Below are positions 1-64,000 of a stretch of DNA of 64,000 nt, one piece after another (position 1 is the first letter of the stretch; the number at the start of each line of letters is the position of its first letter). The notes beneath the pieces were generated by a model. It saw only the letters and a list, made by a program, of their open reading frames with translations. It was not told the origin of the DNA and ran no database searches. The translations under genes were made by a program, and so were the position numbers. Origin of the DNA: Halomarina salina (GTDB lineage Archaea; Halobacteriota; Halobacteria; Halobacteriales; Haloarculaceae). The stretch lies in NCBI RefSeq assembly GCF_023074835.1, contig NZ_JALLGW010000003.1:186001-250000 (forward strand), read 5' to 3'.

Positions 1-274
1 GGAGACGATGGACGAACTGATGGCGGCGGACGGTGACGTCGACGGTCGGTTGCGGGACGTCGAAGACCGGATTCGGTCGGTCCTTCTCGAACGGCAGGCG
101 CTCATCCACGGCCGGCGGTCGACGTTCTCCGCGACCGGCACCGACCTCTGTACCTACCTCTACGGTGAGTCGGGCGGGTGGACGTACCCCGTGTTGTCCG
201 TGACGGCCTCGCTCCAGCGGGACGCCGACGCCCTCGAACGGCGGACGGGAGCGGACCAGCTCTCCGCGCCGTGA
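1..274 (+). CDS. C-terminal part of a haloarchaeal protein of unknown function
   Basis: The frame is open from the window edge (codons gag, acg, then ATG at 8), so this is probably the end of a longer gene and the ATG at 8 need not be its start. The 88 visible residues are acidic and have no membrane segment. The LCTYLYGESG...WTYPVL segment resembles C-termini of a haloarchaea-restricted DUF family (DUF7260-like, from memory). No function can be given. The stop lies about 90 bp before the left origin box. Confidence 0.5.
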   Translation, partial: ETMDELMAADGDVDGRLRDVEDRIRSVLLERQALIHGRRSTFSATGTDLCTYLYGESGGWTYPVLSVTASLQRDADALERRTGADQLSAP

Positions 275-360
275 ATCCTCGGTGAACGAAATACGCCCTC
301 CTCGGTGGTCGTGGCCGGTCGGAGTGTGGCAGTCGGGAGTAGCGATTCGAACGGGGCAGG

Positions 361-384
361 CACACCCCTCGTCAAGAGTGTAAC
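361..384 (-). repeat. Origin recognition box, left copy (reverse)
   Basis: Read on the minus strand this is a perfect match to the consensus, including the terminal GGGGTGTG. It is the only copy left of the AT-rich element and is inverted relative to the others, which defines the two sides of the origin. Confidence 0.85.
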
Positions 385-589
385 GGGAGGGAGTGTGGGG
401 GGAGGGGTGGACTGGAAACGAAGGTCGGCGACGAGAAGGGGAAGCGCGAGATACTCGGTACGACGGTTATACAGGCCGAATTCTGGAGATATATCGCGGC
501 GGAGCGTCAGCAGGATGAGCTTGACCAGAGACTCCGGATCGTGTGAAGCCGAACGAATGCCGCCTTCGTTCTTCGTTAGCTACGAATGC

Positions 590-700
590 ACTTGTCGAGA
601 TGTTAACACCGCTATAGTATAAACCCACTAGATACAAATCTATCTCTAGACAAGTCTCTCGTCAACACATTCTCATCGGTTGTACTAGGTAACAACCGTA
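590..700. other. AT-rich candidate duplex-unwinding element
   Basis: A locally AT-rich stretch in otherwise GC-rich DNA contains ctatagtataaa and gatacaaatctatctctag. It lies between the left inverted ORB and the right-hand ORB array. A short dyad GTTGT...ACAAC is found near 679-695. Unwinding at this site is inferred from position and composition. Confidence 0.6.
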
Positions 701-843
701 ACGAGATCGAGGGGTGATTCGTCCATCGTCCAACCGAGATTCGTCGGTAACCGCTGGCTGCTGGTCGCTCTCCTTCGTTCTACCGCTGACGATGCTACGT
801 CGAGGAACGCTATCGCACCGTCCCAGGCACCCACCTCCACACG

Positions 844-867
844 TTTACACTCTTGACGAGGGGTGTG
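844..867 (+). repeat. Origin recognition box 1
   Basis: Matches the consensus except the first base (T for G) and is the first forward copy to the right of the AT-rich element. The full GACGAGGGGTGTG half is kept. Confidence 0.85.
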
Positions 868-954
868 GGTGGTCGGAGGCTTCGACAGGAAGAGCGCCGA
901 ACGTCCCATTCCCACGGCGCTGAACCGACCACCACTCGACCGAACGGTGGCTCA

Positions 955-978
955 GATACACTCTTGACGAGGGGTGTA
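955..978 (+). repeat. Origin recognition box 2
   Basis: Two mismatches to the consensus: A at position 2 and A at the last position. It is 111 bp downstream of box 1. Confidence 0.85.
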
Positions 979-1046
979 CGACGCACGTCAGACGTTACCG
1001 CCTCACTACGATCACCCACGAGTCACTGGAGTCGTGGCGGTCGGTC

Positions 1047-1070
1047 GTTACACTTTGGACGAGGGGTGTG
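1047..1070 (+). repeat. Origin recognition box 3
   Basis: Two mismatches in the centre (CACTTTGGAC for CACTCTTGAC); both conserved ends are intact. Confidence 0.85.
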
Positions 1071-1104
1071 CTACCGGGCGGACGGCAGTAGCGGTCGTTC
1101 CACT

Positions 1105-1128
1105 GTTACACTCTTGGTGAGGGGCCCC
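1105..1128 (+). repeat. Origin recognition box 4 (degenerate right end)
   Basis: The left part GTTACACTCTTG and the GAGGGG run are kept, but GT replaces AC in the centre and CCCC replaces TGTG at the end. It may be a weaker site. Confidence 0.7.
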
Positions 1129-1382
1129 GGTCGAGAGAGCCGCACTTCGAAACGAGTGGAATCGGACCACGAACCAGCCGGAGAGGGTCTCGGCGAGTGC
1201 ACAGGACCGGGAGAGAGTGGGGTCTACGGGCCGCAATACGCCGGTTACCGAACGAACCCTGCACGCTGATTGGTCAGTACGACTCCGTGGGGAGTTCGAG
1301 CGTTCCAGAGCGACCCGTGACGAGATTCCAAATCCTCGATCAGTGAACCGGACCTTCGAAGAGTCCCTCACCCGACTCTCAC

Positions 1383-1406
1383 GTTACACTCTTGACCAGG
1401 GGTGTG
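1383..1406 (+). repeat. Origin recognition box 5
   Basis: One mismatch to the consensus (GACCAGGGG for GACGAGGGG). It is separated from box 4 by about 250 bp in which I see no further copy. Confidence 0.85.
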
Positions 1407-1631
1407 CCCTCCACCCTACCCCGCCGTGGGAGTGCGGTTTGGACCCGGCGCGTCGTAGTCCCCTCCGGCCCACGCTCGAAATCGATACCGGACGAGTCGG
1501 CGCGCCGGCGTCCTTTCCCTCTCCCATCGTGCCGACCTCCTGCCTCACGGCTCGCTATCACTCTGGACTGACCCCTCGTCAGCCCTACACCCGTCGGTGA
1601 GTCAGTCGTCTGCTCGGGTGTCACCGACTGA

Positions 1632-1655
1632 TTTACACTCTTGGTCGGGTCCGAA
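1632..1655 (+). repeat. Origin recognition box 6 at the orc1 promoter
   Basis: The left half TTACACTCTTGG is kept and the right half has decayed to TCGGGTCC. It ends a few bases before the TATA-like TTAAGTA (about 1660) of orc1/cdc6, a position where Orc binding could also repress its own gene. That role is inference. Confidence 0.65.
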
Positions 1656-1691
1656 CAGTTAAGTACTGGGCCTCCTCTGTACGAAGCAGAC

Positions 1692-2966
1692 ATGGCCGAC
1701 GACCCCTCAACGCTCTCGGACTTCGACGACCGGTTCGAGGACCCCGCGGAAGACCCCCTGTTCAGCCTCGACGAGAACACGGGCCGGGTCGACATCTTCT
1801 CGCGGAAGGAACTCCTGAAGGTCGGACACGTCCCCGAGAGCACGCGTATCGTCGGTCGAGACGACGAGATAGAGGCCGTCGCGGCCGAACTGCGGCCGAT
1901 CGTCCACGCCGACCCGCCGAACAACGTCATGATCTACGGGAAGACGGGGACCGGGAAGTCCCTCGTCGCACGGCACGTCACCGAGCGCGCGCGCGCCGCG
2001 GCGGAGAACAACGGGGTCTCGGTCGGAACCGTCTACGTCGACTGCGCACAGCACAACACGCAGACGCGCGTCGCGCGGACGGTCACGCGGACGCTCAACG
2101 AGACGGACGTCACCGACTTCAACATCCCGCGGACCGGTATCGGGAGCGGCGAGTACTACGACTACCTCTGGGAGATACTCAACGCGGCGTTCGACGCGGC
2201 GATCATCATCCTCGACGAGGTCGACCGGTTGGACGACGACGACATCCTGATGCAGCTCACGCGCGCCCGCGAGTCGGGGAAGGCCGACTGTCACCTCGGC
2301 GTCGTCGCCGTGAGCAACAAGATCGAGTACCGCAACCAGCTGAACGAACGCGTCAAGTCGAGCCTCAGGGAGGAGGAGTTCGTCTTCCAGCCCTACGACG
2401 CGAATCAGCTCCGCGAGATAATGGAACACCGGCGCGACGCGTTCCACGACGACGTTCTCTCCAGCGACGTCATCCCGCTCACCGCGGCCGTCGCCGCACA
2501 GGAACACGGCGACGCCCGCAAAGCCATCGAGATACTGCGTCACGCGGGCGAACTCGCCGAACGGGCGAACGTCTCCACGGTGACGGAGGACCACGTCCGC
2601 GACGCCCAGGAGTGGGCGGAGGTCGACCGGTTCGAGGAGCTCCTTCGCGGGTCGACGACGCAGGTGAAGTTCATACTGTACTCGCTGGCGGTGCTGACCG
2701 AGGAGAACCCCGATATGGACGGGTTCTCGACCAGCCGCATCTACGAACGGTACCAGGCGACCACGAACGAGACGAACGCGACTGCCCTCAGCGAGCACCG
2801 GGTGTACGAACTGCTCAAGGAACAGGCGTTTCTCGGCGTCGTCGAGTCGACGCGGACCGGCGGTGGTCGGGGCCAGGGGAGTTACCTCGAACACCGACTC
2901 GTGCAGGACACCGGCATCGTCCTCAAATCCGTCCTGCGAGACAACCGGCTGAAGGACCTCGCCTGA
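1692..2966 (+). CDS. orc1: Orc1/Cdc6 replication initiator
   Basis: A 424-residue AAA+ ATPase that recognises the origin and loads the MCM helicase. The Walker A motif GKTGTGKS is at 83-90, Walker B IIILDE at 171-176, and a sensor-1-like VAVSNK follows; a winged-helix DNA-binding domain occupies roughly the last 100 residues. Length and domain order are normal for the family. The ATG at 1692 was chosen because homologues start shortly before a similar SLDENTGRVDIF segment and TTAAGTA lies about 30 nt upstream; an in-frame TTG at 1641 would lie inside ORB 6. It directly follows its presumed binding sites, the usual arrangement. Haloarchaea have many Orc paralogues, so the paralogue number cannot be assigned. 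Confidence 0.95.
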   Translation: MADDPSTLSDFDDRFEDPAEDPLFSLDENTGRVDIFSRKELLKVGHVPESTRIVGRDDEIEAVAAELRPIVHADPPNNVMIYGKTGTGKSLVARHVTERARAAAENNGVSVGTVYVDCAQHNTQTRVARTVTRTLNETDVTDFNIPRTGIGSGEYYDYLWEILNAAFDAAIIILDEVDRLDDDDILMQLTRARESGKADCHLGVVAVSNKIEYRNQLNERVKSSLREEEFVFQPYDANQLREIMEHRRDAFHDDVLSSDVIPLTAAVAAQEHGDARKAIEILRHAGELAERANVSTVTEDHVRDAQEWAEVDRFEELLRGSTTQVKFILYSLAVLTEENPDMDGFSTSRIYERYQATTNETNATALSEHRVYELLKEQAFLGVVESTRTGGGRGQGSYLEHRLVQDTGIVLKSVLRDNRLKDLA

Positions 2967-3301
2967 CCGGTCGCTCGTGAATCACTGTTCCTCCCGAGAC
3001 GTCACCGCTCCTCGTGAGAACGTGGCGTGCGGGGTCTCTATGGACAACGCTACACCGGTCACTAGTCGGCGTCGTGGAATGGGATCAGACTAGGTAGCCT
3101 AGGCTGTCTCCCGCACGCCGGGTCGTCGTTAGGCGAGGGGGGTGATAAATGTTGACACGAACTGCACGCCGAATAGGTCCCGGTTGGGGTGGTCGCCACG
3201 AGGGCCATTTTCCGAGACGCAGCGAGCGGCCGTCGGAGGACCGAGCCACGTTCGACGCCGAAACCGATTTGCTACTGCTCGTCGCAGTGTCTCGACAGCA
3301 G
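2967..3301. other. Intergenic region without a recognised gene
   Basis: 335 bp between orc1/cdc6 and the oxidoreductase gene. A perfect 10-bp palindrome AGCCTAGGCT is at 3096-3105. An in-frame upstream ATG at 3149 would extend the next protein by 51 residues, but those residues are Arg-rich and do not look like a haloarchaeal protein. Nothing else is identifiable. Confidence 0.5.
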
Positions 3302-4399
3302 ATGAGTGAGTACACCGTCGCAGTCATCGGAACTGGTCCCGACCCGGCGAACCCCACCGTCCAGGGGTTCGCGATGGGGTACCGACACGCCGAGGCGTAC
3401 CGGAACGACGACCGCTGTCGGCTGGTCGCCTGCGCGGACGTCGTCCCGGAGAACGGCCGGGCGTTCGCAGAGGAGTTCGACGTCGCCGCCGACCACGTCT
3501 ACGAGGACTACCAGCGGCTGGTCGCCGAGGTGTCGCCCGACATCGTCTCGGTGTGCGTGCCACCCGCCATTCACGAGGACATCGTGGTCGGCTGTGCGAC
3601 CAGCGGTGCGGTCGGTGCGATTCACTGCGAGAAGCCGATGGCCCACACCTGGGCGAGCGCCCAGCGGATGGTCCAGACGTGCTGGCGGCGGGGCGTACAG
3701 CTGACGTTCAACCGACAGCGCCGGTTCGGCAAGCCGTTCACCGAGGCGAAACGGCTCCTCGACGAGGGGGCGGTCGGCCCGCTCCGGCGCGTCGAGGTCG
3801 GCTGGGGCGACTTCTACGACACCGGCGCACACACGGTCGACCTCGCGGGGATGTTCAACGATGAACACCCCGCCGAGTGGGTCATCGCGCAACTCGACTA
3901 CCGCGAGGAGGACCTGCGGTTCGGTGCGCATCAGGAAAACCAGATGTGGGCGCAGTGGCGCTACGAGAACGGCGTCCACGGCGTCCTCTCGACCGGCGAG
4001 GGGTCGTCGCTCGTCGACGCCGCACTCGCCCTCCACGGTGCCGACGGGACCATCCGTATCGACGTTCGGGACGGCCCGATGCTCGACGTGCGGCGGGACG
4101 GCACCCGCGAGACCGTCGACGTCGACGGCGAGACGATGCACGGGACGCCGGCCGACGAGGGCCGGTTCGGGTCGCAGCTACAGGACCGCTCCGTCGGGAG
4201 CGTCGTCCACGCCCTCGACACAGGCGAGGAATCGCCACTTTCGGGCCGAATCGGACTCAACACCGCCGAGATACTGTTCGGCGGCTACGAGTCGGTGCGC
4301 CGACGCGCGCGCGTCGACCTCCCGCTGGACGTCGACGACAACCCGTTCGAGGCGATGGTCGCAGACGGCGACCTCACGCCGGAACCAGCCGACGACTGA
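3302..4399 (+). CDS. Gfo/Idh/MocA family oxidoreductase
   Basis: A 365-residue NAD(P)-dependent sugar dehydrogenase-type protein. The Rossmann start VAVIGTGPDPANP (residues 5-17) carries a short insertion compared with the usual GxGxxG, and the family hallmark ECEKP-like motif appears as HCEKPMAHTW near residue 110. The C-terminal half is the alpha/beta substrate domain with GDFYDTGAHTVDL. The ATG at 3302 places the nucleotide-binding motif at the N-terminus as usual. The substrate is unknown; the neighbourhood suggests a sugar or sugar acid. It is transcribed in the same direction as the epimerase-like gene that follows 152 bp later. Confidence 0.85.
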   Translation: MSEYTVAVIGTGPDPANPTVQGFAMGYRHAEAYRNDDRCRLVACADVVPENGRAFAEEFDVAADHVYEDYQRLVAEVSPDIVSVCVPPAIHEDIVVGCATSGAVGAIHCEKPMAHTWASAQRMVQTCWRRGVQLTFNRQRRFGKPFTEAKRLLDEGAVGPLRRVEVGWGDFYDTGAHTVDLAGMFNDEHPAEWVIAQLDYREEDLRFGAHQENQMWAQWRYENGVHGVLSTGEGSSLVDAALALHGADGTIRIDVRDGPMLDVRRDGTRETVDVDGETMHGTPADEGRFGSQLQDRSVGSVVHALDTGEESPLSGRIGLNTAEILFGGYESVRRRARVDLPLDVDDNPFEAMVADGDLTPEPADD

Positions 4400-4445
4400 C
4401 TGGTCGGCGGTCGGAGCTGCAGACGTCCCGGCGCCGGTACCGTAT

Positions 4446-4525
4446 CCTCCCTTGGCCGTATTCCTCCCTTCGCCGTGTTCACCTCCCGTTGCCGTGTCCA
4501 CCTCCCGTCGCCGTGTCCACCTTTA
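4446..4525 (+). repeat. Four-copy ~19-bp tandem repeat upstream of the SDR gene
   Basis: The unit CCTCCCGTCGCCGTGTCCA starts at 4446, 4463, 4482 and 4501, with spacings of 17, 19 and 19 bp, and a fifth partial start CCTTTACGG at 4520 forms the TATA-like part of the next promoter. The last two units differ at one position (CCCGTTGCC and CCCGTCGCC). It lies 27-106 bp before the start codon at 4552, so it is either a regulatory array or a slippage product. Confidence 0.75.
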
Positions 4526-4551
4526 CGGTCACGCGTGCCGAACGTCGAGCA

Positions 4552-5568
4552 ATGCACGTCCTCGTGGTCGGCGGCACCGGCCTCATCAGCACCGGCATCA
4601 CGCGCTCGCTCGTCGCTGCGGGTCACGACGTCACCTGTCTCACCCGGGGCGAGACGGACGCCGCTGTCCCGAGTTCCGTCGAGTTCGTCCACGCCGACCG
4701 CAACGACCACGACCAGTTCGCCGACCAGGTCGGGAGTCTCGACGTCGACTGCGTCGTCGACATGGTCTGTTTCACCCCCGAGCAGGCCCGCCACGCGGTC
4801 GAGACGTTCGCGGGCGACGTCGAGCAGTACGTCTTCTGTTCCACCATCGACGTCTACCACCGGCCCCCCGAGCGCAACCCCGTCACCGAGTCGGCCGCCC
4901 GTTCGCCGCCGGTCAGCGAGTACGGACGGGACAAGGCCGCCGCCGAGGACGAGTTCTTCGACGCCCACGGCGACGCGTTCGCGACGACCGTCCTCAGACC
5001 GTGGGACACCTACGGCGACGGCGAGACGATGCGCCACACGCTCGGCACCGGGTCTTACTACGTCGACCGGATCCGGAAGGGGAAACCCATCGTCGTCCAC
5101 GGCGACGGCACGTCGCTGTGGGCCTCGTGTCACCGCGACGACGTGGCCCGCGCGTTCGTCGGCGCGGTCGGCAACCGCGACGCCTACGGCGAGGCCTACC
5201 ACGTCACCGGGGAGGAGGCCATCACGTGGAACCAGTACCACCACCGTGTCGCTCGGGCGCTCGACGCACCGGACCCGGACCTCGTCCACATCCCGACCGA
5301 GCATCTGTTCGCGGCGGTGCCCGACCGGACGGAGATGCTGGACAAACACTTCCAGTACTCGGCCATGTTCGACAACGCGAAGGCGCGACGCGACCTCGGG
5401 TTCACCTACTCGATTCCGCTCGAAGAGGGCGTCCGCCGGACCGTCGCGTGGCTGGACGACCACGACGCCGTCGACCCGTGGGACAGCGAAGACGACGACG
5501 CCATCGTCGACGCGTGGCGCGAGACGACCGACGAGTTCCAGGCTGCCGTCGAACGACGACGCAGGTAA
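4552..5568 (+). CDS. NAD-dependent epimerase/dehydratase (extended SDR)
   Basis: 338 residues with the extended-SDR cofactor motif GGTGLIS at 7-13 and a YGRDK (YxxxK) catalytic motif near 123-127 preceded by a CSTIDVYH segment. The reaction cannot be told; family members act on nucleotide sugars or free aldoses (epimerase, dehydratase or aldose dehydrogenase). The ATG at 4552 puts the Rossmann motif at the N-terminus and lies about 28 nt after CTTTACGG, as in a leaderless message. The upstream tandem repeat abuts this promoter. An L-arabinose dehydrogenase role is possible, because the H. volcanii enzyme is an extended SDR, but nothing in the sequence proves it. Confidence 0.85.
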   Translation: MHVLVVGGTGLISTGITRSLVAAGHDVTCLTRGETDAAVPSSVEFVHADRNDHDQFADQVGSLDVDCVVDMVCFTPEQARHAVETFAGDVEQYVFCSTIDVYHRPPERNPVTESAARSPPVSEYGRDKAAAEDEFFDAHGDAFATTVLRPWDTYGDGETMRHTLGTGSYYVDRIRKGKPIVVHGDGTSLWASCHRDDVARAFVGAVGNRDAYGEAYHVTGEEAITWNQYHHRVARALDAPDPDLVHIPTEHLFAAVPDRTEMLDKHFQYSAMFDNAKARRDLGFTYSIPLEEGVRRTVAWLDDHDAVDPWDSEDDDAIVDAWRETTDEFQAAVERRRR

Positions 5569-5623
5569 TCTGCACGAGTCAGCCGCACGGGTCCCCCGTC
5601 CCCGAGATGATTCTGGAGAGGCT

Positions 5624-6619
5624 TCAGTACCGGTCGCCGCCCTCGTCGTAGCGCGCCTCCTCGATGCGGTCGAACTGCCCCCCGCTCAGGTCAACGTCGA
5701 GCGCACCGAGGTTCTCGTCTAGCTGGTCGACGGTCCGCGCACCGACGATGGGGACACAGGAGAACTCCGGCTGGTCGACGAGCCAGCGCAGGGCGACCTG
5801 TGCCGGAGTCGAGCCCGTCTCGTCGGCCACCTCGCGGAGCGCGTTGAGGACCTCCCAGCCGCGGTCCGAGACGTAGTAGTCCGTGAACAGTTCGTCCAGG
5901 TCGCCTCGCGACCCCTCGGGGGAGACGACGTCGCGGCTGCCGTCGCCCGCGCGTTCGTACTTCCCGGTCAGGAACCCACCAGCGAGCGGGGAGTACGGGC
6001 AGACCGCGAGGTCCTGGTCGGCACAGACGTCGAGGTAGTCCGCCACGTCGTCGCGGTACGCCGCGTGGAACAGCGGCTGGGTCACCTCGAACCGGTCGAG
6101 GCCGTCGACGTCGGCCGTCCACAGCGCCTTCGTCAGTTGCCACGCCGCCATCGTCGACGCGCCGAGGTAGTGGACCTTCCCCTCCGCGACGAGGTCGTTG
6201 AGCGCCCGCAAGGTCGTCTCGATGGGCGTTCCCTCGTCCCAGCGGTGGATGTAGTAGACGTCGATGTAGTCGGTGTCGAGGCGGTCGAGCGTCCCCTCGA
6301 TCTCCGCGCGGACGTTCTTCCGCGAGAGGTTCTCCTGGAAGCGCGACTCCTGTGACCAGTACAGTTTCGAGGCGACGACGTAGTCCTCGCGGTCGCGGTC
6401 GTCGAGCCACTCGCCGATCCAGCGCTCGGAGTCGCCCTCGCCGTAGCCGTTCGCGGTGTCGATGAAGTTCCCGCCGCGCTCGTCGAACGCGTCGAGGAGG
6501 GTGTGGGCCTCCTCGCGGTCGGTCTCCACGACGCCGTCGTGTGCTTTCCCGAAGCGCCACGTGCCGAGGCAGAGGGGCGACACCTGCAGTCCCGTCGAGC
6601 CGAGTCGAACGTAGTCCAT
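5624..6619 (-). CDS. Aldo/keto reductase
   Basis: 331 residues of the (beta/alpha)8 aldo-keto reductase fold. The catalytic tetrad is visible: Asp54 and Tyr59 in FIDTANGYG, Lys85 in VVASKLYW and His125 in YYIHRWD. The C-terminal cofactor segment VPIVGARTVDQLDENLGAL fits NADP binding. The start at 6619 was chosen because MDYVRLGSTGLQVSPL is the canonical AKR N-terminus and TTTATACAC on the minus strand lies 27-34 nt upstream. It converges with the SDR gene and diverges from the TIM-barrel isomerase gene, with which it may share a regulatory region. The substrate is unknown. Confidence 0.9.
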   Translation of the reverse strand: MDYVRLGSTGLQVSPLCLGTWRFGKAHDGVVETDREEAHTLLDAFDERGGNFIDTANGYGEGDSERWIGEWLDDRDREDYVVASKLYWSQESRFQENLSRKNVRAEIEGTLDRLDTDYIDVYYIHRWDEGTPIETTLRALNDLVAEGKVHYLGASTMAAWQLTKALWTADVDGLDRFEVTQPLFHAAYRDDVADYLDVCADQDLAVCPYSPLAGGFLTGKYERAGDGSRDVVSPEGSRGDLDELFTDYYVSDRGWEVLNALREVADETGSTPAQVALRWLVDQPEFSCVPIVGARTVDQLDENLGALDVDLSGGQFDRIEEARYDEGGDRY

Positions 6620-6752
6620 CACGTTCGACACGCCTCGCCCAGAGTGTATAAACGGTCGGACGGCGGCGAGCGAGGGATGGGCCGACCGGCCGGCTCCGAC
6701 TCGCGGATACGGACCACCGGGACTTATCGACCCGACCCTCGTCCGTCGCGGT

Positions 6753-7487
6753 ATGACGCAGATTGGGTTCCAGCTGTACAGTCTCCACGACGTCGACGAC
6801 CCGCTTCCGACCGTCCTCGAACGGGTCGGTGAGACGCGGTTCGACGGCGTCGAGTTCGCGGGTATCCCCGAGGCGACGGAACGCGACGCCGTCGAGTCGA
6901 CGCTCGACGAGACCGGTCTGGACGTCGCTGGAGCGCACGTCGGCCTCGAAGAGGTCGAAGGCGACCACGCGGCACTCGCGGAGGTCTGTGGGTCGCTCGA
7001 CTGTTCGGACGTCGTCGTCCCCTGGCTCGACCCGGAGGAGTTCGAGGACCGCGACTCGGTGGGGGCGGTCGCCACGCGGTTGAACGATGCGTCGGCCACC
7101 CTCGCGGACCACGGACTCTCCCTCCACTACCACAACCACTCCCAGGAGTTCACCGACCTCGACGGCCGCCCGGCCATCGACACGCTCCTCGAACTGACCG
7201 ATGGCGTCGGGTTCGAACTCGACCTCGGCTGGGCGGGTGCAGCGGGGTACGACCCGCTGACGGTCCTCGACCGCCACGCCGAACGTATCGACATCGCGCA
7301 CCTGAAGGACTACGACGCGGAGACCGGCGAACCCGCCGAGGTCGGCCGAGGGGACCTGGACGTCGAAGCGGTCGTCGACGCGGTCCGGTCTCACGACGTC
7401 GACTGGCTGGTCTACGAGGTCGAACAGCGACCCGACACCTACGACGCGCTCGACTACGCGGACGATATCGTCGCGTCCTACTGGTAG
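6753..7487 (+). CDS. Sugar phosphate isomerase/epimerase (xylose-isomerase-like TIM barrel)
   Basis: A 244-residue TIM-barrel protein of the AP-endonuclease-2/xylose-isomerase-like superfamily. Metal- and substrate-site segments typical of the family are visible: GVEFAG near 30, LHYHNHSQEF near 129, FELDLGWA near 155 and IDIAHLKDY near 180. Members include hydroxypyruvate isomerase, inosose dehydratase and ketose 3-epimerases, so the exact reaction is open. TTAT at 6724-6727 is about 27 nt upstream of the ATG. It is divergent from the neighbouring aldo/keto reductase gene with a 133-bp gap. Confidence 0.85.
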   Translation: MTQIGFQLYSLHDVDDPLPTVLERVGETRFDGVEFAGIPEATERDAVESTLDETGLDVAGAHVGLEEVEGDHAALAEVCGSLDCSDVVVPWLDPEEFEDRDSVGAVATRLNDASATLADHGLSLHYHNHSQEFTDLDGRPAIDTLLELTDGVGFELDLGWAGAAGYDPLTVLDRHAERIDIAHLKDYDAETGEPAEVGRGDLDVEAVVDAVRSHDVDWLVYEVEQRPDTYDALDYADDIVASYW

Positions 7488-7855
7488 AGCGCACTCGGGT
7501 CTCACGTCGCCTGGCTATCCGGCACGAACTCCCGACCGAACGCGTCGGGCTGAAAGCAGCGTACACCATCGGTGCACTCGGTGACGGCTCGGAACGAACC
7601 GTTCATCTGGTCTGAACGCCGAGAATCGTCACGCGGCCGTACGAGAGCGACCGGTGGTCGAACCTATCAATGTTCGATGACGACCCCGTTCGGTAGTAGT
7701 GAACGCGTCGCGGGACGACTCGGTCGGCGAGTGGGCGCCCCGACCACTCCTCTGCATCCTCGGTCGTCACTCCCGATGTCGTCCATCGGATTCGAACTAC
7801 CAGACGCGGATGCCGGGGGGAGAACGGTTTACTGACGGGAGCGAGAACGTCGGCC
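7488..7855. other. Intergenic region without a recognised gene
   Basis: 368 bp between the isomerase and the second aldo/keto reductase. Apart from a TATA-like TTTACT at 7828-7833 serving the downstream gene, I see no motif, repeat or small ORF with family resemblance. Confidence 0.5.
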
Positions 7856-8848
7856 ATGGAACGACGCGAACTCGGTACGACGGGCTACGACGTCACTGAG
7901 GTCGGTCTCGGGACGTGGAACATCGGCGGAGACTGGGGGGACGTGTCGGACGAAGCGGGGCGTGAGGCGGTCCGAACCGCGCTCGACGCCGGTATCGACT
8001 TCCTCGACACGGCGGACGTCTACGGCGACGGACGTAGCGAGCGCCACATCGGCACGGTCCTGGACGAGGACGACTACGACCGCTCCGACGTCACCGTGGC
8101 GACGAAGGCCGGTCGACGACTCGACCCCCACACGGCCGAGGACTACGACCACGACCACCTCGAACGGTTCGTCGACCGGAGTCTGGAGAACCTGGGGACC
8201 GACACGCTCGACCTGCTACAGCTCCACTGCCCGCCGACCGAGGCGTACTACCAGCCGTCGACGTTCGAAGCGCTCGAATCGCTGGCGTCGTCCGGGAAGA
8301 TAGCCAGCTACGGAGTCAGCGTCGAGAAGGTCGAGGAGGCGCTGAAGGCCATCGAGTACCCCGGCGTCGAGACGGTCCAGATCATCTTCAACCCGTTCCG
8401 GCAGCGTCCGGCCGACCTGCTCTTCCGGGAGGCGAAGCGTCGCGACGTCGGCGTCATCGTTCGCGTCCCCCTCGCCTCCGGGCTGCTGACCGGCCAGCTA
8501 GACGCTGACAGCGAGTTCGCCGAGGACGACCACCGCAACTTCAACCGGGAGGGCGAGGCGTTCGACCGCGGCGAGACGTTCGCCGGACTCCCGTTCGACC
8601 GAGGGCTGGACGCCGTCGAGGCGCTTCGACCGCACGTCCCCGACGACGTCACGCTGGCACAGTTCGCGCTGCGCTGGATACTCGACCACGAAGCGGTCAC
8701 GACCGTCATCCCCGGGTCGACGTCGCCCGAGCACATTCGCGACAACGTCGCCGTCGCCGACGTCCCTCCGCTCTCGAACCAGACCCACGGCGCAGTCCGG
8801 GACGTCTACGAGGAGTACGTCTACGACGACGTCCACCACGCCTGGTAA
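7856..8848 (+). CDS. Aldo/keto reductase
   Basis: 330 residues with the AKR tetrad Asp51 and Tyr56 (FLDTADVYGDGRS), Lys84 (VATKAG) and His124 (LQLHCPP). VIPGSTSPEHIRDN near the C-terminus is the NADP-binding segment. The short 5' spacing from TTTACT suggests a leaderless message. It differs clearly in sequence from the other two AKRs in the window, with a longer loop after the His, so it is not a recent duplicate. The substrate is unknown. Confidence 0.9.
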   Translation: MERRELGTTGYDVTEVGLGTWNIGGDWGDVSDEAGREAVRTALDAGIDFLDTADVYGDGRSERHIGTVLDEDDYDRSDVTVATKAGRRLDPHTAEDYDHDHLERFVDRSLENLGTDTLDLLQLHCPPTEAYYQPSTFEALESLASSGKIASYGVSVEKVEEALKAIEYPGVETVQIIFNPFRQRPADLLFREAKRRDVGVIVRVPLASGLLTGQLDADSEFAEDDHRNFNREGEAFDRGETFAGLPFDRGLDAVEALRPHVPDDVTLAQFALRWILDHEAVTTVIPGSTSPEHIRDNVAVADVPPLSNQTHGAVRDVYEEYVYDDVHHAW

Positions 8849-8857
8849 GGGCTGACA

Positions 8858-8876
8858 GCACCGCTTCGAGCGGTGC
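8858..8876 (+). terminator. Hairpin after the aldo/keto reductase gene
   Basis: A perfect 8-bp stem GCACCGCT/AGCGGTGC with a 3-nt loop begins 10 nt after the stop codon. No T-run follows, so termination is uncertain; it could instead protect the 3' end. Confidence 0.4.
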
Positions 8877-9395
8877 AACGAGTAGGATACCCAATCTGCA
8901 TCGATTCAGTATCGTGGAACACCGGCCGGCTCTCGATGGCGCCTTCCGTGACCTCTGGAGTGGCGGGTACGAGAGGCATCGTTCTCGGAGCGTCGGTGGC
9001 GTCTTCAGGAGACATCCCCGAGAATGCGCGCGTCGTGAGAGTCGCGGAACGAGCGGTTCGCCTCTCTCCACAACTGGACGGTTGGAACACAATCGTGCCA
9101 AAATAGCGCCGAAAGTGACGAACATTTCTATTCTATTCATATATAAAAACACGAGGTTAAAGCTAAACTGTTGACCAAATATGATAGAGTAGTCTGAGAA
9201 GACTCATTTACGGAATATGTATGTGCAACTACTGACTGTATGGCGATATCTGAAAGCATTTTACTTTACGACGTTTGTGTTCTCAACGTCGGGTTTCCAC
9301 CTATTGCCCCGGCCGTCGTCGCGGGCGTCGACCCAGGGTCATCACTGTCCTATCCCTGTTACTCGTAGCGTCGAGACGCGGGGCTGCTCGTCCTC
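8877..9395. other. AT-rich intergenic island between convergent genes
   Basis: About 520 bp without a gene. From about 9105 to 9290 the sequence drops sharply in G+C (for example tctattctattcatatataa) and contains a short hairpin AGTCT/AGACT at 9191-9204. The composition differs from every neighbouring gene, which suggests foreign or degenerate DNA, but I found no transposase remnant or terminal repeats. Confidence 0.5.
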
Positions 9396-10205
9396 TCACG
9401 TCTCGCGGGCGTCGTCGACCCATGCCGGACGGGCGACGGTCGTCTCACCGAGCCCGCCGAACCGGACGGTCGCAACGCCAGTCACCGTGACGTCGGTGTC
9501 GGCGAGAACTCCGACGAAGGCGACCCGGTACTGCCGGACGCGCCCGTCGGTCGTCAGCGAGGCGGTGAACGTCCAGTCCGAGAGGTCGCTGAGGCGCATC
9601 TCGGTCAGGTCGTCCGAGGGGGGTGCCGTCGTCGTCCGGAGCGTGACCGTGCCGTCCTCGGTATCGACGGTCGGGGCCGTCGCTGCCATGTACACGCCGG
9701 ACAGCCGGTGAGCGCCCGTGAGCGAATCGGTCGGGACGCGGGGGACGGGCCCCGAGTACGTGGTCCGGTTCGGTCCACGGACGCGCTGGAAACTGTGTGT
9801 CCTGTTGTACCAGCCGTCGACCCGTGTCCCCGGAGCGATGTCGAAGCTCCGGTGGACGGAGTCGTACGTTCTGGTCACGAGCCATCGGTCGCGGGCCTCG
9901 CCGACTCGTCGGACGCGCGTCCGGTCGACCAGTACGGTCCCGTTCGCGAACTGCACCGACAGGGTCGCGACTTCGGTGAACGCGGACTCGGACAGCGCCG
10001 CGTCGTGAGCTGCCGCCAGGGCGATAGGGTCGGCGATTCCGTCCTCCGCGAGACCCGGAGGGAGGGTCGCCAGTGGGTCGTCGGTAGGGACGGGGGCTGG
10101 GGTCGGCGAGACAGACGACGCGGACTCCCGCGGTACGACGTCGCCACAGCCGGCGAGCACGAGCAGGACGGAGACGACGAGAACACCGGTGATCTGTACT
10201 CGCAT
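9396..10205 (-). CDS. Haloarchaeal lipoprotein of unknown function
   Basis: 269 residues. The N-terminus MRVQITGVLVVSVLLVLAGC is a signal peptide with a lipobox (Cys20), then a Ser/Thr/Pro-rich linker, so the mature protein should be lipid-anchored outside the membrane. The rest is beta-rich with several NRT/NGT N-glycosylation sequons (for example near FANGT and YNRTHS). It resembles a haloarchaeal lipoprotein family of unknown role (DUF7537-like, from memory). The start at 10205 was chosen over 10232 because it begins the signal peptide directly. Confidence 0.75.
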   Translation of the reverse strand: MRVQITGVLVVSVLLVLAGCGDVVPRESASSVSPTPAPVPTDDPLATLPPGLAEDGIADPIALAAAHDAALSESAFTEVATLSVQFANGTVLVDRTRVRRVGEARDRWLVTRTYDSVHRSFDIAPGTRVDGWYNRTHSFQRVRGPNRTTYSGPVPRVPTDSLTGAHRLSGVYMAATAPTVDTEDGTVTLRTTTAPPSDDLTEMRLSDLSDWTFTASLTTDGRVRQYRVAFVGVLADTDVTVTGVATVRFGGLGETTVARPAWVDDARET

Positions 10206-10659
10206 GCGAGGCAGTCCACGCCCGTCTCGCAAATAACTGCGGGTCGACCTGCCGACACGCTCGGGTTGAGGTGAGTCGAAGCAGGGTACGTAGTCGCTGA
10301 GCTACGCAACGTAACGAACATAGCTCTGTTATACTAGACGCAGAACTCGCCCAGTCGGAACGGTTCGGAGAGTTCCGGAATCTTGAATGCTAACTCCTCA
10401 CACGGGGGCGTCTCTCCAGCACGATATTCCAAAAAGCGACAGAAGCGGAACGTAATATCGTCGTTGTTAACCTAAACACGAGAATTACCTGCTGATGTTG
10501 GGGCCTCTGCGCGGTCGTTCGGGCTTTCATAATTGATGAACAGATTGGGTGGTATGCGGAATAGCATTTCACCTTTCGGGGGGGCGTGGTTCCACTATCG
10601 AGCGGCCCGGTTCGAGTTCTGGGTGACACGAGAGGAACGGGGTTCGGGGAGCGAGGGTG
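10206..10659. other. Intergenic region with lower-G+C patches
   Basis: 454 bp between the lipoprotein and the IclR gene, which are both on the minus strand. Patches around 10430-10580 are AT-richer than the surroundings. A 79-codon minus-strand frame (10390-10629) is open but has no recognisable domain and poor codon usage, so it is not called. A GGTTCGAGTTC near 10607 is not part of a tRNA. Confidence 0.45.
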
Positions 10660-11424
10660 CTACGAGTAGGTGACGTTCAGTTCGATGACGTTGACCGCTT
10701 CGAGAACCCGATTCGGCAGTTCCTCGGTGAAGCGGTCGTCGCGGATGCGGTTCGAGGGGCCGGAGACGCTGATCGCGCCGAGGACGCGCCCGTTGTTGCT
10801 GAGGATTGGGGCGGCGACGCAGCGCAGTCCGGGCAGTCGCTCCTCGTCGTCGAACGCGACGCCGGTCTCGCGTATCTCCGCCAGTTCGGCCTCCAGTTCG
10901 TCCCGGTCGGTGATGGTCGTGGGCGTGAACCCCGTCAGCCCGTGCATCTCGACGATCTCGTCGACGCGTTCGTCGGGGAAGTGAGCCAGCATCGCCTTGC
11001 CGAGGGCCGTCCCGTGCAGCGAGACGCGGGTGCCGACGTGGGCTTCGACCTGGACCGCTCGCTCGCCGCGCGCCCGGTGGAGGTACGACCCGCGGCCGTG
11101 TTGCTCGACCATGAGGTTCGCCAGTTCGCCCGTGCGTTCGGCCAGGTCGTCGACCTCCGGTCGTGCGATCTCGTAGATGTCCATCTGGATGCGGGCGAAC
11201 GCGCCGTACTCGAGGAACCGGATGCCGATGTGGTACGTCGAGCCCTCCTTGACGACGTACTCCTCCTGGACCAGCGTGCTCAGGTAGTTGTGGATGGTGC
11301 TCTTCGGCAGTCCGAGGTGTTCCGAGAGCTCAGAGACGCCTGCTCCGTTGAGCTGTTTCAGTGCGTCGAGTATCTCGAAGGCGTTCTCGACCGACTTCAC
11401 GGCGTGTTTCGCCTGCTTCCCCAT
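10660..11424 (-). CDS. IclR family transcriptional regulator (XacR-like candidate)
   Basis: 254 residues: an N-terminal winged helix (about 8-72, with GVSELSEHLGLPKSTIHNYL as the helix-turn-helix) and a C-terminal IclR effector domain (about 85-254, with LHGTALGKAMLA and LRCVAAPIL). In Haloferax volcanii the regulator of xylose and arabinose degradation, XacR, is an IclR protein, and this gene is divergent from a GH67 alpha-glucuronidase, so control of pentose or xylan genes is likely but inferred. A dyad at 11451-11464 overlaps its own TATA-like region, which suggests autoregulation. Confidence 0.9.
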   Translation of the reverse strand: MGKQAKHAVKSVENAFEILDALKQLNGAGVSELSEHLGLPKSTIHNYLSTLVQEEYVVKEGSTYHIGIRFLEYGAFARIQMDIYEIARPEVDDLAERTGELANLMVEQHGRGSYLHRARGERAVQVEAHVGTRVSLHGTALGKAMLAHFPDERVDEIVEMHGLTGFTPTTITDRDELEAELAEIRETGVAFDDEERLPGLRCVAAPILSNNGRVLGAISVSGPSNRIRDDRFTEELPNRVLEAVNVIELNVTYS

Positions 11425-11446
11425 GCGTGCTCTTGAGGGAGCCGTC

Positions 11447-11468
11447 TATTGAAACATTTGTTTCGAAA
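11447..11468. promoter_or_regulatory. Dyad operator candidate at the iclR promoter
   Basis: GAAACA-TT-TGTTTC (11451-11464) is a perfect 6-bp inverted repeat followed by the palindrome TTTCGAAA (11461-11468). On the minus strand the region 11447-11453 reads as a TATA-like TTTCAATAG at 24-30 nt before the start codon, so a bound protein would block transcription of the regulator. The same TGTTTC half-site occurs at 26737-26742 upstream of the ABC substrate-binding protein. Confidence 0.5.
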
Positions 11469-11624
11469 CCCGATACGATATTCAGGACTACTGAACGGGA
11501 GTTCCAGCGTAGTGCCGGGGGGCGTGCGTACCGCCATGGAGCGCCCAGACCATCGGGAGCGGCCGTCGTCGGCCCGGTCAGCCGACCGCCAAGGCTTTGA
11601 CGGCCGCGGGTGAATCCGCGGCAG

Positions 11625-13703
11625 ATGGCACTCGAACCGTACGACGACTGCTGGCTCCGGTACGGCGAGGTCGACGGGGCGTCGCTCCCGGAGTCGTATC
11701 GAACCTACTGCGCGAACGTCTACGCGTCCGTCGGAGCGCCCGAACTCGGCGCTGTCCGCGAGGAACTGCGGCGAGGAATCGACGGCCTGCTCGGGCGAGA
11801 ACCCCACCTCTGGCAACATCCGCCCCGGTCGGCCGAGGGCTTCCTCGCGGTCGGGACGCCCGACGAGATGGAGGTCGTCCACGACTCGGTGGCGGTCGAC
11901 GCCGTCGACTCGCTCGCCGACGGCGGGTTCCACCTGCGCACGACGGAGTGGGAGGGCTGCGACGTCCTCGTCCTCACCGCCCCCACCGACCGGGGACTCG
12001 TGTACGGGACGTTCCACCTCCTCCGGCACCTCTCGCTCGGCCGCTCCGTCGACGACCTGGACCTGTTCGAGGAGCCAGCGAACGCCGAGCGTCTCGTCAA
12101 CCACTGGGACAACCCGTTCCGTCGGTCGATGGAGCGAGGGTACGCCGGCCAGTCGCTCTTCGACTTCGAGGCGTTGCCGAACCTCGACGACCGGTACGTC
12201 GACTACGCCCGCCTCCTCGCCTCGGTCGGAATCAACGGCGTCGTCCTCAACAACGTCAACACGGAGATTCCCGACCGCGAGAGCGCGAACCCCGCGATGA
12301 GCGAACTGGCGGGGTGGCGGTTGCTCGAATCGCGGTACCTGGAGGACCTGACCGGCCTCGCCGCCCTGTTCCGCAGGTACGGCATCCGCACCTACCTCTC
12401 GGTGAACTTCGGCGCGCCCGAGAAGGTGGGCGACCTCGAGACGTCAGACCCGACCGACGAGCGAGTCGAACGGTGGTGGGCGGAGAAGGCCGACGAGGTG
12501 TACGACCTGATACCCGACTTCGGCGGTTTCGTCGTCAAGGCCGACTCCGAGGGACAGCCGGGACCGTACAACTACGACGCCGACCACGTGGACGGGGCGA
12601 ACGTCCTCGCGCGAGCGCTCGAACCGCACGGTGGCCGGGTCTGGTGGCGCGCGTTCGTCTACGGCTCGCACAGCGACCGGGCGGTCCAGCAGTACGAGAC
12701 GTTCGAACCGCTCGACGGCGAGTTCCACGACAACGTAACGGTTCAGGTGAAGAACGGTCCCATCGACTTCCAGCCCCGCGAGCCGATATCGCCGGTGTTC
12801 GGGCAGATGCCAGACACCGACCTCGGCCTGGAGCTCCAGATAACCGGCGAGTACACCGGCCAACACGTCCACGCCTGCTACCACGTCCCGATGTGGAAGG
12901 AGGTGCTGGAGTTCGACACCGACCCGGAGGGCCACGGAAAGCGAGTGAAGGAGCTGTTCTCGGACCCCGGAACGGGACTGGCGGGCGTGGGCGGCCCCGG
13001 CGCGGACCCGAACTGGACCGGCCACTACCTCGCGCAGGCGAACCTCTACGGCTACGGCCGTCTCGCCTGGAACCCCGACCTCGACACCGCCACCATCACC
13101 GACGAGTGGGTCCGCCAGACGTTCGGCCACGACCCGGAGGTCGTCGAGACCGTCACCGACGTCATGCACGACAGCTGGCCCGCCGTCGTCGACTACACGA
13201 CCGGCGGCCTCGGCCTCATGCACATGATGTACAACGGCGAGGCCCGCCTGGAGAACCACTACGACCCGAACCCCGAGGAGTGGCCGGGCTACCACGGCGC
13301 GTCCGAGGACGGCATCGGTGTGGACCGCAACGCTCGTGCGAACGGCTTCGCCCAGCAGTACCCCGACGCACTCGCCGACCGGTACGACGACCCCGAGACG
13401 TGCCCCGAGGAGTTGCTGCTGTTCTTCCACCACCTGCCCTGGGACCACGAACTCGACGACGGGCGGACGGTCGTCCAGACGCTGTACGACAACTGCTTCG
13501 CCGGCGTCGAACTGGCCGAGACGTTGCGGGAGCGCTGGCGTTCGCTCGACGGACGGGTCGACGAGAGGCGGTTCCGCCACGTCGCCGAGCGGTTCGACGA
13601 GCAGGTCGTCCAGGCCGAGCGGTGGGCCGAGACGCTGACCGCGTTCTTCTACGACCACTCGGGGGTTCCCGACGAGCTCGGGCGCGTCCCACGCGACGAG
13701 TGA
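11625..13703 (+). CDS. Alpha-glucuronidase, GH67
   Basis: 692 residues, the usual length for GH67, which removes (4-O-methyl)glucuronate from the non-reducing end of xylo-oligosaccharides. The general-acid motif KADSEGQPGP puts Glu309 at the acid position, and the two base carboxylates are Asp381 (PIDFQPREP) and Glu409 (LQITGEY), 28 residues apart as in characterised enzymes. There is no signal peptide, so it acts in the cytoplasm on imported oligosaccharides. The ATG at 11625 is preferred over an in-frame GTG at 11610. It is divergent from the IclR gene and upstream of mannonate dehydratase, which handles a later step of glucuronate breakdown. Confidence 0.95.
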   Translation: MALEPYDDCWLRYGEVDGASLPESYRTYCANVYASVGAPELGAVREELRRGIDGLLGREPHLWQHPPRSAEGFLAVGTPDEMEVVHDSVAVDAVDSLADGGFHLRTTEWEGCDVLVLTAPTDRGLVYGTFHLLRHLSLGRSVDDLDLFEEPANAERLVNHWDNPFRRSMERGYAGQSLFDFEALPNLDDRYVDYARLLASVGINGVVLNNVNTEIPDRESANPAMSELAGWRLLESRYLEDLTGLAALFRRYGIRTYLSVNFGAPEKVGDLETSDPTDERVERWWAEKADEVYDLIPDFGGFVVKADSEGQPGPYNYDADHVDGANVLARALEPHGGRVWWRAFVYGSHSDRAVQQYETFEPLDGEFHDNVTVQVKNGPIDFQPREPISPVFGQMPDTDLGLELQITGEYTGQHVHACYHVPMWKEVLEFDTDPEGHGKRVKELFSDPGTGLAGVGGPGADPNWTGHYLAQANLYGYGRLAWNPDLDTATITDEWVRQTFGHDPEVVETVTDVMHDSWPAVVDYTTGGLGLMHMMYNGEARLENHYDPNPEEWPGYHGASEDGIGVDRNARANGFAQQYPDALADRYDDPETCPEELLLFFHHLPWDHELDDGRTVVQTLYDNCFAGVELAETLRERWRSLDGRVDERRFRHVAERFDEQVVQAERWAETLTAFFYDHSGVPDELGRVPRDE

Positions 13704-13778
13704 GGGGGAGTTCCGGCCGACAGTGGGGCACGCGAGTCGTGTTCGGTGACCGGTCACGTCCGCTCGCCACCGCACAAG

Positions 13779-13787
13779 CTATTTGTC
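13779..13787 (+). promoter_or_regulatory. TATA-like box for mannonate dehydratase
   Basis: CTATTTGTC lies 22-30 nt before the ATG at 13809, the spacing expected for a leaderless haloarchaeal transcript. This supports the internal start codon over the upstream in-frame ATG at 13746. Confidence 0.5.
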
Positions 13788-13808
13788 GGGGTTCTCCGAA
13801 CCGAGGGT

Positions 13809-14762
13809 ATGGACCCAACGTGGATGCTCCCGCCGCGTCCCGACCGTCGATGGACGCTCGCCCGGCAACTCGGTCTCTCGACGGCCGTCGTTCGATTCTG
13901 GGGGAAGACGGAGTGGTGGACGTACGACTCGCTGTTGCGGACCGCCAACCGGTTCGCCGACCACGGCCTCTCGCTCGACGTGGTCGAGGACCGACCGCCG
14001 ATGACGAAGACCGTCCTCGGCGAGGACGGCCGCGACGAGGAGATTGCGACGGTCAAACGCCTCCTCCGGAACATGGGCGAGGTCGGCATCGGCGTCTACT
14101 CGTGGGTGTGGACGGAGAACCCGGTGGGCGTCCTCCGGACATCCGACGCGGTCCCACTACGTGGGGAGTCCCGGACCACGGCCTACGACCACGAGCAGTC
14201 GGAACGCGCCCCAGACCACCCGGTGGACATCACGGAGGCCGAACTGTGGGAGAACCTGGAGTACTTCCTCGACGAGGTGGTCCCGGTCGCGGAGGAGGCG
14301 GGGGTCGACCTCGCGCTCCACCCCGACGACCCGCCGGTGTCGCCCGTCCGTGGCGTGCCCCGGCTCGTCACCTCGGTCGAGAACGTCCAGCGCATCCTCG
14401 ACCTTCACGACAGCCCGAACCACGGTCTCACGTTCTGTCAGGGGAACTTCTCGGCGATGGGTACCGACGTCCCGGAGACCATCCGCCGGTTCGGCGACCG
14501 CATCCACTTCGTCCACTTCCGGGACGTCGAGGGGACGCCCGAGCAGTTCGTCGAGACGTGGCACGAGGAGGGTCAGACCGACATGCTCGCGGCGATGCGG
14601 GCGTACCGGGAGGTGGGGTTCGACGGGCCGATACGCCCCGACCACGTCCCGCGGATGCTCGACGACGAGGACCGCGAGGGCGCGATGTCGGGGTACACCG
14701 ACACGGGACGGCTGTTCGCCATCGGCTACATGAAAGGGCTGCTGGAGCAGACAGCTCCGTAG
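13809..14762 (+). CDS. uxuA: Mannonate dehydratase
   Basis: 317 residues of the UxuA TIM-barrel family (EC 4.2.1.8), which dehydrates D-mannonate to 2-keto-3-deoxygluconate. Family features seen include the start WMLPPRPDRRW, ALHPDDPP near 180, LTFCQGNFSAMG near 212 (the metal-binding Cys region), IHFVHFRDV near 236 and IRPDHVPRM near 280. It is somewhat shorter than the roughly 390-residue E. coli enzyme, as in many archaeal and Firmicute forms. With uronate isomerase at 40.9 kb it forms the glucuronate branch; fructuronate reductase would be needed between them. Confidence 0.93.
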   Translation: MDPTWMLPPRPDRRWTLARQLGLSTAVVRFWGKTEWWTYDSLLRTANRFADHGLSLDVVEDRPPMTKTVLGEDGRDEEIATVKRLLRNMGEVGIGVYSWVWTENPVGVLRTSDAVPLRGESRTTAYDHEQSERAPDHPVDITEAELWENLEYFLDEVVPVAEEAGVDLALHPDDPPVSPVRGVPRLVTSVENVQRILDLHDSPNHGLTFCQGNFSAMGTDVPETIRRFGDRIHFVHFRDVEGTPEQFVETWHEEGQTDMLAAMRAYREVGFDGPIRPDHVPRMLDDEDREGAMSGYTDTGRLFAIGYMKGLLEQTAP

Positions 14763-14832
14763 GTCGGTAGGTCGGGGGCGACTGTCGCCGCCGAACGCAC
14801 GCTTATTATCGTCCGAGTCGCGACCCGAGGTA

Positions 14833-16275
14833 GTGGGACTCGCGAAGAACCCGATACGGCTACTGCTCCTCGGCATCGGCGCGGCCCTCGCGCGTCTGCA
14901 CCTCGTCGCGCCGGAACGGGTGCACGAGACGACGGACCTCGCGTGGCCCCGCATCGTCACCGGTCTCGCCCGGATGTCGAAGAGCGTCGTCGACGTCGCG
15001 ATGGTCGGTATCGCCGTCGGGCCGACGGCCATCGCCGGGATGGGGTTCGCCGGCCCGTACTGGGGGATGACGTTCGCCATCGGCGGCGGGATGGCGGCCG
15101 GGACCATCGCGCTCGTCTCCCAGCGCTACGGTGCGGAGGCGTACGACGGACTCGGACAGGTCGTCCGGTCGAGCGCGTTGCTCGTGACCGTCGTCGGCGT
15201 CCCCGTCGCGGCGCTGTTCTGGGTCGCCCCGGTCGAACTCATTGGTCTGTTGAGCGACGACCCCGCCGCCGTCGCGTACGGCGCGGACTACCTCCGCATC
15301 CTCTCGCTGGGCGTCCCCTTTGCTATCCTGAACCAGATCGGGAGTCGGGTGTTCGTCGGCGTCGACGACGCGTGGACGCCGATGGTCGTCCGCTCGGGCG
15401 GTGCCGTGACGAACGCCGCCCTCAACGCGGTCCTCGTCTTCGGGTTCGACATGGGCGTCGCCGGCGCAGCGCTCGGGACCGTCGTCGCCAGCGTCCTCGT
15501 GACGGCGGCGTTTGCAATCGGGCTCACCGCCGGGCGACTCCCCGGAATCGGTGCGCTCCCGATGACCGTCGACCCCGCGAGCCGGTACGTCGACCGGGGA
15601 ACGCTCGCCGACCTCGTCTCCATCGGCCTGCCGGTCGTCGGCCGGAACTCCGTCTGGACGGTCGCCCGGTTCCCCATCCTCGCCTTCGTCGGACTGCTCG
15701 GTCCGAACGTCGTCGCCGCGTACGTCATCAGCCGACGTATCTGGGGGCTGATGAACACGCCCGGCTGGGGGTTCGGTCTCGCCGCGAGTAGCCTCGTCGG
15801 GCAGGCGCTCGGCGGCGACCACGAGGACGGCGCGGCGACGTACGGCCGCGAGATAACGTACTTCACGACCGCGACCTACCTGCTCGCGGCGGCCGTCGTG
15901 GCACTGTTCGCCGAACCCATCGTCCGCGGGTTCGTCGACGACCCGGCGTCCGGGACGGTCCCGGTGGCGGTCGGACTGGTGTACGCCGCCTGCGTCGCCG
16001 TCGTTCCACAGGGCGTCGGCCAGAGCGTCGCGGGCGCACTCGACTCGACGGGCGACACGCGGTGGCCGTTCTACGGGCGAGTAGTCGGGATGTTCGGTTT
16101 CGCCATCCCGCTCACGTACCTCGCCGCGACGGTCCCGTCGCTCGGGCTGTGGGGACTGTACCTGGCCTTCCTCGGCGAGAGCCTTCCGACCGCGCTCGTC
16201 ACCGTTCACCGCTTCCGTTCGGGGCGGTGGCGAGCCATCAGCCGGACGTACCGACCGGGCGCTGCCGACGACTGA
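14833..16275 (+). CDS. MATE family efflux transporter
   Basis: 480 residues with about 12 hydrophobic segments and the typical MATE signatures, for example LARMSKSVVDVAMVGIAVGPTAIAGMG early in each half and repeated LGIPF/GVPFAILNQ motifs. Such proteins export organic cations, drugs or metabolites using an ion gradient. The start is GTG at 14833, supported by CTTATTATC at 14802-14810. It lies in the sugar block without clear functional linkage; export of excess sugar acids would be speculation. Confidence 0.9.
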   Translation: MGLAKNPIRLLLLGIGAALARLHLVAPERVHETTDLAWPRIVTGLARMSKSVVDVAMVGIAVGPTAIAGMGFAGPYWGMTFAIGGGMAAGTIALVSQRYGAEAYDGLGQVVRSSALLVTVVGVPVAALFWVAPVELIGLLSDDPAAVAYGADYLRILSLGVPFAILNQIGSRVFVGVDDAWTPMVVRSGGAVTNAALNAVLVFGFDMGVAGAALGTVVASVLVTAAFAIGLTAGRLPGIGALPMTVDPASRYVDRGTLADLVSIGLPVVGRNSVWTVARFPILAFVGLLGPNVVAAYVISRRIWGLMNTPGWGFGLAASSLVGQALGGDHEDGAATYGREITYFTTATYLLAAAVVALFAEPIVRGFVDDPASGTVPVAVGLVYAACVAVVPQGVGQSVAGALDSTGDTRWPFYGRVVGMFGFAIPLTYLAATVPSLGLWGLYLAFLGESLPTALVTVHRFRSGRWRAISRTYRPGAADD

Positions 16276-16320
16276 CCGACGGTGCGGAGGTGCGCCATGG
16301 GACGGCTTCCGACACCCGGC

Positions 16321-17295
16321 CTACGTCGAGAGCGCCTCTCTGACCGCGCGGTAGGCGGGTTTCGGACGATTGCGCTCGTCGAACAGTAGCGGGTCGCCGG
16401 TGTAGCGCTCGGAGAAGTCCCTGAAGCTCCGAATCCACGAGCGCGCGTCGTCGACGCCCCACGTCACGAGTGTATCGACGCCCGTGTCGAGACACGCGTC
16501 GAGGACGTCTCCGTAGAACTCGGCCTGCCGTTCGAGGGCGTCGTCGGGTTCCTCGCCGGCGGGGAAGGCGACGTCCATCTCGGTCACCTGCACGTCGAGG
16601 CCGAGGGCCTGGAACCGTCGGACGTTCTCGGCGACGGAGTCGGGGTCGGGCCACTCCCCCAGCGCGTGCAACTGGAGCCCCACGCCGTCGAGGGGGACGC
16701 CCCGGTCGAGGAGTCGTTCGACGAGGTCGTAGACGGCGTCGGACTTCTCGTTGACCGCGTCCGCGCCGTAGTCGTTGTAGTAGAGGTCGGCGTCGGGGTT
16801 CACCTCGTTCGCCCACTCGAACGCCCGGTCGAGGTACTGTTCGCCCATCGCGTCGTACCAGACCGTCTCGCGCATCGTCCCGTCGTCGGCGACGGCCTCG
16901 TTGACGACGTCCCACGTCCCGACGCTCCGCCGGTACCGGCCGACGACCGTCTGGACGTGCTCGCGCAGGAACCGTCGGAGCTGGTCGTCGGTGTAATCCC
17001 ACGGCTGGAACCACTCGGGCGTCTGGTTGTGCCAGACGAGCGTGTGACCGCGGACGGTCATGTCGTTGGCCCGCGCGAAGTTCACGAGAGCGTCCGCGTC
17101 GGTGAAGTCGTAGGTGTTCAGTGAGGGTCGGAGCGGCCCCATCTTCAGCGCGTTCTCGGGGGTGAGCGCGTTGAACTCGGTTCGTACGGTGTCCCGGTAG
17201 CTCACGTCGTCGCGAAGCGCTGCCGCGTCGACGGCCGTTCCGAGGTCGAACGCGCGACCGTCGGCTACCTCGCGGAGTGAATCCTGGTTCGACAT
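16321..17295 (-). CDS. Endo-1,4-beta-xylanase, GH10 (cytoplasmic)
   Basis: 324 residues forming a bare GH10 (beta/alpha)8 catalytic domain. Glu133 in TWDVVNEA is the acid/base and Glu239 in VQVTEMDV the nucleophile; LTPENALKMG and RGHTLVWHNQTPEW are the substrate-binding motifs. No signal peptide, Tat motif or carbohydrate-binding module is present, so it should cleave xylo-oligosaccharides inside the cell, like IXT6-type intracellular xylanases. It is convergent with the MATE gene and divergent from the exported GH10-like gene. Confidence 0.95.
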   Translation of the reverse strand: MSNQDSLREVADGRAFDLGTAVDAAALRDDVSYRDTVRTEFNALTPENALKMGPLRPSLNTYDFTDADALVNFARANDMTVRGHTLVWHNQTPEWFQPWDYTDDQLRRFLREHVQTVVGRYRRSVGTWDVVNEAVADDGTMRETVWYDAMGEQYLDRAFEWANEVNPDADLYYNDYGADAVNEKSDAVYDLVERLLDRGVPLDGVGLQLHALGEWPDPDSVAENVRRFQALGLDVQVTEMDVAFPAGEEPDDALERQAEFYGDVLDACLDTGVDTLVTWGVDDARSWIRSFRDFSERYTGDPLLFDERNRPKPAYRAVREALST

Positions 17296-17469
17296 CGTCC
17301 CGAGCGTCGCGTCGTGACGGAAAAAACGTACGGGCTCCGGTGAGGGTGGTTCCCCTTCGCGGTGGCGGGACGACCCTGCTCGGCCGCCATCTACTGTCGG
17401 TCACGCTGTATCGACGCGAACGATGCGCACGGATATCGACCCGACAGTTTAAAATGTGAACTACGGGCG

Positions 17470-17488
17470 CGTTCAGAATTAACGAACG
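17470..17488. promoter_or_regulatory. Short dyad upstream of the exported GH10-like gene
   Basis: CGTTC/GAACG arms (17470-17474 and 17484-17488) sit just before the TATA-like GATAAATA at about 17499 and about 50 nt before the start codon. The arms are only 5 bp, so this is a weak operator candidate. Confidence 0.3.
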
Positions 17489-17536
17489 ACACAAGCGATA
17501 AATACCGGGCGGTCGAGGTGTCGGTAGCGGTACACT

Positions 17537-19726
17537 ATGTCCGAGAAGCCCACCAGTCGACAGTACAGACGCCGGACCTACCTGCAGACCCTCGCGGCGC
17601 TGGGCGTCGGGGCGGCCGGGACGTCGGCCGTCGCGACCGCACAGTCCTCGTCCGACGACGCCTCCGGCGACGCCTACCACCGGACGCTCCGGAGCGACCT
17701 GACCGGCCGCGGCGGGAACAAGACGCTCCCGCCGGGGCAGTACGTCTACGGGGAGACCGAGGCGGCGACGATGGACGCCTTCTCCGTCGTCGGCGACGCG
17801 ACGGCCACGACCACGGCCGTCGAGGACGACGCGGTCCCCATCACGACGGCGACCCGAATCGAGGTCGAGGACGCCCACGGCAGGCCGGGGGCCGTCTCGT
17901 ACCGGGGTCCCGTCGAGGACCACTCGTTCAGCGCCGGGGACGTCCTCCTCGGCGTCGCCTACCTGCGGAGCGACAGCCGGAAGGCGCAGGTAGAGGCGAG
18001 GTTCGGTTACGACACCTCGACCCAAGAGGAGGACGGCGGGTCGGCGAAGGACCACGACGGCGGGTCGCCTGACAACGCCGTCCAGCGCTCCGCGCTCGTC
18101 GAACCGGGCGACACGTGGATGCGCTACTTCTTCCCCATAGAGGTCGGCGAGGCCCCCGGCTCGGACGCGACGCCTGTCTTCGAGTTCCTGCTCGGTTCCT
18201 GCGAGCAGACCGTCGAGGTCGCTGGCGTCGCGCTCATCGACTACAGCGACGCCGAGACGGTCCCCACGCTCGGGACGCTTCCGCCCTACGACTACGAGGG
18301 ACGCGCGGAGGACGCCGAGTGGCGCGAAGCGGCCGAGGAGCGCATCGACGAGATCCGGAAGACGGACGTCGAGGTGACCGTCGTCGACAGTGATGGCGAG
18401 CCGGTTCCCCACGCATACGTCGACGTCGCCATGACCGAACACGCCTTCGACTTCGGGAGTGCGGTCGCCGTCCCGCGCGTCACCGGCGACAGCGAGGACG
18501 ACGAGACGTACCGCGAGGTGTTCCTGGAGGAGTTCAACAAGGCCGTCGTCGAGAACGGGATGAAGTGGCCCGCCTGGGAGGGCGTCTGGGACATCTCGAA
18601 CGAGGCGACCCGCGAGACGCTCGGCTGGCTCGACGACCACGACGTCCCGACGCGGGGCCACTACCTCCTCTGGGAGGAGTACGGCACCGACGGCGGTGGT
18701 GGGATGAACGTCGACTCGGGCCTCCCGGCCGACGAGGTCCGACAGACCATCACGGAGAAGATAGCGAACCACGGCGAACGGTTCGACGGACAGGTGACCG
18801 AGTGGGACATGCACAACCACCCCATCTGGCAGTCCGCCTTCCGCGACGACGAGGCGCTCGGCTGGGACGCCGTCGCCGAGTGGTGGGCGGCGGCCGACGA
18901 CGCCACCGACGCCGAACTGTACACCAACGAGATGGGGGCCATCGGCGGGACCTGGCAGCAGGACCCGTACTACCAGTTCGTCCAGCGACTGGTCGAGGAG
19001 GACTACCCGATCGACGGTATCGGGTTCATGGGCCATCACCAGCAGCAGTGGGGCCAGCTGCTCGACGTGGACGAGTTACTGGCGGGACTCGACCGGTTCG
19101 GTGCGTTCGACCTCCCGTTGCTCGTCACCGAGTTCGACATCGAGATCATCAGTCGCCGGAACGCACAGGACGTCGACGTCCAGCGCGACTACACTCGGGA
19201 CTTCCTGACGGCCGTGTTCAGCCACGAGGCCGTCGAGGGCGTCCTCTCGTGGGGGTTCTGGGCGGGCGACCACTGGCGACCGACCGGGGCGTACTACGAC
19301 GAGGACTGGACGCTCCGACCGAACGGGGAGCAGTACCTCGACCTGGTGTTCGACGAGTGGTGGACCGAGGAGGTCGGCCGGACCGGACGAGACGGGACGT
19401 TCTCGACGCGCGGCTTCGAGGGCGACTACCACCTCGTCGCCAGCGACGGCCACCGCGTCGGGCACGCCGAGGCCACCTTCGACGACGAGAACGGGACCGT
19501 CGAGGTCGAACTCCGCCCGCTCTCCGAGGTGGCGACCGACGTGGACGGCGACGGCCGCACGGAGGACGTCGACGGCGACGGCGACGTCGACAACAGGGAC
19601 GCCGGACTGTTCTTCAAGAACCTCCGCTCGGACGACGTGCAGGAGCACCCGGAGCAGTTCGACTTCGACGGCGACGGCGACCTCGACTTCCGGGACGTGG
19701 TCGCACTGTTCCGGGAGGCGAACTGA
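17537..19726 (+). CDS. Tat-exported GH10-like protein with C-terminal dockerin-type EF hands
   Basis: 729 residues. A twin-arginine signal (YRRRTYLQTLAALGVG) ends near 36. Residues about 45-280 look like a carbohydrate-binding beta domain, then a short beta module (VEVTVVDSDGEPVPHAYVDV) precedes the GH10 barrel (about 300-610), and two dockerin/EF-hand-like repeats (VDGDGDVDNRDAGLF and FDGDGDLDFRDVVALF) end the protein. The nucleophile Glu532 is present (LLVTEFDI), but the acid/base position in WDMHNHPIW is His428 instead of the Glu of the WDVxNE motif, so classical retaining hydrolysis may be lost or changed. Likely role: extracellular xylan binding or cleavage. It diverges from the cytoplasmic xylanase gene. 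Confidence 0.88.
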   Translation: MSEKPTSRQYRRRTYLQTLAALGVGAAGTSAVATAQSSSDDASGDAYHRTLRSDLTGRGGNKTLPPGQYVYGETEAATMDAFSVVGDATATTTAVEDDAVPITTATRIEVEDAHGRPGAVSYRGPVEDHSFSAGDVLLGVAYLRSDSRKAQVEARFGYDTSTQEEDGGSAKDHDGGSPDNAVQRSALVEPGDTWMRYFFPIEVGEAPGSDATPVFEFLLGSCEQTVEVAGVALIDYSDAETVPTLGTLPPYDYEGRAEDAEWREAAEERIDEIRKTDVEVTVVDSDGEPVPHAYVDVAMTEHAFDFGSAVAVPRVTGDSEDDETYREVFLEEFNKAVVENGMKWPAWEGVWDISNEATRETLGWLDDHDVPTRGHYLLWEEYGTDGGGGMNVDSGLPADEVRQTITEKIANHGERFDGQVTEWDMHNHPIWQSAFRDDEALGWDAVAEWWAAADDATDAELYTNEMGAIGGTWQQDPYYQFVQRLVEEDYPIDGIGFMGHHQQQWGQLLDVDELLAGLDRFGAFDLPLLVTEFDIEIISRRNAQDVDVQRDYTRDFLTAVFSHEAVEGVLSWGFWAGDHWRPTGAYYDEDWTLRPNGEQYLDLVFDEWWTEEVGRTGRDGTFSTRGFEGDYHLVASDGHRVGHAEATFDDENGTVEVELRPLSEVATDVDGDGRTEDVDGDGDVDNRDAGLFFKNLRSDDVQEHPEQFDFDGDGDLDFRDVVALFREAN

Positions 19727-19774
19727 ACGGCGAGACGGGGAGAAGAGAGCGGTCGTGGCTGTCGTCGCGACCGT

Positions 19775-20644
19775 TCAGACGGTCGTGACGTCGTTCGAGA
19801 GCCGGCCGATGTCCTCGATGCCGATGTCGACGACGTCGTCGTCGCGCAGGGTGAACCCCTCGTCGGGGACGAGGGCGGTCCCGGTGAGCAGCACCGAGAG
19901 GTCGGGGACGGCGTTGTGGTCGGTGTAGCAGTCGACGAGTTCGTGGACCGTCCGGACCATCTCGCCGGTGCTGGTCGTGTCCTCGTACATCGTCTCGCCG
20001 TCGCGCTGGATGGTCATCCACATCTCCAGGTCGTGCGGGTCGTCGAGCGACGACGCCGACCGGACGCAGGGGCCGATGGAACAACAGCGGTCGTACACCT
20101 TCGCCTGCGGGAGGTACAGCGGGTTCTCGCCCTCGATGGAGCGACTGCTCATGTCGTTGCCGACGGTGTAGCCGACGATGTCGCCCTTGTAGAGGACGAC
20201 GCCGAGTTCCGGTTCGGGGACGTCCCACTCCGAGTCGTTCCGGATGCCGACGGCGTCGTCGGGGCCGACGAGGCGGTTCGGCGTCGCCTTCAGGAACACC
20301 TCCGGGCGGTCGGCCTCGTAGACGTCGAGGTACATCTCGGGTTTCGTGCTCTCCTCCTGTCGGGCCTTCTCGCTGATGTGGTAGGTGACGCCCGCCGCCC
20401 ACACCTCGTCGGCGTGGACCGGTGTCTGCAGCGAGTCGGTCGCCGTCTCGGCGGACAGCGTCGGTGCGGAGTCGGTCAGGCGACTCGCAATCTCGTCGAT
20501 GTCGGTGTCGGCGATAGACGCGGCGCGGGCGAGGTCACCGAACGCCTCGACGCTGGAGTTCGCGGCGGTCAGGTCGTAGACATCGCCGTCCGTCTCCAGG
20601 ACGAGACGAGACGCTCCCTCCTCGCCGACTTGGTAGTAGCGCAT
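19775..20644 (-). CDS. xacE: 2-keto-3-deoxyxylonate (pentonate) dehydratase, FAH family
   Basis: 289 residues of the fumarylacetoacetate hydrolase family. Metal-binding and catalytic-lid segments are visible: GVTYHISEKARQEES near 95, PEPELGVVL near 150, GYTVGNDMSSRSIEGENPLYLPQAKVYD near 165-190 and LTGTALVPDEGF near 255. In H. volcanii this family supplies XacE, which turns 2-keto-3-deoxypentonate into 2-oxoglutarate semialdehyde. The presence of xacA-, xacD- and xacF-like genes in the window supports this. The start at 20644 (MRYYQVGEEG) follows a TATA-like AACTATATG about 31 nt upstream. It is divergent from the GH43 gene. Confidence 0.88.
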   Translation of the reverse strand: MRYYQVGEEGASRLVLETDGDVYDLTAANSSVEAFGDLARAASIADTDIDEIASRLTDSAPTLSAETATDSLQTPVHADEVWAAGVTYHISEKARQEESTKPEMYLDVYEADRPEVFLKATPNRLVGPDDAVGIRNDSEWDVPEPELGVVLYKGDIVGYTVGNDMSSRSIEGENPLYLPQAKVYDRCCSIGPCVRSASSLDDPHDLEMWMTIQRDGETMYEDTTSTGEMVRTVHELVDCYTDHNAVPDLSVLLTGTALVPDEGFTLRDDDVVDIGIEDIGRLSNDVTTV

Positions 20645-20762
20645 ATGACGAATCATCTGGATAGCCGGGCATATAGTTTTGGTATGGACCTCTCGGGTGT
20701 GAAACGGGGGATTCACCCGCTCTTCCCCCACGATTTATCGCCGACCCACGATGAACCGTACC

Positions 20763-22289
20763 ATGGAGTACCGCAATCCGGTGGTCCCTGGCTGCCACCC
20801 GGACCCGACCGTCTGCCGGGTCGGTTCGACGTTCTACCTCGCGACGAGTTCCTTCGAGTACTTCCCGGGCGTCCCGCTCTACCGGAGCGATGACCTCGTC
20901 TCCTGGGACCGAATCGGTCACTGTCTGACCCGCGACGAACAGCTCGACCTCACCGACACTGCCGCTTCGGACGGCGTCTACGCGCCGACGCTCCGCCACC
21001 ACGACGGGACGTTCTTCCTCGTCACGACCGACGTCTCGGGGACGGGGAACTTCCTCGTCACCGCCGACGACCCGGCGGGCGAGTGGTCGGACCCGATTTC
21101 GCTAGACGCGCCGGGGTTCGACCCGGACCTGTTCGTCGACGGCGAGACGGCCTACCTCACGTACGCCCACGGGTCGACGCTCCCCGAGACGACGATTCGG
21201 CAGGCAGAGGTGGACCTCGATACCGGCGCTGTCGGCGAGGAGCGAGAACTGTGGCAGGGTATCGAGGGGACGTTCAGCGAGGCACCACACCTCTACGAAC
21301 GCGACGGTACCTACTACCTGCTCACCGCCGAGGGCGGGACCCACACGAACCACATGGTCGTCGCGGCCCGCAGCGACCACCCGACCGGTCCGTTCGAGGG
21401 CTGTCCCGACAACCCGGTGCTCTCCCATCGCGGCCACCCGATGGCGGACGTCAAGGCGACCGGCCACGGGGACCTGGTCCGAGCGCCCGACGGGTCGTGG
21501 TGGCTGGTGTTCCTCGGCGTCCGCCAGCACGGCGGCCACCCCGGCTGGCACCACCTCGGTCGCGAGACGTTCCTCGCCCCCGTCGAGTGGGAGGACGGCT
21601 GGCCGGTCGTCGACGGCGGTGACCCGGTGACCACGACGATGCAGGTCGAGTCGCTCCCCGGCGACGGGTCGCCCCCGGACGCGCCTGCCCCGGCGCGACC
21701 GACCCGGACGACGTTCGACGGCGACTCGCTCGACGGCGCGTTCGAGTACCGACGGAACCCGGACCGGTCGGCGTACTCGCTGGATGACGGGGACGGCCTG
21801 ACGCTCCGTGGGCGGACCGAGCGACTCGGCCAGCACGGGGCGACGTTCGTCGGTCGGCGACAGGCCCACTTCGACTGCCGGACGTACGTGGACCTCGCGT
21901 TCGACCCCGAACCGGGCGAGGAGGCGGGTCTCGCGGCCGTGATGGACGAGCGCCACCGCTACGAGGTCGGGGTCACACGGAGCGACGGGACGACGAGCGT
22001 CGTCGTCCGCCGCAGAATCGGGAACGCCGCGGAGGTGGTCGCGGAGTCGCCCGTCAGCGGCGACGGCGACACCTGGCGACTCGCGGTCGACGCGACGACG
22101 GACAGCTACCGGTTCCTGTCCGGTGCCGACGACCCGACCGAACTGGCGACGCTCGCGACGCGGTATTTAGCGACGGAGGTGAGCGGAAGTTTCACCGGCG
22201 TCTACCTCGGGATGTACGCGACAAGCGGCGATGACGACCCGACGCCCGCCCGGTTCGAGCGGTTCGTCTACGAACCGACGGGCGAGTGA
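20763..22289 (+). CDS. Beta-xylosidase/arabinofuranosidase-type enzyme, GH43
   Basis: 508 residues: an N-terminal five-bladed propeller (GH43, about 1-300) and a C-terminal beta-sandwich (about 310-508) as in GH43 xylosidases. The catalytic triad is Asp14 (GCHPDP, base), Asp120 (GFDPDLF) and Glu173 (FSEAPHL, acid). No signal peptide is present, so it removes xylose from imported xylo-oligosaccharides in the cytoplasm. ATG 20763 was preferred to 20751 because it is about 28 nt from TTTAT at 20734-20738 and homologues begin YxNPVxPGxxPDP. The divergent xacE-like gene suggests shared control. Confidence 0.92.
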   Translation: MEYRNPVVPGCHPDPTVCRVGSTFYLATSSFEYFPGVPLYRSDDLVSWDRIGHCLTRDEQLDLTDTAASDGVYAPTLRHHDGTFFLVTTDVSGTGNFLVTADDPAGEWSDPISLDAPGFDPDLFVDGETAYLTYAHGSTLPETTIRQAEVDLDTGAVGEERELWQGIEGTFSEAPHLYERDGTYYLLTAEGGTHTNHMVVAARSDHPTGPFEGCPDNPVLSHRGHPMADVKATGHGDLVRAPDGSWWLVFLGVRQHGGHPGWHHLGRETFLAPVEWEDGWPVVDGGDPVTTTMQVESLPGDGSPPDAPAPARPTRTTFDGDSLDGAFEYRRNPDRSAYSLDDGDGLTLRGRTERLGQHGATFVGRRQAHFDCRTYVDLAFDPEPGEEAGLAAVMDERHRYEVGVTRSDGTTSVVVRRRIGNAAEVVAESPVSGDGDTWRLAVDATTDSYRFLSGADDPTELATLATRYLATEVSGSFTGVYLGMYATSGDDDPTPARFERFVYEPTGE

Positions 22290-22310
22290 GAGCGGTCGCG
22301 TGCTCGGCGC

Positions 22311-23948
22311 TCAGTCGCCGTAGTCGACGACCGTCTCGACGCCGTCTCTGGTGATGCGGACGCGCTGGTTCGCGTCCACGTCCTCGAAGGTCCGTTCGGT
22401 GCCGTCGGGCCACGTCACGGCGATATCGACCGACTCGTGGCCGCCGACGCCGAGGTGCGAGACGCGGCTCTCCTGTGAGAGGAAGTCAGACTGGACCGTC
22501 TGCTGGACGACCGTCGAGTCGCTCCCGGTGGAGACGGTCACCTCAGCACCGTAGACTGTCGACCCGGCGTCGTCCGCGACGCGGAACTCGACGCTGTTGG
22601 CGGCCGCACCGACGTTCTCGTAGACGGTCACCTCGCCGTCGTACGGGGCGACGACGACGTCCCGGTCGCCGTCGCGGTCGTAGTCGAGCGAGACGAGGCC
22701 CCGACCGTCGTGCTCGGTCAGGTTGTGCGCCGAGGCGTCGCGGTTCTGGAAGCCGTCGCCGTCGCGTTCGAACAGCATCGGGTAGGTGTAGTGGGGGTCG
22801 TCGCGGTCGATCTGGACGACGTACTGGGTGGCGTGGATGAGGTCGCGGTCGCCGTCGTTGTCGAGGTCGGTCAGGCTCGCCGCCCAGCCCCAGCCACCCT
22901 CTCGGACGCCGTAGGACACCGCGGCGTCGCTGAGGTTGCCCGTCCCGTCGTTGAGCATCAGGGTGTTGCCCTTCGTCCGGCCGGACTTGAGGACGTAGCC
23001 GAACAGAAGTCTGAGTCGCTCATAGCGCTCCTCGTCCTCGACCTCCTCCAGCGGGAGGTAGATGTTCGTCGTGAACACGTCCTGTGCGCCGTCGCCGTTC
23101 ACGTCCGCTATCTCGGAGGCCATCCCGTTGCGCGAGGTGTTGCCCTGCAGGACGCGCTCCGCGAAGGTGCCGTCGCCCTGGTTGACGTAGACGACGTCGG
23201 TGTTGTAGTCGTTCGCGACGTGGACGTCGGGCAGGCGGTCGCCGTTCAGGTCGACGAAACTCGCGGCGAGGCTCCACCGCGCGGCGTCGCTCAGTCCGGC
23301 GTCCTCGACGCGCTCGAACCCGTCGCCGGTGTTCTCGTAGAGGACGTTCGGGTGGCCGTTGTCCTCCTCGACGTACTTGTAGAGGCTGAAGTACCCCTCC
23401 GGCTTCCCGGTCGCCCAGTCACCCGACTGGTAGACGAGCAGGTCGGTGTCGCCGTCCCCGTCGTAGTCGTCGGCCGTCGCCCCCATCGGGTAGCTCAGGT
23501 TCCCGAGGTCGTGGCCCGACTCGGAGAACTGCCCCTCGTCGTTGTGCAGGAGCACCGGTTCGGCGTGCGACCGGAGCAACAGCAGGTCCTCCCAGCCGTC
23601 GCCGTCGTAGTCGACGAACAGCGCGCCCTTCACCGCCTCGCCGTAGGTCGAGAACTCCGCGACGCGTTCGAACTCGCCACCGGTGTTCCGGAACAGCGCC
23701 GGGTACTCGCCGCCGACGGCCAGCACGTCCTGCCAGCCGTCGCGGTCGTAGTCGGCAACGTAGACGCCGTCGTTGCCGTTGCCCGCCGCCCCGCCGTCGG
23801 TCTGGTAGTGCAGGCCGGAGGCGGCGGTCCGCTCGCGGAAGTCGATGCTGGTGTCGGGGGCACCGCTCGCACCCATACAGCCCGCGGCGACGACGAGGAG
23901 GGCGAGCAGCGCCGCGATGGCGGTGTGCCGACCTGTCCGCCCCGTCAT
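22311..23948 (-). CDS. FG-GAP/VCBS repeat lipoprotein with ASPIC/UnbV domain
   Basis: 545 residues. The N-terminus has a hydrophobic segment and lipobox (VVAAGC), so the protein should be anchored outside the membrane. Calcium-binding FG-GAP/VCBS-type repeats (VADYDRDGWQDVLAV, VDYDGDGWEDLLLL, DDYDGDGDTDLLV, DLNGDRLPDVHVAN, DVNGDGAQDVFTTN, LDNDGDRDLIHA, LDYDRDGDRDVVVA) form a probable seven-bladed propeller, and an ASPIC/UnbV-like C-terminus (VAVTWPDGTERTFEDV type) follows. Its start overlaps the stop of the upstream Tat gene by 4 nt (ATGA), so the two are translationally coupled. Biochemical role unknown; binding or presentation at the cell surface is likely. Confidence 0.85.
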   Translation of the reverse strand: MTGRTGRHTAIAALLALLVVAAGCMGASGAPDTSIDFRERTAASGLHYQTDGGAAGNGNDGVYVADYDRDGWQDVLAVGGEYPALFRNTGGEFERVAEFSTYGEAVKGALFVDYDGDGWEDLLLLRSHAEPVLLHNDEGQFSESGHDLGNLSYPMGATADDYDGDGDTDLLVYQSGDWATGKPEGYFSLYKYVEEDNGHPNVLYENTGDGFERVEDAGLSDAARWSLAASFVDLNGDRLPDVHVANDYNTDVVYVNQGDGTFAERVLQGNTSRNGMASEIADVNGDGAQDVFTTNIYLPLEEVEDEERYERLRLLFGYVLKSGRTKGNTLMLNDGTGNLSDAAVSYGVREGGWGWAASLTDLDNDGDRDLIHATQYVVQIDRDDPHYTYPMLFERDGDGFQNRDASAHNLTEHDGRGLVSLDYDRDGDRDVVVAPYDGEVTVYENVGAAANSVEFRVADDAGSTVYGAEVTVSTGSDSTVVQQTVQSDFLSQESRVSHLGVGGHESVDIAVTWPDGTERTFEDVDANQRVRITRDGVETVVDYGD

Positions 23949-25252
23949 CGCTCGCTCGGGAGGGCGCGGTCGGCGCGCGAGGGAACCAGGAACGTGCTCC
24001 GCGAGCGCGTCCCGAGGTAGTCGACGATGCCGTGGCGGTCGGCGGGGACGTCGACGTCGTACTGGTCGACGTCCATCGCGCGGCGCACCTCGACGAACTT
24101 GCGGGTGTCCGTCTGGATGGAGGAGAAGTTGAACGTCGAGCCGTCCACGTCGTCGGTGGCGACGCCCTCCGAGCGCCGGAGGATCTGGGTCTGGAAGTTC
24201 TCGTCGCGAGCCGAGGCGACCTTCTGGGCGTGGCCGACGATGCCGTGTTCCTCCGCCAGCGCCTCCAGGTCCTCGACGTTCTCCTCCGTGATGCCGCTGT
24301 GGTTGCCGAGCGCGTCGCCGATGTCGCCGACCTGTTCGGTGTCGTGGGCGGGGCAGTACATCTCCTTCAGTCGCTGCTCGTGGGGCTGGTCGTACCAGTC
24401 GTCGAGCTTCGTCTTCACGCGCGAGACGGCCAGCGTCGTGCCGCCCGCGAACGGCCCCTCGGTGAGCGTCGCCGTGTCCTCCGGCGGGAGGCTGTTGTCG
24501 AACCCCGCCCGGAACCCCATCGACAGCGGCGCGTCCTCGGGGATGTTCGGGTCGTCTATCTCCTGGGCAGGCCGGCCCTTCCCGAGGACGCCCGTCCGGC
24601 GCTCGGTCACCTCGAACACGCCCGTCAGGCGGGCGTCGACGGCGACGCCGTTGAGTTCCTCCTGCTCCGCGAACAGCGCTTGTTCGGCGGCGAGCAGGAT
24701 GGAGGCGTAGTCGCTGTCGAGCAGCAGGAGGGCGTCGAAGTCGGCGGCCATCGCGGTGTCCTCGCCGAGTTCCGACAGGACGGTCTCCGGTCGCTGGAGT
24801 TCGGTCGGCACCTCGACGCCGACCCGGTCGAGGTAGCGCGGCGCGTAGCCGAGCATGAACAGCAGTCCGTTGTTGACACTCCCGCTTGTGTCGAGGCCGC
24901 TCCCCCACTGGAAGGCGCGTTCGAGGACCCGGAGCGCGTCCTCGACCTGCGTGCGTTCGTCGTCCGTCGGCGGCACCGACCCCTCGTAGGAGAGGCCGAG
25001 GAGCAACTGGTGCTGGCTCTGCGTCACCGTCCCGTGGACGCTGCGCACCAGGTAGTCGTCCCAGGCGTGCTGGCGGTCGGGGAGTTCGGATCGCTCCTCG
25101 ACTCCCCTCGGGTACTCGGGCGGGTCGGGCGTCCCCTCGTCGGTCGAGCGCTCGGCCTCCTGGCAGGCGGCCAGCGCGCTCGCCCCACCGATAGCGAGCG
25201 CGGCCTTCACCAGTGACCGCCGTGAGAGTCCCCGGGCGTCGTCGGAGGTCAT
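23945..25252 (-). CDS. Tat-exported haloarchaeal protein of unknown function (DUF7405-like)
   Basis: 435 residues. LSRRSLVKAALAIGGASALAAC is a twin-arginine signal with a lipobox Cys, so it is exported folded and lipid-anchored. The mature part is acidic and mostly helical, without a motif I can assign with confidence. FNFSSIQTDTRKFVEVRRAM near the end and the Tat export recall dye-decolourising-peroxidase-like proteins, but no clear haem ligand could be picked, so this stays a hint. It is the first gene of a two-gene unit with the FG-GAP lipoprotein (4-nt overlap). Upstream (25279-25300) a strongly AT-rich TTTATTATTAAAA-like block could hold the promoter. Confidence 0.75.
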   Translation of the reverse strand: MTSDDARGLSRRSLVKAALAIGGASALAACQEAERSTDEGTPDPPEYPRGVEERSELPDRQHAWDDYLVRSVHGTVTQSQHQLLLGLSYEGSVPPTDDERTQVEDALRVLERAFQWGSGLDTSGSVNNGLLFMLGYAPRYLDRVGVEVPTELQRPETVLSELGEDTAMAADFDALLLLDSDYASILLAAEQALFAEQEELNGVAVDARLTGVFEVTERRTGVLGKGRPAQEIDDPNIPEDAPLSMGFRAGFDNSLPPEDTATLTEGPFAGGTTLAVSRVKTKLDDWYDQPHEQRLKEMYCPAHDTEQVGDIGDALGNHSGITEENVEDLEALAEEHGIVGHAQKVASARDENFQTQILRRSEGVATDDVDGSTFNFSSIQTDTRKFVEVRRAMDVDQYDVDVPADRHGIVDYLGTRSRSTFLVPSRADRALPSER

Positions 25253-25413
25253 ACCGAGAGTCTCACGCGGCCGACGACAAATCATTTATTATTAAAATCA
25301 TGGCTCACCGACAGTTCACCAATCACGTTCGCAGAGACGCTCACCGTCTACGTAGTGAGTAGCTGGGTGGCCGACCCCGCACGTATTTACCCGACGGAAC
25401 GTACGGTGCGCCC

Positions 25414-26322
25414 ATGACCCCGGACACCTCGGACCCGCTCGACGGAGTCGATCCCGCGTCGGTCGTCGCGGCCGACGTCGACGACGCCGAACTGCGCGCT
25501 GCGCTCTCCCATTCGAACCCGCTCGTCCGGCAGCGGGGAGTCGAAGTCTGCGGGGCGCTCGCCGAGGACGACGTCGACGCCGTCCGTCGGTTCCTCGACG
25601 ACGTCGCGGCGCTCACAGCGGACGAGCACGCCCCCGTCGCACTGCGGGCCGGCGCCGTCCTCGACACCGTCGCGGAGCGTGCTCCCGCGGTGCTCGACGG
25701 GCGACTCGGTCCCCTCGCGACCGCCGCCGGTTCGGACCTGGTGAACGTCCAGTCGCGGGCCGCGGGCCTGTTCGGCCGACTCGTCGTGGAGCACCCCGAC
25801 CTGGTCGCCCCGCACGCTGACGGGCTCGTCGAGGCCATCCGCGCGACCGAACCCGACGAGACGGTGGCGGCGGTCGACGAGTTCGTGTCGGACTCGGCGA
25901 CCCGCCAGACCATCCGTGAGCACGAGGAGGCCGAACGGCAGCGGCGAATCTCCGCGCGACGGACGCTGGTCAACGTCGTGGTCGCCGTCACGGAGGCCCG
26001 ACCCGGCTCGTCGCTCGACATCGCGGGGGACCTCGTGACGCTACTGGACGACCCCGACGCGGCCGTCACGGGCGGCGCCGTCGACGCGCTCGGCGAACTC
26101 GTGGCGGCCGACCCCGACGCCGTCGCGCCGGTCGGAGACCGACTCGTCGACTGCCTCGACCATCCAGCGACGGTCGTCCGTGCGCGGGCCGTCAGGGCGC
26201 TCGGCCGTCTCGGGGACGATGCAGCCGTATCGGACCTGCGGCGCGTCGCGTCGGCAGAAGACGACGAGGACGTCAGAGAACTCGCGGAGGCGACCGCGAA
26301 CTACCTGGCGGAGGAGGCCTGA
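25414..26322 (+). CDS. HEAT-repeat protein
   Basis: 302 residues, almost wholly helical, with HEAT-type repeats such as LRAALSHSNPLVRQRGVEVCGALA (split across about 28-50) and a clear C-terminal pair (VTLLDDPDAAVTGGAVDALGEL and CLDHPATVVRARAVRALGRLG). These proteins act as interaction scaffolds and no enzymatic residue is seen. TATTTA at 25383-25388 is about 28 nt upstream of the start. It is divergent from the Tat/FG-GAP pair, and its partner is unknown. Confidence 0.8.
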   Translation: MTPDTSDPLDGVDPASVVAADVDDAELRAALSHSNPLVRQRGVEVCGALAEDDVDAVRRFLDDVAALTADEHAPVALRAGAVLDTVAERAPAVLDGRLGPLATAAGSDLVNVQSRAAGLFGRLVVEHPDLVAPHADGLVEAIRATEPDETVAAVDEFVSDSATRQTIREHEEAERQRRISARRTLVNVVVAVTEARPGSSLDIAGDLVTLLDDPDAAVTGGAVDALGELVAADPDAVAPVGDRLVDCLDHPATVVRARAVRALGRLGDDAAVSDLRRVASAEDDEDVRELAEATANYLAEEA

Positions 26323-26350
26323 CCGGAGGCGGAGCGACCCGCTGGCCGGT

Positions 26351-26584
26351 TCACTCCGACATCGCTCGCTTCGTGCAGTACCAGTGTGTCACGCCGAAGA
26401 AGACGATGCCGCCGACCACGAGGACGGCGTCGATGACGAGGATGGGGAACGAGCGGTCGCCGGGTCGGACGAACAGTGCCGCGAGCGCGGTGAACAGGCC
26501 CATCGTGATGAGGAGGGCGAGCAACAGTCGCATCTGACGCCGTTGGGCGCAGACCGCGTCGAGCAGCACCGATCTCTTCGACAT
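26351..26584 (-). CDS. Small two-helix membrane protein of unknown function
   Basis: 77 residues with a basic N-terminus (SKRSVLLDAVCAQRRQMR), then two hydrophobic stretches (about 18-39 and 47-66) separated by a short RPGDRSF turn, and a basic tail ending AMSE. The pattern suggests an inner hairpin membrane protein with both ends inside. No family was recognised. It is convergent with the HEAT-repeat gene, with stops 29 nt apart. Confidence 0.6.
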   Translation of the reverse strand: MSKRSVLLDAVCAQRRQMRLLLALLITMGLFTALAALFVRPGDRSFPILVIDAVLVVGGIVFFGVTHWYCTKRAMSE

Positions 26585-26806
26585 GTCGTACGGTCGGCAG
26601 ACCGAGGCGAAAAGTGTAGTGGAAGTCGACCCGCCGACGCGTCCGGCCCCGCGTTCTGGTTCTCCTCCCCGCTAGCCCGTCGCTAGACGCGTGGTCGGTA
26701 CCCACTGTCGAGCGGTGTCTGGGGCACGCTCACGTATGTTTCATAGACGTACATCGAATTATAATCCACAATGTTTATGCCGAAACTCACACACCCTTAC
26801 AATGTT

Positions 26807-28615
26807 ATGGCAAGCGACAGCGGTCGGTCCGACTACGAGAGTGTTATCAGCCGCCGGAAGATGCTGGCGGTGGCCGGCGCGTCCGGCATGGCTGCCCTCG
26901 CGGGGTGTAGTGGTGGTGACCCGGAGTCCGACGGCAACGGTAGCGGCGACGGGAACGGCGGTGGCGGTGGTGGCGGTAACAACAGCAGCAACGGCGGCGG
27001 TAACCAGGTCTACGACGCGACCTACGTCAACGCGTACACCGGTAATCCGGTCGACCTCCACTTCAACAGCCAGGCGACCCAGAACTTCAGCTGGCCCGCG
27101 GGACGGGCCGTCTTCGCCCCCTTCCTGAAGTACTCGTTCAACAAGAGCACGTTCCTCCTCGGCGCCCTCAGCGACCTCCAGATCCAGGACCAGGAGGTCA
27201 CGCTCACGTTCCGCGAGGACCTGTCGTGGGACAACGGCGACGACTGGACCACCGAGGACTTCGACGTGCAGATGCAGCTCGCGAAGAAGACCGGGATGAC
27301 CATCTGGGGCTATCTCGACGGGTACGAGATCGACGACGAGCGCACCGCTACCCTCCAGCTCTCCGGGCCGACGAACCCCCAGATCATCAAGTTCGAGCTG
27401 ACGAACTTCTTCGTGGACGTGAAGAAGGAGGTCCACGGGGAGTTCGTCGACCAGGACGCGGCGGAGTTCCTCCAGTGGTCCTACGAGGAGCCGGTCGCGA
27501 GCGGGCCGTTCTCGTTCGTCACCAAGGACCAGCAGGCGTTCGAGTTCGAGCGCAACGAGAACTTCTACGACGCCGACAACGTCAACTTCGGGACGTACCT
27601 CATCGAGAGCTACGGTGGGAACACCGCCCAGCACCAGGCGCTGATGGGCAACCAGGTCGACGCGGCGACCAGCCTGTTCACGCCGCCGGAGATCAAGAAC
27701 CAGTTCCCCGACCACGTCGTCGAGGTGAACGTCCCCGCGAAGTGGGGGTACGGTATCGTCTTCAACCACGACGACCCCGTGTTCGGTCAGCGGGCGGTCC
27801 GCCAGGCGGTCGCTCACGTCATCAACCGGCAGGCCATCGTCGACAACGCGGGTCCCGAGTCGAAGTTCGTCGCTCCGTCGCCCTGTGGCATCGCGCCTCG
27901 CGACCAGGAGTACTGGCTCGGTGACTGGTTCGGCGACTTCGAGACCTACGGTCCGGAGTCGAGCCAGACCGACAAGGCGACGCAGCTCCTCGAGGACGCC
28001 GGCTTCTCCAAGCAGGGCGGGACCTGGACCGACGGCGACGGCAACAAGGCCAGCGGGCAGTACTACACGCCGGCGGGCTGGACCGACTGGACGACGATGA
28101 CCCAGACGGTCGTCAGCCAGCTCAACGACTTCGGGTTCGACTTCTCCATCAGCTCCAAGCCGACCAACGACTGGTTCAACCAGTACTCCAACAGCAACTT
28201 CAAGATGGGTGCGCTGTACTGGCTGCCGGGCGGGTCGCGCTCGGCGTTCCCGTACTTCCCGCTGTACTACCAGCTCTGGGAGTCCGAGATCGGCGGCGGG
28301 CACAACTACCGCGAGATCGCCCAGTCCGAACAGACGATTCCCGCCCGCGGCGGCGGCGAGATGACGCTCACTCCGCTGGACACGGTCAAAGAGATCGCAC
28401 GCCAGCCGTCCGACGAGGAGTCGCGGCCGTTCGTCCAGGAGGCGGCGTGGCACAACCACATCGACCTGCCGTTCCTCGGCCTCGTCTCGAAGTTCGAACA
28501 GTCGTGGACGACGAACGACGAGTGGACGGTCGCACCCGAGGGGAGCGAGAACCGGCGCGTCAAGTGGCCGCAGTTCTGGTGGCCGCAGACGGGCGACCTG
28601 CAGTACAAGGGATAG
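26807..28615 (+). CDS. ABC transporter substrate-binding lipoprotein (peptide/oligosaccharide family)
   Basis: 602 residues. SRRKMLAVAGASGMAALAGC is a Tat signal with lipobox, followed by a Gly/Asn/Ser-rich linker typical of haloarchaeal binding proteins. The body matches the family 5 solute-binding fold (LSWDNGDDWTTEDFDVQMQLAKK and VRQAVAHVINRQAIV). In archaea and Thermotoga this class often binds cello-, xylo- or manno-oligosaccharides rather than peptides, and the surrounding GH genes favour xylo-oligosaccharides (inference). The ATG at 26807 is chosen over 26771 and 26777 because it begins the Tat signal, and AATTATAAT at about 26757 would start transcription 20-25 nt upstream of it. Confidence 0.92.
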   Translation: MASDSGRSDYESVISRRKMLAVAGASGMAALAGCSGGDPESDGNGSGDGNGGGGGGGNNSSNGGGNQVYDATYVNAYTGNPVDLHFNSQATQNFSWPAGRAVFAPFLKYSFNKSTFLLGALSDLQIQDQEVTLTFREDLSWDNGDDWTTEDFDVQMQLAKKTGMTIWGYLDGYEIDDERTATLQLSGPTNPQIIKFELTNFFVDVKKEVHGEFVDQDAAEFLQWSYEEPVASGPFSFVTKDQQAFEFERNENFYDADNVNFGTYLIESYGGNTAQHQALMGNQVDAATSLFTPPEIKNQFPDHVVEVNVPAKWGYGIVFNHDDPVFGQRAVRQAVAHVINRQAIVDNAGPESKFVAPSPCGIAPRDQEYWLGDWFGDFETYGPESSQTDKATQLLEDAGFSKQGGTWTDGDGNKASGQYYTPAGWTDWTTMTQTVVSQLNDFGFDFSISSKPTNDWFNQYSNSNFKMGALYWLPGGSRSAFPYFPLYYQLWESEIGGGHNYREIAQSEQTIPARGGGEMTLTPLDTVKEIARQPSDEESRPFVQEAAWHNHIDLPFLGLVSKFEQSWTTNDEWTVAPEGSENRRVKWPQFWWPQTGDLQYKG

Positions 28616-28657
28616 CCTCTCGATACGTTTAACTGACCCACTCCTGTTCAATCTCTC

Positions 28658-29656
28658 ATGAACTACTACCTCAGACGGACGGCTAGGATTCCGCTCACCG
28701 TGTTAGCGGTCGCCACGCTCACGTTCGGACTGATTCGCCTGCTTCCGGGGGGACCGTTCACGCAGTTGCGTCTCGAACTGCTCCGCCAGGGTGTGCCCGT
28801 CGAACAGGTCGACGCGCGCATCGAGGCGCTCCAGAACATCCGGCCCGACGCGCCGCTGTGGCAGCAGTACCTCGACTACCTCGCCGGGGTCGCGCGACTG
28901 GACCTCGGGGAGTCCATCTCGCTCGGCGTCCCCGTCATGGACGTCATCGCCAGGGCGCTCCCCTGGACGGTGTTACTCGTCGTCGTCTCGACGGTGTTGA
29001 TGTTCGTCTTCGGCGTCCTGATCGGTGCGATACAGGCCTACTGGGAGGGCTCCCGGTTCGACAAGGCGCTCTCGGGCGGGTCCATCTTCGTGATGGCCGT
29101 GCCGTACTACATCTTCGCGGTCATCTTCGTCTACCTGCTGGCCTACCAGTGGGGGTGGTTCCCGACCGGGAACGCGCACGCACGCGGCGTCACCCCAGGC
29201 TTCAACCTCGACTTCCTGGTGAGCGTCGCGAAGCACGCGGTGCTCCCGATCCTCGCGTTCACCATCGGCGGTATCGGGTCGACGGCGCTCAGCATGCGCT
29301 CGAACAGCGTCCAGGTGCTCGGCGAGGAGTTCGTCGAGGTCGCACGGCTCCGCGGCCTCGGTGACGGACGCATCGCAACCCGCTACGTCGCCCAGAACGC
29401 CATCCTGCCGATGTACACGGGCCTGCTCCTGTTGATCGGGTTCCGGCTCGGGGGCACGGTCGTCCTCGAGGAGATCTTCTCGTACCCCGGGCTCGGCTAC
29501 TACCTCATCTCGGCGGTCAACGCGAACGACTACCCGCTGATGATGGGCTGTTTCCTCGTCATCACGGTGACGCTGGTCGTCGGGGTGTACATCGCCGACC
29601 TGACGTACGGTCTCATCGACCCACGCATCAGCACGGGGGACGCCGATGGCTACTGA
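28658..29656 (+). CDS. ABC transporter permease (DppB/OppB type)
   Basis: 332 residues with about six membrane helices. The N-terminus FGLIRLLPGGPF is the usual DppB pattern, and the EAA loop (EFVEVARLRGLGDGRIATRYVAQNAILP) that docks on the ATPase is near 225-250. It follows the binding protein by 42 nt and overlaps the next permease gene by 11 nt, as in a single operon. Confidence 0.95.
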   Translation: MNYYLRRTARIPLTVLAVATLTFGLIRLLPGGPFTQLRLELLRQGVPVEQVDARIEALQNIRPDAPLWQQYLDYLAGVARLDLGESISLGVPVMDVIARALPWTVLLVVVSTVLMFVFGVLIGAIQAYWEGSRFDKALSGGSIFVMAVPYYIFAVIFVYLLAYQWGWFPTGNAHARGVTPGFNLDFLVSVAKHAVLPILAFTIGGIGSTALSMRSNSVQVLGEEFVEVARLRGLGDGRIATRYVAQNAILPMYTGLLLLIGFRLGGTVVLEEIFSYPGLGYYLISAVNANDYPLMMGCFLVITVTLVVGVYIADLTYGLIDPRISTGDADGY

Positions 29657-30668
29657 GACCGACTCCCAGTCCTCCGAGGAGATCGACTGGCGCTCGGAGT
29701 CGTCGTCGGTCGAGATGAGCCGCGGCGACCGGCTCCGGGAGTTCTACCGGAGCTGGGTCTACGAACCGGCCGTCATCGCGTGGTCCGACTGGCGGACGCG
29801 CATCGGCCTGTTCATCCTGGGCGTCTACCTCCTCATGGCCGTCGTGGAGGTCGCCGGACTCTGGCGGAATCCGAGTCCCAACCAGGCCCAGGCGTGGCTC
29901 CAGCCGTTCGAGAACTGGGCGTACCCGCTCGGGACGACCCGGTCGGGCGTGGACCTGCTGGCGCTCATCATCGAGTCCACGCCGTTCATCCTGTTGATGG
30001 TCCTCGCGGGCGGCGTCTGGGCGACGTTCCTCGCGGTCGTCGTCGGGACCGTCTCGGGGTACAAGGGCGGACGGGTCGACAACGTCATCATGTCCATCTC
30101 GGACTTCTTCATGGCGATCCCCGGCCTCCCGCTCGTCATCATCCTGGCCATCGCGCTGAGTCCGGAGAACCCTATCCTGCTCGGGGTCGTCCTGACCATC
30201 AACTACTGGGCGGGGCTGGGCCGTTCGATACGGGCACAGGTCCTCTCGATCCGGGAGGCGAGCTACGTCGAGGCGGCCCGGACGATGGGGACGAGCACGC
30301 CGCGCATCATCGTCAAGGACGTGCTCCCGAACATCATGCCGTACGTGATGGTGAACTTCGTGTTCGCGGCACGCTACACGGTGTTCGCGTCCGTCGGGCT
30401 CTACCTCATCGGTGTGCTGCCCTACACCGGACAGAACTGGGGCGTGACGCTGAGCAACGCGTACTACCAGGGTGCGCTGTTCAGCACGTCGGCGCTCCAC
30501 TGGCTGCTGGTCCCGATAATCGCCATCGTCGGGCTGGCCTTCGGGCTCATCCTGGTGAGCCAGGGGATGGACCGGCTGTTCAACCCGAGAGTCCGGACCC
30601 GGCTCCGCGGCGAGTCCGAGTCCGTCGAGGAAGAAGAGAGCAGTTCGACGAACACGGGGATGTTCTAG
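29646..30668 (+). CDS. ABC transporter permease (DppC/OppC type)
   Basis: 340 residues. After a hydrophilic N-terminus of about 50 residues come six membrane segments, with the EAA loop REASYVEAARTMGTSTPRIIVKDVLPNI near 200-225. It partners the DppB-type protein to form the pore. It overlaps the previous gene by 11 nt, and the next start codon begins on the base after its stop, so expression is coupled. Confidence 0.95.
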   Translation: MATETDSQSSEEIDWRSESSSVEMSRGDRLREFYRSWVYEPAVIAWSDWRTRIGLFILGVYLLMAVVEVAGLWRNPSPNQAQAWLQPFENWAYPLGTTRSGVDLLALIIESTPFILLMVLAGGVWATFLAVVVGTVSGYKGGRVDNVIMSISDFFMAIPGLPLVIILAIALSPENPILLGVVLTINYWAGLGRSIRAQVLSIREASYVEAARTMGTSTPRIIVKDVLPNIMPYVMVNFVFAARYTVFASVGLYLIGVLPYTGQNWGVTLSNAYYQGALFSTSALHWLLVPIIAIVGLAFGLILVSQGMDRLFNPRVRTRLRGESESVEEEESSSTNTGMF

Positions 30669-32885
30669 ATGTCATCAAACAGTTCACTCGGCGGTCAGAC
30701 CGAATCGAGGGGGGTCAGCGACCCCATCCTGGAGATTAGCGACACGAACGTGACCTACAGCGGGGGTGAGACGCACGTCCTCGAGGACGTCAACGTCGAC
30801 ATCGAGCGCCGCGAGGTGCTCGGCATCGTCGGCGAGAGCGGCAGCGGGAAGTCGATGTTCGCCTCGGCGCTGCTGGACGCAGTTCCCGACCCCGGCAGAC
30901 TCACGGGGAGCATCCGCTACAACCGCGAGGACGGGTCGTCGGTCGACGTCCTGGAGTTGAGCGACGAGGAGCTCCGCAAGTTCCGCTGGGAGGAGGTGTC
31001 GATGGTGTTCCAGGGGGCGATGAGCTCGTTCAACCCGACGATGAAGGTCGAGACGCACTTCACGGAGACGCTGAAGACCCACGACAAGAACGTCTCCGAG
31101 GGCATGGAGTTCGCCCGCGAACTCCTCCGCGACCTCTATCTCGAACCCGAGCGGGTGCTCGACTCCTACCCCCACGAGCTCTCGGGTGGGATGCAGCAGC
31201 GCGCGCTCATCGCACTGAGCATGGTGCTGAACCCGGAGGTGCTGGTGATGGACGAGCCGACGGCCGCGCTCGACCTGCTGATGCAGCGCTCCATCCTCCG
31301 ACTGCTCGACACCCTGCAGTCGGAGTACGACCTGACCATCATCTTCATCACCCACGACCTACCGCTGGTGGCGTCGCTGGCCGACCGCATGGCCATCATC
31401 TACGCGTTCCAGTTCGCCGAGATCGGTCCGCGCGACGAGATAATCGGGAACTCCGCGCACCCGTACACGCGGAAGCTGCTGAACGCGACGCCGAACCTCG
31501 ACGCGCCGCTGGAGGAGATGAAACCCATCGAGGGCGAGGGACCGGCCCCGGTGAACCTCCCGTCGGGCTGTCGGTTCCACCCGCGCTGTCCGCTCGCGAC
31601 GGAGAAGTGCATCGTCGACGACCCGCCGCTCGCGGCCGTCGACGACAGCACGCACCGCAGCGCGTGTCACTACAAGGAGGAGGCCCGCGAGGAGATACCG
31701 CTCAACTTCGGCGAGACGGCAACCGAGGTCGAGCGGGTCGAGCGGACCGGCGAGCAGCGGACCCAGCAGAACGGTGGGGTCCGGACCACTGCCCCCGGTG
31801 AACAGCCGCTCCTCGCGCTCGACGACGTCGAGGTCCACTTCGAGAAGGAACAGGGACTGCTCGATCGGTTCGGCGGCGACCCCGACGTGGTCCGGGCCGT
31901 CGACGGCGTCTCGCTCGACATCGAGGAGCAGGACCTCGTCTGCCTCCTCGGCGAGTCGGGCTGTGGCAAGACGACGCTCGGCAAGACGATGATCGGACTC
32001 CAGAAGCCGACCGGCGGCACCATCGAGTACCAGGGACAGGACATCTGGGAGGCCGGTCGGAACACCGAGATAACGAAGGAGGAGATCCGCTCGGCGCTCC
32101 AGATCATCCACCAGGACCCGGGGAGCGCGCTCAACCCCAACCGGCGTATCGTCAACATCCTCTCCGAGCCGCTGCGCCACACCCACCCGAACATCGGCGT
32201 CAACGAGCGGCGGAGCCGTATCCACTCGCTGCTCGAACGCGTCGGGATGACGCCGGCGGACGACTTCATGAGCCGGTACCCACACCAGCTCTCGGGCGGC
32301 GAGAAACAGCGCGTCGTCCTCGCACGAGCGCTGTTGATGAACCCCAACGCCATCCTCGCCGACGAGGCCATCAGCGCGGTGGACGTCTCGCTGCGCATCG
32401 AGATCATGGACCTGATGCTGGAGCTACAGGAGGAGTTCGACACCTCGTTCCTGTTCATCAGCCACGACCTCTCGAACGCGCGGTACTTCGCCGAACACGG
32501 TGACGGTCGCATCGCCGTGATGTACCTCGGAGAGATCGTCGAGATCGGGACGGCAGAGCGTCTCATCCACGACCCGCGCCACCCCTACACCGAGGTGCTC
32601 CGCTGGGCGACGCCGAACCTCGACCTCGAAGCGATGGAGGCCGACGACCCGCCCATCCGGGAGGTCGACGTGCCGGACCCGGTCAACCCGCCCTCCGGCT
32701 GCCGGTTCCACACTCGCTGTCCGGTCGCCCGCGAGGCCTGCCGGGAGGAACACCCCGAGTTGCAGGCGGTCGACGGTGGCGACGGGAGCGCCGCCTGCTT
32801 CCGCGAGGACCCGAACCACGAGTACTGGGACAGCGAACCGCTCCCCGGGGCGGTCGAGGAGCGGGACGGACTCGCGGAGAACTGA
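30669..32885 (+). CDS. Fused two-domain ABC ATPase (OppD-OppF fusion)
   Basis: 738 residues with two complete ATPase domains. Domain 1: Walker A GESGSGKS 55-62, signature LSGGMQQR from 171, Walker B VLVMDEP with Asp195/Glu196. Domain 2: Walker A GESGCGKT 428-435, LSGGEKQR from 541, Walker B AILADEA with Asp565/Glu566. Each ends in the oligopeptide-type extension with paired Cys (GCRFHPRCPLATEKC and GCRFHTRCPVAREAC), which in relatives can hold an Fe-S cluster. The usual separate D and F subunits are here one chain, so stoichiometry is fixed. In domain 2 the common DEPTSALD reads DEAISAVD. It is the last gene of the import operon. Confidence 0.95.
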   Translation: MSSNSSLGGQTESRGVSDPILEISDTNVTYSGGETHVLEDVNVDIERREVLGIVGESGSGKSMFASALLDAVPDPGRLTGSIRYNREDGSSVDVLELSDEELRKFRWEEVSMVFQGAMSSFNPTMKVETHFTETLKTHDKNVSEGMEFARELLRDLYLEPERVLDSYPHELSGGMQQRALIALSMVLNPEVLVMDEPTAALDLLMQRSILRLLDTLQSEYDLTIIFITHDLPLVASLADRMAIIYAFQFAEIGPRDEIIGNSAHPYTRKLLNATPNLDAPLEEMKPIEGEGPAPVNLPSGCRFHPRCPLATEKCIVDDPPLAAVDDSTHRSACHYKEEAREEIPLNFGETATEVERVERTGEQRTQQNGGVRTTAPGEQPLLALDDVEVHFEKEQGLLDRFGGDPDVVRAVDGVSLDIEEQDLVCLLGESGCGKTTLGKTMIGLQKPTGGTIEYQGQDIWEAGRNTEITKEEIRSALQIIHQDPGSALNPNRRIVNILSEPLRHTHPNIGVNERRSRIHSLLERVGMTPADDFMSRYPHQLSGGEKQRVVLARALLMNPNAILADEAISAVDVSLRIEIMDLMLELQEEFDTSFLFISHDLSNARYFAEHGDGRIAVMYLGEIVEIGTAERLIHDPRHPYTEVLRWATPNLDLEAMEADDPPIREVDVPDPVNPPSGCRFHTRCPVAREACREEHPELQAVDGGDGSAACFREDPNHEYWDSEPLPGAVEERDGLAEN

Positions 32886-32985
32886 CGCGTCGCCCGGTGG
32901 TTCCGTCCGCGTCGTGTCGCGGCACCCGCCGCAGCCATCGTCCGTCGATGCGAACGTTTTAGTTATCGAAGCGGTACCACGGCTC

Positions 32986-33444
32986 ATGGACCGTGCCCTC
33001 GTCGTCGTCGACGATAGCGAACAGAGCCACCGACTGCTCCGGGCGGCGGGTGACATCGCCGCCGGCGTCGGTGCGAACCTCTACCTGTTCTCCAGTCTCG
33101 ACCCCGACGAGTTCGACGAGACGAGGGCCGCGCTCGACGCCATCGGGAAGGTCGAGGACACCTCCTACGGCAAGACCGACGCGATGGGGGCGGTTCACTC
33201 CCGCCTCGAACGGACCGTCGCGGAGGTGTTCGACGACCCACCGTTCGACTACGAGACCATCGGCGTCGTGACGGAGGAAGGCGACCGGGCGTCGAAGATA
33301 CTCGCGGCCGCGGACGAACACGACTGCGATCACGTCTTCGTCGCCGGGAAGCGACGGTCGCCGACCGGGAAGGTGCTGTTCGGGGACACCGTTCAGAAGG
33401 TGCTGTTGAACTTCGACGGGGAGGTGACGGTTCGCCTCGGATGA
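32986..33444 (+). CDS. Universal stress protein (UspA) family
   Basis: 152 residues with the UspA alpha/beta fold. It starts MDRALVVVDDSEQSHRLLRAA and has HVFVAGKRRSPTGKVLFGDTVQKVLLN near the C-terminus; the G-2x-G-9x-G ATP motif is only partly kept (GKRRSPTGKVLFGDT). ATG 32986 is supported by GTTTTAGTTAT at 32955-32965. Not obviously linked to sugar use. Confidence 0.85.
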   Translation: MDRALVVVDDSEQSHRLLRAAGDIAAGVGANLYLFSSLDPDEFDETRAALDAIGKVEDTSYGKTDAMGAVHSRLERTVAEVFDDPPFDYETIGVVTEEGDRASKILAAADEHDCDHVFVAGKRRSPTGKVLFGDTVQKVLLNFDGEVTVRLG

Positions 33445-33556
33445 ACCGAGTCGCCCCGTCACTCGACGCCAGTCGCCGGTCGGTGAGGTCGACTCACGGA
33501 ACGACGACACAGACCCATCGACCGACCCACCGCCCGACCCACGACCGACGACGGCC

Positions 33557-33910
33557 ATGACGCGGTACGAACCCGAGTGTCGGGACGGGACGCTGTTCCT
33601 CGTCGGCGACGACGACCGGCTGGAGGTCGGGACCGTCGACGACGTCGTGGACGCCGTCGGCGGCGAGACGTACACCATCACGTACGACGAGCGCCAGCGG
33701 ACACAGCCGTGGCTCGACACCGACGACCAGGGGCGCCTCGACGTGGACGTCCGCGAGACGGCGACGACGCTGACCCACACCGACGACCTCGTCGCGGACC
33801 TCCGGGAGTACGGCATGGAGACCGAGCGGTACGGGCTCCCCACGCGGACGGTGATGTTCGCGGACCGACTCGTGGACATCCTCGACCGACAGGGCGACCC
33901 CGACGACTGA
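33557..33910 (+). CDS. Haloarchaeal hypothetical protein
   Basis: 117 residues, strongly acidic, no membrane segment or signal. It begins MTRYEPECRDGTLFLVGDDDRLEVGTVDDVVDAVGG and has a predicted mixed alpha/beta content. The codon usage is like that of the neighbours, which supports it as a real gene. No family or function was recognised. It lies between a UspA gene and a GH3 gene. Confidence 0.6.
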   Translation: MTRYEPECRDGTLFLVGDDDRLEVGTVDDVVDAVGGETYTITYDERQRTQPWLDTDDQGRLDVDVRETATTLTHTDDLVADLREYGMETERYGLPTRTVMFADRLVDILDRQGDPDD

Positions 33911-33970
33911 CACGGCCGGTCGGCCAGGACGGTCCGGTGGATAGCAGGCCATCTCCCCGCCGTCCGCCCG

Positions 33971-33980
33971 GTTTTATAGT
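33971..33980 (+). promoter_or_regulatory. TATA box of the first GH3 gene
   Basis: GTTTTATAGT is 25-34 nt before the ATG at 34005, a textbook spacing for a leaderless haloarchaeal promoter, in otherwise very GC-rich DNA. Confidence 0.6.
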
Positions 33981-34004
33981 CACACCCGGCGAGGTCGAAC
34001 TACG

Positions 34005-36212
34005 ATGACACACGAGGACGGGTCGGTCCCCGAGGCGTCGGCCTCGACCATCGACGACCTGCTACAGGAGATGACGCTCGAAGAGAAGGCGGGACAGCTC
34101 GTCGGGAGTTTCGTCGGGAAACTCGGCGAGGCCGAACGCTCGCCCGAAGACGTCGAGCGAGAGATCGTCGACTCCGGCGTCGGTGCCGTCTCACCGTTCG
34201 GTATCGGCATCTCGACGCGCGACGACCCCGAACTGGCGGTGGAGACGGCGAACCGACTCCAGCGGGTCGCCGTCGAGGAGACCAGGCTCGGCATCCCGCT
34301 GCTCGTCCCCGTCGACGCCGTCCACGGCCACGCGTACATCAACGGCGCCACGGTGTTCCCCCACAGCATCGGCATGGCGGCGACGCGTGACCCTGACCTC
34401 GTCGAACGCGCCGGAACGGCCACGTCGCGGGAACTGACGGCGACGGGCGCGACGCTGAACTACGGGCCGACCTGCGACGTCGCCCGCGACCAGCGCTGGG
34501 GGCGCGTCTTCGAGACGTACGGCGAGAGCGCGTACCTCTGTGGCGAACTCGCGGCGGCCGAGATTCGAGGGCTCCACGCACCGGACGACCCGATGGGGGT
34601 CACGGCGAAGCACTTCCCGGCGTACGGCCAGCCAGCGCGCGGCGAGGACGCCTCGGCCGTCGACGTCTCGGAGTCGTCGCTCCGGCGGGACTTCCTCCCG
34701 CCGTTCGAGCGCGTCCTCGACGCCGCGGACGTGGTGATGCCCTGTTACAACTCCATCGACGGCGAACCGGGGCACTCCTCCGAGCGCTTCCTGACGGACC
34801 TGCTGCGCGGCGAGTTCGGCTTCGACGGCGTCGTCACGTCCGACTGGGGCGGTGTCGACCACCTCTACCAGTACCACCGCACGGCCGACTCGCGGTCGAC
34901 CGCCGCACGGCAGGCGTTCGAAGCGGGCCTCGACCTGGTCTCCGTCGGCGGTCCCGACTACGCCGAGACGCTCTGCGAACTCGTCAGGAACGAGGAGCTC
35001 TCCGAGCGCCGGCTCACCGAGAGCGCCCGGGCGGTCCTCGAACTGAAGGCCTCGCTCGGCCTGTTCGAGGACCCGTACGTCGACCCGGAGCGCGTCGGCG
35101 AGGACGTCGGCTGCGCGGCCCACCGCGACCTGTCGCTGGACGCCGCCCGCGACTCGATGACGCTGCTGGAGAACGACGGCACGCTCCCGTTCGACGAGTC
35201 GGTCGACGACGTGCTCGTCACCGGACCGAACGCCGACGACCTGCACCACCAGTTCGGCGGGTGGAGCGTGATGGACGAGTCGAACCTGGAGGGCGTGACG
35301 GTCCGAGAGGGCATCGAGGCCGTCGTCGGCGAGGAACGCGTGACCTACGAACAGGGCGCGAGCATCACCGAACGACTCGACGTGGAGGCGGCGGCCGACG
35401 CCGCCAGCGACGCCGACGCCGCCGTCGTCGTCCTCGGCGAGGACTGGTACCTCCACGAGTTCGGCCCCCGCGAGGTGAGCCAGCCGACCGGCGAGTTCCC
35501 GACCCGGACGCAACTGGAACTGCCTCCTGCCCAGCGCGACCTGCTGGAGGCGGTGACGGAGACGGGGACGCCGACGGCGCTCGTGGTGATAGCGGGCCGT
35601 CCGCTGTCGATTCCGTGGGCAGCAGAGCACGTCCCCGGAGTCCTGTTCGCGTACTATCCCGGCATGGACGGCGGGACGGCCGTCGCGGAGACGCTGTTCG
35701 GCCGGAACGACCCGAGCGGCCGGTTACCCATCTCGGTCCCCCGCTCGACCGGTCACCTGCCGACGCGGTTCGACCACCTGCGCCACCCGACGCCCATCGG
35801 CGACGCCGAGCACCCGCCCTCGTACGACCCGCTGTACGCGTTCGGCCACGGCCTGACCTACACCGACTTCGAGGTGCGTGACCTGCGCCTGTCGTCGGCG
35901 ACGGTCGGCACGGCCGGGACGGTCACCGCGTCGGTGACCGTCGAGAACCTCGGCGAGCGCTCGAGCGCACGCGCGGTCGACCTGTTCGTCGAGGACGTCG
36001 TCAGTTCGCGGGTGACGCCCGTCCGCGAGCACGTCGGCTGTGCGAAGGCACGGCTCGACCCCGGCGAGGAGACGACGCTCTCGATGGACGTCGCGGTCGA
36101 GGACCTCGCGGTCCACGGGCGGGACTACGAGCGGGTCGAACCGGGGGCGTTCGTCTTCGAGTGCGCCGACGAGCGGGTGGAGCTGACCGTGGAATCGCGC
36201 TCGTCGATGTAG
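34005..36212 (+). CDS. Beta-glucosidase/beta-xylosidase, GH3
   Basis: 735 residues with the three GH3 parts: TIM barrel (about 15-330), alpha/beta sandwich (about 370-590) and a fibronectin-III-like C-terminal domain (about 620-735). The nucleophile is Asp280 in VVTSDWGG; KHFPAYG and the early EEKAGQLVG segment are family motifs. There is no signal peptide, so it acts in the cytoplasm on short oligosaccharides. The sugar specificity cannot be read from the sequence; xylo- or gluco-oligosaccharides are the obvious choices here. It is convergent with the xacA-like gene. Confidence 0.93.
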   Translation: MTHEDGSVPEASASTIDDLLQEMTLEEKAGQLVGSFVGKLGEAERSPEDVEREIVDSGVGAVSPFGIGISTRDDPELAVETANRLQRVAVEETRLGIPLLVPVDAVHGHAYINGATVFPHSIGMAATRDPDLVERAGTATSRELTATGATLNYGPTCDVARDQRWGRVFETYGESAYLCGELAAAEIRGLHAPDDPMGVTAKHFPAYGQPARGEDASAVDVSESSLRRDFLPPFERVLDAADVVMPCYNSIDGEPGHSSERFLTDLLRGEFGFDGVVTSDWGGVDHLYQYHRTADSRSTAARQAFEAGLDLVSVGGPDYAETLCELVRNEELSERRLTESARAVLELKASLGLFEDPYVDPERVGEDVGCAAHRDLSLDAARDSMTLLENDGTLPFDESVDDVLVTGPNADDLHHQFGGWSVMDESNLEGVTVREGIEAVVGEERVTYEQGASITERLDVEAAADAASDADAAVVVLGEDWYLHEFGPREVSQPTGEFPTRTQLELPPAQRDLLEAVTETGTPTALVVIAGRPLSIPWAAEHVPGVLFAYYPGMDGGTAVAETLFGRNDPSGRLPISVPRSTGHLPTRFDHLRHPTPIGDAEHPPSYDPLYAFGHGLTYTDFEVRDLRLSSATVGTAGTVTASVTVENLGERSSARAVDLFVEDVVSSRVTPVREHVGCAKARLDPGEETTLSMDVAVEDLAVHGRDYERVEPGAFVFECADERVELTVESRSSM

Positions 36213-36291
36213 TCGCGGGACCGGGGACCGTCGGTATTCCTGTGCGAAGAAATGCGCGAGCACTGCGAGGAGGTTCGCCGCCGTACTGCCG

Positions 36292-37383
36292 TCAGTTCCG
36301 GTTCGACCCGACCACGACGCGCTCGCCGGTGTCGGCCGCCTCGTAGACGGCGGCGATGGCTCGCAGGTCGGCCAGTCCGTGTTCGCCGTCCGGGTGGGGT
36401 GACGCCCCGGAGAGCAGGCAGTCCGCGAAGTAGTCGAACTCCTCGGTCATCTGATTCACCGGCGGCACCTGTACCTCGACGCGCTGTTCGCCACTGCGGA
36501 CGGTCATGAACCTCGTCTGGTCGGGGTAGAAGACGGGCTCGAGCAGGATTTCGCCCTCGGTGCCGACGACGCGGAAGCTGCTGGCGCGCTGGGCGTTCTG
36601 ACTCGCGGTACAGCTCACTTCCGTCCCGTCGTCGAAGGTGGCCTCGAAACTGGCGTGTTCGTCGGGGACGTCGGCGAACGCCTCGTGTTCGGCGGTGAAC
36701 TGCGCGCCGACCGACACCGGGTCGGCGTCGAGGACGAACCGCGCGGTGTTGAGCGGGTAGATGCCGAGGTCCATCACGGTCGCGCCGTAGCCGGTGAGGT
36801 CGGGGTCCAGCCGCCACTGGTCGGGGTCCGGGATGACCTCCATGAGTCGCTGGGACATGTGGCCGTGGACCTGCACCGGGTCGCCGATTTCGCCGTCGCG
36901 GACGAGTTCCCGCGCCCGCCGGACCGCCGGGTCGGTCTGCATCCGGTAGGCGACCATCAGCGGGACGTCTCCCGACTCGGCCGCCGCGACGACCCGTTCG
37001 GCGCGCTCGACGCTCGCCTCGATGGGTTTCTCGCAGAGCACGGCCTTCCCGTACTCCGCGGCGGCCTCGACGTACGGCAGGTGGAGGGCGTTCGGCGTGA
37101 CGACGTAGACGGCGTCGTAGGCGTCTCTGGCCTCGCCGTCGAGGAACTCGTCGTAGGTGAGCGCGTCGGTGACGGTGTCGGTGTCCGCGGCGACGCGGTC
37201 TGCCTTCTCGTGTGACCCGCTGACGACGACGGTCGTCTCGCAGAACGTCGACGACTCGATGGCGGGCATGGCCTCCTCTCGCGTCCACCAGCCGAGGCCG
37301 ACCAGTGCGAAGCGGACGGTCCCGTCCTCCGAGCGCTGCCAGTCCCGCCGGTCGAACCCGTCGACCCCTTGCTCGAACATCAT
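36292..37383 (-). CDS. xacA: D-xylose 1-dehydrogenase (NADP+), Gfo/Idh/MocA family
   Basis: 363 residues. [25 protein letters not shown] at the start (positions 9-33), [35 protein letters not shown] and LLEPVFYP closely follow the haloarchaeal xylose dehydrogenases characterised in Haloarcula marismortui and H. volcanii (from memory). These oxidise D-xylose to xylonolactone, the first step of the oxidative pathway. The start (37383, or 37380 one codon later) follows a minus-strand CCTATTTGTA at 37406-37415, 23-32 nt upstream. xacD- and xacF-like genes lie 7-10 kb away. Confidence 0.92.
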
Positions 37384-37405
37384 ACTCGCTCCTGTGTCCG
37401 TCGCG

Positions 37406-37415
37406 TACAAATAGG
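37406..37415 (-). promoter_or_regulatory. TATA-like box of the xacA-like gene
   Basis: On the minus strand CCTATTTGTA lies 23-32 nt before the start codon, consistent with a leaderless message. No clear dyad is seen beside it. Confidence 0.5.
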
Positions 37416-37528
37416 CTCGTACTCCGGTCGATTCTCGCGATGGGTGACCGTCGTCGAGCGCGCGGCCTGTAGCCTACCGCTGCCGTATCACCAAGAGCCA
37501 AGTACTGCTGGCCACCCAGTGTCGACCG

Positions 37529-37633
37529 ATGGTATCGGACTGCCCGCAGTGTAGCGGAAGGGTCGAACGGACCAGTCGCGGCGACGTCGTCTGTGGGGAG
37601 TGCGGGTTCGCCCCGCCCCACGGCGCCGACTGA
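37529..37633 (+). CDS. Zinc-ribbon microprotein (34 residues)
   Basis: An ATG at 37529 opens a 34-codon ORF with two CPxC-type knuckles: CPQC at 5-8 and CGEC at 22-25, giving a C-x2-C-x13-C-x2-C zinc ribbon like the N-terminus of TFIIB or the small zinc-finger proteins common in haloarchaea. The ORF ends with TGA at 37631. It lies in the 427-bp gap between the xacA-like and SDR genes. It could be a stand-alone microprotein or the surviving N-terminus of a larger TFB-like gene; I see no downstream continuation. Confidence 0.6.
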   Translation: MVSDCPQCSGRVERTSRGDVVCGECGFAPPHGAD

Positions 37634-37810
37634 CGCGACGCGGTTCGGCCGACGCCGAGACGACACCGAGCGCCCCACCATGCGACGGCCTCGACCGCGG
37701 TCTGTGTCCAGGTTCGTCGCGGATAGCGGCGCGTCCGTCGACGGCCCTCTGCACTCACGAGTCCGGAGTCCCCGAGTGTCCGACCGCCCGAGCATCCCGA
37801 GCGCGTCGCC

Positions 37811-38731
37811 TCAGCCGAACGACGGGCCGTCGACGGACTCGTTCCGGGCGTCCCGCCAGGTGTGCTCCGCCTCCCAGCCGAGGTCCTCCCGTGCCTTCGC
37901 CGTCGTGAACGCGCACTCCTCGCCCTCGACGTCGAACGGGTCGGGCAGGTCGCCGCCCGTCACCGCCTCGAACAGGCGCTCGGTGTCGACGCCCGCGTAG
38001 TTGTCCGGCGCGTGAGCGAGGTACGGTTCGTGGCCGTCGAGGTCCGTCCGAATCGACCGGACGAACTGGTCGGCGAGGTCGCGGACGTCGACGTACGACC
38101 AGAAGTTGCCGACGCCGGGCGGGCGGGTGCCCGGTTCGATGGCCCCGATGTCGACAGCCTCGCGGTTGGCGGTGGTCTGGTACGCGCCGGGGTACTGCAC
38201 CCACGAGGGGCGAATCGAGGCGACCTGGACCCCGTAGCGCCGGACCACCATCTCGGCGACCTCCTCCCCCGCCACCTTCGACGTGCCGTAGGGGTCCTCC
38301 GGGCGCATCGGGTGGGACTCGTCGATGGGGAGGTAGTCGGGCAGCAGGAGGTCCTCCGAGAAGGGGAACCCGTAGGCGGACTCGCTGGACGCCCACGAGA
38401 CGCGCGCACCAACGCGACCCGCCGCGGTGAGGACGTTGTACGTCGAGAGCGTGTTGTTCGAGAAGACGCGCGACCCGGCGTGCGAGGTCGGGTCGGGGAT
38501 GGCGGCGAGGTGGACCACGGCGTCCGGGTCGGCGCTGTCGAGCAGTTCGAGCGTCTCGCCCGCGTCGGTGAGGTCCGCCTCGTAGAAGTCGACGTTCTCG
38601 ACGCGTTCGTCGGGCGTGTACCGGTCGATACAGACGACGTCGCTCCCGTCGGTCGCGAGTCGGTCGACGACCCAGCGCCCGACGCCGCCGAGGCCGCCGG
38701 TCACGGCTACCACGTCTGAATGGTCGCTCAT
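37811..38731 (-). CDS. Extended SDR, candidate uronate or L-arabinose dehydrogenase
   Basis: 306 residues with the cofactor motif TGGLGGVG (10-17), the AIPDPTSH loop and the catalytic YGTSK (YxxxK) near 150-154 with Ser in WASSESAYG. The extended-SDR family includes NAD-dependent uronate dehydrogenases and the L-arabinose dehydrogenase (XacB) of H. volcanii; both would suit a locus handling glucuronoarabinoxylan, and the sequence does not decide. The start at 38731 places the Rossmann motif correctly. It is divergent from a Gfo/Idh/MocA gene and downstream of the zinc-ribbon ORF. Confidence 0.85.
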   Translation of the reverse strand: MSDHSDVVAVTGGLGGVGRWVVDRLATDGSDVVCIDRYTPDERVENVDFYEADLTDAGETLELLDSADPDAVVHLAAIPDPTSHAGSRVFSNNTLSTYNVLTAAGRVGARVSWASSESAYGFPFSEDLLLPDYLPIDESHPMRPEDPYGTSKVAGEEVAEMVVRRYGVQVASIRPSWVQYPGAYQTTANREAVDIGAIEPGTRPPGVGNFWSYVDVRDLADQFVRSIRTDLDGHEPYLAHAPDNYAGVDTERLFEAVTGGDLPDPFDVEGEECAFTTAKAREDLGWEAEHTWRDARNESVDGPSFG

Positions 38732-38874
38732 CGTCCGTGAGTGGACGGTCGCGTGCTTCAATCCACGGACACCGGCGAGGGCGTGAGGCCGCTGGATAGC
38801 TGAGAGGTGACGCCACCACGACGTCGGATTGCCGGTTCCCGTAGGGTGAACCGCACCGTCGCGAACGTCCCGCC

Positions 38875-39969
38875 GTGACGATTCGAATCGTGCTGGTCGG
38901 CACCGGTAATCAGGGTGCGGCGTGGGCGCGGGAGTTCCTCCCGGCGAACGAGGCGGACGGCACCGTCGAGGTGGTCGCGGCCGTCGACCCCGACGAGGAG
39001 GCGCTCGAACGCGGCCGCGAACTGCTCGACCTCCCATCCGAGCGCTGTTACGCCTCCACCGAGGCAGCCATCGAGGAACGGGAGGCCGACGCGCTGGCGC
39101 TCGTCGTCCCGCCGCACGTCCGCGAACCGCTGGTGGACCTCGCGGTCGAACACGGACTCGACCTGCTCTGTGAGAAACCGCTGGCCCACGCCATGGAGAG
39201 TGCGGCGCGCATCGTTCAGCGCACCGAGGACGCGGGTCTGAAGGTCGGCGTGACGATGACCCAGCGGTTCCGTCGGGACGTGCGGACCCTCCGCCGGCAC
39301 GTCCGCTCGGGCGAGTACGGTCCGGTCGACAACTGCTACTGCCGATACGCGACCAACGCTCGCTCCTACGGCACCTGGAAGCCCGAGCGACTGTACGACG
39401 AGGAACACCACCCGATGCTCGTCGAGGGGGCCATCCACCACCTCGACCTGCTCGCGGACCTGGTCGACGACCGGGTTCGGACGGTGTTCTGCAACGCCTG
39501 GAACCCCGAACACTCCGAGTTCGCGGGTGCGCCGAACGCGACCGTCCACCTCGTCACCGAGGGGGGGACGAGCGTCACTTACGAAGGGCTGAACACCGTC
39601 GCGGCGACGTTCAACGGGTGGGGCGCGGAGCACGTTCGCGTCGACTGCGTGGACGCGACGCTGGCGCTCGACGGCCACGAACTGCGGGCGTTCCCGTACG
39701 ACCGCGACGCGGAGGGGTTCACTGGGGGCACCCGCTTCGAAGAGGGGACGCCGATACCCCTCGACGAGCGGGCGAAGTGGGGCAACGCGTGGCTCGTCGA
39801 GCAGTTCGCCGACTGGTGTTCGGGCGGCGACGCGATGGAGACGAACGCGCGGGACAACCTGCGGTCGATGGCCACCGTGTTCGCCGCCATCGAGAGCGCC
39901 GAGACCGGCGAGGCGGTCGACGTGCCGTCGCTCCTCGCCGACGTCGAGACCGCGGCCCGAGAGGTCTGA
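38875..39969 (+). CDS. Gfo/Idh/MocA family oxidoreductase
   Basis: 364 residues with the Rossmann motif VGTGNQGAAWA (8-18), LCEKPLAHAM near 100 (family Lys-Pro signature) and a C-terminal substrate domain with EEHHPMLVEGAIHHLDLLADL. The start codon is GTG at 38875. It is distinct from both the xacA-like and the first oxidoreductase. The likely substrate is a sugar, sugar acid or inositol; unknown. It is divergent from the extended SDR gene with a 143-bp gap. Confidence 0.87.
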   Translation: MTIRIVLVGTGNQGAAWAREFLPANEADGTVEVVAAVDPDEEALERGRELLDLPSERCYASTEAAIEEREADALALVVPPHVREPLVDLAVEHGLDLLCEKPLAHAMESAARIVQRTEDAGLKVGVTMTQRFRRDVRTLRRHVRSGEYGPVDNCYCRYATNARSYGTWKPERLYDEEHHPMLVEGAIHHLDLLADLVDDRVRTVFCNAWNPEHSEFAGAPNATVHLVTEGGTSVTYEGLNTVAATFNGWGAEHVRVDCVDATLALDGHELRAFPYDRDAEGFTGGTRFEEGTPIPLDERAKWGNAWLVEQFADWCSGGDAMETNARDNLRSMATVFAAIESAETGEAVDVPSLLADVETAAREV

Positions 39970-40031
39970 GATAGGTCGCGGCAGTCACGAGCGTGTCCTC
40001 ACGAGGTGTCGTCGCGGGTGCTGGCTCCCAG

Positions 40032-40775
40032 TCAGCCGTCGTACCCCTCGATGGCTTCGCGAGGCTCGACGTTCTGGAGGTTCGGGGGGACGTGCTCGCC
40101 AACGTCGTCGACGGGCGTCGCCCACTCGACGGCGTTCGCCAGGACGTGCTGGACCTCGGAATCGTGGTAGATGGGGAGCGTCTCGTGACCGGGTCGGAAG
40201 AAGAAGACGCGGCCCTTCCCACGCCGCCAGCAACACCCCGAGCGGAACACCTCGCCACCCTCGAACCACGAGGTGAACACCACCGAGTCGGGCGTCGGCA
40301 CGTCGAACGGTTCGCCGTACATCTCCGTCCGCTCCAGTTCGATGCAGTCGTCGACGCCGGCGGCGATGGGGTGGCCGGGGTCGGTCACCCACAGCCGTTC
40401 GCGCTCGTCTGCCTCGCGCCATTTCAGGGACCCCGTGGTCCCGAGCAGTCGCCGGAACGGTTTCGACAGCGCCGACGAGTGGAGGAGGAGCAGGCCCATC
40501 CCGCCGCGGACGTGGTCGGCGACGCGGTCGGCCACCTCGTCGCTCACCTCGTCGTGGGCGACGTGTCCCCACCAGACGAGGACGTCGGTGTCGGCCAGCA
40601 CCGACTCCGTCAGGCCGTGCGCTGGCTCCTGTAGCGTCGCCGTCTGCGTGTCGAACCCCCGTTCGGCGAGCGCGTCGGCGATAGTCCCGTGGATGCCGTC
40701 GGGGTAGATGGCCGCCACCTCGTCGTCTTCGCGTTCGTGGACGTACTCGTTCCAGACCGTGACCGTCTGCGTCAT
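40032..40775 (-). CDS. ThuA-like (trehalose utilisation) domain protein
   Basis: 247 residues with the ThuA fold, a class-I glutamine-amidotransferase-like domain: [10 protein letters not shown] at the start, [21 protein letters not shown] near 65-85, [19 protein letters not shown] near 93-111 and [15 protein letters not shown] near 203. Such proteins are found in sugar clusters together with Gfo/Idh oxidoreductases; in rhizobia ThuA works with ThuB on 3-keto-disaccharides. The neighbouring oxidoreductase makes a similar keto-sugar role possible but unproved. It is convergent with that gene. Confidence 0.8.
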
Positions 40776-40863
40776 ACCTGACCGTGGCGGGAGCGCTCGA
40801 AACTGGTTGCCGAAGCGGCAATCGGCGTCGAAAACTGGGAGTTCGCTGCCCGAGGACGCCGGC

Positions 40864-42231
40864 CTACTCGAACCCGAACAGCTCCTTCGGGCGGTCGTAC
40901 GCGACGTGTTCGGCCAGGTCGTGCGCGACGTCCGTCGGCATCCGGCCCTGCTCGACCTGCGTTCCGAGGACGTTCGCCAGCGTGCGGCGGAACATCTCGA
41001 ACCGGGAGTCGAACGACAGCAGTTTCCGCGAGTCGCTGACCATCCCGGCGTGGTTGGCGAGCAGGTCGACCGACCCGACGTACTCCAGCTGGCGCTCCAT
41101 CCCGACGGGGCTGTCGTTGAACCACCAGGCGGGGCCGACGCTCACGTTCGGGAACGCGCGCGCGATGGTCGTGACGGTCGGGTAGTGGGTCGGGTCGACG
41201 ACGTAGAGGACGATATCCAGGTCGCCGTCGAACGCGTTGAGGAAGTGTCGCAGGCCCTCCGCTATCTCCACCTCGCCGGTCGTGACGGTGCCGCCCGCGG
41301 CCGACCCCAGCCGCTCGAACAGGTCGTCGCGGTAGTCGCGGACCGGGCCGATGTGGAGCTGCGTGACCCAGTCCGTCTCGACGTTCAGTTCGCCGATGTA
41401 CTCCAGCACGAACGCCTCGAACTCGCGGACCTGCTCGTCGGAGAGCGTCTCGCCGCGGCGCTCGGCCGCGTAGATGTCGGCGGCGCGCGAGCGCTCGACC
41501 GGCCGGGAGACGGGTTCGCGGACGCTCAGGTCGCTGGCCCGGCAGCCGTGGGCGGCGAAGTGGTCGTGGCTGGCGGCGAGGGCGTCGAGGAACCCCTCGA
41601 AGTCACCCGTCTCGACGCCGGTCGCGTCGGCCAGTTCCCGGACGAAGTCGCCCCAGTCGCGGTGGCCGACGTGAACCGCGCGGTCGGCGCGCCACGTCGG
41701 GAGGACGTCGACGCCCTCGACCTCGCGCGCGGCGCGGTCGTGCAGGTCGAGCGACGAGGTGGGGTCGTCGGTGCTGCAGACCACCTCGACGTTCATCTCG
41801 CGGAGCAGTTCCTGCGGGCGCTTCTCGTCGGCGTCGAGCTGGCGAGCCGTCTCCTCCCAGATGTCGTCGGCCGTCTCGGCGGAGATGGGCGTCTCGATGC
41901 CGAACCGCCGCTTCAGGTCGAGGTGGACCCACTCGTAGGTCGGGTTGCCCGCGAGGTCCGGGAACACCTCGGCGAGCGCGGTCCACTTCTCGCGGTTCGA
42001 GGCGTCGCCCGTGATGCGCTCCTCGGGGACGCCCCGCTTGCGCATCGCGGCCCAGACGTAGTGGTCGGTCGCGCCCTCGACCGCCCAGACGTCGTCCCAG
42101 CCCTCGTTCTCGACGACCTCTCGGACGTCGAGGTGGCTGTGCGGGTCGACGATCGGCAGGTCGGCGATACGCTCGTAGATGTCGTGAGCGGTCTCCGAGT
42201 CGAGGAGGTAGCGCTCGTCGAGGAACCCCAT
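40864..42231 (-). CDS. uxaC: Uronate isomerase (glucuronate isomerase)
   Basis: 455 residues of the UxaC family (EC 5.3.1.12), which interconverts D-glucuronate and D-fructuronate. The amidohydrolase metal motif DPHSHLD puts His31 and His33 at the metal site, and the C-terminus has [28 protein letters not shown], a UxaC signature. Together with GH67 (which releases glucuronate) and UxuA it makes most of the glucuronate branch. It is followed in the same direction by the ThuA-like gene (88-nt gap) and is divergent from the second GH3 gene. Confidence 0.95.
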
Positions 42232-42361
42232 TGTCGACTGGACCGACGGCCAGCGGTGACAAAAACGTGGAGGTCACGGCGTTCCACCGACGGTGGTCTC
42301 GGCGCGGAGTCGGAGGAGGACCGAATCGTTAAGCCGTGGCCCGCTGAAGCCGCAGACTGTA

Positions 42362-44698
42362 ATGCACGAGGCTCCAGCGGACGCGGTGTACAGCGACGAG
42401 TCCGCACCCACTGAACGGCGCGTCGAGGACCTGCTCTCACGGATGACGCTCGCGGAGAAGGCGGCACAGCTCGGCTCGGTCAACGCGGACCTGCTGCTCG
42501 ACGACGATGGCGAACTCGACCGGGAGACCGCCGAGGACCTGCTCTCGGAGGGGATGGGCCACCTGACGCGCATCGGGGGCGAGGGCGGTCTCTCGCCGAC
42601 CGACGCGGCGCGGGTCACCAACGAACTGCAGGACGTCCTCGCCGAGACACGGCTCGGCGTCCCCGCGATTCCCCACGAGGAGTGTCTCAGCGGCTACATG
42701 GGTCCGGAGGGCACCACGTTCCCCCAGTCCATCGGGATGGCGAGCACGTGGGACCCGGACCTGATGGCGGAGGTCACCGCCACCGTCCGCTCGGAGATGG
42801 AGGCCATCGGGACGAGACACGCGCTCTCACCGGTGCTCGACGTGGCCCGCGACCTGCGGTGGGGGCGCGTCGAGGAGACGTTCGGCGAGGACCCGTACCT
42901 CGTCGCGGCGATGGCGAGCGGGTACGTCTCGGGGCTCCAGGGCGACTCCGTCGAGGAGGGTATCTCGGCGACGCTGAAGCACTTCGCCGCCCACGGTGCG
43001 ACCGAGGGCGGACGCAACCGGACCTCGGTGAACCTGGGTCGCCGCGAACTCCGCGAGACGCACCTGTTCCCCTACGAGGCCGTCATCGCGACCCAGGACG
43101 CCGAGTCGGTGATGAACGCCTACCACGACATCGACGGCGTCCCCTGTGCGAGTTCGGAGTGGCTGCTGACCGACGTGCTGCGCGGCGAGTTCGGCTTCGA
43201 CGGTACCGTCGTCTCGGACTACTACAGCATCGACTTCCTGCGGGAGGAGCACGGCGTCACCGACTCCGACCGCGAGTCCGGGGTGGCGGCGCTCGAAGCC
43301 GGTATCGACGTGGAACTGCCCGCGACCGACTGCTACGGCGAGCACCTCGTCGAGGCCGTCGAGGCCGGCGAACTCGCGGAGGCGACGCTCGACGAGGCCG
43401 TCCGGCGCGTCCTCCGGACGAAGTTCGAGAAGGGCGTCGTCGACGAGCCGACCGTCGACGCCGACGCGGCAGCCGACGCGTTCCACACCGACGCTGCGAC
43501 CGACCTCACCGAGCGCGCGGCCCGCGAGTCGATAGTGCTCCTGAAGAACGACGACGACCTGCTCCCCCTCGACGCTGGCCTCGACTCCGTCGCCGTCGTC
43601 GGCCCGAAGGCGGACGACGGCCCGGAGATGATGGGCGACTACGCCTACGCCGCTCACTACCCCGAGCAGGAGGTGGCGACGAACGCCACGACGCCGCTCG
43701 ACGCCGTCGAGGCGCGGGCGGACGCGGACGGGTTCGACGTCACGCATGAGGACGGCTGTACGACGACCGGCCCGAGCACCGAGGGGTTCGACGCGGCCGC
43801 GGACGCGGCGGCGGACGCGGACGTGGCGCTGGCGTTCGTCGGCGCGCGCTCGGCCGTCGACCTGTCGGAACGCGACGTCGACGACGCCGACAACCCGACG
43901 CTCCCGACGAGCGGCGAGGGCTCTGACGTCACCGACCTCCGACTTCCCGGCGTCCAGCAGGACCTCGTCGAGCGACTCCACGAGACGGGGACGCCGCTGG
44001 TCGTCGTCGTCGTCAGCGGGAAGCCCCACGCCATCGAGTGGGTCGCCGAGACGGTCCCGGCGGTCCTGCAGGCGTGGCTCCCCGGCGAGGAGGGCGGCAC
44101 GGCCGTCGCGGACGTGCTGTTCGGCGACTACAACCCCGCCGGCCACCTCCCGGTCTCGTTCGCGCGCTCGGTCGGCCAGCTGCCGGTCCACTACAGCCGC
44201 CGGCCCAACTCCGCGACCAAGGACTACGTCTCGACGGAGAGTTCGCCGCTGTTCCCGTTCGGCCACGGTCTGAGCTACACCGATTTCGAGTACGACGACT
44301 TCGACTGCTCGTCGAGTCGACTCCACCCGTCCGGGTCCGTCACCGCGAGCGTCACCGTCACGAACGTCGGCGACCGGGCGGGGACCGACGTGGTCCAGCT
44401 GTACGCCCGCGCCGAGTCGCCCGACCAGGCCCGCCCAGTCCAGGAGCTGACGGGGTTCCAGCGCGTCTCGCTCGACGCCGGTGAGTCCGCCCGCGTCTCG
44501 TTCCAGGTGGACGCGACGCAACTGGCGTACCACGACCAGGCCATGGACCTCACCGTGCACGAGGGTCCGTACGAACTCCGCGTCGGCCACTCGGCCGCCG
44601 ATGTCGCCGCGAGCGCGTCCGTCGAGGTGACGGACACGAAGGCCGTCCCGCGGACCGGTCGGACGTACTTCGCCGAGACGTCCGTCGAGCCGCAGTAG
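42362..44698 (+). CDS. Beta-glucosidase/beta-xylosidase, GH3 (second)
   Basis: 778 residues with TIM barrel, alpha/beta sandwich and FnIII-like domains. The nucleophile Asp286 sits in TVVSDYYSIDFL, and KHFAAHG is the substrate-binding motif. The sequence differs widely from the 34-kb GH3 (SDYY against SDWGG) and looks closer to the xylosidase-type GH3 with an Ala/Ser-rich loop. No signal peptide. CGTTAAG at 42328-42334 is about 30 nt upstream of ATG 42362, which supports this start over an in-frame upstream codon at 42293. It is divergent from uxaC. Confidence 0.93.
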   Translation: MHEAPADAVYSDESAPTERRVEDLLSRMTLAEKAAQLGSVNADLLLDDDGELDRETAEDLLSEGMGHLTRIGGEGGLSPTDAARVTNELQDVLAETRLGVPAIPHEECLSGYMGPEGTTFPQSIGMASTWDPDLMAEVTATVRSEMEAIGTRHALSPVLDVARDLRWGRVEETFGEDPYLVAAMASGYVSGLQGDSVEEGISATLKHFAAHGATEGGRNRTSVNLGRRELRETHLFPYEAVIATQDAESVMNAYHDIDGVPCASSEWLLTDVLRGEFGFDGTVVSDYYSIDFLREEHGVTDSDRESGVAALEAGIDVELPATDCYGEHLVEAVEAGELAEATLDEAVRRVLRTKFEKGVVDEPTVDADAAADAFHTDAATDLTERAARESIVLLKNDDDLLPLDAGLDSVAVVGPKADDGPEMMGDYAYAAHYPEQEVATNATTPLDAVEARADADGFDVTHEDGCTTTGPSTEGFDAAADAAADADVALAFVGARSAVDLSERDVDDADNPTLPTSGEGSDVTDLRLPGVQQDLVERLHETGTPLVVVVVSGKPHAIEWVAETVPAVLQAWLPGEEGGTAVADVLFGDYNPAGHLPVSFARSVGQLPVHYSRRPNSATKDYVSTESSPLFPFGHGLSYTDFEYDDFDCSSSRLHPSGSVTASVTVTNVGDRAGTDVVQLYARAESPDQARPVQELTGFQRVSLDAGESARVSFQVDATQLAYHDQAMDLTVHEGPYELRVGHSAADVAASASVEVTDTKAVPRTGRTYFAETSVEPQ

Positions 44699-44814
44699 GG
44701 GCGCAGTCTCCGGTCGTTCCCCGAACGTGTCACCGACGGAGCCGTTCGAGCCGCCCAGTGGGCGTTTTCTCCGCAATCGTAAGAGTCGTGTACCGGTGGA
44801 GCAATGCCTCGCCT

Positions 44815-46263
44815 GTGACCAGTACGCAGCAGAACTACGTGAACGGAGAGTGGAGCGACTCCGAGAACGGCGAGACGTTCGAGTGTACCGACCCGGCGGC
44901 CCCCGACGAGGTCGTCGCCGAGTACCAGCGGTCGACGGCCGCCGACGTGGAGTCGGCCGTCGAGGCGGCGGCCGACGCCAGCGAGGAGTGGGCGACGATG
45001 CCGGCCCCGCAGCGCGGGGCTATCCTCCGCGAGGCGGCGGCGAACCTCGCCGAGCGGAAGGAGGAGCTGACGCAGTTGCTCGTCCGCGAGGAGGGGAAGA
45101 CCAGCGGCGAGGCCGGCGGCGAGGTACAGCGGGCCATCGACATCTTCTACTACTACGCCGAGAAGACCCGCGACCTGGGTGGGAGCCGGAAGTCCGCGAG
45201 CAGCGCGGGCACCGACCTCTACACCGTCGACCAGCCGGTCGGCGTCGCGGGCCTCATCACGCCGTGGAACTACCCCATCGCCATCCCGGCGTGGAAGATG
45301 GCCCCGGCGCTCGCGACGGGCAACACGGTCGTCCTGAAGCCCGCCGAACTCGCGCCAGGGACGGCCCTCGCCCTCGCGGGAGCGCTCGACGAGGCCGACA
45401 TCCCGGACGGCGTCGTCAACGTCGTCACCGGCAAGGGGTCGGAACTCGGTCCGCCGCTTATCGAACACGAAGAGGTCGACGCCGTCTCGTTCACCGGGTC
45501 GACCGAGGTCGGCCAGCAGGTGTACCAGTCCGCGACGGACGCCGGCAAGCGCGCGCAGTGCGAGATGGGCGGCAAGAACCCGACCGTCGTCGGCGAGAGC
45601 GCCGACGTCGAACAGGCCGCCGACATCGTCGCGAACGGCGCGTTCGGCGTCACCGGGCAGGCCTGCACCGCCTGCTCGCGCGCCATCGTCCACGAGTCGG
45701 TCCACGACGAGTTCGTCGACGCCCTCGTCGCCCGCGCCGAGGACATCGATATCGGTCCCGGCGACGAGTACGACATGGGCCCGCAGGTCAGCGAGTCCGA
45801 ACTGGAGGGCACCCTCGACTACGTCGACGTCGCGGAGCAGGAGGGGGCGACGCTCGAGACCGGCGGCGGCCAGCCCGAAGGCGAGCACCTGGGCGACGGC
45901 TACTACGTCGAACCGACCGTCTTCAGCGGCGTCGAGCGCGACTTCCGCATCTTCCAGGAGGAGGTGTTCGGCCCCCTCGTCTCGGTCACGGAGGTCGCCG
46001 ACTTCGAGGAGGCGCTGGAGACGGCCAACGACTCCCAGTACGGCCTCTCCGCCAGCATCGTCACGAACGACCACGAGGAGGCCGAGCGGTTCGTCCACGA
46101 GGTGGAGTCGGGCGTCGCGAAGGTGAACGCGAAGACGACCGGCCTCGAACTGCACGTCCCGTTCGGCGGGTTCAAGCAGTCCTCTACCGAGACGTGGCGC
46201 GAACAGGGTGACGCCGGCATCGACTTCTACACCATCCAGCGGACCGTCTACGACGAGTTCTGA
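44815..46263 (+). CDS. xacF: 2-oxoglutarate semialdehyde dehydrogenase (ALDH family)
   Basis: 482 residues of the aldehyde dehydrogenase superfamily. Catalytic Cys284 (GQACTACSR) and general-base Glu250 (CEMGGKNP) are present, with TPWNYP and FTGSTEVG cofactor motifs. The GTG start at 44815 (TSTQQNYVNGEW) matches the N-terminus of haloarchaeal KGSADH; upstream in-frame codons add a non-conserved tail. In H. volcanii the xylonate dehydratase and this dehydrogenase genes are neighbours, as here, which supports the final step of the pentose pathway giving 2-oxoglutarate. Confidence 0.9.
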   Translation: MTSTQQNYVNGEWSDSENGETFECTDPAAPDEVVAEYQRSTAADVESAVEAAADASEEWATMPAPQRGAILREAAANLAERKEELTQLLVREEGKTSGEAGGEVQRAIDIFYYYAEKTRDLGGSRKSASSAGTDLYTVDQPVGVAGLITPWNYPIAIPAWKMAPALATGNTVVLKPAELAPGTALALAGALDEADIPDGVVNVVTGKGSELGPPLIEHEEVDAVSFTGSTEVGQQVYQSATDAGKRAQCEMGGKNPTVVGESADVEQAADIVANGAFGVTGQACTACSRAIVHESVHDEFVDALVARAEDIDIGPGDEYDMGPQVSESELEGTLDYVDVAEQEGATLETGGGQPEGEHLGDGYYVEPTVFSGVERDFRIFQEEVFGPLVSVTEVADFEEALETANDSQYGLSASIVTNDHEEAERFVHEVESGVAKVNAKTTGLELHVPFGGFKQSSTETWREQGDAGIDFYTIQRTVYDEF

Positions 46264-46485
46264 GACGGTCAGCGGTGTAGTCGTCGCCGAAGCCGTCGCG
46301 TCGCCACGCGCTCTCGACGGGATGGCAGACGACACGGCGTCGTCGCGTGCGACCGGTCGACCGACGCGGTCTGACGGACGGGCCCGTCCCGTCCGATGTC
46401 GACCCGCGAGAGTGACGACTGTGGCCGTCTCGGTCGCTCTATCGATGCCAAACGTGAAATACTCCGCCACAGATGTCGGAGGTGT

Positions 46486-47727
46486 ATGCCGAACTATCGG
46501 AGCCTTCGCGATCCGAACGCAGAGTACACCATGCGGGACCTGTCGGCGGAGTCGATGGGCCTCGAGGCGAAGCGAGGCGGCGGCCGCGACGTCGAGATAA
46601 CGGACGTCCAGACGACGCTCGTCGACGGGAACTACCCCTGGATTCTCGTCCGCGTCTACACCGACGCGGGCATCGTCGGCACCGGCGAGTCCTACTGGGG
46701 CGGCGGCGACGCCGAGATCATCGAGCGGATGGCCCCCTTCATCATCGGCGAGAACCCGCTCGACATCGACCGCCTCTACGAACACCTCATCCAGAAGATG
46801 TCCGGCGAGGGCTCCATCTCCGGGAAGGTCGTCTCGGGCATCTCGGGCATCGAGATCGCGCTCCACGACATCGCCGGGAAGGTACTCGACATCCCGGCGT
46901 ACCAGCTCCTGGGGGGGAAGTACCGCGACGAGGTGCGCATCTACTGTGACTGCCACGCGGGCGACGAGTCCGAACCGGCGTCGAACGCCCGCGAGGCGAA
47001 ACGGGTGGTCGAGGAACTGGGCTACGACGCGCTGAAGTTCGACCTCGACGTCCCCTCGGGCCACGAGAAGGACCGCGCGAACCGCCACCTGCGCGGCCCG
47101 GAGATACAGCACAAGGTCGACATCGTCGAGGCCGTCTGCGAGGAGGTCGGCGACCGCGCCGACGTCGCGTTCGACTGCCACTGGTCGTTCTCCGCGGGCA
47201 GCGCCAAGCGCCTCTGTGCCGAACTCGCGGACTACGACGTCTGGTGGCTGGAGGACCCGGTCCCGCCGGAGAACCACGACGTCCAGAAGACCGTCACGCA
47301 GTCCGCGCCGACGACGCCCATCACAGTCGGGGAGAACGTCTACCGCAAACACGGCCACCGCCGCCTCTTCGAGGAGCAGGCCGTCGACATCGTCGCGCCC
47401 GACCTGCCCCGCGTCGGCGGGATGCGCGAGACGCGGAAGATAGCGGACATGGCCGACACGTACTACATCCCCGTCGCGATGCACAACGTCTCCTCGCCCA
47501 TCGGGACGATGGCGAGCGCGCAGGTCGCCGCGGTCATCCCGAACTCGCTGGCCGTCGAGTTCCACTCCTACCAGCTCGGCTGGTGGGAGGACCTCGTCGA
47601 GGAAGAGGACCTCATCGAGGAGGGTCGGATGGCCATCCCCGAGGAGCCCGGTCTCGGCCTGACGCTCGACCTCGACGCCGTCGAGGAGCACATGGTCGAG
47701 GGTGAGACGCTGTTCGACGAAGCCTGA
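46486..47727 (+). CDS. xacD: Xylonate/arabinoate dehydratase, enolase superfamily
   Basis: 413 residues of the mandelate racemase/enolase superfamily. The metal ligands are Asp230 (FDCHW), Glu256 (WLEDP) and Glu283 (GENVY), and the catalytic His333 is in VAMHNVSSPIG. RGGGRDVEITDVQTT and GENPLDIDRLYEHLIQKM are strikingly like the H. volcanii XacD enzyme (from memory). It dehydrates xylonate to 2-keto-3-deoxyxylonate. The start at 46486 (MPNYRSLRDPNAEYTMRDLSAE) fits homologues. It follows xacF by 222 bp in the same direction. Confidence 0.92.
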   Translation: MPNYRSLRDPNAEYTMRDLSAESMGLEAKRGGGRDVEITDVQTTLVDGNYPWILVRVYTDAGIVGTGESYWGGGDAEIIERMAPFIIGENPLDIDRLYEHLIQKMSGEGSISGKVVSGISGIEIALHDIAGKVLDIPAYQLLGGKYRDEVRIYCDCHAGDESEPASNAREAKRVVEELGYDALKFDLDVPSGHEKDRANRHLRGPEIQHKVDIVEAVCEEVGDRADVAFDCHWSFSAGSAKRLCAELADYDVWWLEDPVPPENHDVQKTVTQSAPTTPITVGENVYRKHGHRRLFEEQAVDIVAPDLPRVGGMRETRKIADMADTYYIPVAMHNVSSPIGTMASAQVAAVIPNSLAVEFHSYQLGWWEDLVEEEDLIEEGRMAIPEEPGLGLTLDLDAVEEHMVEGETLFDEA

Positions 47728-47777
47728 TGGTCGTCGAGCCAGCGGACCGCTGGTCCGACACGTTCGACGAGGCGTAA
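47727..47777 (+). CDS. Possible 16-codon ORF overlapping the xacD stop
   Basis: The stop TGA of the dehydratase gene overlaps an ATG (47727) that opens MVVEPADRWSDTFDEA, ending TAA at 47775-47777. Its last five residues echo the LFDEA end of the dehydratase. This may be coincidence, a trace of a duplicated 3' end, or a translated short ORF. There is no domain. Confidence 0.2.
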   Translation: MVVEPADRWSDTFDEA

Positions 47778-48019
47778 GCCGCGTCGAGCCCGCGAACCTC
47801 CGATTCGAACAGTTCGACCGAGCGAAGCGACGCCGAACTCGCGGGGCTCGTCTCGGCGTCGTCCGACGAAGCGTCGGCCGAGTCGAACAGGGGAGGTGTC
47901 GCGCCGAGAGCGGTCGCCGTGGCCACCCCGCTTCCGACCAACGAGCCGATAGTTCGTCTGCACGGACAGTCTACGGACAGGTAGACATAAGAGGTCGCCA
48001 CCGGACGCTTGCGGTGTTC

Positions 48020-48790
48020 ATGGACAGCGACTCCACGCCAGCGGTCAGCGTCGACGGGAAGTCAGCGGTCGTCATCGGCGGCACGAGCGGCATCGGCCGC
48101 GCCATCGCCCTCGCGTTCGCCGAGGACGGTGCGGACGTCGTCGCGACCAGCCGGACCGAGGAGAGCGTCGAACAGGTCACCGAGGAGCTCCGCGAACGCG
48201 GGGCGACGACGACGGCGGTCACCTGCGACGTGACCGACCGCGAGTCCGTCGAGGAGCTGTGTGCCGTCGCCGAGGAGACGCTCGGCTCCATCGACGTGCT
48301 CGTCAACTCCGCCGGGGTAAACGCGGAGGCCTCCATCACCGAGATGACCGAGGAGGAGTGGGCACAGGACATCGAGGTGGACCTCACCGGCGTCTTCCGG
48401 GCGTGTCAGGTGTTCGGCCGGGTGATGGGCGAGGGGAGCATCGTCAACATCTCCTCGATGTCGGCCGGACAGGCCCGCGAGGAGCGGGCCTCCTACGTCG
48501 CGGCGAAGAGCGGCGTGGACGGCCTCACGCGCGCTGCCTCGGCCGACCTCGCCCCGGAGATTCGCGTCAACGCCATCGCGCCGGGGTTCGTCAAGACGGA
48601 GATGGCGGGGCCGAAACTCGACGACGGCACCGAGTTCCGCGAGACCGTCGACGAGCGGACGCCGATGGAACGCGTCGCCACGCCCGACGAGATAGCGGGG
48701 ACGGCCATCTACCTCGCGAGCGACGCCGCCTCGTTCACGACGGGCGAGGTGGTGGTCGTCGACGGCGGCTACGACAACAGCGCGCAGTGA
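48020..48790 (+). CDS. Classical SDR oxidoreductase, candidate fructuronate/ketogluconate reductase
   Basis: 256 residues with TGxxxGIG as GGTSGIG (20-26), NSAG, catalytic Ser-Tyr-Lys (SSMSAG...SYVAAK) and the C-terminal VVVDGGYDN. Its family includes fructuronate reductases of SDR type (Bacillus YjmF-like), KduD-type 2-keto-3-deoxygluconate dehydrogenases and sugar-alcohol dehydrogenases. Because the window has uxaC and uxuA but no recognisable UxuB, this gene is a plausible filler. ATG 48020 is supported by ACATAAG at 47985-47991. Confidence 0.87.
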   Translation: MDSDSTPAVSVDGKSAVVIGGTSGIGRAIALAFAEDGADVVATSRTEESVEQVTEELRERGATTTAVTCDVTDRESVEELCAVAEETLGSIDVLVNSAGVNAEASITEMTEEEWAQDIEVDLTGVFRACQVFGRVMGEGSIVNISSMSAGQAREERASYVAAKSGVDGLTRAASADLAPEIRVNAIAPGFVKTEMAGPKLDDGTEFRETVDERTPMERVATPDEIAGTAIYLASDAASFTTGEVVVVDGGYDNSAQ

Positions 48791-48836
48791 ACGCGCCGTG
48801 ACCGAACGGTAACCATCCCACCGCCACCTCGCCGTC

Positions 48837-49808
48837 TCAGTCGTGCCCGATGACGGGTTTCGGCTCGTACGGCGCTTCGAGGTACTCCACGTCCGACGCC
48901 GAGAGGTCCACGTCGAGCGCTTCGACGGCCTGTTCGAGGTGCTCGACGCTCGTCGTGCCGACGATGGGGGCGTCGACGAACTCGTTCTGGAACAGCCACG
49001 CGAGGGCTAGCTGGGCCATCGTCACGCCGTACTCCTCGGCGAGTTCCTCGACGCGTTCGTTCACCTCCTCGCCGCCCGCCGCGCCGTACTCCGGCGTCGG
49101 GTTGTGGACGTTCGAGGGGTCGGCGCGGGTCGTCGTCTCTAGCTGCTCGTGCGGCCGTGCGAGGTAGCCCTGTCCGAGCGGTCCCCACGGAATCACGCCG
49201 ACACCCTCCTGCTGGCAGAGGGGGAGCATCTCGCGCTCCTCCTCGCGGTAGGCGAGGTTGTAGTGGTCCTGCATCGTCGCGAACCGGTCGAGGCCGAGGC
49301 GGTCGCTGGCGTGGAGTGCGTCAGCGAACTGGTAGGCCCACATCGAGGACGCGCCGAGGTAGCGTACCTTTCCTCGGCGGACCGCGTCGTCGAGGGCGCG
49401 GAGCGTCGTCTCGATGGGCGTGTCGTCGTCCCAGCGGTGAATCTGGTAGAGGTCTATCGTGTCCATCCCGAGTCGGCCGAGCGAGGCGTCGAGTTCCTGC
49501 TCGACGGTCTTCCGCGAGAGCCCCGAGCGGTTCGGCCCCTCCTCGACCGGGAAGAACACCTTCGTCGCGACGACCTGTTCGTCGCGGTCGTGGCCCGCCA
49601 GCGCGTTCCCGAGGATGCGTTCGCTCTCGCCGCCGGAGTAGGCGTTGGCCGTGTCGAAGAAGTTGACGCCGAGGTCGATAGCGCGGTCGATGAGGTCGGT
49701 CGCCTCCTCGTCGTCCAGCATCCACGGTTCGCCGCGCCCGAAGCTCATGCAGCCGAGACAGATGCGCGAGACCTCCACGCCCGTCTCTCCGAGGGTCGTG
49801 TACTCCAT
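48837..49808 (-). CDS. Aldo/keto reductase
   Basis: 323 residues with the AKR tetrad Asp52, Tyr57 (FFDTANAYSGG), Lys83 (VATKVFF) and His124 (IHRWDDDTP). The segment GVGVIPWGPLGQGYLARP and APIVGTTSVEHLEQAVEAL complete the fold and NADP site. It resembles the YajO/IolS-type AKRs. It is convergent with the SDR gene (stops 46 nt apart) and divergent from the malic enzyme gene. Start chosen at MEYTTLGETGVEVS. Confidence 0.9.
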   Translation of the reverse strand: MEYTTLGETGVEVSRICLGCMSFGRGEPWMLDDEEATDLIDRAIDLGVNFFDTANAYSGGESERILGNALAGHDRDEQVVATKVFFPVEEGPNRSGLSRKTVEQELDASLGRLGMDTIDLYQIHRWDDDTPIETTLRALDDAVRRGKVRYLGASSMWAYQFADALHASDRLGLDRFATMQDHYNLAYREEEREMLPLCQQEGVGVIPWGPLGQGYLARPHEQLETTTRADPSNVHNPTPEYGAAGGEEVNERVEELAEEYGVTMAQLALAWLFQNEFVDAPIVGTTSVEHLEQAVEALDVDLSASDVEYLEAPYEPKPVIGHD

Positions 49809-49956
49809 CGTCTGGCGACTCGCGTGGGATCGCCCACTAGCTTCGTCTCCCGGCAGAACTGACTGATTCCGACCGGGGCGACCGGACAGCGCACCCCTGG
49901 CGACCGTGAGGGAAGAACTATGCGTCGAGGCGGCCAACTCTCGTTCGACCACGACA

Positions 49957-52206
<2,250 letters not shown>

Positions 52207-52311
52207 GTCACGTCCGAGAGTCGAGTTGCGTCGACTGTCCGCGCCCGTCGGCGGTCGGTGCCACGCCTGTGTGGCCGAAGTCCTCAAGTCGCTGGTGTGA
52301 CAAGAGGAGCC

Positions 52312-52725
52312 ATGAACGGCACCGCAGTCATCGTCGGAGGCGGTCGCGTCGGTCGACACACCGCGACGCAACTCATCGACCACGGCTACACGGTCACCGT
52401 CGTCGAACGCGACGCCGAAAAGTGCGAGACGCTGGCGACCCAGCAGGTCGGTCACGTCGTCGAGGGCGACGGCGAGGACCGTGCTATCCTCGAAGAGGCG
52501 GGCGTCGCAGACGCGGACGTCGTCGCCGCGCTCACCGACCACACGCCGACGAACGTCATCGTCTGCGGGCTAGCCCGCGAAATCGCTCCGGAGATCCGGA
52601 CGCTCGCCCGCGTCGCCTACGACGGCGAACGCGACTACCAGCACCTCGCCGCCATCGACGACATCGTCTACCCGGCCGCCGCCGCCGCGGACATCGCTGC
52701 GGACCACCTTCTCCGTCAGAAGTAA
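52312..52725 (+). CDS. Stand-alone TrkA-N (RCK N-terminal) domain protein
   Basis: 137 residues, a single Rossmann RCK-N domain starting AVIVGGGRVGRHTATQLIDHG (4-24), with a VVEGDGEDRAIL segment. The TrkA-C domain that usually follows and a transport partner are absent here. Regulation of a K+ uptake channel by NAD(H) or ATP is the family role. It follows the malic enzyme by 105 bp. Confidence 0.85.
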   Translation: MNGTAVIVGGGRVGRHTATQLIDHGYTVTVVERDAEKCETLATQQVGHVVEGDGEDRAILEEAGVADADVVAALTDHTPTNVIVCGLAREIAPEIRTLARVAYDGERDYQHLAAIDDIVYPAAAAADIAADHLLRQK

Positions 52726-52984
52726 CGACTCGAATTATCGCCCTCGCCCGTCGCCCACTACTCGTCGTCACGACGGGCCGTCTCCCGCTCACTTCGGGGG
52801 CCGTACGCACCCTGAAATCGACTCACGTGACGGGATGCGACGCTCTCGTAACTCGAAGGGGGCGCTCGTCTCGAACCGTCGACGGGGAGACGCGTTCTAT
52901 CGACGTTCGAGGAGACGCGAGCGCCGACGGTGACGTCCTCTGCCGGGTTCCCGCCGTCGTGTTCGAGTCTCGAATCCGGGCTAC

Positions 52985-53476
52985 TCAGTGCGTCCAGCGG
53001 CCGGTGTCGACCCCTGCGTCGGAGTCGTCCTCGGGGCGGAGCGGACGTTGATACGAGAGTCCCGCCTCCTTCATCAGTCGACGACAGCTCGGGAGCGAGT
53101 AGTTCACGTCGAACGCCTCCTCCAGGTGCCGCTGCACGAGCGACGGCGACCAGGCGGTGGCGTCGTACCCGGCGTCCGTCGGTGGGGCGTGCAACGTCTC
53201 CGTCAGCCGCTGTAGCTGCTCGTCGTCGAGCTTTCGCGGTCGACCGCTCCGCTCCTCGTCGGAGACGGCGTCCACCAGTGACTCGTCGTCGTCGAGTCGT
53301 TTCAGCCAGCTGTAGATGGTCCGCCGCTCGACGCCGTACCACTCGGCGAGCTCCGTCTGCGAGACGCCGTTCTTGTACGCGATGGCCGCCGTGAGTCGCT
53401 GGGCCGGCGTACTTCCCTCTATCTCCCGGAGTGCCCGCCGGAGTTCGTCGAGGGTGATGTCGTCGAGGTGGTCCAT
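52985..53476 (-). CDS. IS630-type N-terminal HTH protein without transposase domain
   Basis: 163 residues. A helix-turn-helix (TQTELAEWYGVERRTIYSWLKRL style, about 33-60) and a second winged part (LVQRHLEEAFDVNYSLPSCRRLMKEAGLSYQRP) match the N-terminal half of IS630/ISH16-type transposases, but the catalytic DDE domain is missing: the frame ends in DTGRWTH and no continuation is seen in 52726-52984. Similar stand-alone genes are common in haloarchaea and may be domesticated regulators. No terminal inverted repeats were found. Confidence 0.8.
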   Translation of the reverse strand: MDHLDDITLDELRRALREIEGSTPAQRLTAAIAYKNGVSQTELAEWYGVERRTIYSWLKRLDDDESLVDAVSDEERSGRPRKLDDEQLQRLTETLHAPPTDAGYDATAWSPSLVQRHLEEAFDVNYSLPSCRRLMKEAGLSYQRPLRPEDDSDAGVDTGRWTH

Positions 53477-53553
53477 ACTCCACCAACGAACTTCGAGTAG
53501 TTAGTTCTAACGAATACTGCCCGGTTCTCGGGGGGAGAAGTCGGCCAGACGTG

Positions 53554-54405
53554 TCAGTCGCTCGTCCGGTAGTCGACGTAGGCGTCGTCCTCCATCACGG
53601 CGCTCCGGCCGCCGTCGACGACGAGGCTGGCACCCGTGACGAACGCGGCGTCGTCGCTGGCGAGGAACGCCGCGACGCCAGCCACGTCCGCCGGGGTACC
53701 GATGCGGCCGGTTGGGTGCATCGCCTCGACTCGCTCCCGGTCGACGTCGGCCAGTTCCTCGCGCGTGCGAGCGATCTCCACCCAGCCGGGGTTGATGGTG
53801 TTGACGCGGACACCCTGCCTGCTGAAGTCGAGCGCCATCGCCCGCGTCATCCCGTCGATACCGGCCTTCACGGCGTTGTAGGGGAACAGCCCCGGCATCG
53901 TCAGGAGCGCGTGGTTCGAGGACATGTTGAGGACGCTCGCGCCACGGCCCATGTGTTCGACGGCGTGTTTCGCACCGAGCCAGAACGAGCGGAAGTCGGT
54001 CTCCACGACGAACGCCCAGTCGTCCATCGTCGCGTCCTGCGCCGTGGTCTCGGTCTGGACGCCGGCGTTGTTGACGAGGACGTCGAGGCCGCCGTACTCC
54101 TCGACGGTGGCTCCGACGAGGACCTCGATGTCGTCCGGGTCGCGCATGTCGGCGCGGACGAACCGCGCCGCTCCCCCTGCGTCGCGGATGTCCTCGACGA
54201 CCGCCTCTCCGGGTTCCGCCGAGCGCCCGGTCACGACGACGGCCGCTCCCTCGGCGGCGAACCGTCGAGCGACGCCCTCGCCGATGCCGCGGGTGCTCCC
54301 GGTGACGAGCGCCGTCTTCCCGTCGAACCGGCCGGGGACTGCGTTCTCGGTCGGGTCGGTCGTACGGGGCGTCGCGGTCACGTCCGATGGGGTGTCGTCC
54401 GCCAT
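53554..54405 (-). CDS. SDR oxidoreductase
   Basis: 283 residues with TGSTRGIGEG (35-44), NNAG, the catalytic MSSNHALLTMPGLFPYNAVK (Ser, Tyr, Lys) and VVDGGRSAVMEDD at the C-terminus. A dehydrogenase of the glucose/3-oxoacyl/sugar type is likely. Its start is 2 nt after the stop of the galactonate dehydratase gene, so the two form an operon; this points to a sugar or sugar-acid dehydrogenase, perhaps galactose or fuconate related. The specificity is unknown. Confidence 0.9.
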   Translation of the reverse strand: MADDTPSDVTATPRTTDPTENAVPGRFDGKTALVTGSTRGIGEGVARRFAAEGAAVVVTGRSAEPGEAVVEDIRDAGGAARFVRADMRDPDDIEVLVGATVEEYGGLDVLVNNAGVQTETTAQDATMDDWAFVVETDFRSFWLGAKHAVEHMGRGASVLNMSSNHALLTMPGLFPYNAVKAGIDGMTRAMALDFSRQGVRVNTINPGWVEIARTREELADVDRERVEAMHPTGRIGTPADVAGVAAFLASDDAAFVTGASLVVDGGRSAVMEDDAYVDYRTSD

Positions 54406-54407
54406 CG

Positions 54408-55562
54408 TCACCACTCCGCGACGCTCCCGTCGTCGTGCCGCCAGACGGGGTTGTGCCAGTCGACGTCCCGTTCCGCCTGCTCGCGGACGTACTCCTCGTT
54501 CACCTCGATGCCGAGACCGGGCCCGGTCGGTACGTCGACGTAGCCCTCGTCGTAGGTGAACACGTCCGGGTCCGCGAGGTAGTCGAGCACGTCGCCGCCC
54601 TCGTTGTAGTGGATGTCGAGGCTCTGCTCCTGGATGAGCGCGTTGTGCGAGCAGGCGTCGACCTGGATGCACGACGCGAGCGCGATGGGACCGAGCGGGC
54701 AGTGTGGCGCGAGCGCCACGTCGTACGCCTCGGCCATGCTCGCTATCTTCCTCACCTCGGTGATGCCCCCCGCGTGCGAGAGGTCGGGCTGGATGATATC
54801 GACGGCCCCGTCGGCGAGCACCTGTTTGAAGTCCCAGCGCGAGAACATCCGCTCGCCCGTCGCGATGGGGATGGAGGTGTGAGCGGCGAGGTCCGGGAGC
54901 GACTCGTTCTGCTCGGGCAACACCGGCTCCTCGATGAAGAACGGATCGTACGGTTCGAGCGCGCTCGCCAGTCGCTTCGCCATCGGCTTCGCCACGCGCC
55001 CGTGGAAGTCGACGCCGATGTCCACCTCCGGCCCGACGGCCTCGCGGACCGACGCGATGCGGTCGGCCGCCGCCTGGACGCTCGCGGGCGTGTCGACCGA
55101 GCGCATCTCGGAGGTGGCGTTCATCTTCAGCGCGGTGAACCCCTCGTCGACCTTCTCACCCGCGGCCTCGCCGACGTCGGCCGGGCGGTCGCCGCCGATC
55201 CACTGGTAGACGCGGATGCGGTCGCGAGCGCGGCCGCCGAGCAACTGGTGGACGGGCGCGTCGAACGCCTTCCCCTTGATGTCCCAGAGCGCCTGGTCGA
55301 CGCCCGCGATGGCGCTCATGAGGATGGGACCGCCCCGGTAGAACCCGCCGCGGTACATCGCCTGCCAGTGGTCCTCGATGCGGTGGGGGTCCTCCCCGAG
55401 CAGGTAGTTGTCCAGCAGCTCCTCGACGGCGGTCCGGACCGTCTTCGAGCGCCCCTCGACGACGGGTTCGCCCCAGCCGACGAGCCCGTCGCTCGTCTCG
55501 ACCCGGAGGAACAGCCACCGGGGGGGCACTTCGAACAGTTCGTAGTCGACGACCTTCGTCAT
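54408..55562 (-). CDS. dgoD: D-galactonate dehydratase-like enolase-superfamily enzyme
   Basis: 384 residues, the length of DgoD (EC 4.2.1.6). The metal ligands Asp185 (VDFHG), Glu211 (FIEEP) and Glu237 (TGERMF) and the catalytic His187 and His287 (APHCPLGP) are all seen. [23 protein letters not shown] and [18 protein letters not shown] are close to bacterial and haloarchaeal DgoD. The product would be 2-keto-3-deoxygalactonate. It is the first gene of a two-gene unit with the SDR. A minus-strand GGTTATTAG (55590-55598) is 28-36 nt upstream. Confidence 0.9.
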
Positions 55563-56106
55563 GTGTTACGGCCACCAACTGACCGTTCGCTAATAACCCT
55601 TCGCGTCCGCCGGAGTCACCGTCCGGCGAGACCGCCGTACTCGTGGTGTCGGACCCATCGCCTCGACAGTCGGCACCTCCGCCGTCGGGCGTCTCCCCAA
55701 TGCAGGGGGCGGGCGAATAGATAACAACTCTAGCGGTGTTATCCAGCGGCGCGTGCAGATTCGGAGTTGGCCCCTGCGTCTCGCGGCGGTTCAGCAGCGA
55801 GATCGTCGACGGCCTCGTCGAGCCGACGACGCTCCGGGGAGCGCTCGGTCGGGTCGACCGACTCCAGTCATCACCGGTCGGACTTCGAGGAACTAGCTAT
55901 CGTGAAATACGGTCTGATCTCTGCCCAATCGGCTGATAGCCCCAGTGACAGCCAGTGTCGACGGCATCGACATCGTGGCGGACGTCGTCGCCGTCCAGAC
56001 GGCTCGTTCTCATTCGTCACGTTCGTCGTCGAGAGGCGTCACAGCTCCATCGAGCGGACTGCTGGTTCGTTCCGACTGATATTCCACCGATGGCGAACGG
56101 CTCGGA
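55563..56106. other. Intergenic region between dgoD and iclR-2
   Basis: 544 bp without a supported gene. It contains the promoter of dgoD at its left end and a 24-bp dyad at 55720-55743. An open frame across 55767-56360 runs into the iclR gene in the wrong strand and frame and is not called. Confidence 0.5.
55720..55743. promoter_or_regulatory. 24-bp dyad, operator candidate
   Basis: GATAACA (55720-55726) and TGTTATC (55737-55743) are perfect 7-bp arms around a 10-bp centre. The dyad sits 158 bp upstream of dgoD, the first gene on its left. Both arms are AT-rich in a GC-rich context, so chance formation is not very likely. The binding protein is unknown; the IclR protein to the right is a candidate. 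Confidence 0.5.
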
Positions 56107-56898
56107 CTAGGAGTGTGCGAGGTTCAGTTCGAGTTCGTTCACCACGCTCTTCACGAGGTCGGGGATCTCGGTCTCGAGGCGGTCGTCCTTCAGTCGGTGG
56201 GTCGGTGCGGCGACCGCGAACGCTCCCAGGACCGTCCCGTCCGGCTCTCGAAGGGGGACGCCGACGGCGCGGAGACCCTCCGTGCTCTCCTCGTAGTTGT
56301 ACGCGAACCCTCGCTCGCGGACCCCGTCGAGTTCCTCGAACAGGGCCGCCTCGTCGGTGATTGTGTTCGGCGTCGCGGCGGGAAGGCCGTTCTCGTCGAT
56401 TATCTCGCGGATGCGGTGGTCGGGAAGCTGTGCCAGTATCGACTTCCCGCCGGCCGTCTGGTGGAGGTAGAAGCGCTTGCCGACCCTGCCCTTCGTGAGG
56501 ACGCCCCGTCGCCCGGTGTCCCGGAACAGCACCACCGCCCGGTCGTGTTCCATCGTGCTGAACTGCGCGGTCTCTTCGGTCTCCTCGGCTATCTCACGGA
56601 GCTTCGTCCGGATGACGTGCGCACCGTCGAGGCGAGAGCGGACCTGCGCGCCGATGTCCAGGAACCGGAGACCGAGTCGGTACTGCTCTCCCTCCTTGGC
56701 GACGAAGTCACCGGCCGAGAGGGTCGCGAGGTGCTTGTAGACGGAACTCTTCGAGAGCCCAGTCGCCGTCGCGAGTTCCGTGACGCCCGCCTCCTCTCGC
56801 TCCTGTAGCTCTGTAACGATGGCGAACGTATTCTCGATACTCTTGAGCGTCTGCCGCGCCCCTTCTTCCCCCTCTCCCGGTGGTTCACGCGTTGGCAT
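56107..56898 (-). CDS. IclR family transcriptional regulator (second)
   Basis: 263 residues: winged helix at about 15-80 (GVTELATATGLSKSSVYKHLATL) and IclR effector domain (about 95-263, with FYLHQTAGGKSILAQLP and LRAVGVPL). It is related to but clearly distinct from the 10.7-kb regulator. It is divergent from the acyl-CoA dehydrogenase/thiolase genes with a 133-bp gap, which makes that unit its first candidate target; dgoD on the other side is another. The start at 56898 was chosen over 56961 because the extra residues are not domain-like. Confidence 0.9.
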   Translation of the reverse strand: MPTREPPGEGEEGARQTLKSIENTFAIVTELQEREEAGVTELATATGLSKSSVYKHLATLSAGDFVAKEGEQYRLGLRFLDIGAQVRSRLDGAHVIRTKLREIAEETEETAQFSTMEHDRAVVLFRDTGRRGVLTKGRVGKRFYLHQTAGGKSILAQLPDHRIREIIDENGLPAATPNTITDEAALFEELDGVRERGFAYNYEESTEGLRAVGVPLREPDGTVLGAFAVAAPTHRLKDDRLETEIPDLVKSVVNELELNLAHS

Positions 56899-56976
56899 CG
56901 GTCTACAGGGTAATCCGGCCGGGGAACTATCAAATTCACTATCGAGAAACGCCAGAGTCACGCAATCCGACCTGTG

Positions 56977-57006
56977 GCACCTGCGGACACGGTGCGAACC
57001 GTTAAG
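56977..57006. promoter_or_regulatory. Dyad plus TATA-like box before the acyl-CoA dehydrogenase gene
   Basis: GCACC (56977-56981) and GGTGC (56991-56995) form a 5-bp dyad directly upstream of GTTAAG (57001-57006), itself 26-31 nt before ATG 57032. The location would let the divergent IclR protein compete with TFB/TBP. The arms are short. Confidence 0.4.
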
Positions 57007-57031
57007 CCAGCCCCTCTCGACCCACCAGTGT

Positions 57032-58195
57032 ATGCTCGACTACGTGGGTCTCGAGGGAGACCTGACGAGAGAGGAGCGGATGGTTCGCGACACGGCCCGC
57101 GAGTTCGTCGACGAGAAGGTGCGCCCGGACGTCGGCGAGCACTGGATCGAGGGGACGTTCCCGACGGACCTCGTCGAGGAGATGGGCGAGCTGGGGTTCT
57201 ACGCGCCCAACCTGGATGGGTACGACCTCCCCGACCTGAGCGAGACCGCCTACGGTCTGCTGATGCAGGAACTCGAGGCGGGCGATTCGGGGCTGCGTTC
57301 GATGGCAAGCGTGCAGGGGGCGCTCGTGATGTACCCCATCCACGCGTTCGGCAGCGACGAGCAGAAAGACGAGTGGTTGCCCGCTCTCGGGCGGGGCGAG
57401 GCGGTCGGCTGTTTCGGTCTGACCGAGCCACAGCACGGGTCGAACCCCACCGCGATGGAGACCTACGCGGAAGCCGAGGACGAAGGATACGTCCTGAACG
57501 GCTCGAAGACATGGATCACGAACTCGCCGATTGCGGACGTGGCCATCGTCTGGGGGCGCGACCGGTCGGCCGAGGACACACCGGTTCGGGGTTTCCTCGT
57601 CGAGACGGACCGCGACGGCGTCTCCACCAACAAGATCGACGAGAAGCTGTCGCTGCGGGCCTCCATCACGGGCGAGATCGGTCTGAACGACGTCTACGTC
57701 CCCGAGGAGAACCTGTTGCCGGACGTCGAGGGGATGAAAGGACCGCTGTCGTGTCTCACGCAGGCGCGCTACGGCATCGCGTGGGGCGCTATCGGTGCGG
57801 CGCGGGACTGCTTCGAGACGGCTCGTGAGTACGCGACCGACCGCGAGCAGTTCGGCGGTCCCATCGCCCGGTTCCAGCTCCAACAGCAAAAGCTGGCGGA
57901 GATGGCGACGCAGATCACGACGAGTCAGCTGTTGGCACATCGCCTCGCGGAACTGAAAGAGCGCGGCGAGATGCGTCCTCAGCACGTCTCGATGGCCAAG
58001 CGCAACAACGTGCGGATGGCGCGCGACCAGTCGCGTATCGCCCGCGAGATGCTCGGTGGGAACGGCATCACGGCGGACTACTCGCCGATGCGCCACATGG
58101 CCAACCTGGAGACCGTCTACACCTACGAGGGGACCCACGACATCCACACGCTGATTCTGGGTCAGGACCTCACCGGCTTCGCCGCCTACGAGTGA
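57032..58195 (+). CDS. Acyl-CoA dehydrogenase, glutaryl-CoA dehydrogenase type
   Basis: 387 residues of the flavin acyl-CoA dehydrogenase family. FGLTEPQHGSNP and TWITNSPIADVAIVW line the FAD site, and TYEGTHDIHTLILGQDLTG near the C-terminus is the glutaryl-CoA dehydrogenase signature with the catalytic Glu in YEGTHD. GCDH members oxidise and decarboxylate glutaryl-CoA to crotonyl-CoA. The gene overlaps the thiolase start by one base, so the two are coupled. The role could be dicarboxylate, lysine or aromatic degradation. Confidence 0.88.
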   Translation: MLDYVGLEGDLTREERMVRDTAREFVDEKVRPDVGEHWIEGTFPTDLVEEMGELGFYAPNLDGYDLPDLSETAYGLLMQELEAGDSGLRSMASVQGALVMYPIHAFGSDEQKDEWLPALGRGEAVGCFGLTEPQHGSNPTAMETYAEAEDEGYVLNGSKTWITNSPIADVAIVWGRDRSAEDTPVRGFLVETDRDGVSTNKIDEKLSLRASITGEIGLNDVYVPEENLLPDVEGMKGPLSCLTQARYGIAWGAIGAARDCFETAREYATDREQFGGPIARFQLQQQKLAEMATQITTSQLLAHRLAELKERGEMRPQHVSMAKRNNVRMARDQSRIAREMLGGNGITADYSPMRHMANLETVYTYEGTHDIHTLILGQDLTGFAAYE

Positions 58196-59337
58196 TGGCC
58201 GGGAAGCTACACCAACCGGTCGTCGTCTCCGCGGTCCGGACGGCTCAGGGGAAGGAGGGTGGCGTCTTCTCGGCGGTCCGCAGCGAGGAGCTCTCGGTGC
58301 CGCTGGTGAACCGGATGCTCGCCGAGACTGGACTCTCGGGCGATGAGGTGGACGACGTTCGCTGGGGCTGCGCCAAACAGGAGGGCGAGCAGGGCAACAA
58401 CCTCGCCCGCGTCGTCGCGCTCCTCTCGGACCTCGGCGAGTCCGTGCCGGGGACGACCATCGACCGGCTCTGTGCCTCTTCCGCGGAGGCGCTCTTCTCC
58501 GCGGCCGACGCCATCCGGGCCGGCCAGCGCGACTGCGTCGTGGCCGGCGGCGTCGAGCAGATGTCCCGCGTCTCGCGGAAGTACGGCATCGGGAACTACC
58601 CCGGCATCGCGGCCGCCTGGGACCCGGACGACCTCCAGATGGGGGCAACTGCCGAGGCGGTGGCGAACCGCTACGGCGTCTCCCGGGCGGACCAGGACGC
58701 GTACGGCGCGCGCTCCCAGCAGCGGGCGGTCGCCGCCACCGAGGCGGGTCGGTTCGACGACGAGATCGTCCCCATCGAGACGCCCGACGGGACGGTCACC
58801 GAGGACGAGGGCCTCCGCCCCGGGACGACGGCCGAGTCCATCGCGGGGCTCCCGCCCGCCTTCGACGAGGACGGGACGGTCACCGCGGCGACCGCGGCGC
58901 AGATATCGGACGGCGCGGCGGGCCTCCTGCTCACCTCGCGGGCGTTCGCCGAGGAACGTGGCCTCGACGTACTGGCCGAAGTGGGGAACCACGAGGTCGC
59001 CGGCGTCGACCCCGAAGTGATGGGAATCGGTCCGGTTCCGGCGTGTGAGGGGCTGTTCGAGCGCTCGGGCACCGAGGCCGACGACTACGACCTCGTCGAA
59101 CTGAACGAGGCGTTCGCGTCCCAGACGCTGTACTGCCAGCGCGAACTCGGCTTCGACGACGAGGTGTTCAACGTCAACGGTGGCGCTATCGCCATCGGCC
59201 ACCCGCTGGGAGCGTCGGGGGCACGGCTCCCGGTCACGCTCGTCCACGAGATGCGGCGTCGCGACGCGTCGTCCGGGCTCGCCACGGAGTGCGTCGGGTA
59301 CGGGCAGGGTGCGGCCGTCGAGTTGTTCGCACCGTAA
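58195..59337 (+). CDS. Acetyl-CoA acetyltransferase (thiolase)
   Basis: 380 residues of the thiolase superfamily. The nucleophilic Cys is in DRLCASS (near 88), and the NEAFASQ and [16 protein letters not shown] loops are in place, while the C-terminal Cys motif reads CVGYGQG in place of the common CxGxGxG with GGG. It cleaves 3-ketoacyl-CoA or condenses acetyl-CoA. The ATG at 58195 overlaps the upstream TGA by one base; an in-frame GTG one codon earlier is less likely. Confidence 0.92.
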
Positions 59338-59387
59338 TCCGTCCCCCTGAATCGGCGCGCGTCGGGCGTCCCCGAATTCGACTGCGT

Positions 59388-60527
59388 CTACAGGAGTCGG
59401 TCGGCGATGATGTTCTTCTGGATCTCGCTCGTCCCCTCGTAGATCTTCGTGATACGGGCGTCGCGGTAGTAGCGCTCGGCCGGGTGGTCGGAGACGTAGC
59501 CCGCCCCGCCGTGGACCTGGATGGACTCGTCGGCGACCTCGACCGACCGCTCGGAGGCGAACAGCTTCGCCATACTCGAGAACTGCGCGGCCATCGACTG
59601 GTCGCCCTCCTCGACGGCCGAGGCGGCGCGGTAGGTGAGCGCCCGGGCGGCCTCGACGTTCGTCGCCATCTCCGCGAGTTTGTGGCGGATGGCCTGGAAC
59701 TCGCCGATCTTCTGGTCGAACTGCTCGCGCTCGCCGGCGTAGTCGAGCGCCGCGTCGAACGCCCCCTGTGCGGCCCCGACGGCCTGGGCGGCGACGTTCG
59801 TCCGCCCGGAGGCGAAGAACTCCATCAGCTGGTAGAACCCCTGGTCCACCTCGCCGATGACGTTCTCCTCGGGAATCCGCGCGTCGTCAAGGACGATTTC
59901 GGCGAGGTCCGACGCCCGGATACCGAGCTTGTTGTCTATCTTCGTCGGCTTCCAGCCCTCGACCTCGGTCGGGACGAGGAAGGCGGTGATGCCGCGGTGG
60001 CCCTCATCGGGGCTCGTCTTCGCCATCACGACGGCGACGTCGGCGACGGTACCGTTCGTAATCCACATCTTGTTGCCGTCGAGCACCCACTCGTCACCGT
60101 CCTTCTCCGCCCGCGTCTCGATGCCTGCGACGTTCGAGCCGTGAGCGGGCTCGGAGATGGCGCTGGCGGAGGCGGTCTCGCCGTCGGCGATGCGCGGGAG
60201 CCACTCCTCTTTCATCCACTCGTCGCCGAACTCGATGATCATGTCCGTCCCGAAGCCGGCCGACCCGACGGCCGACCCGATGCCGGGGTCCGCGCGCCAC
60301 AGCTCCTCCGTGACGAGGACCGTCGAGAGCTTGTCCATCCCGGCCCCGCCGTAGTCGATGGGGATGTTCGGCGCGACGAAGTCGTACTCGGCCGCCGTCC
60401 GTCGGATCTCCTCGGGATACGTCCCCTGTTCGTCGTGTTCCTGTGCGACCGGCACGATCTCTTCGTCGGCGAACTCGCGGACCGCCTGCCGTATCGCGCG
60501 ATGCTCGTCGCTGAGGCTGAACGCCAT
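59388..60527 (-). CDS. Acyl-CoA dehydrogenase
   Basis: 379 residues with AISEPAHGSNV and MWITNGTVADVAVVMAK (FAD and substrate motifs) and the C-terminal YRDARITKIYEGTSEIQKNIIADRLL, in which the Glu of YEGTSE is the catalytic base of short/medium-chain enzymes. It oxidises acyl-CoA to enoyl-CoA, passing electrons to ETF. It is convergent with the thiolase gene. Start at 60527 (MAFSLSDEHRAIRQAVREFADEE). Confidence 0.93.
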   Translation of the reverse strand: MAFSLSDEHRAIRQAVREFADEEIVPVAQEHDEQGTYPEEIRRTAAEYDFVAPNIPIDYGGAGMDKLSTVLVTEELWRADPGIGSAVGSAGFGTDMIIEFGDEWMKEEWLPRIADGETASASAISEPAHGSNVAGIETRAEKDGDEWVLDGNKMWITNGTVADVAVVMAKTSPDEGHRGITAFLVPTEVEGWKPTKIDNKLGIRASDLAEIVLDDARIPEENVIGEVDQGFYQLMEFFASGRTNVAAQAVGAAQGAFDAALDYAGEREQFDQKIGEFQAIRHKLAEMATNVEAARALTYRAASAVEEGDQSMAAQFSSMAKLFASERSVEVADESIQVHGGAGYVSDHPAERYYRDARITKIYEGTSEIQKNIIADRLL

Positions 60528-60721
60528 GGCCCGACGTCCGACCGTGTTCACAAGTACCTACCGATGGTCGATTCACGAGGCGAGTGGTGAGCGCTGGAGT
60601 CAGCGCCTCCGCGGGCGAGCGATCGCGAAGAGATGTGGATGTACAACGTTGTGTCCCGGTCGAGCGGCGTCGAACGCTGTTCGGGGATAGTAGCCGATAC
60701 CAGAACTTACTAATGCCGGTG

Positions 60722-60741
60722 TTCTGAATGATGATTCAGAA
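60722..60741. promoter_or_regulatory. 20-bp perfect dyad at the TRAP-operon start codon
   Basis: TTCTGAAT (60722-60729) and ATTCAGAA (60734-60741) are perfect 8-bp arms around GATG. The right arm includes the A of the start codon at 60741. TATA-like CTTACTAA lies at about 60706-60713, so the dyad should cover the transcription start. The position suits a repressor operator; the binding protein is unknown. Confidence 0.6.
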
Positions 60742-61826
60742 TGGGAAGCGATTCCACGGCTGAGAGTATCAAGCGTCGCGCGTTCTTGAAGGGGACCGTC
60801 GCAACGGCCGGTGTGGCCGGTGTCGCTGGCTGTTCGAGCCAGGGGGGTAACGGCAGCGGCGGCGACGGCAACGGGTCGAACGGCAACGGCTCCGGTGGCG
60901 GGTCGGGCCGGACCGACATGGTGATGACGACGTCGACGGAGACGACGGCGGCGTACGCCATGAGCCAGGGTATCTCCGCGGTCGTCAACGAGAACAGCGA
61001 CGCGGTCCGCGTCGACGCGCGACCGAGCGAAGGGACGAACGCGAACATCGGTCGGCTCGACCGCGAGGAGGTCCAGATAGCGTACATCCAGAACTGGGCC
61101 GCCGCGAAGATCAACGCCGGCGAGAAGCCGTTCGACCAGCTCACGTTCACGCCGAACCAGGTGTTCCACCTCTACGACCTCGGGTGGTTCCTCGCGACGC
61201 CCAACGGCGGGTGGGAGACGGCCTCCGACATCGAGTCGGGGAGCCGCGTCTCGCCGACCCCCCGTGGCTCCGGGACGGCCGAGATGCTGGAGACCGCGCT
61301 GAGTTACGCGACGGAGGACTACGAACGCGTCAGCATCGACTACGGCGGGCAGGGGAGCGCCATGAGCGAGGGCCGTCTGGACGTCGGCGCGGCGACGCTC
61401 GTCAACTTCTCGGTCGAACCCGGCTGGCTCCAGGAGATGAAGGGGACGGTCGACCTCCGGATGCTCGGGTGGAGCGACGACGTCGTCTCGAAGATGCAGG
61501 AGGAACCCGGCCTGCTGCTCACCGAGGTGGAGACCGGCGACCTGGAGAACTACGCGTACACCCCGGAACCGGCGATGATGCCGTCGCTGGCGTACAACTT
61601 CATCGTCAGGAACGACTTCAGCTACGACGCCGTCTACGACCTCCTGGCGACGATGTACGAGAACCGCGAGGGGCTCAGCGAGTACCACGGACTGCTCGGC
61701 AACCTCGCCGACGGCGAGTTCTGGCTGAAGAACGCCTACGACGACATCCCCTTCCACCCGGCCGCCGCCGACTTCTACGAGGAGCAGGGACTCTGGTCCG
61801 ACGAGTTCACCCGCGGCGAGGAGTAG
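60741..61826 (+). CDS. TAXI-type TRAP transporter solute-binding lipoprotein
   Basis: 361 residues. KRRAFLKGTVATAGVAGVAGC is a Tat signal with lipobox, followed by a Gly/Ser/Asn-rich linker. The mature part fits the TAXI (TRAP-associated extracytoplasmic immunogenic-like) binding proteins, with VRVDARPSEGTNANIGRLDREEVQIAYIQN and RVSPTPRGSGTAEM, followed directly by a fused-permease gene. Substrates known for the family include glutamate and 2-oxoglutarate-type acids; not determined here. Confidence 0.9.
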   Translation: MGSDSTAESIKRRAFLKGTVATAGVAGVAGCSSQGGNGSGGDGNGSNGNGSGGGSGRTDMVMTTSTETTAAYAMSQGISAVVNENSDAVRVDARPSEGTNANIGRLDREEVQIAYIQNWAAAKINAGEKPFDQLTFTPNQVFHLYDLGWFLATPNGGWETASDIESGSRVSPTPRGSGTAEMLETALSYATEDYERVSIDYGGQGSAMSEGRLDVGAATLVNFSVEPGWLQEMKGTVDLRMLGWSDDVVSKMQEEPGLLLTEVETGDLENYAYTPEPAMMPSLAYNFIVRNDFSYDAVYDLLATMYENREGLSEYHGLLGNLADGEFWLKNAYDDIPFHPAAADFYEEQGLWSDEFTRGEE

Positions 61827-61835
61827 CCTCCGGCG

Positions 61836-63827
61836 ATGAACGACTCAACCGTCACCCGCGAACGGGCGCTCTCGGGGCTCATCTACGTCATCGGCGTCGC
61901 GCTGACAGCGTACATGCTGTACTACGCCTACGAACGACCGTTCGTCCGGGTCAGACACTCCAACCTCTTCCTCGGGGTCGGCGTCGCCCTGTTCTACCTC
62001 TACGAGACGAAGAAGCACGTCTTCGGCACCGAGGATGTCGAGGCGTACCGCGACCGCGACCTCGACCACGACGGCTCCCTCGGTAGCCGCCTCCGGTCGC
62101 TCCTCGGACCGTACGACGGGATTTTCACGCTGCTCGGGGCCGTCGTCGCGGTCGCCGTCGCGGCGTACATCGAGCTGAACTTCCAGCGCCTCCAGTTCGA
62201 CGCCCCCATCCTCGGGTACACCGAGATGGACTTCGTCGTCGGCGCGCTCATCGTCCTGCTCGTCGCCGACGCGACCAGACGCGCCTACGGCCTGGCCATC
62301 ACCTCGGTGGTCGTCGTCGCCGTCGCCTACGCGATGGCCGGGCCGTGGCTCCCCGGCTTCCTCGGTCACACGGGGATGTCCTGGCAGGACGTCGCCCGGT
62401 TCGGAGCCGTGGGGCTCACCGGCACGTACGGGTTCATCCTCGGCGTCGGGACGACCTGGGTCGCCATCTTCATCATGTTCGCCGGGATGGCGAAGACCTA
62501 CGGAGCGCTCGACTACATCCTCGACGTGGGGACGGAACTCGGCAACAAGCTCCGGTCGGGCGTCGTGCAGGTCTCGGTCGTCTCCAGCATGGCGATGGGC
62601 TCCATCACGGGGAGCGCCGCCGCCAACACCGCGACGACCGGGAGCTTCACCATCCCGATGATGCAGCGACAGGGCGTCCGCGACGACTTCGCGGCGGCCA
62701 TCGAGAGCGTCGCCTCCTCGGGCGGACAGATGATGCCGCCCGTGATGGGCGTCGCGGCGTTCATCATGGCCGACATCCTGCAGGTGCCGTACGTCCGCAT
62801 CATCCAGGCCAGCCTGATTCCGGCACTGCTGTTCTACTTCAGCGTCGGTATCGCCGTCCAGTTCGTCGTGTTGCGCTTCGGCTGGACCACCGAGCGGACC
62901 GGCGAGTTCGACCGGAGCGTCCTCCGGGGGGGTGCGCACTTCGCCGTCCCGCTGGCCGTTCTGGTCTACACGCTCGTCGTCCTGCGGCTCACGCCGCTGA
63001 GCGCCGGGCTCTACACGACCGTGACGATGGTCGTGACGATGTACGTCCGGAACCTCGTCGTCGACGGGCCGTCCGTCGGGACGCTGGTCGGGACGACCCG
63101 GGAGACGCTCCGGGGCTTCCGCGACGGCGCGGTCGAGATGGCTCCGCTCGTCGGCGTGCTCGCCGCGATGGGTATCATTATCAGCATGCTCACCCAGACC
63201 GGTCTGGCCCAGAAGATCAGCATCCGTATGGTAGGGCTGGCTGGCGGCGTCCTCGTCGCGGTGCTCCTGATGGCGATGGTGCTCAGCATCCTGTTCGGAC
63301 TGGGGATGCCGACGCCCGCCGCCTACATCCTGGTGGTCATCCTCGTCGCGCCGGGCATCATCGAGGTGGGCGTCCCGCAGATAACCGCCCACCTCTTCGT
63401 CTTCTACTTCGCGATGCTCTCCGCTATCACGCCACCGGTGGCTGTGGCGGTGGCCGTCGGGGCGCGCATCGCGGACGCTGACTTCCTGCAGACGGGGAAG
63501 CAGGCGCTGCGCATCGGTGCGCCGGGCTTCTTCATCCCCTTCGCGTTCATCTCCAATCGGAGTCTCATCTTCTGGTCGTTCCCGGCGACGCTGCTCCACG
63601 CGGGTATCGTCTTCGTGGGGGTCGTCGCACTGGTGGCGGCGACCACCGGCTTCGACGGGAAACACCACCTCGGCCTGCCCCACCGGGCGGCGTACATCGC
63701 GCTCTCGTTCGTCGCGCTCTACGCCCCGATGACCGGTGTACAGGTCGTCGCGGCGACGCTCGCACTCGCCGGGCTGGGACTGAGCCAGCTCGACCGCCTG
63801 CCAGCCGCCGTGTCACCGTCGAAGTAG
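61836..63827 (+). CDS. TRAP transporter fused permease subunit (TAXI type)
   Basis: 663 residues with about 16 or more membrane segments; the small (DctQ) and large (DctM) permeases are fused as usual for TAXI systems. The motif GSAAANTATTGSFTIPMMQRQG near 255-280 and SSGGQMMPPVMGVAAFIMADIL near 290-312 are characteristic of the family. It starts 9 nt after the binding-protein stop, in the same operon. It imports an organic acid with Na+ or H+; the neighbouring acyl-CoA genes make it a plausible substrate supplier. Confidence 0.93.
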   Translation: MNDSTVTRERALSGLIYVIGVALTAYMLYYAYERPFVRVRHSNLFLGVGVALFYLYETKKHVFGTEDVEAYRDRDLDHDGSLGSRLRSLLGPYDGIFTLLGAVVAVAVAAYIELNFQRLQFDAPILGYTEMDFVVGALIVLLVADATRRAYGLAITSVVVVAVAYAMAGPWLPGFLGHTGMSWQDVARFGAVGLTGTYGFILGVGTTWVAIFIMFAGMAKTYGALDYILDVGTELGNKLRSGVVQVSVVSSMAMGSITGSAAANTATTGSFTIPMMQRQGVRDDFAAAIESVASSGGQMMPPVMGVAAFIMADILQVPYVRIIQASLIPALLFYFSVGIAVQFVVLRFGWTTERTGEFDRSVLRGGAHFAVPLAVLVYTLVVLRLTPLSAGLYTTVTMVVTMYVRNLVVDGPSVGTLVGTTRETLRGFRDGAVEMAPLVGVLAAMGIIISMLTQTGLAQKISIRMVGLAGGVLVAVLLMAMVLSILFGLGMPTPAAYILVVILVAPGIIEVGVPQITAHLFVFYFAMLSAITPPVAVAVAVGARIADADFLQTGKQALRIGAPGFFIPFAFISNRSLIFWSFPATLLHAGIVFVGVVALVAATTGFDGKHHLGLPHRAAYIALSFVALYAPMTGVQVVAATLALAGLGLSQLDRLPAAVSPSK

Positions 63828-64000
63828 GTGTCTCGCGTCCCCCGTCGCCCCTCTGTATCACGAGACGGCGTACCTCGCTCGACCCGCGGCGAGGTGTCGT
63901 GCAGGGTGTGTCGTAATGGTGATCTGTGAGTACGAGACCCTCGTTACAGGGTCGACTCCCTGAGCGTCGAGCCGACCCCTCGCACCGATGGCGAGCGCTT
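63828..64000. other. Right window end, no gene identified
   Basis: The last 173 bp after the TRAP permease hold no supported ORF or RNA gene; the window ends in non-coding or partial sequence. Confidence 0.5.

Follow-up and report, generated by a model that had tools for sequence, protein, structure and literature searches.

Background

Textbooks give the acid/base Glu as an invariant of GH10, and most GH10 enzymes are endo-acting. The protein described here, P0001, has its nearest solved structure in the GH10 enzyme XynA (PDB 7d88, 7d89, and 9rhv), with which it shares the fold and 29% identity. Both proteins have the nucleophile Glu, the conserved residues (Lys, His, Trp, and Asn) around subsite -1, and the flanking strands, whereas P0001 differs in having His428 for Glu182, Met for the Gln on β6, and NE for ND on β5.

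Histidine has been described in the acid/base role in other families, namely in the His302/Asp320 dyad of GH117, in NagZ, and in a dyad proposed for GH156 (PMC11574756), and in the GH3 enzyme Nag3, which acts as a phosphorylase (PMC8950772). The likeness of the GH3 enzymes NagZ and Nag3 to P0001 is that of retaining TIM-barrel glycosidases with His for the acid/base Glu or Asp (PMC8950772, PMC11574756); however, the His of NagZ has an Asp as its dyad partner, while the partner in P0001 is a candidate from sequence and no sequence relation is shown. GH117 and GH156 offer the likeness of a His-carboxylate dyad as general acid (PMC11574756), but both are inverting, exo-acting, and unrelated families. 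The precedent His-acid enzymes are exo-acting (PMC11574756). Another comparison is provided by the GH18 chitinase-like lectins, in which a GH fold and sugar binding are kept and chitinase activity is absent (PMC3662789); unlike these, P0001 keeps the nucleophile and neighbouring site residues and has one replacement fixed. A search confined to the open-access literature found no account of a His acid/base in GH10. Proteins with this His are labelled endo-1,4-β-xylanase in databases, and under such plain labels the swap has been overlooked.

Sequence sources and analysis

The window is the whole 64,000-nucleotide stretch of DNA that was analysed, which comes from a halophilic archaeon. Homologues were collected from GTDB contigs together with 59 related genomes, from 391 haloarchaeal genomes (a class-wide sample), and from plasmid records, as well as from a sample of 395 genomes in the phylum to which a Saprospiraceae relative belongs and from a class-level search of 245 genomes. 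Homologues with His at the acid/base position are referred to as His-type and those with Glu as Glu-type. The catalytic pair of XynA was taken from PDB 7d89, which is the E182A/E280A mutant. The features of the locus are listed in Table 1.

Table 1. Coordinates (positions in the window) of P0001, its domains and site residues, and the genes of the surrounding cluster
Feature	Coordinates	Strand	Remarks
P0001 ORF	17537-19726	+	729 aa
Tat (twin-arginine) signal peptide	17537..17644	+	RRRTYLQ motif, residues 1 to ~36
N-terminal β-sandwich	17669..18286	+	residues 45-250, CBM4/CBM22-like fold (AlphaFold2 and Foldseek)
GH10-like catalytic barrel	18305..19441	+	residues 257-635; flanking Ig-like and C-terminal strands
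Asp424, candidate dyad partner	18806..18808	+	four residues before His428, invariant in 25 His-types
His428, GH10 acid/base Glu position	18818..18820	+	codon CAC, aligns with 7d88 E182
Glu465 (β5), candidate dyad partner	18929..18931	+	NE for usual ND, invariant in 25 His-types
Met498 (β6), in place of Gln of GxQxH	19028..19030	+	co-varies with His428
Glu532, retained catalytic nucleophile position (β7)	19130..19132	+	aligns with 7d88 E280
Dockerin type I	19562..19708	+	PF00404, residues 676-724, two EF-hand-like loops
GH67 α-glucuronidase	11610..13703	+	PF07488, E=5e-125
UxuA mannonate dehydratase	13746..14762	+	PF03786, E=1.9e-76
Ordinary GH10 xylanase, divergent neighbour	16321..17295	-	PF00331, E=3.8e-101; WDVVNEAV; no signal peptide (cytosolic)
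GH43, β-xylosidase-type	20751..22289	+	PF04616 and PF17851
ABC importer (SBP family 5, two permeases, fused ATPase)	26771..32885	+	PF00496, PF00528 twice, PF00005

Protein architecture and the Glu-to-His swap

The GH10 profile (PF00331) matched residues 300-583 of P0001 with 109 bits, well above the cut-off of 22.1 (E=3.5e-31), and HMMER aligned P0001 with 7d88 across residues 257-635 (E=3.5e-43). In the AlphaFold2 model, pLDDT was mostly above 90 in the barrel and the sandwich, and low in the signal and dockerin; for the sandwich at residues 45-250 a value of 88 was obtained. Foldseek comparison of this model ranked GH10 xylanases first, with a TM score of 0.87 on target for 7d88, and the (β/α)8 barrel of the family is present. 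No Pfam family matched the N-terminal sandwich (residues 45-250); when it was submitted to Foldseek alone, the CBM4-2 of the Rhodothermus xylanase, CBM4, and CBM22 were among the best matches (E ~4e-7 to 3e-6). The dockerin match was marginal (23.1 bits, cut-off 22.9) and covers two Ca-loop repeats, DVDGDGDVDNRD and DFDGDGDLDFRD. Most His-type homologues begin with a Tat motif, and a dockerin is found only in a few of them (the window, L006, L013, L057, and L058).

HMMER pairs WDVNNEMM of XynA with WDMHNHPI of P0001, and VTEYD with VTEFD; the two Glu residues of the aligned XynA chain are 98 residues apart, which is the spacing of E182 and E280. From the alignment and this spacing, His428 stands in the place of the acid/base Glu on β4 (WDxxNE) and Glu532 is left as the nucleophile Glu on β7. 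P0001 is therefore most suitably classed as a His-type GH10 variant, since it belongs to the family by sequence and fold and lacks its acid/base feature. Chance or misalignment was ruled out, as the nearby His426 varies (H, Q, or I in relatives) and His428 is fixed, and sequencing error was ruled out by the identical His in 25 of 25 distinct homologues. These results bear out the original prediction in its descriptive part, which had put a Tat signal and two terminal dockerin/EF-hand repeats on the protein, read WDMHNHP as placing His428 at the site of the catalytic Glu with Glu532 kept, and noted a separate complete GH10 alongside (Table 1); the alignment with GH10 structures and haloarchaeal members that it proposed as a check found the His at the acid/base position and conserved throughout the His-type group.

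Distribution and phylogeny of the His-type proteins

The His-type set consists of 24 haloarchaeal homologues and one bacterial homologue, L094, which is termed Rhodothermus-like only by its sequence company and class. The motif is mostly WDMHNHP, with WDVHNHP, WDCQNHP, and WDMQNHP also occurring; the divergent forms are WDVINHP in P0002, from a Halocatena marina plasmid, and WDAINHI in L094. All Glu-type relatives aligned have Glu at this position. When the trait columns were left out of the tree, all 25 His-types lay on one side of a branch with a support of 79 (99 for the haloarchaeal core) and one change of state, Glu to His, suffices, so that the single branch is consistent with one such change. 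In an earlier tree, from which P0002 was absent, L094 stayed loose and two changes were required (AU p=0.49 for a single clade), and it was the addition of P0002 that brought the His-types onto one branch. The placement of the bacterial member is therefore the weak point of this topology.

Two interrupted genes were seen in the genomes surveyed. The His-type copy of L131/L052 (G290:C1:2555032-2556195) is broken by an in-frame TGA, and near L127 the gene for a Glu-type, cytosolic-like GH10 is split in two and contains a TGA (G342:C1:1481018-1481638), with the nearby His-type intact.

Conserved residues and proposed mechanism

Of 384 aligned columns, 42 (11%) are invariant in the His-types, and these include H375, W379, D424, N427, N464, E465, H500, E532, W572, and W580. 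K343 is kept in 96% of aligned sequences, and P0002 has diverged in that loop. Position 498 is M in 96% of His-types (all but one) and Q in 97% of Glu-types; other type-specific positions are Ala585 (Pro in Glu-types) and Arg594 (Lys in Glu-types). Pro429 was rejected as a His-type signature because NEP occurs in Glu-types. Judged from these alignments, the invariant site residues are what would be expected of a working site; a binder could keep part of them.

The preferred reading, which argues by analogy and is given a probability of about 0.5, is that P0001 is an exported, active retaining glycosidase of GH10 descent in which His428 would serve as acid/base with Asp424 or Glu465. Once exported, the enzyme would attack extracellular glucuronoxylan or a related polymer of xylose. 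Glu532 would act as the nucleophile and form the glycosyl-enzyme, and His428 would protonate the leaving group and then deprotonate water or another acceptor. A carboxylate near His428, either Asp424 or Glu465 by analogy with the His-carboxylate dyads of GH3 NagZ and GH117, may tune its pKa, and the Gln-to-Met change on β6 may be an adjustment of the pocket that came with the swap. Products would then be taken up by the ABC importer and dismantled by the GH67, GH43, and UxuA pathway. In favour of an active enzyme are counted the invariance of His428 over a wide identity range, the co-varying Met498, the single branch, the invariant site residues, the precedents for a His acid/base, and, as described below, the genomic contexts of the His-types and the xylanase complements of the window's genome and G082; against it is counted that precedent His-acid enzymes are exo-acting and GH10 mostly endo. 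Of the three options raised by the original prediction (a glycosidase using another acid, an inactive binder, or a scaffold partner), the first is thus the best supported, with the refinement that His428 itself is likely the acid/base.

It is very improbable that His428 is a spectator in a hydrolase with another proton donor, whether Asp424, Glu465, or Glu380. The first two are invariant in His-types, but Glu-type GH10 likewise has D or E at each of these positions, and neither was newly gained. Glu465 was rejected as a newly gained acid since β5 NE also occurs in the Glu-types L061, L064, L093, and L096 and is thus not specific to His-types (Glu-types have D or E at 465). Glu380 varies among E, G, M, and S, and His428 is fixed rather than free.

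Gene cluster and xylanase complement

The cluster in the window comprises genes for IclR, GH67, UxuA, MATE, the cytosolic GH10, P0001, an FAA hydrolase, GH43, the SBP5 ABC importer, and GH3, and is a glucuronoxylan pathway, with the importer probably serving in oligosaccharide uptake. Also inside the cluster are an FG-GAP-like protein (22311 to ~23900, minus strand) and a Tat-type DUF7405 protein (PF24152; 23945-25285, minus strand); in L006 and L132, too, the His-type gene has a DUF7405 gene beside it. Two ORFs of the window had no Pfam match, at 36125-37795 (minus strand, 556 aa) and 40708-42414 (plus strand, 568 aa).

The genome of the window carries only two GH10, P0001 and its signal-less neighbour, and a profile search of it for GH11, GH30 (PF02055), GH5, and GH8 gave no match. 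P0001 is therefore the only exported xylanase candidate among the families tested (GH10, GH11, GH30, GH5, and GH8). In G082 the His-type is likewise the only GH10, and GH11 is absent. Several other His-type genomes also carry an exported Glu-type GH10 or a GH11, and in those the His-type may do something else.

This last observation is one of several that suit a dead or nearly dead xylan binder, in which the GH10 fold, the CBM-like domain, and the dockerin would capture surface substrate for cytosolic or other enzymes. The acid/base Glu is lost, an additional CBM4/22-like domain is present, and chi-lectins provide examples of GH folds turned lectins (PMC3662789); a binder could also keep its sugar-binding residues, and the nucleophile Glu touches the sugar too. 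Nevertheless, the nucleophile and the -1 subsite residues are invariant across a divergent clade, a single specific residue was fixed rather than scattered substitutions accumulated, the L005 and L007 forms are without the N-terminal sandwich (L005 has only the Tat signal and the GH10 domain), within the tested families the genome of the window encodes no exported xylanase besides P0001, and the His-type swaps syntenically with an exported Glu-type GH10 (see below). The inactive-binder option of the original prediction is weakened by these points and is considered somewhat unlikely. The scaffold-partner option was dropped: no cohesin (PF00963) was found in the genome of the window (G000) at E 0.01, which makes a cellulosome role unlikely, and most His-type relatives are without a dockerin.

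Genomic context in other genomes

GH67, GH4, UxaC, UxuA, or GH11 genes were found within ~9.8 kb of the His-type gene at 13 of the 19 other haloarchaeal His-type loci, and the same markers lie near Glu-type GH10 genes at 9 of 20 loci, so this kind of neighbourhood is common to both types. In L162 the order MATE-GH4-SDR-UxaC-UxuA is followed by a Tat-exported Glu-type GH10 (L084) and then an ABC importer; L126-L128 have the same arrangement with a His-type in the GH10 slot, and the two types seem interchangeable there. A minority of His-types are in other contexts. A divergent His-type on the Halocatena marina plasmid, with the conserved Lys loop altered, lies among sulfatases and GH78 (L171, 5938-7260), and its substrate is possibly a sulfated polysaccharide; that of L143 adjoins a sulfatase and that of L138 a GH5. 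The His-type of L137 (8740-10983) lies between GH97 and arabinofuranosidase-type genes on one side and GH127 on the other, with an FGGY sugar kinase near, and likely has an arabinose-containing substrate. The bacterial His-type of L145 (9328-10710) adjoins a gene for a bacterial sugar transferase, and the locus resembles one for exopolysaccharide. From contexts such as those with sulfatase, GH78, GH97, GH127, and GH5, the His-type group probably acts on several substrates.

These neighbourhoods also bear on an active enzyme of changed chemistry. With His, the negative charge at the acid/base position would be removed, and the glycosyl-enzyme could then be attacked by a sugar or by an anion such as phosphate, as in a transglycosidase or phosphorylase, or the site could fit a charged uronate- or sulfate-bearing glycan. 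In GH3, phosphorylase activity accompanies the use of His in place of Glu/Asp (PMC8950772), and the occurrence of His-types near UxaC, UxuA, GH4, and GH67, and of distant His-types near sulfatases, GH78, GH127/GH97/arabinofuranosidase-type genes, and an exopolysaccharide-type sugar transferase, fits this reading. However, Glu-type GH10 occurs in similar glucuronate loci, no phosphate site was identified in P0001, and the cluster gives no sign of sugar-phosphate uptake, which makes phosphorolysis poorly placed for a Tat-exported protein. The extracellular place makes phosphorolysis less likely and remains compatible with transfer; as a whole, a changed chemistry is deemed fairly unlikely for P0001.

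Returning to acid/base catalysis by His428, the His-type proteins may more generally constitute a natural subfamily of GH10 (clan GH-A) that uses His and a carboxylate as acid/base, arose once, occurs in haloarchaea and in one bacterial lineage or more, and has come to act on several different polysaccharides, perhaps by transglycosylation or phosphorolysis instead of simple hydrolysis; this broader proposal is tentative, its chances being put slightly below even. The fixed swap, apparently of single origin, and the matched Glu-type relatives in the same slot together make a natural experiment on a change of proton donor in a retaining glycosidase. If P0001 is active, His acid/base catalysis would be extended to clan GH-A, and the protein would offer a tool enzyme that tolerates salt and might catalyse transfer or phosphorolysis. 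If it is inactive, the xylanase potential of haloarchaea is overstated by annotation.

Among the remaining loci, an intein-bearing DNA polymerase B gene adjoins the His-type gene in L001 (1640-5866).
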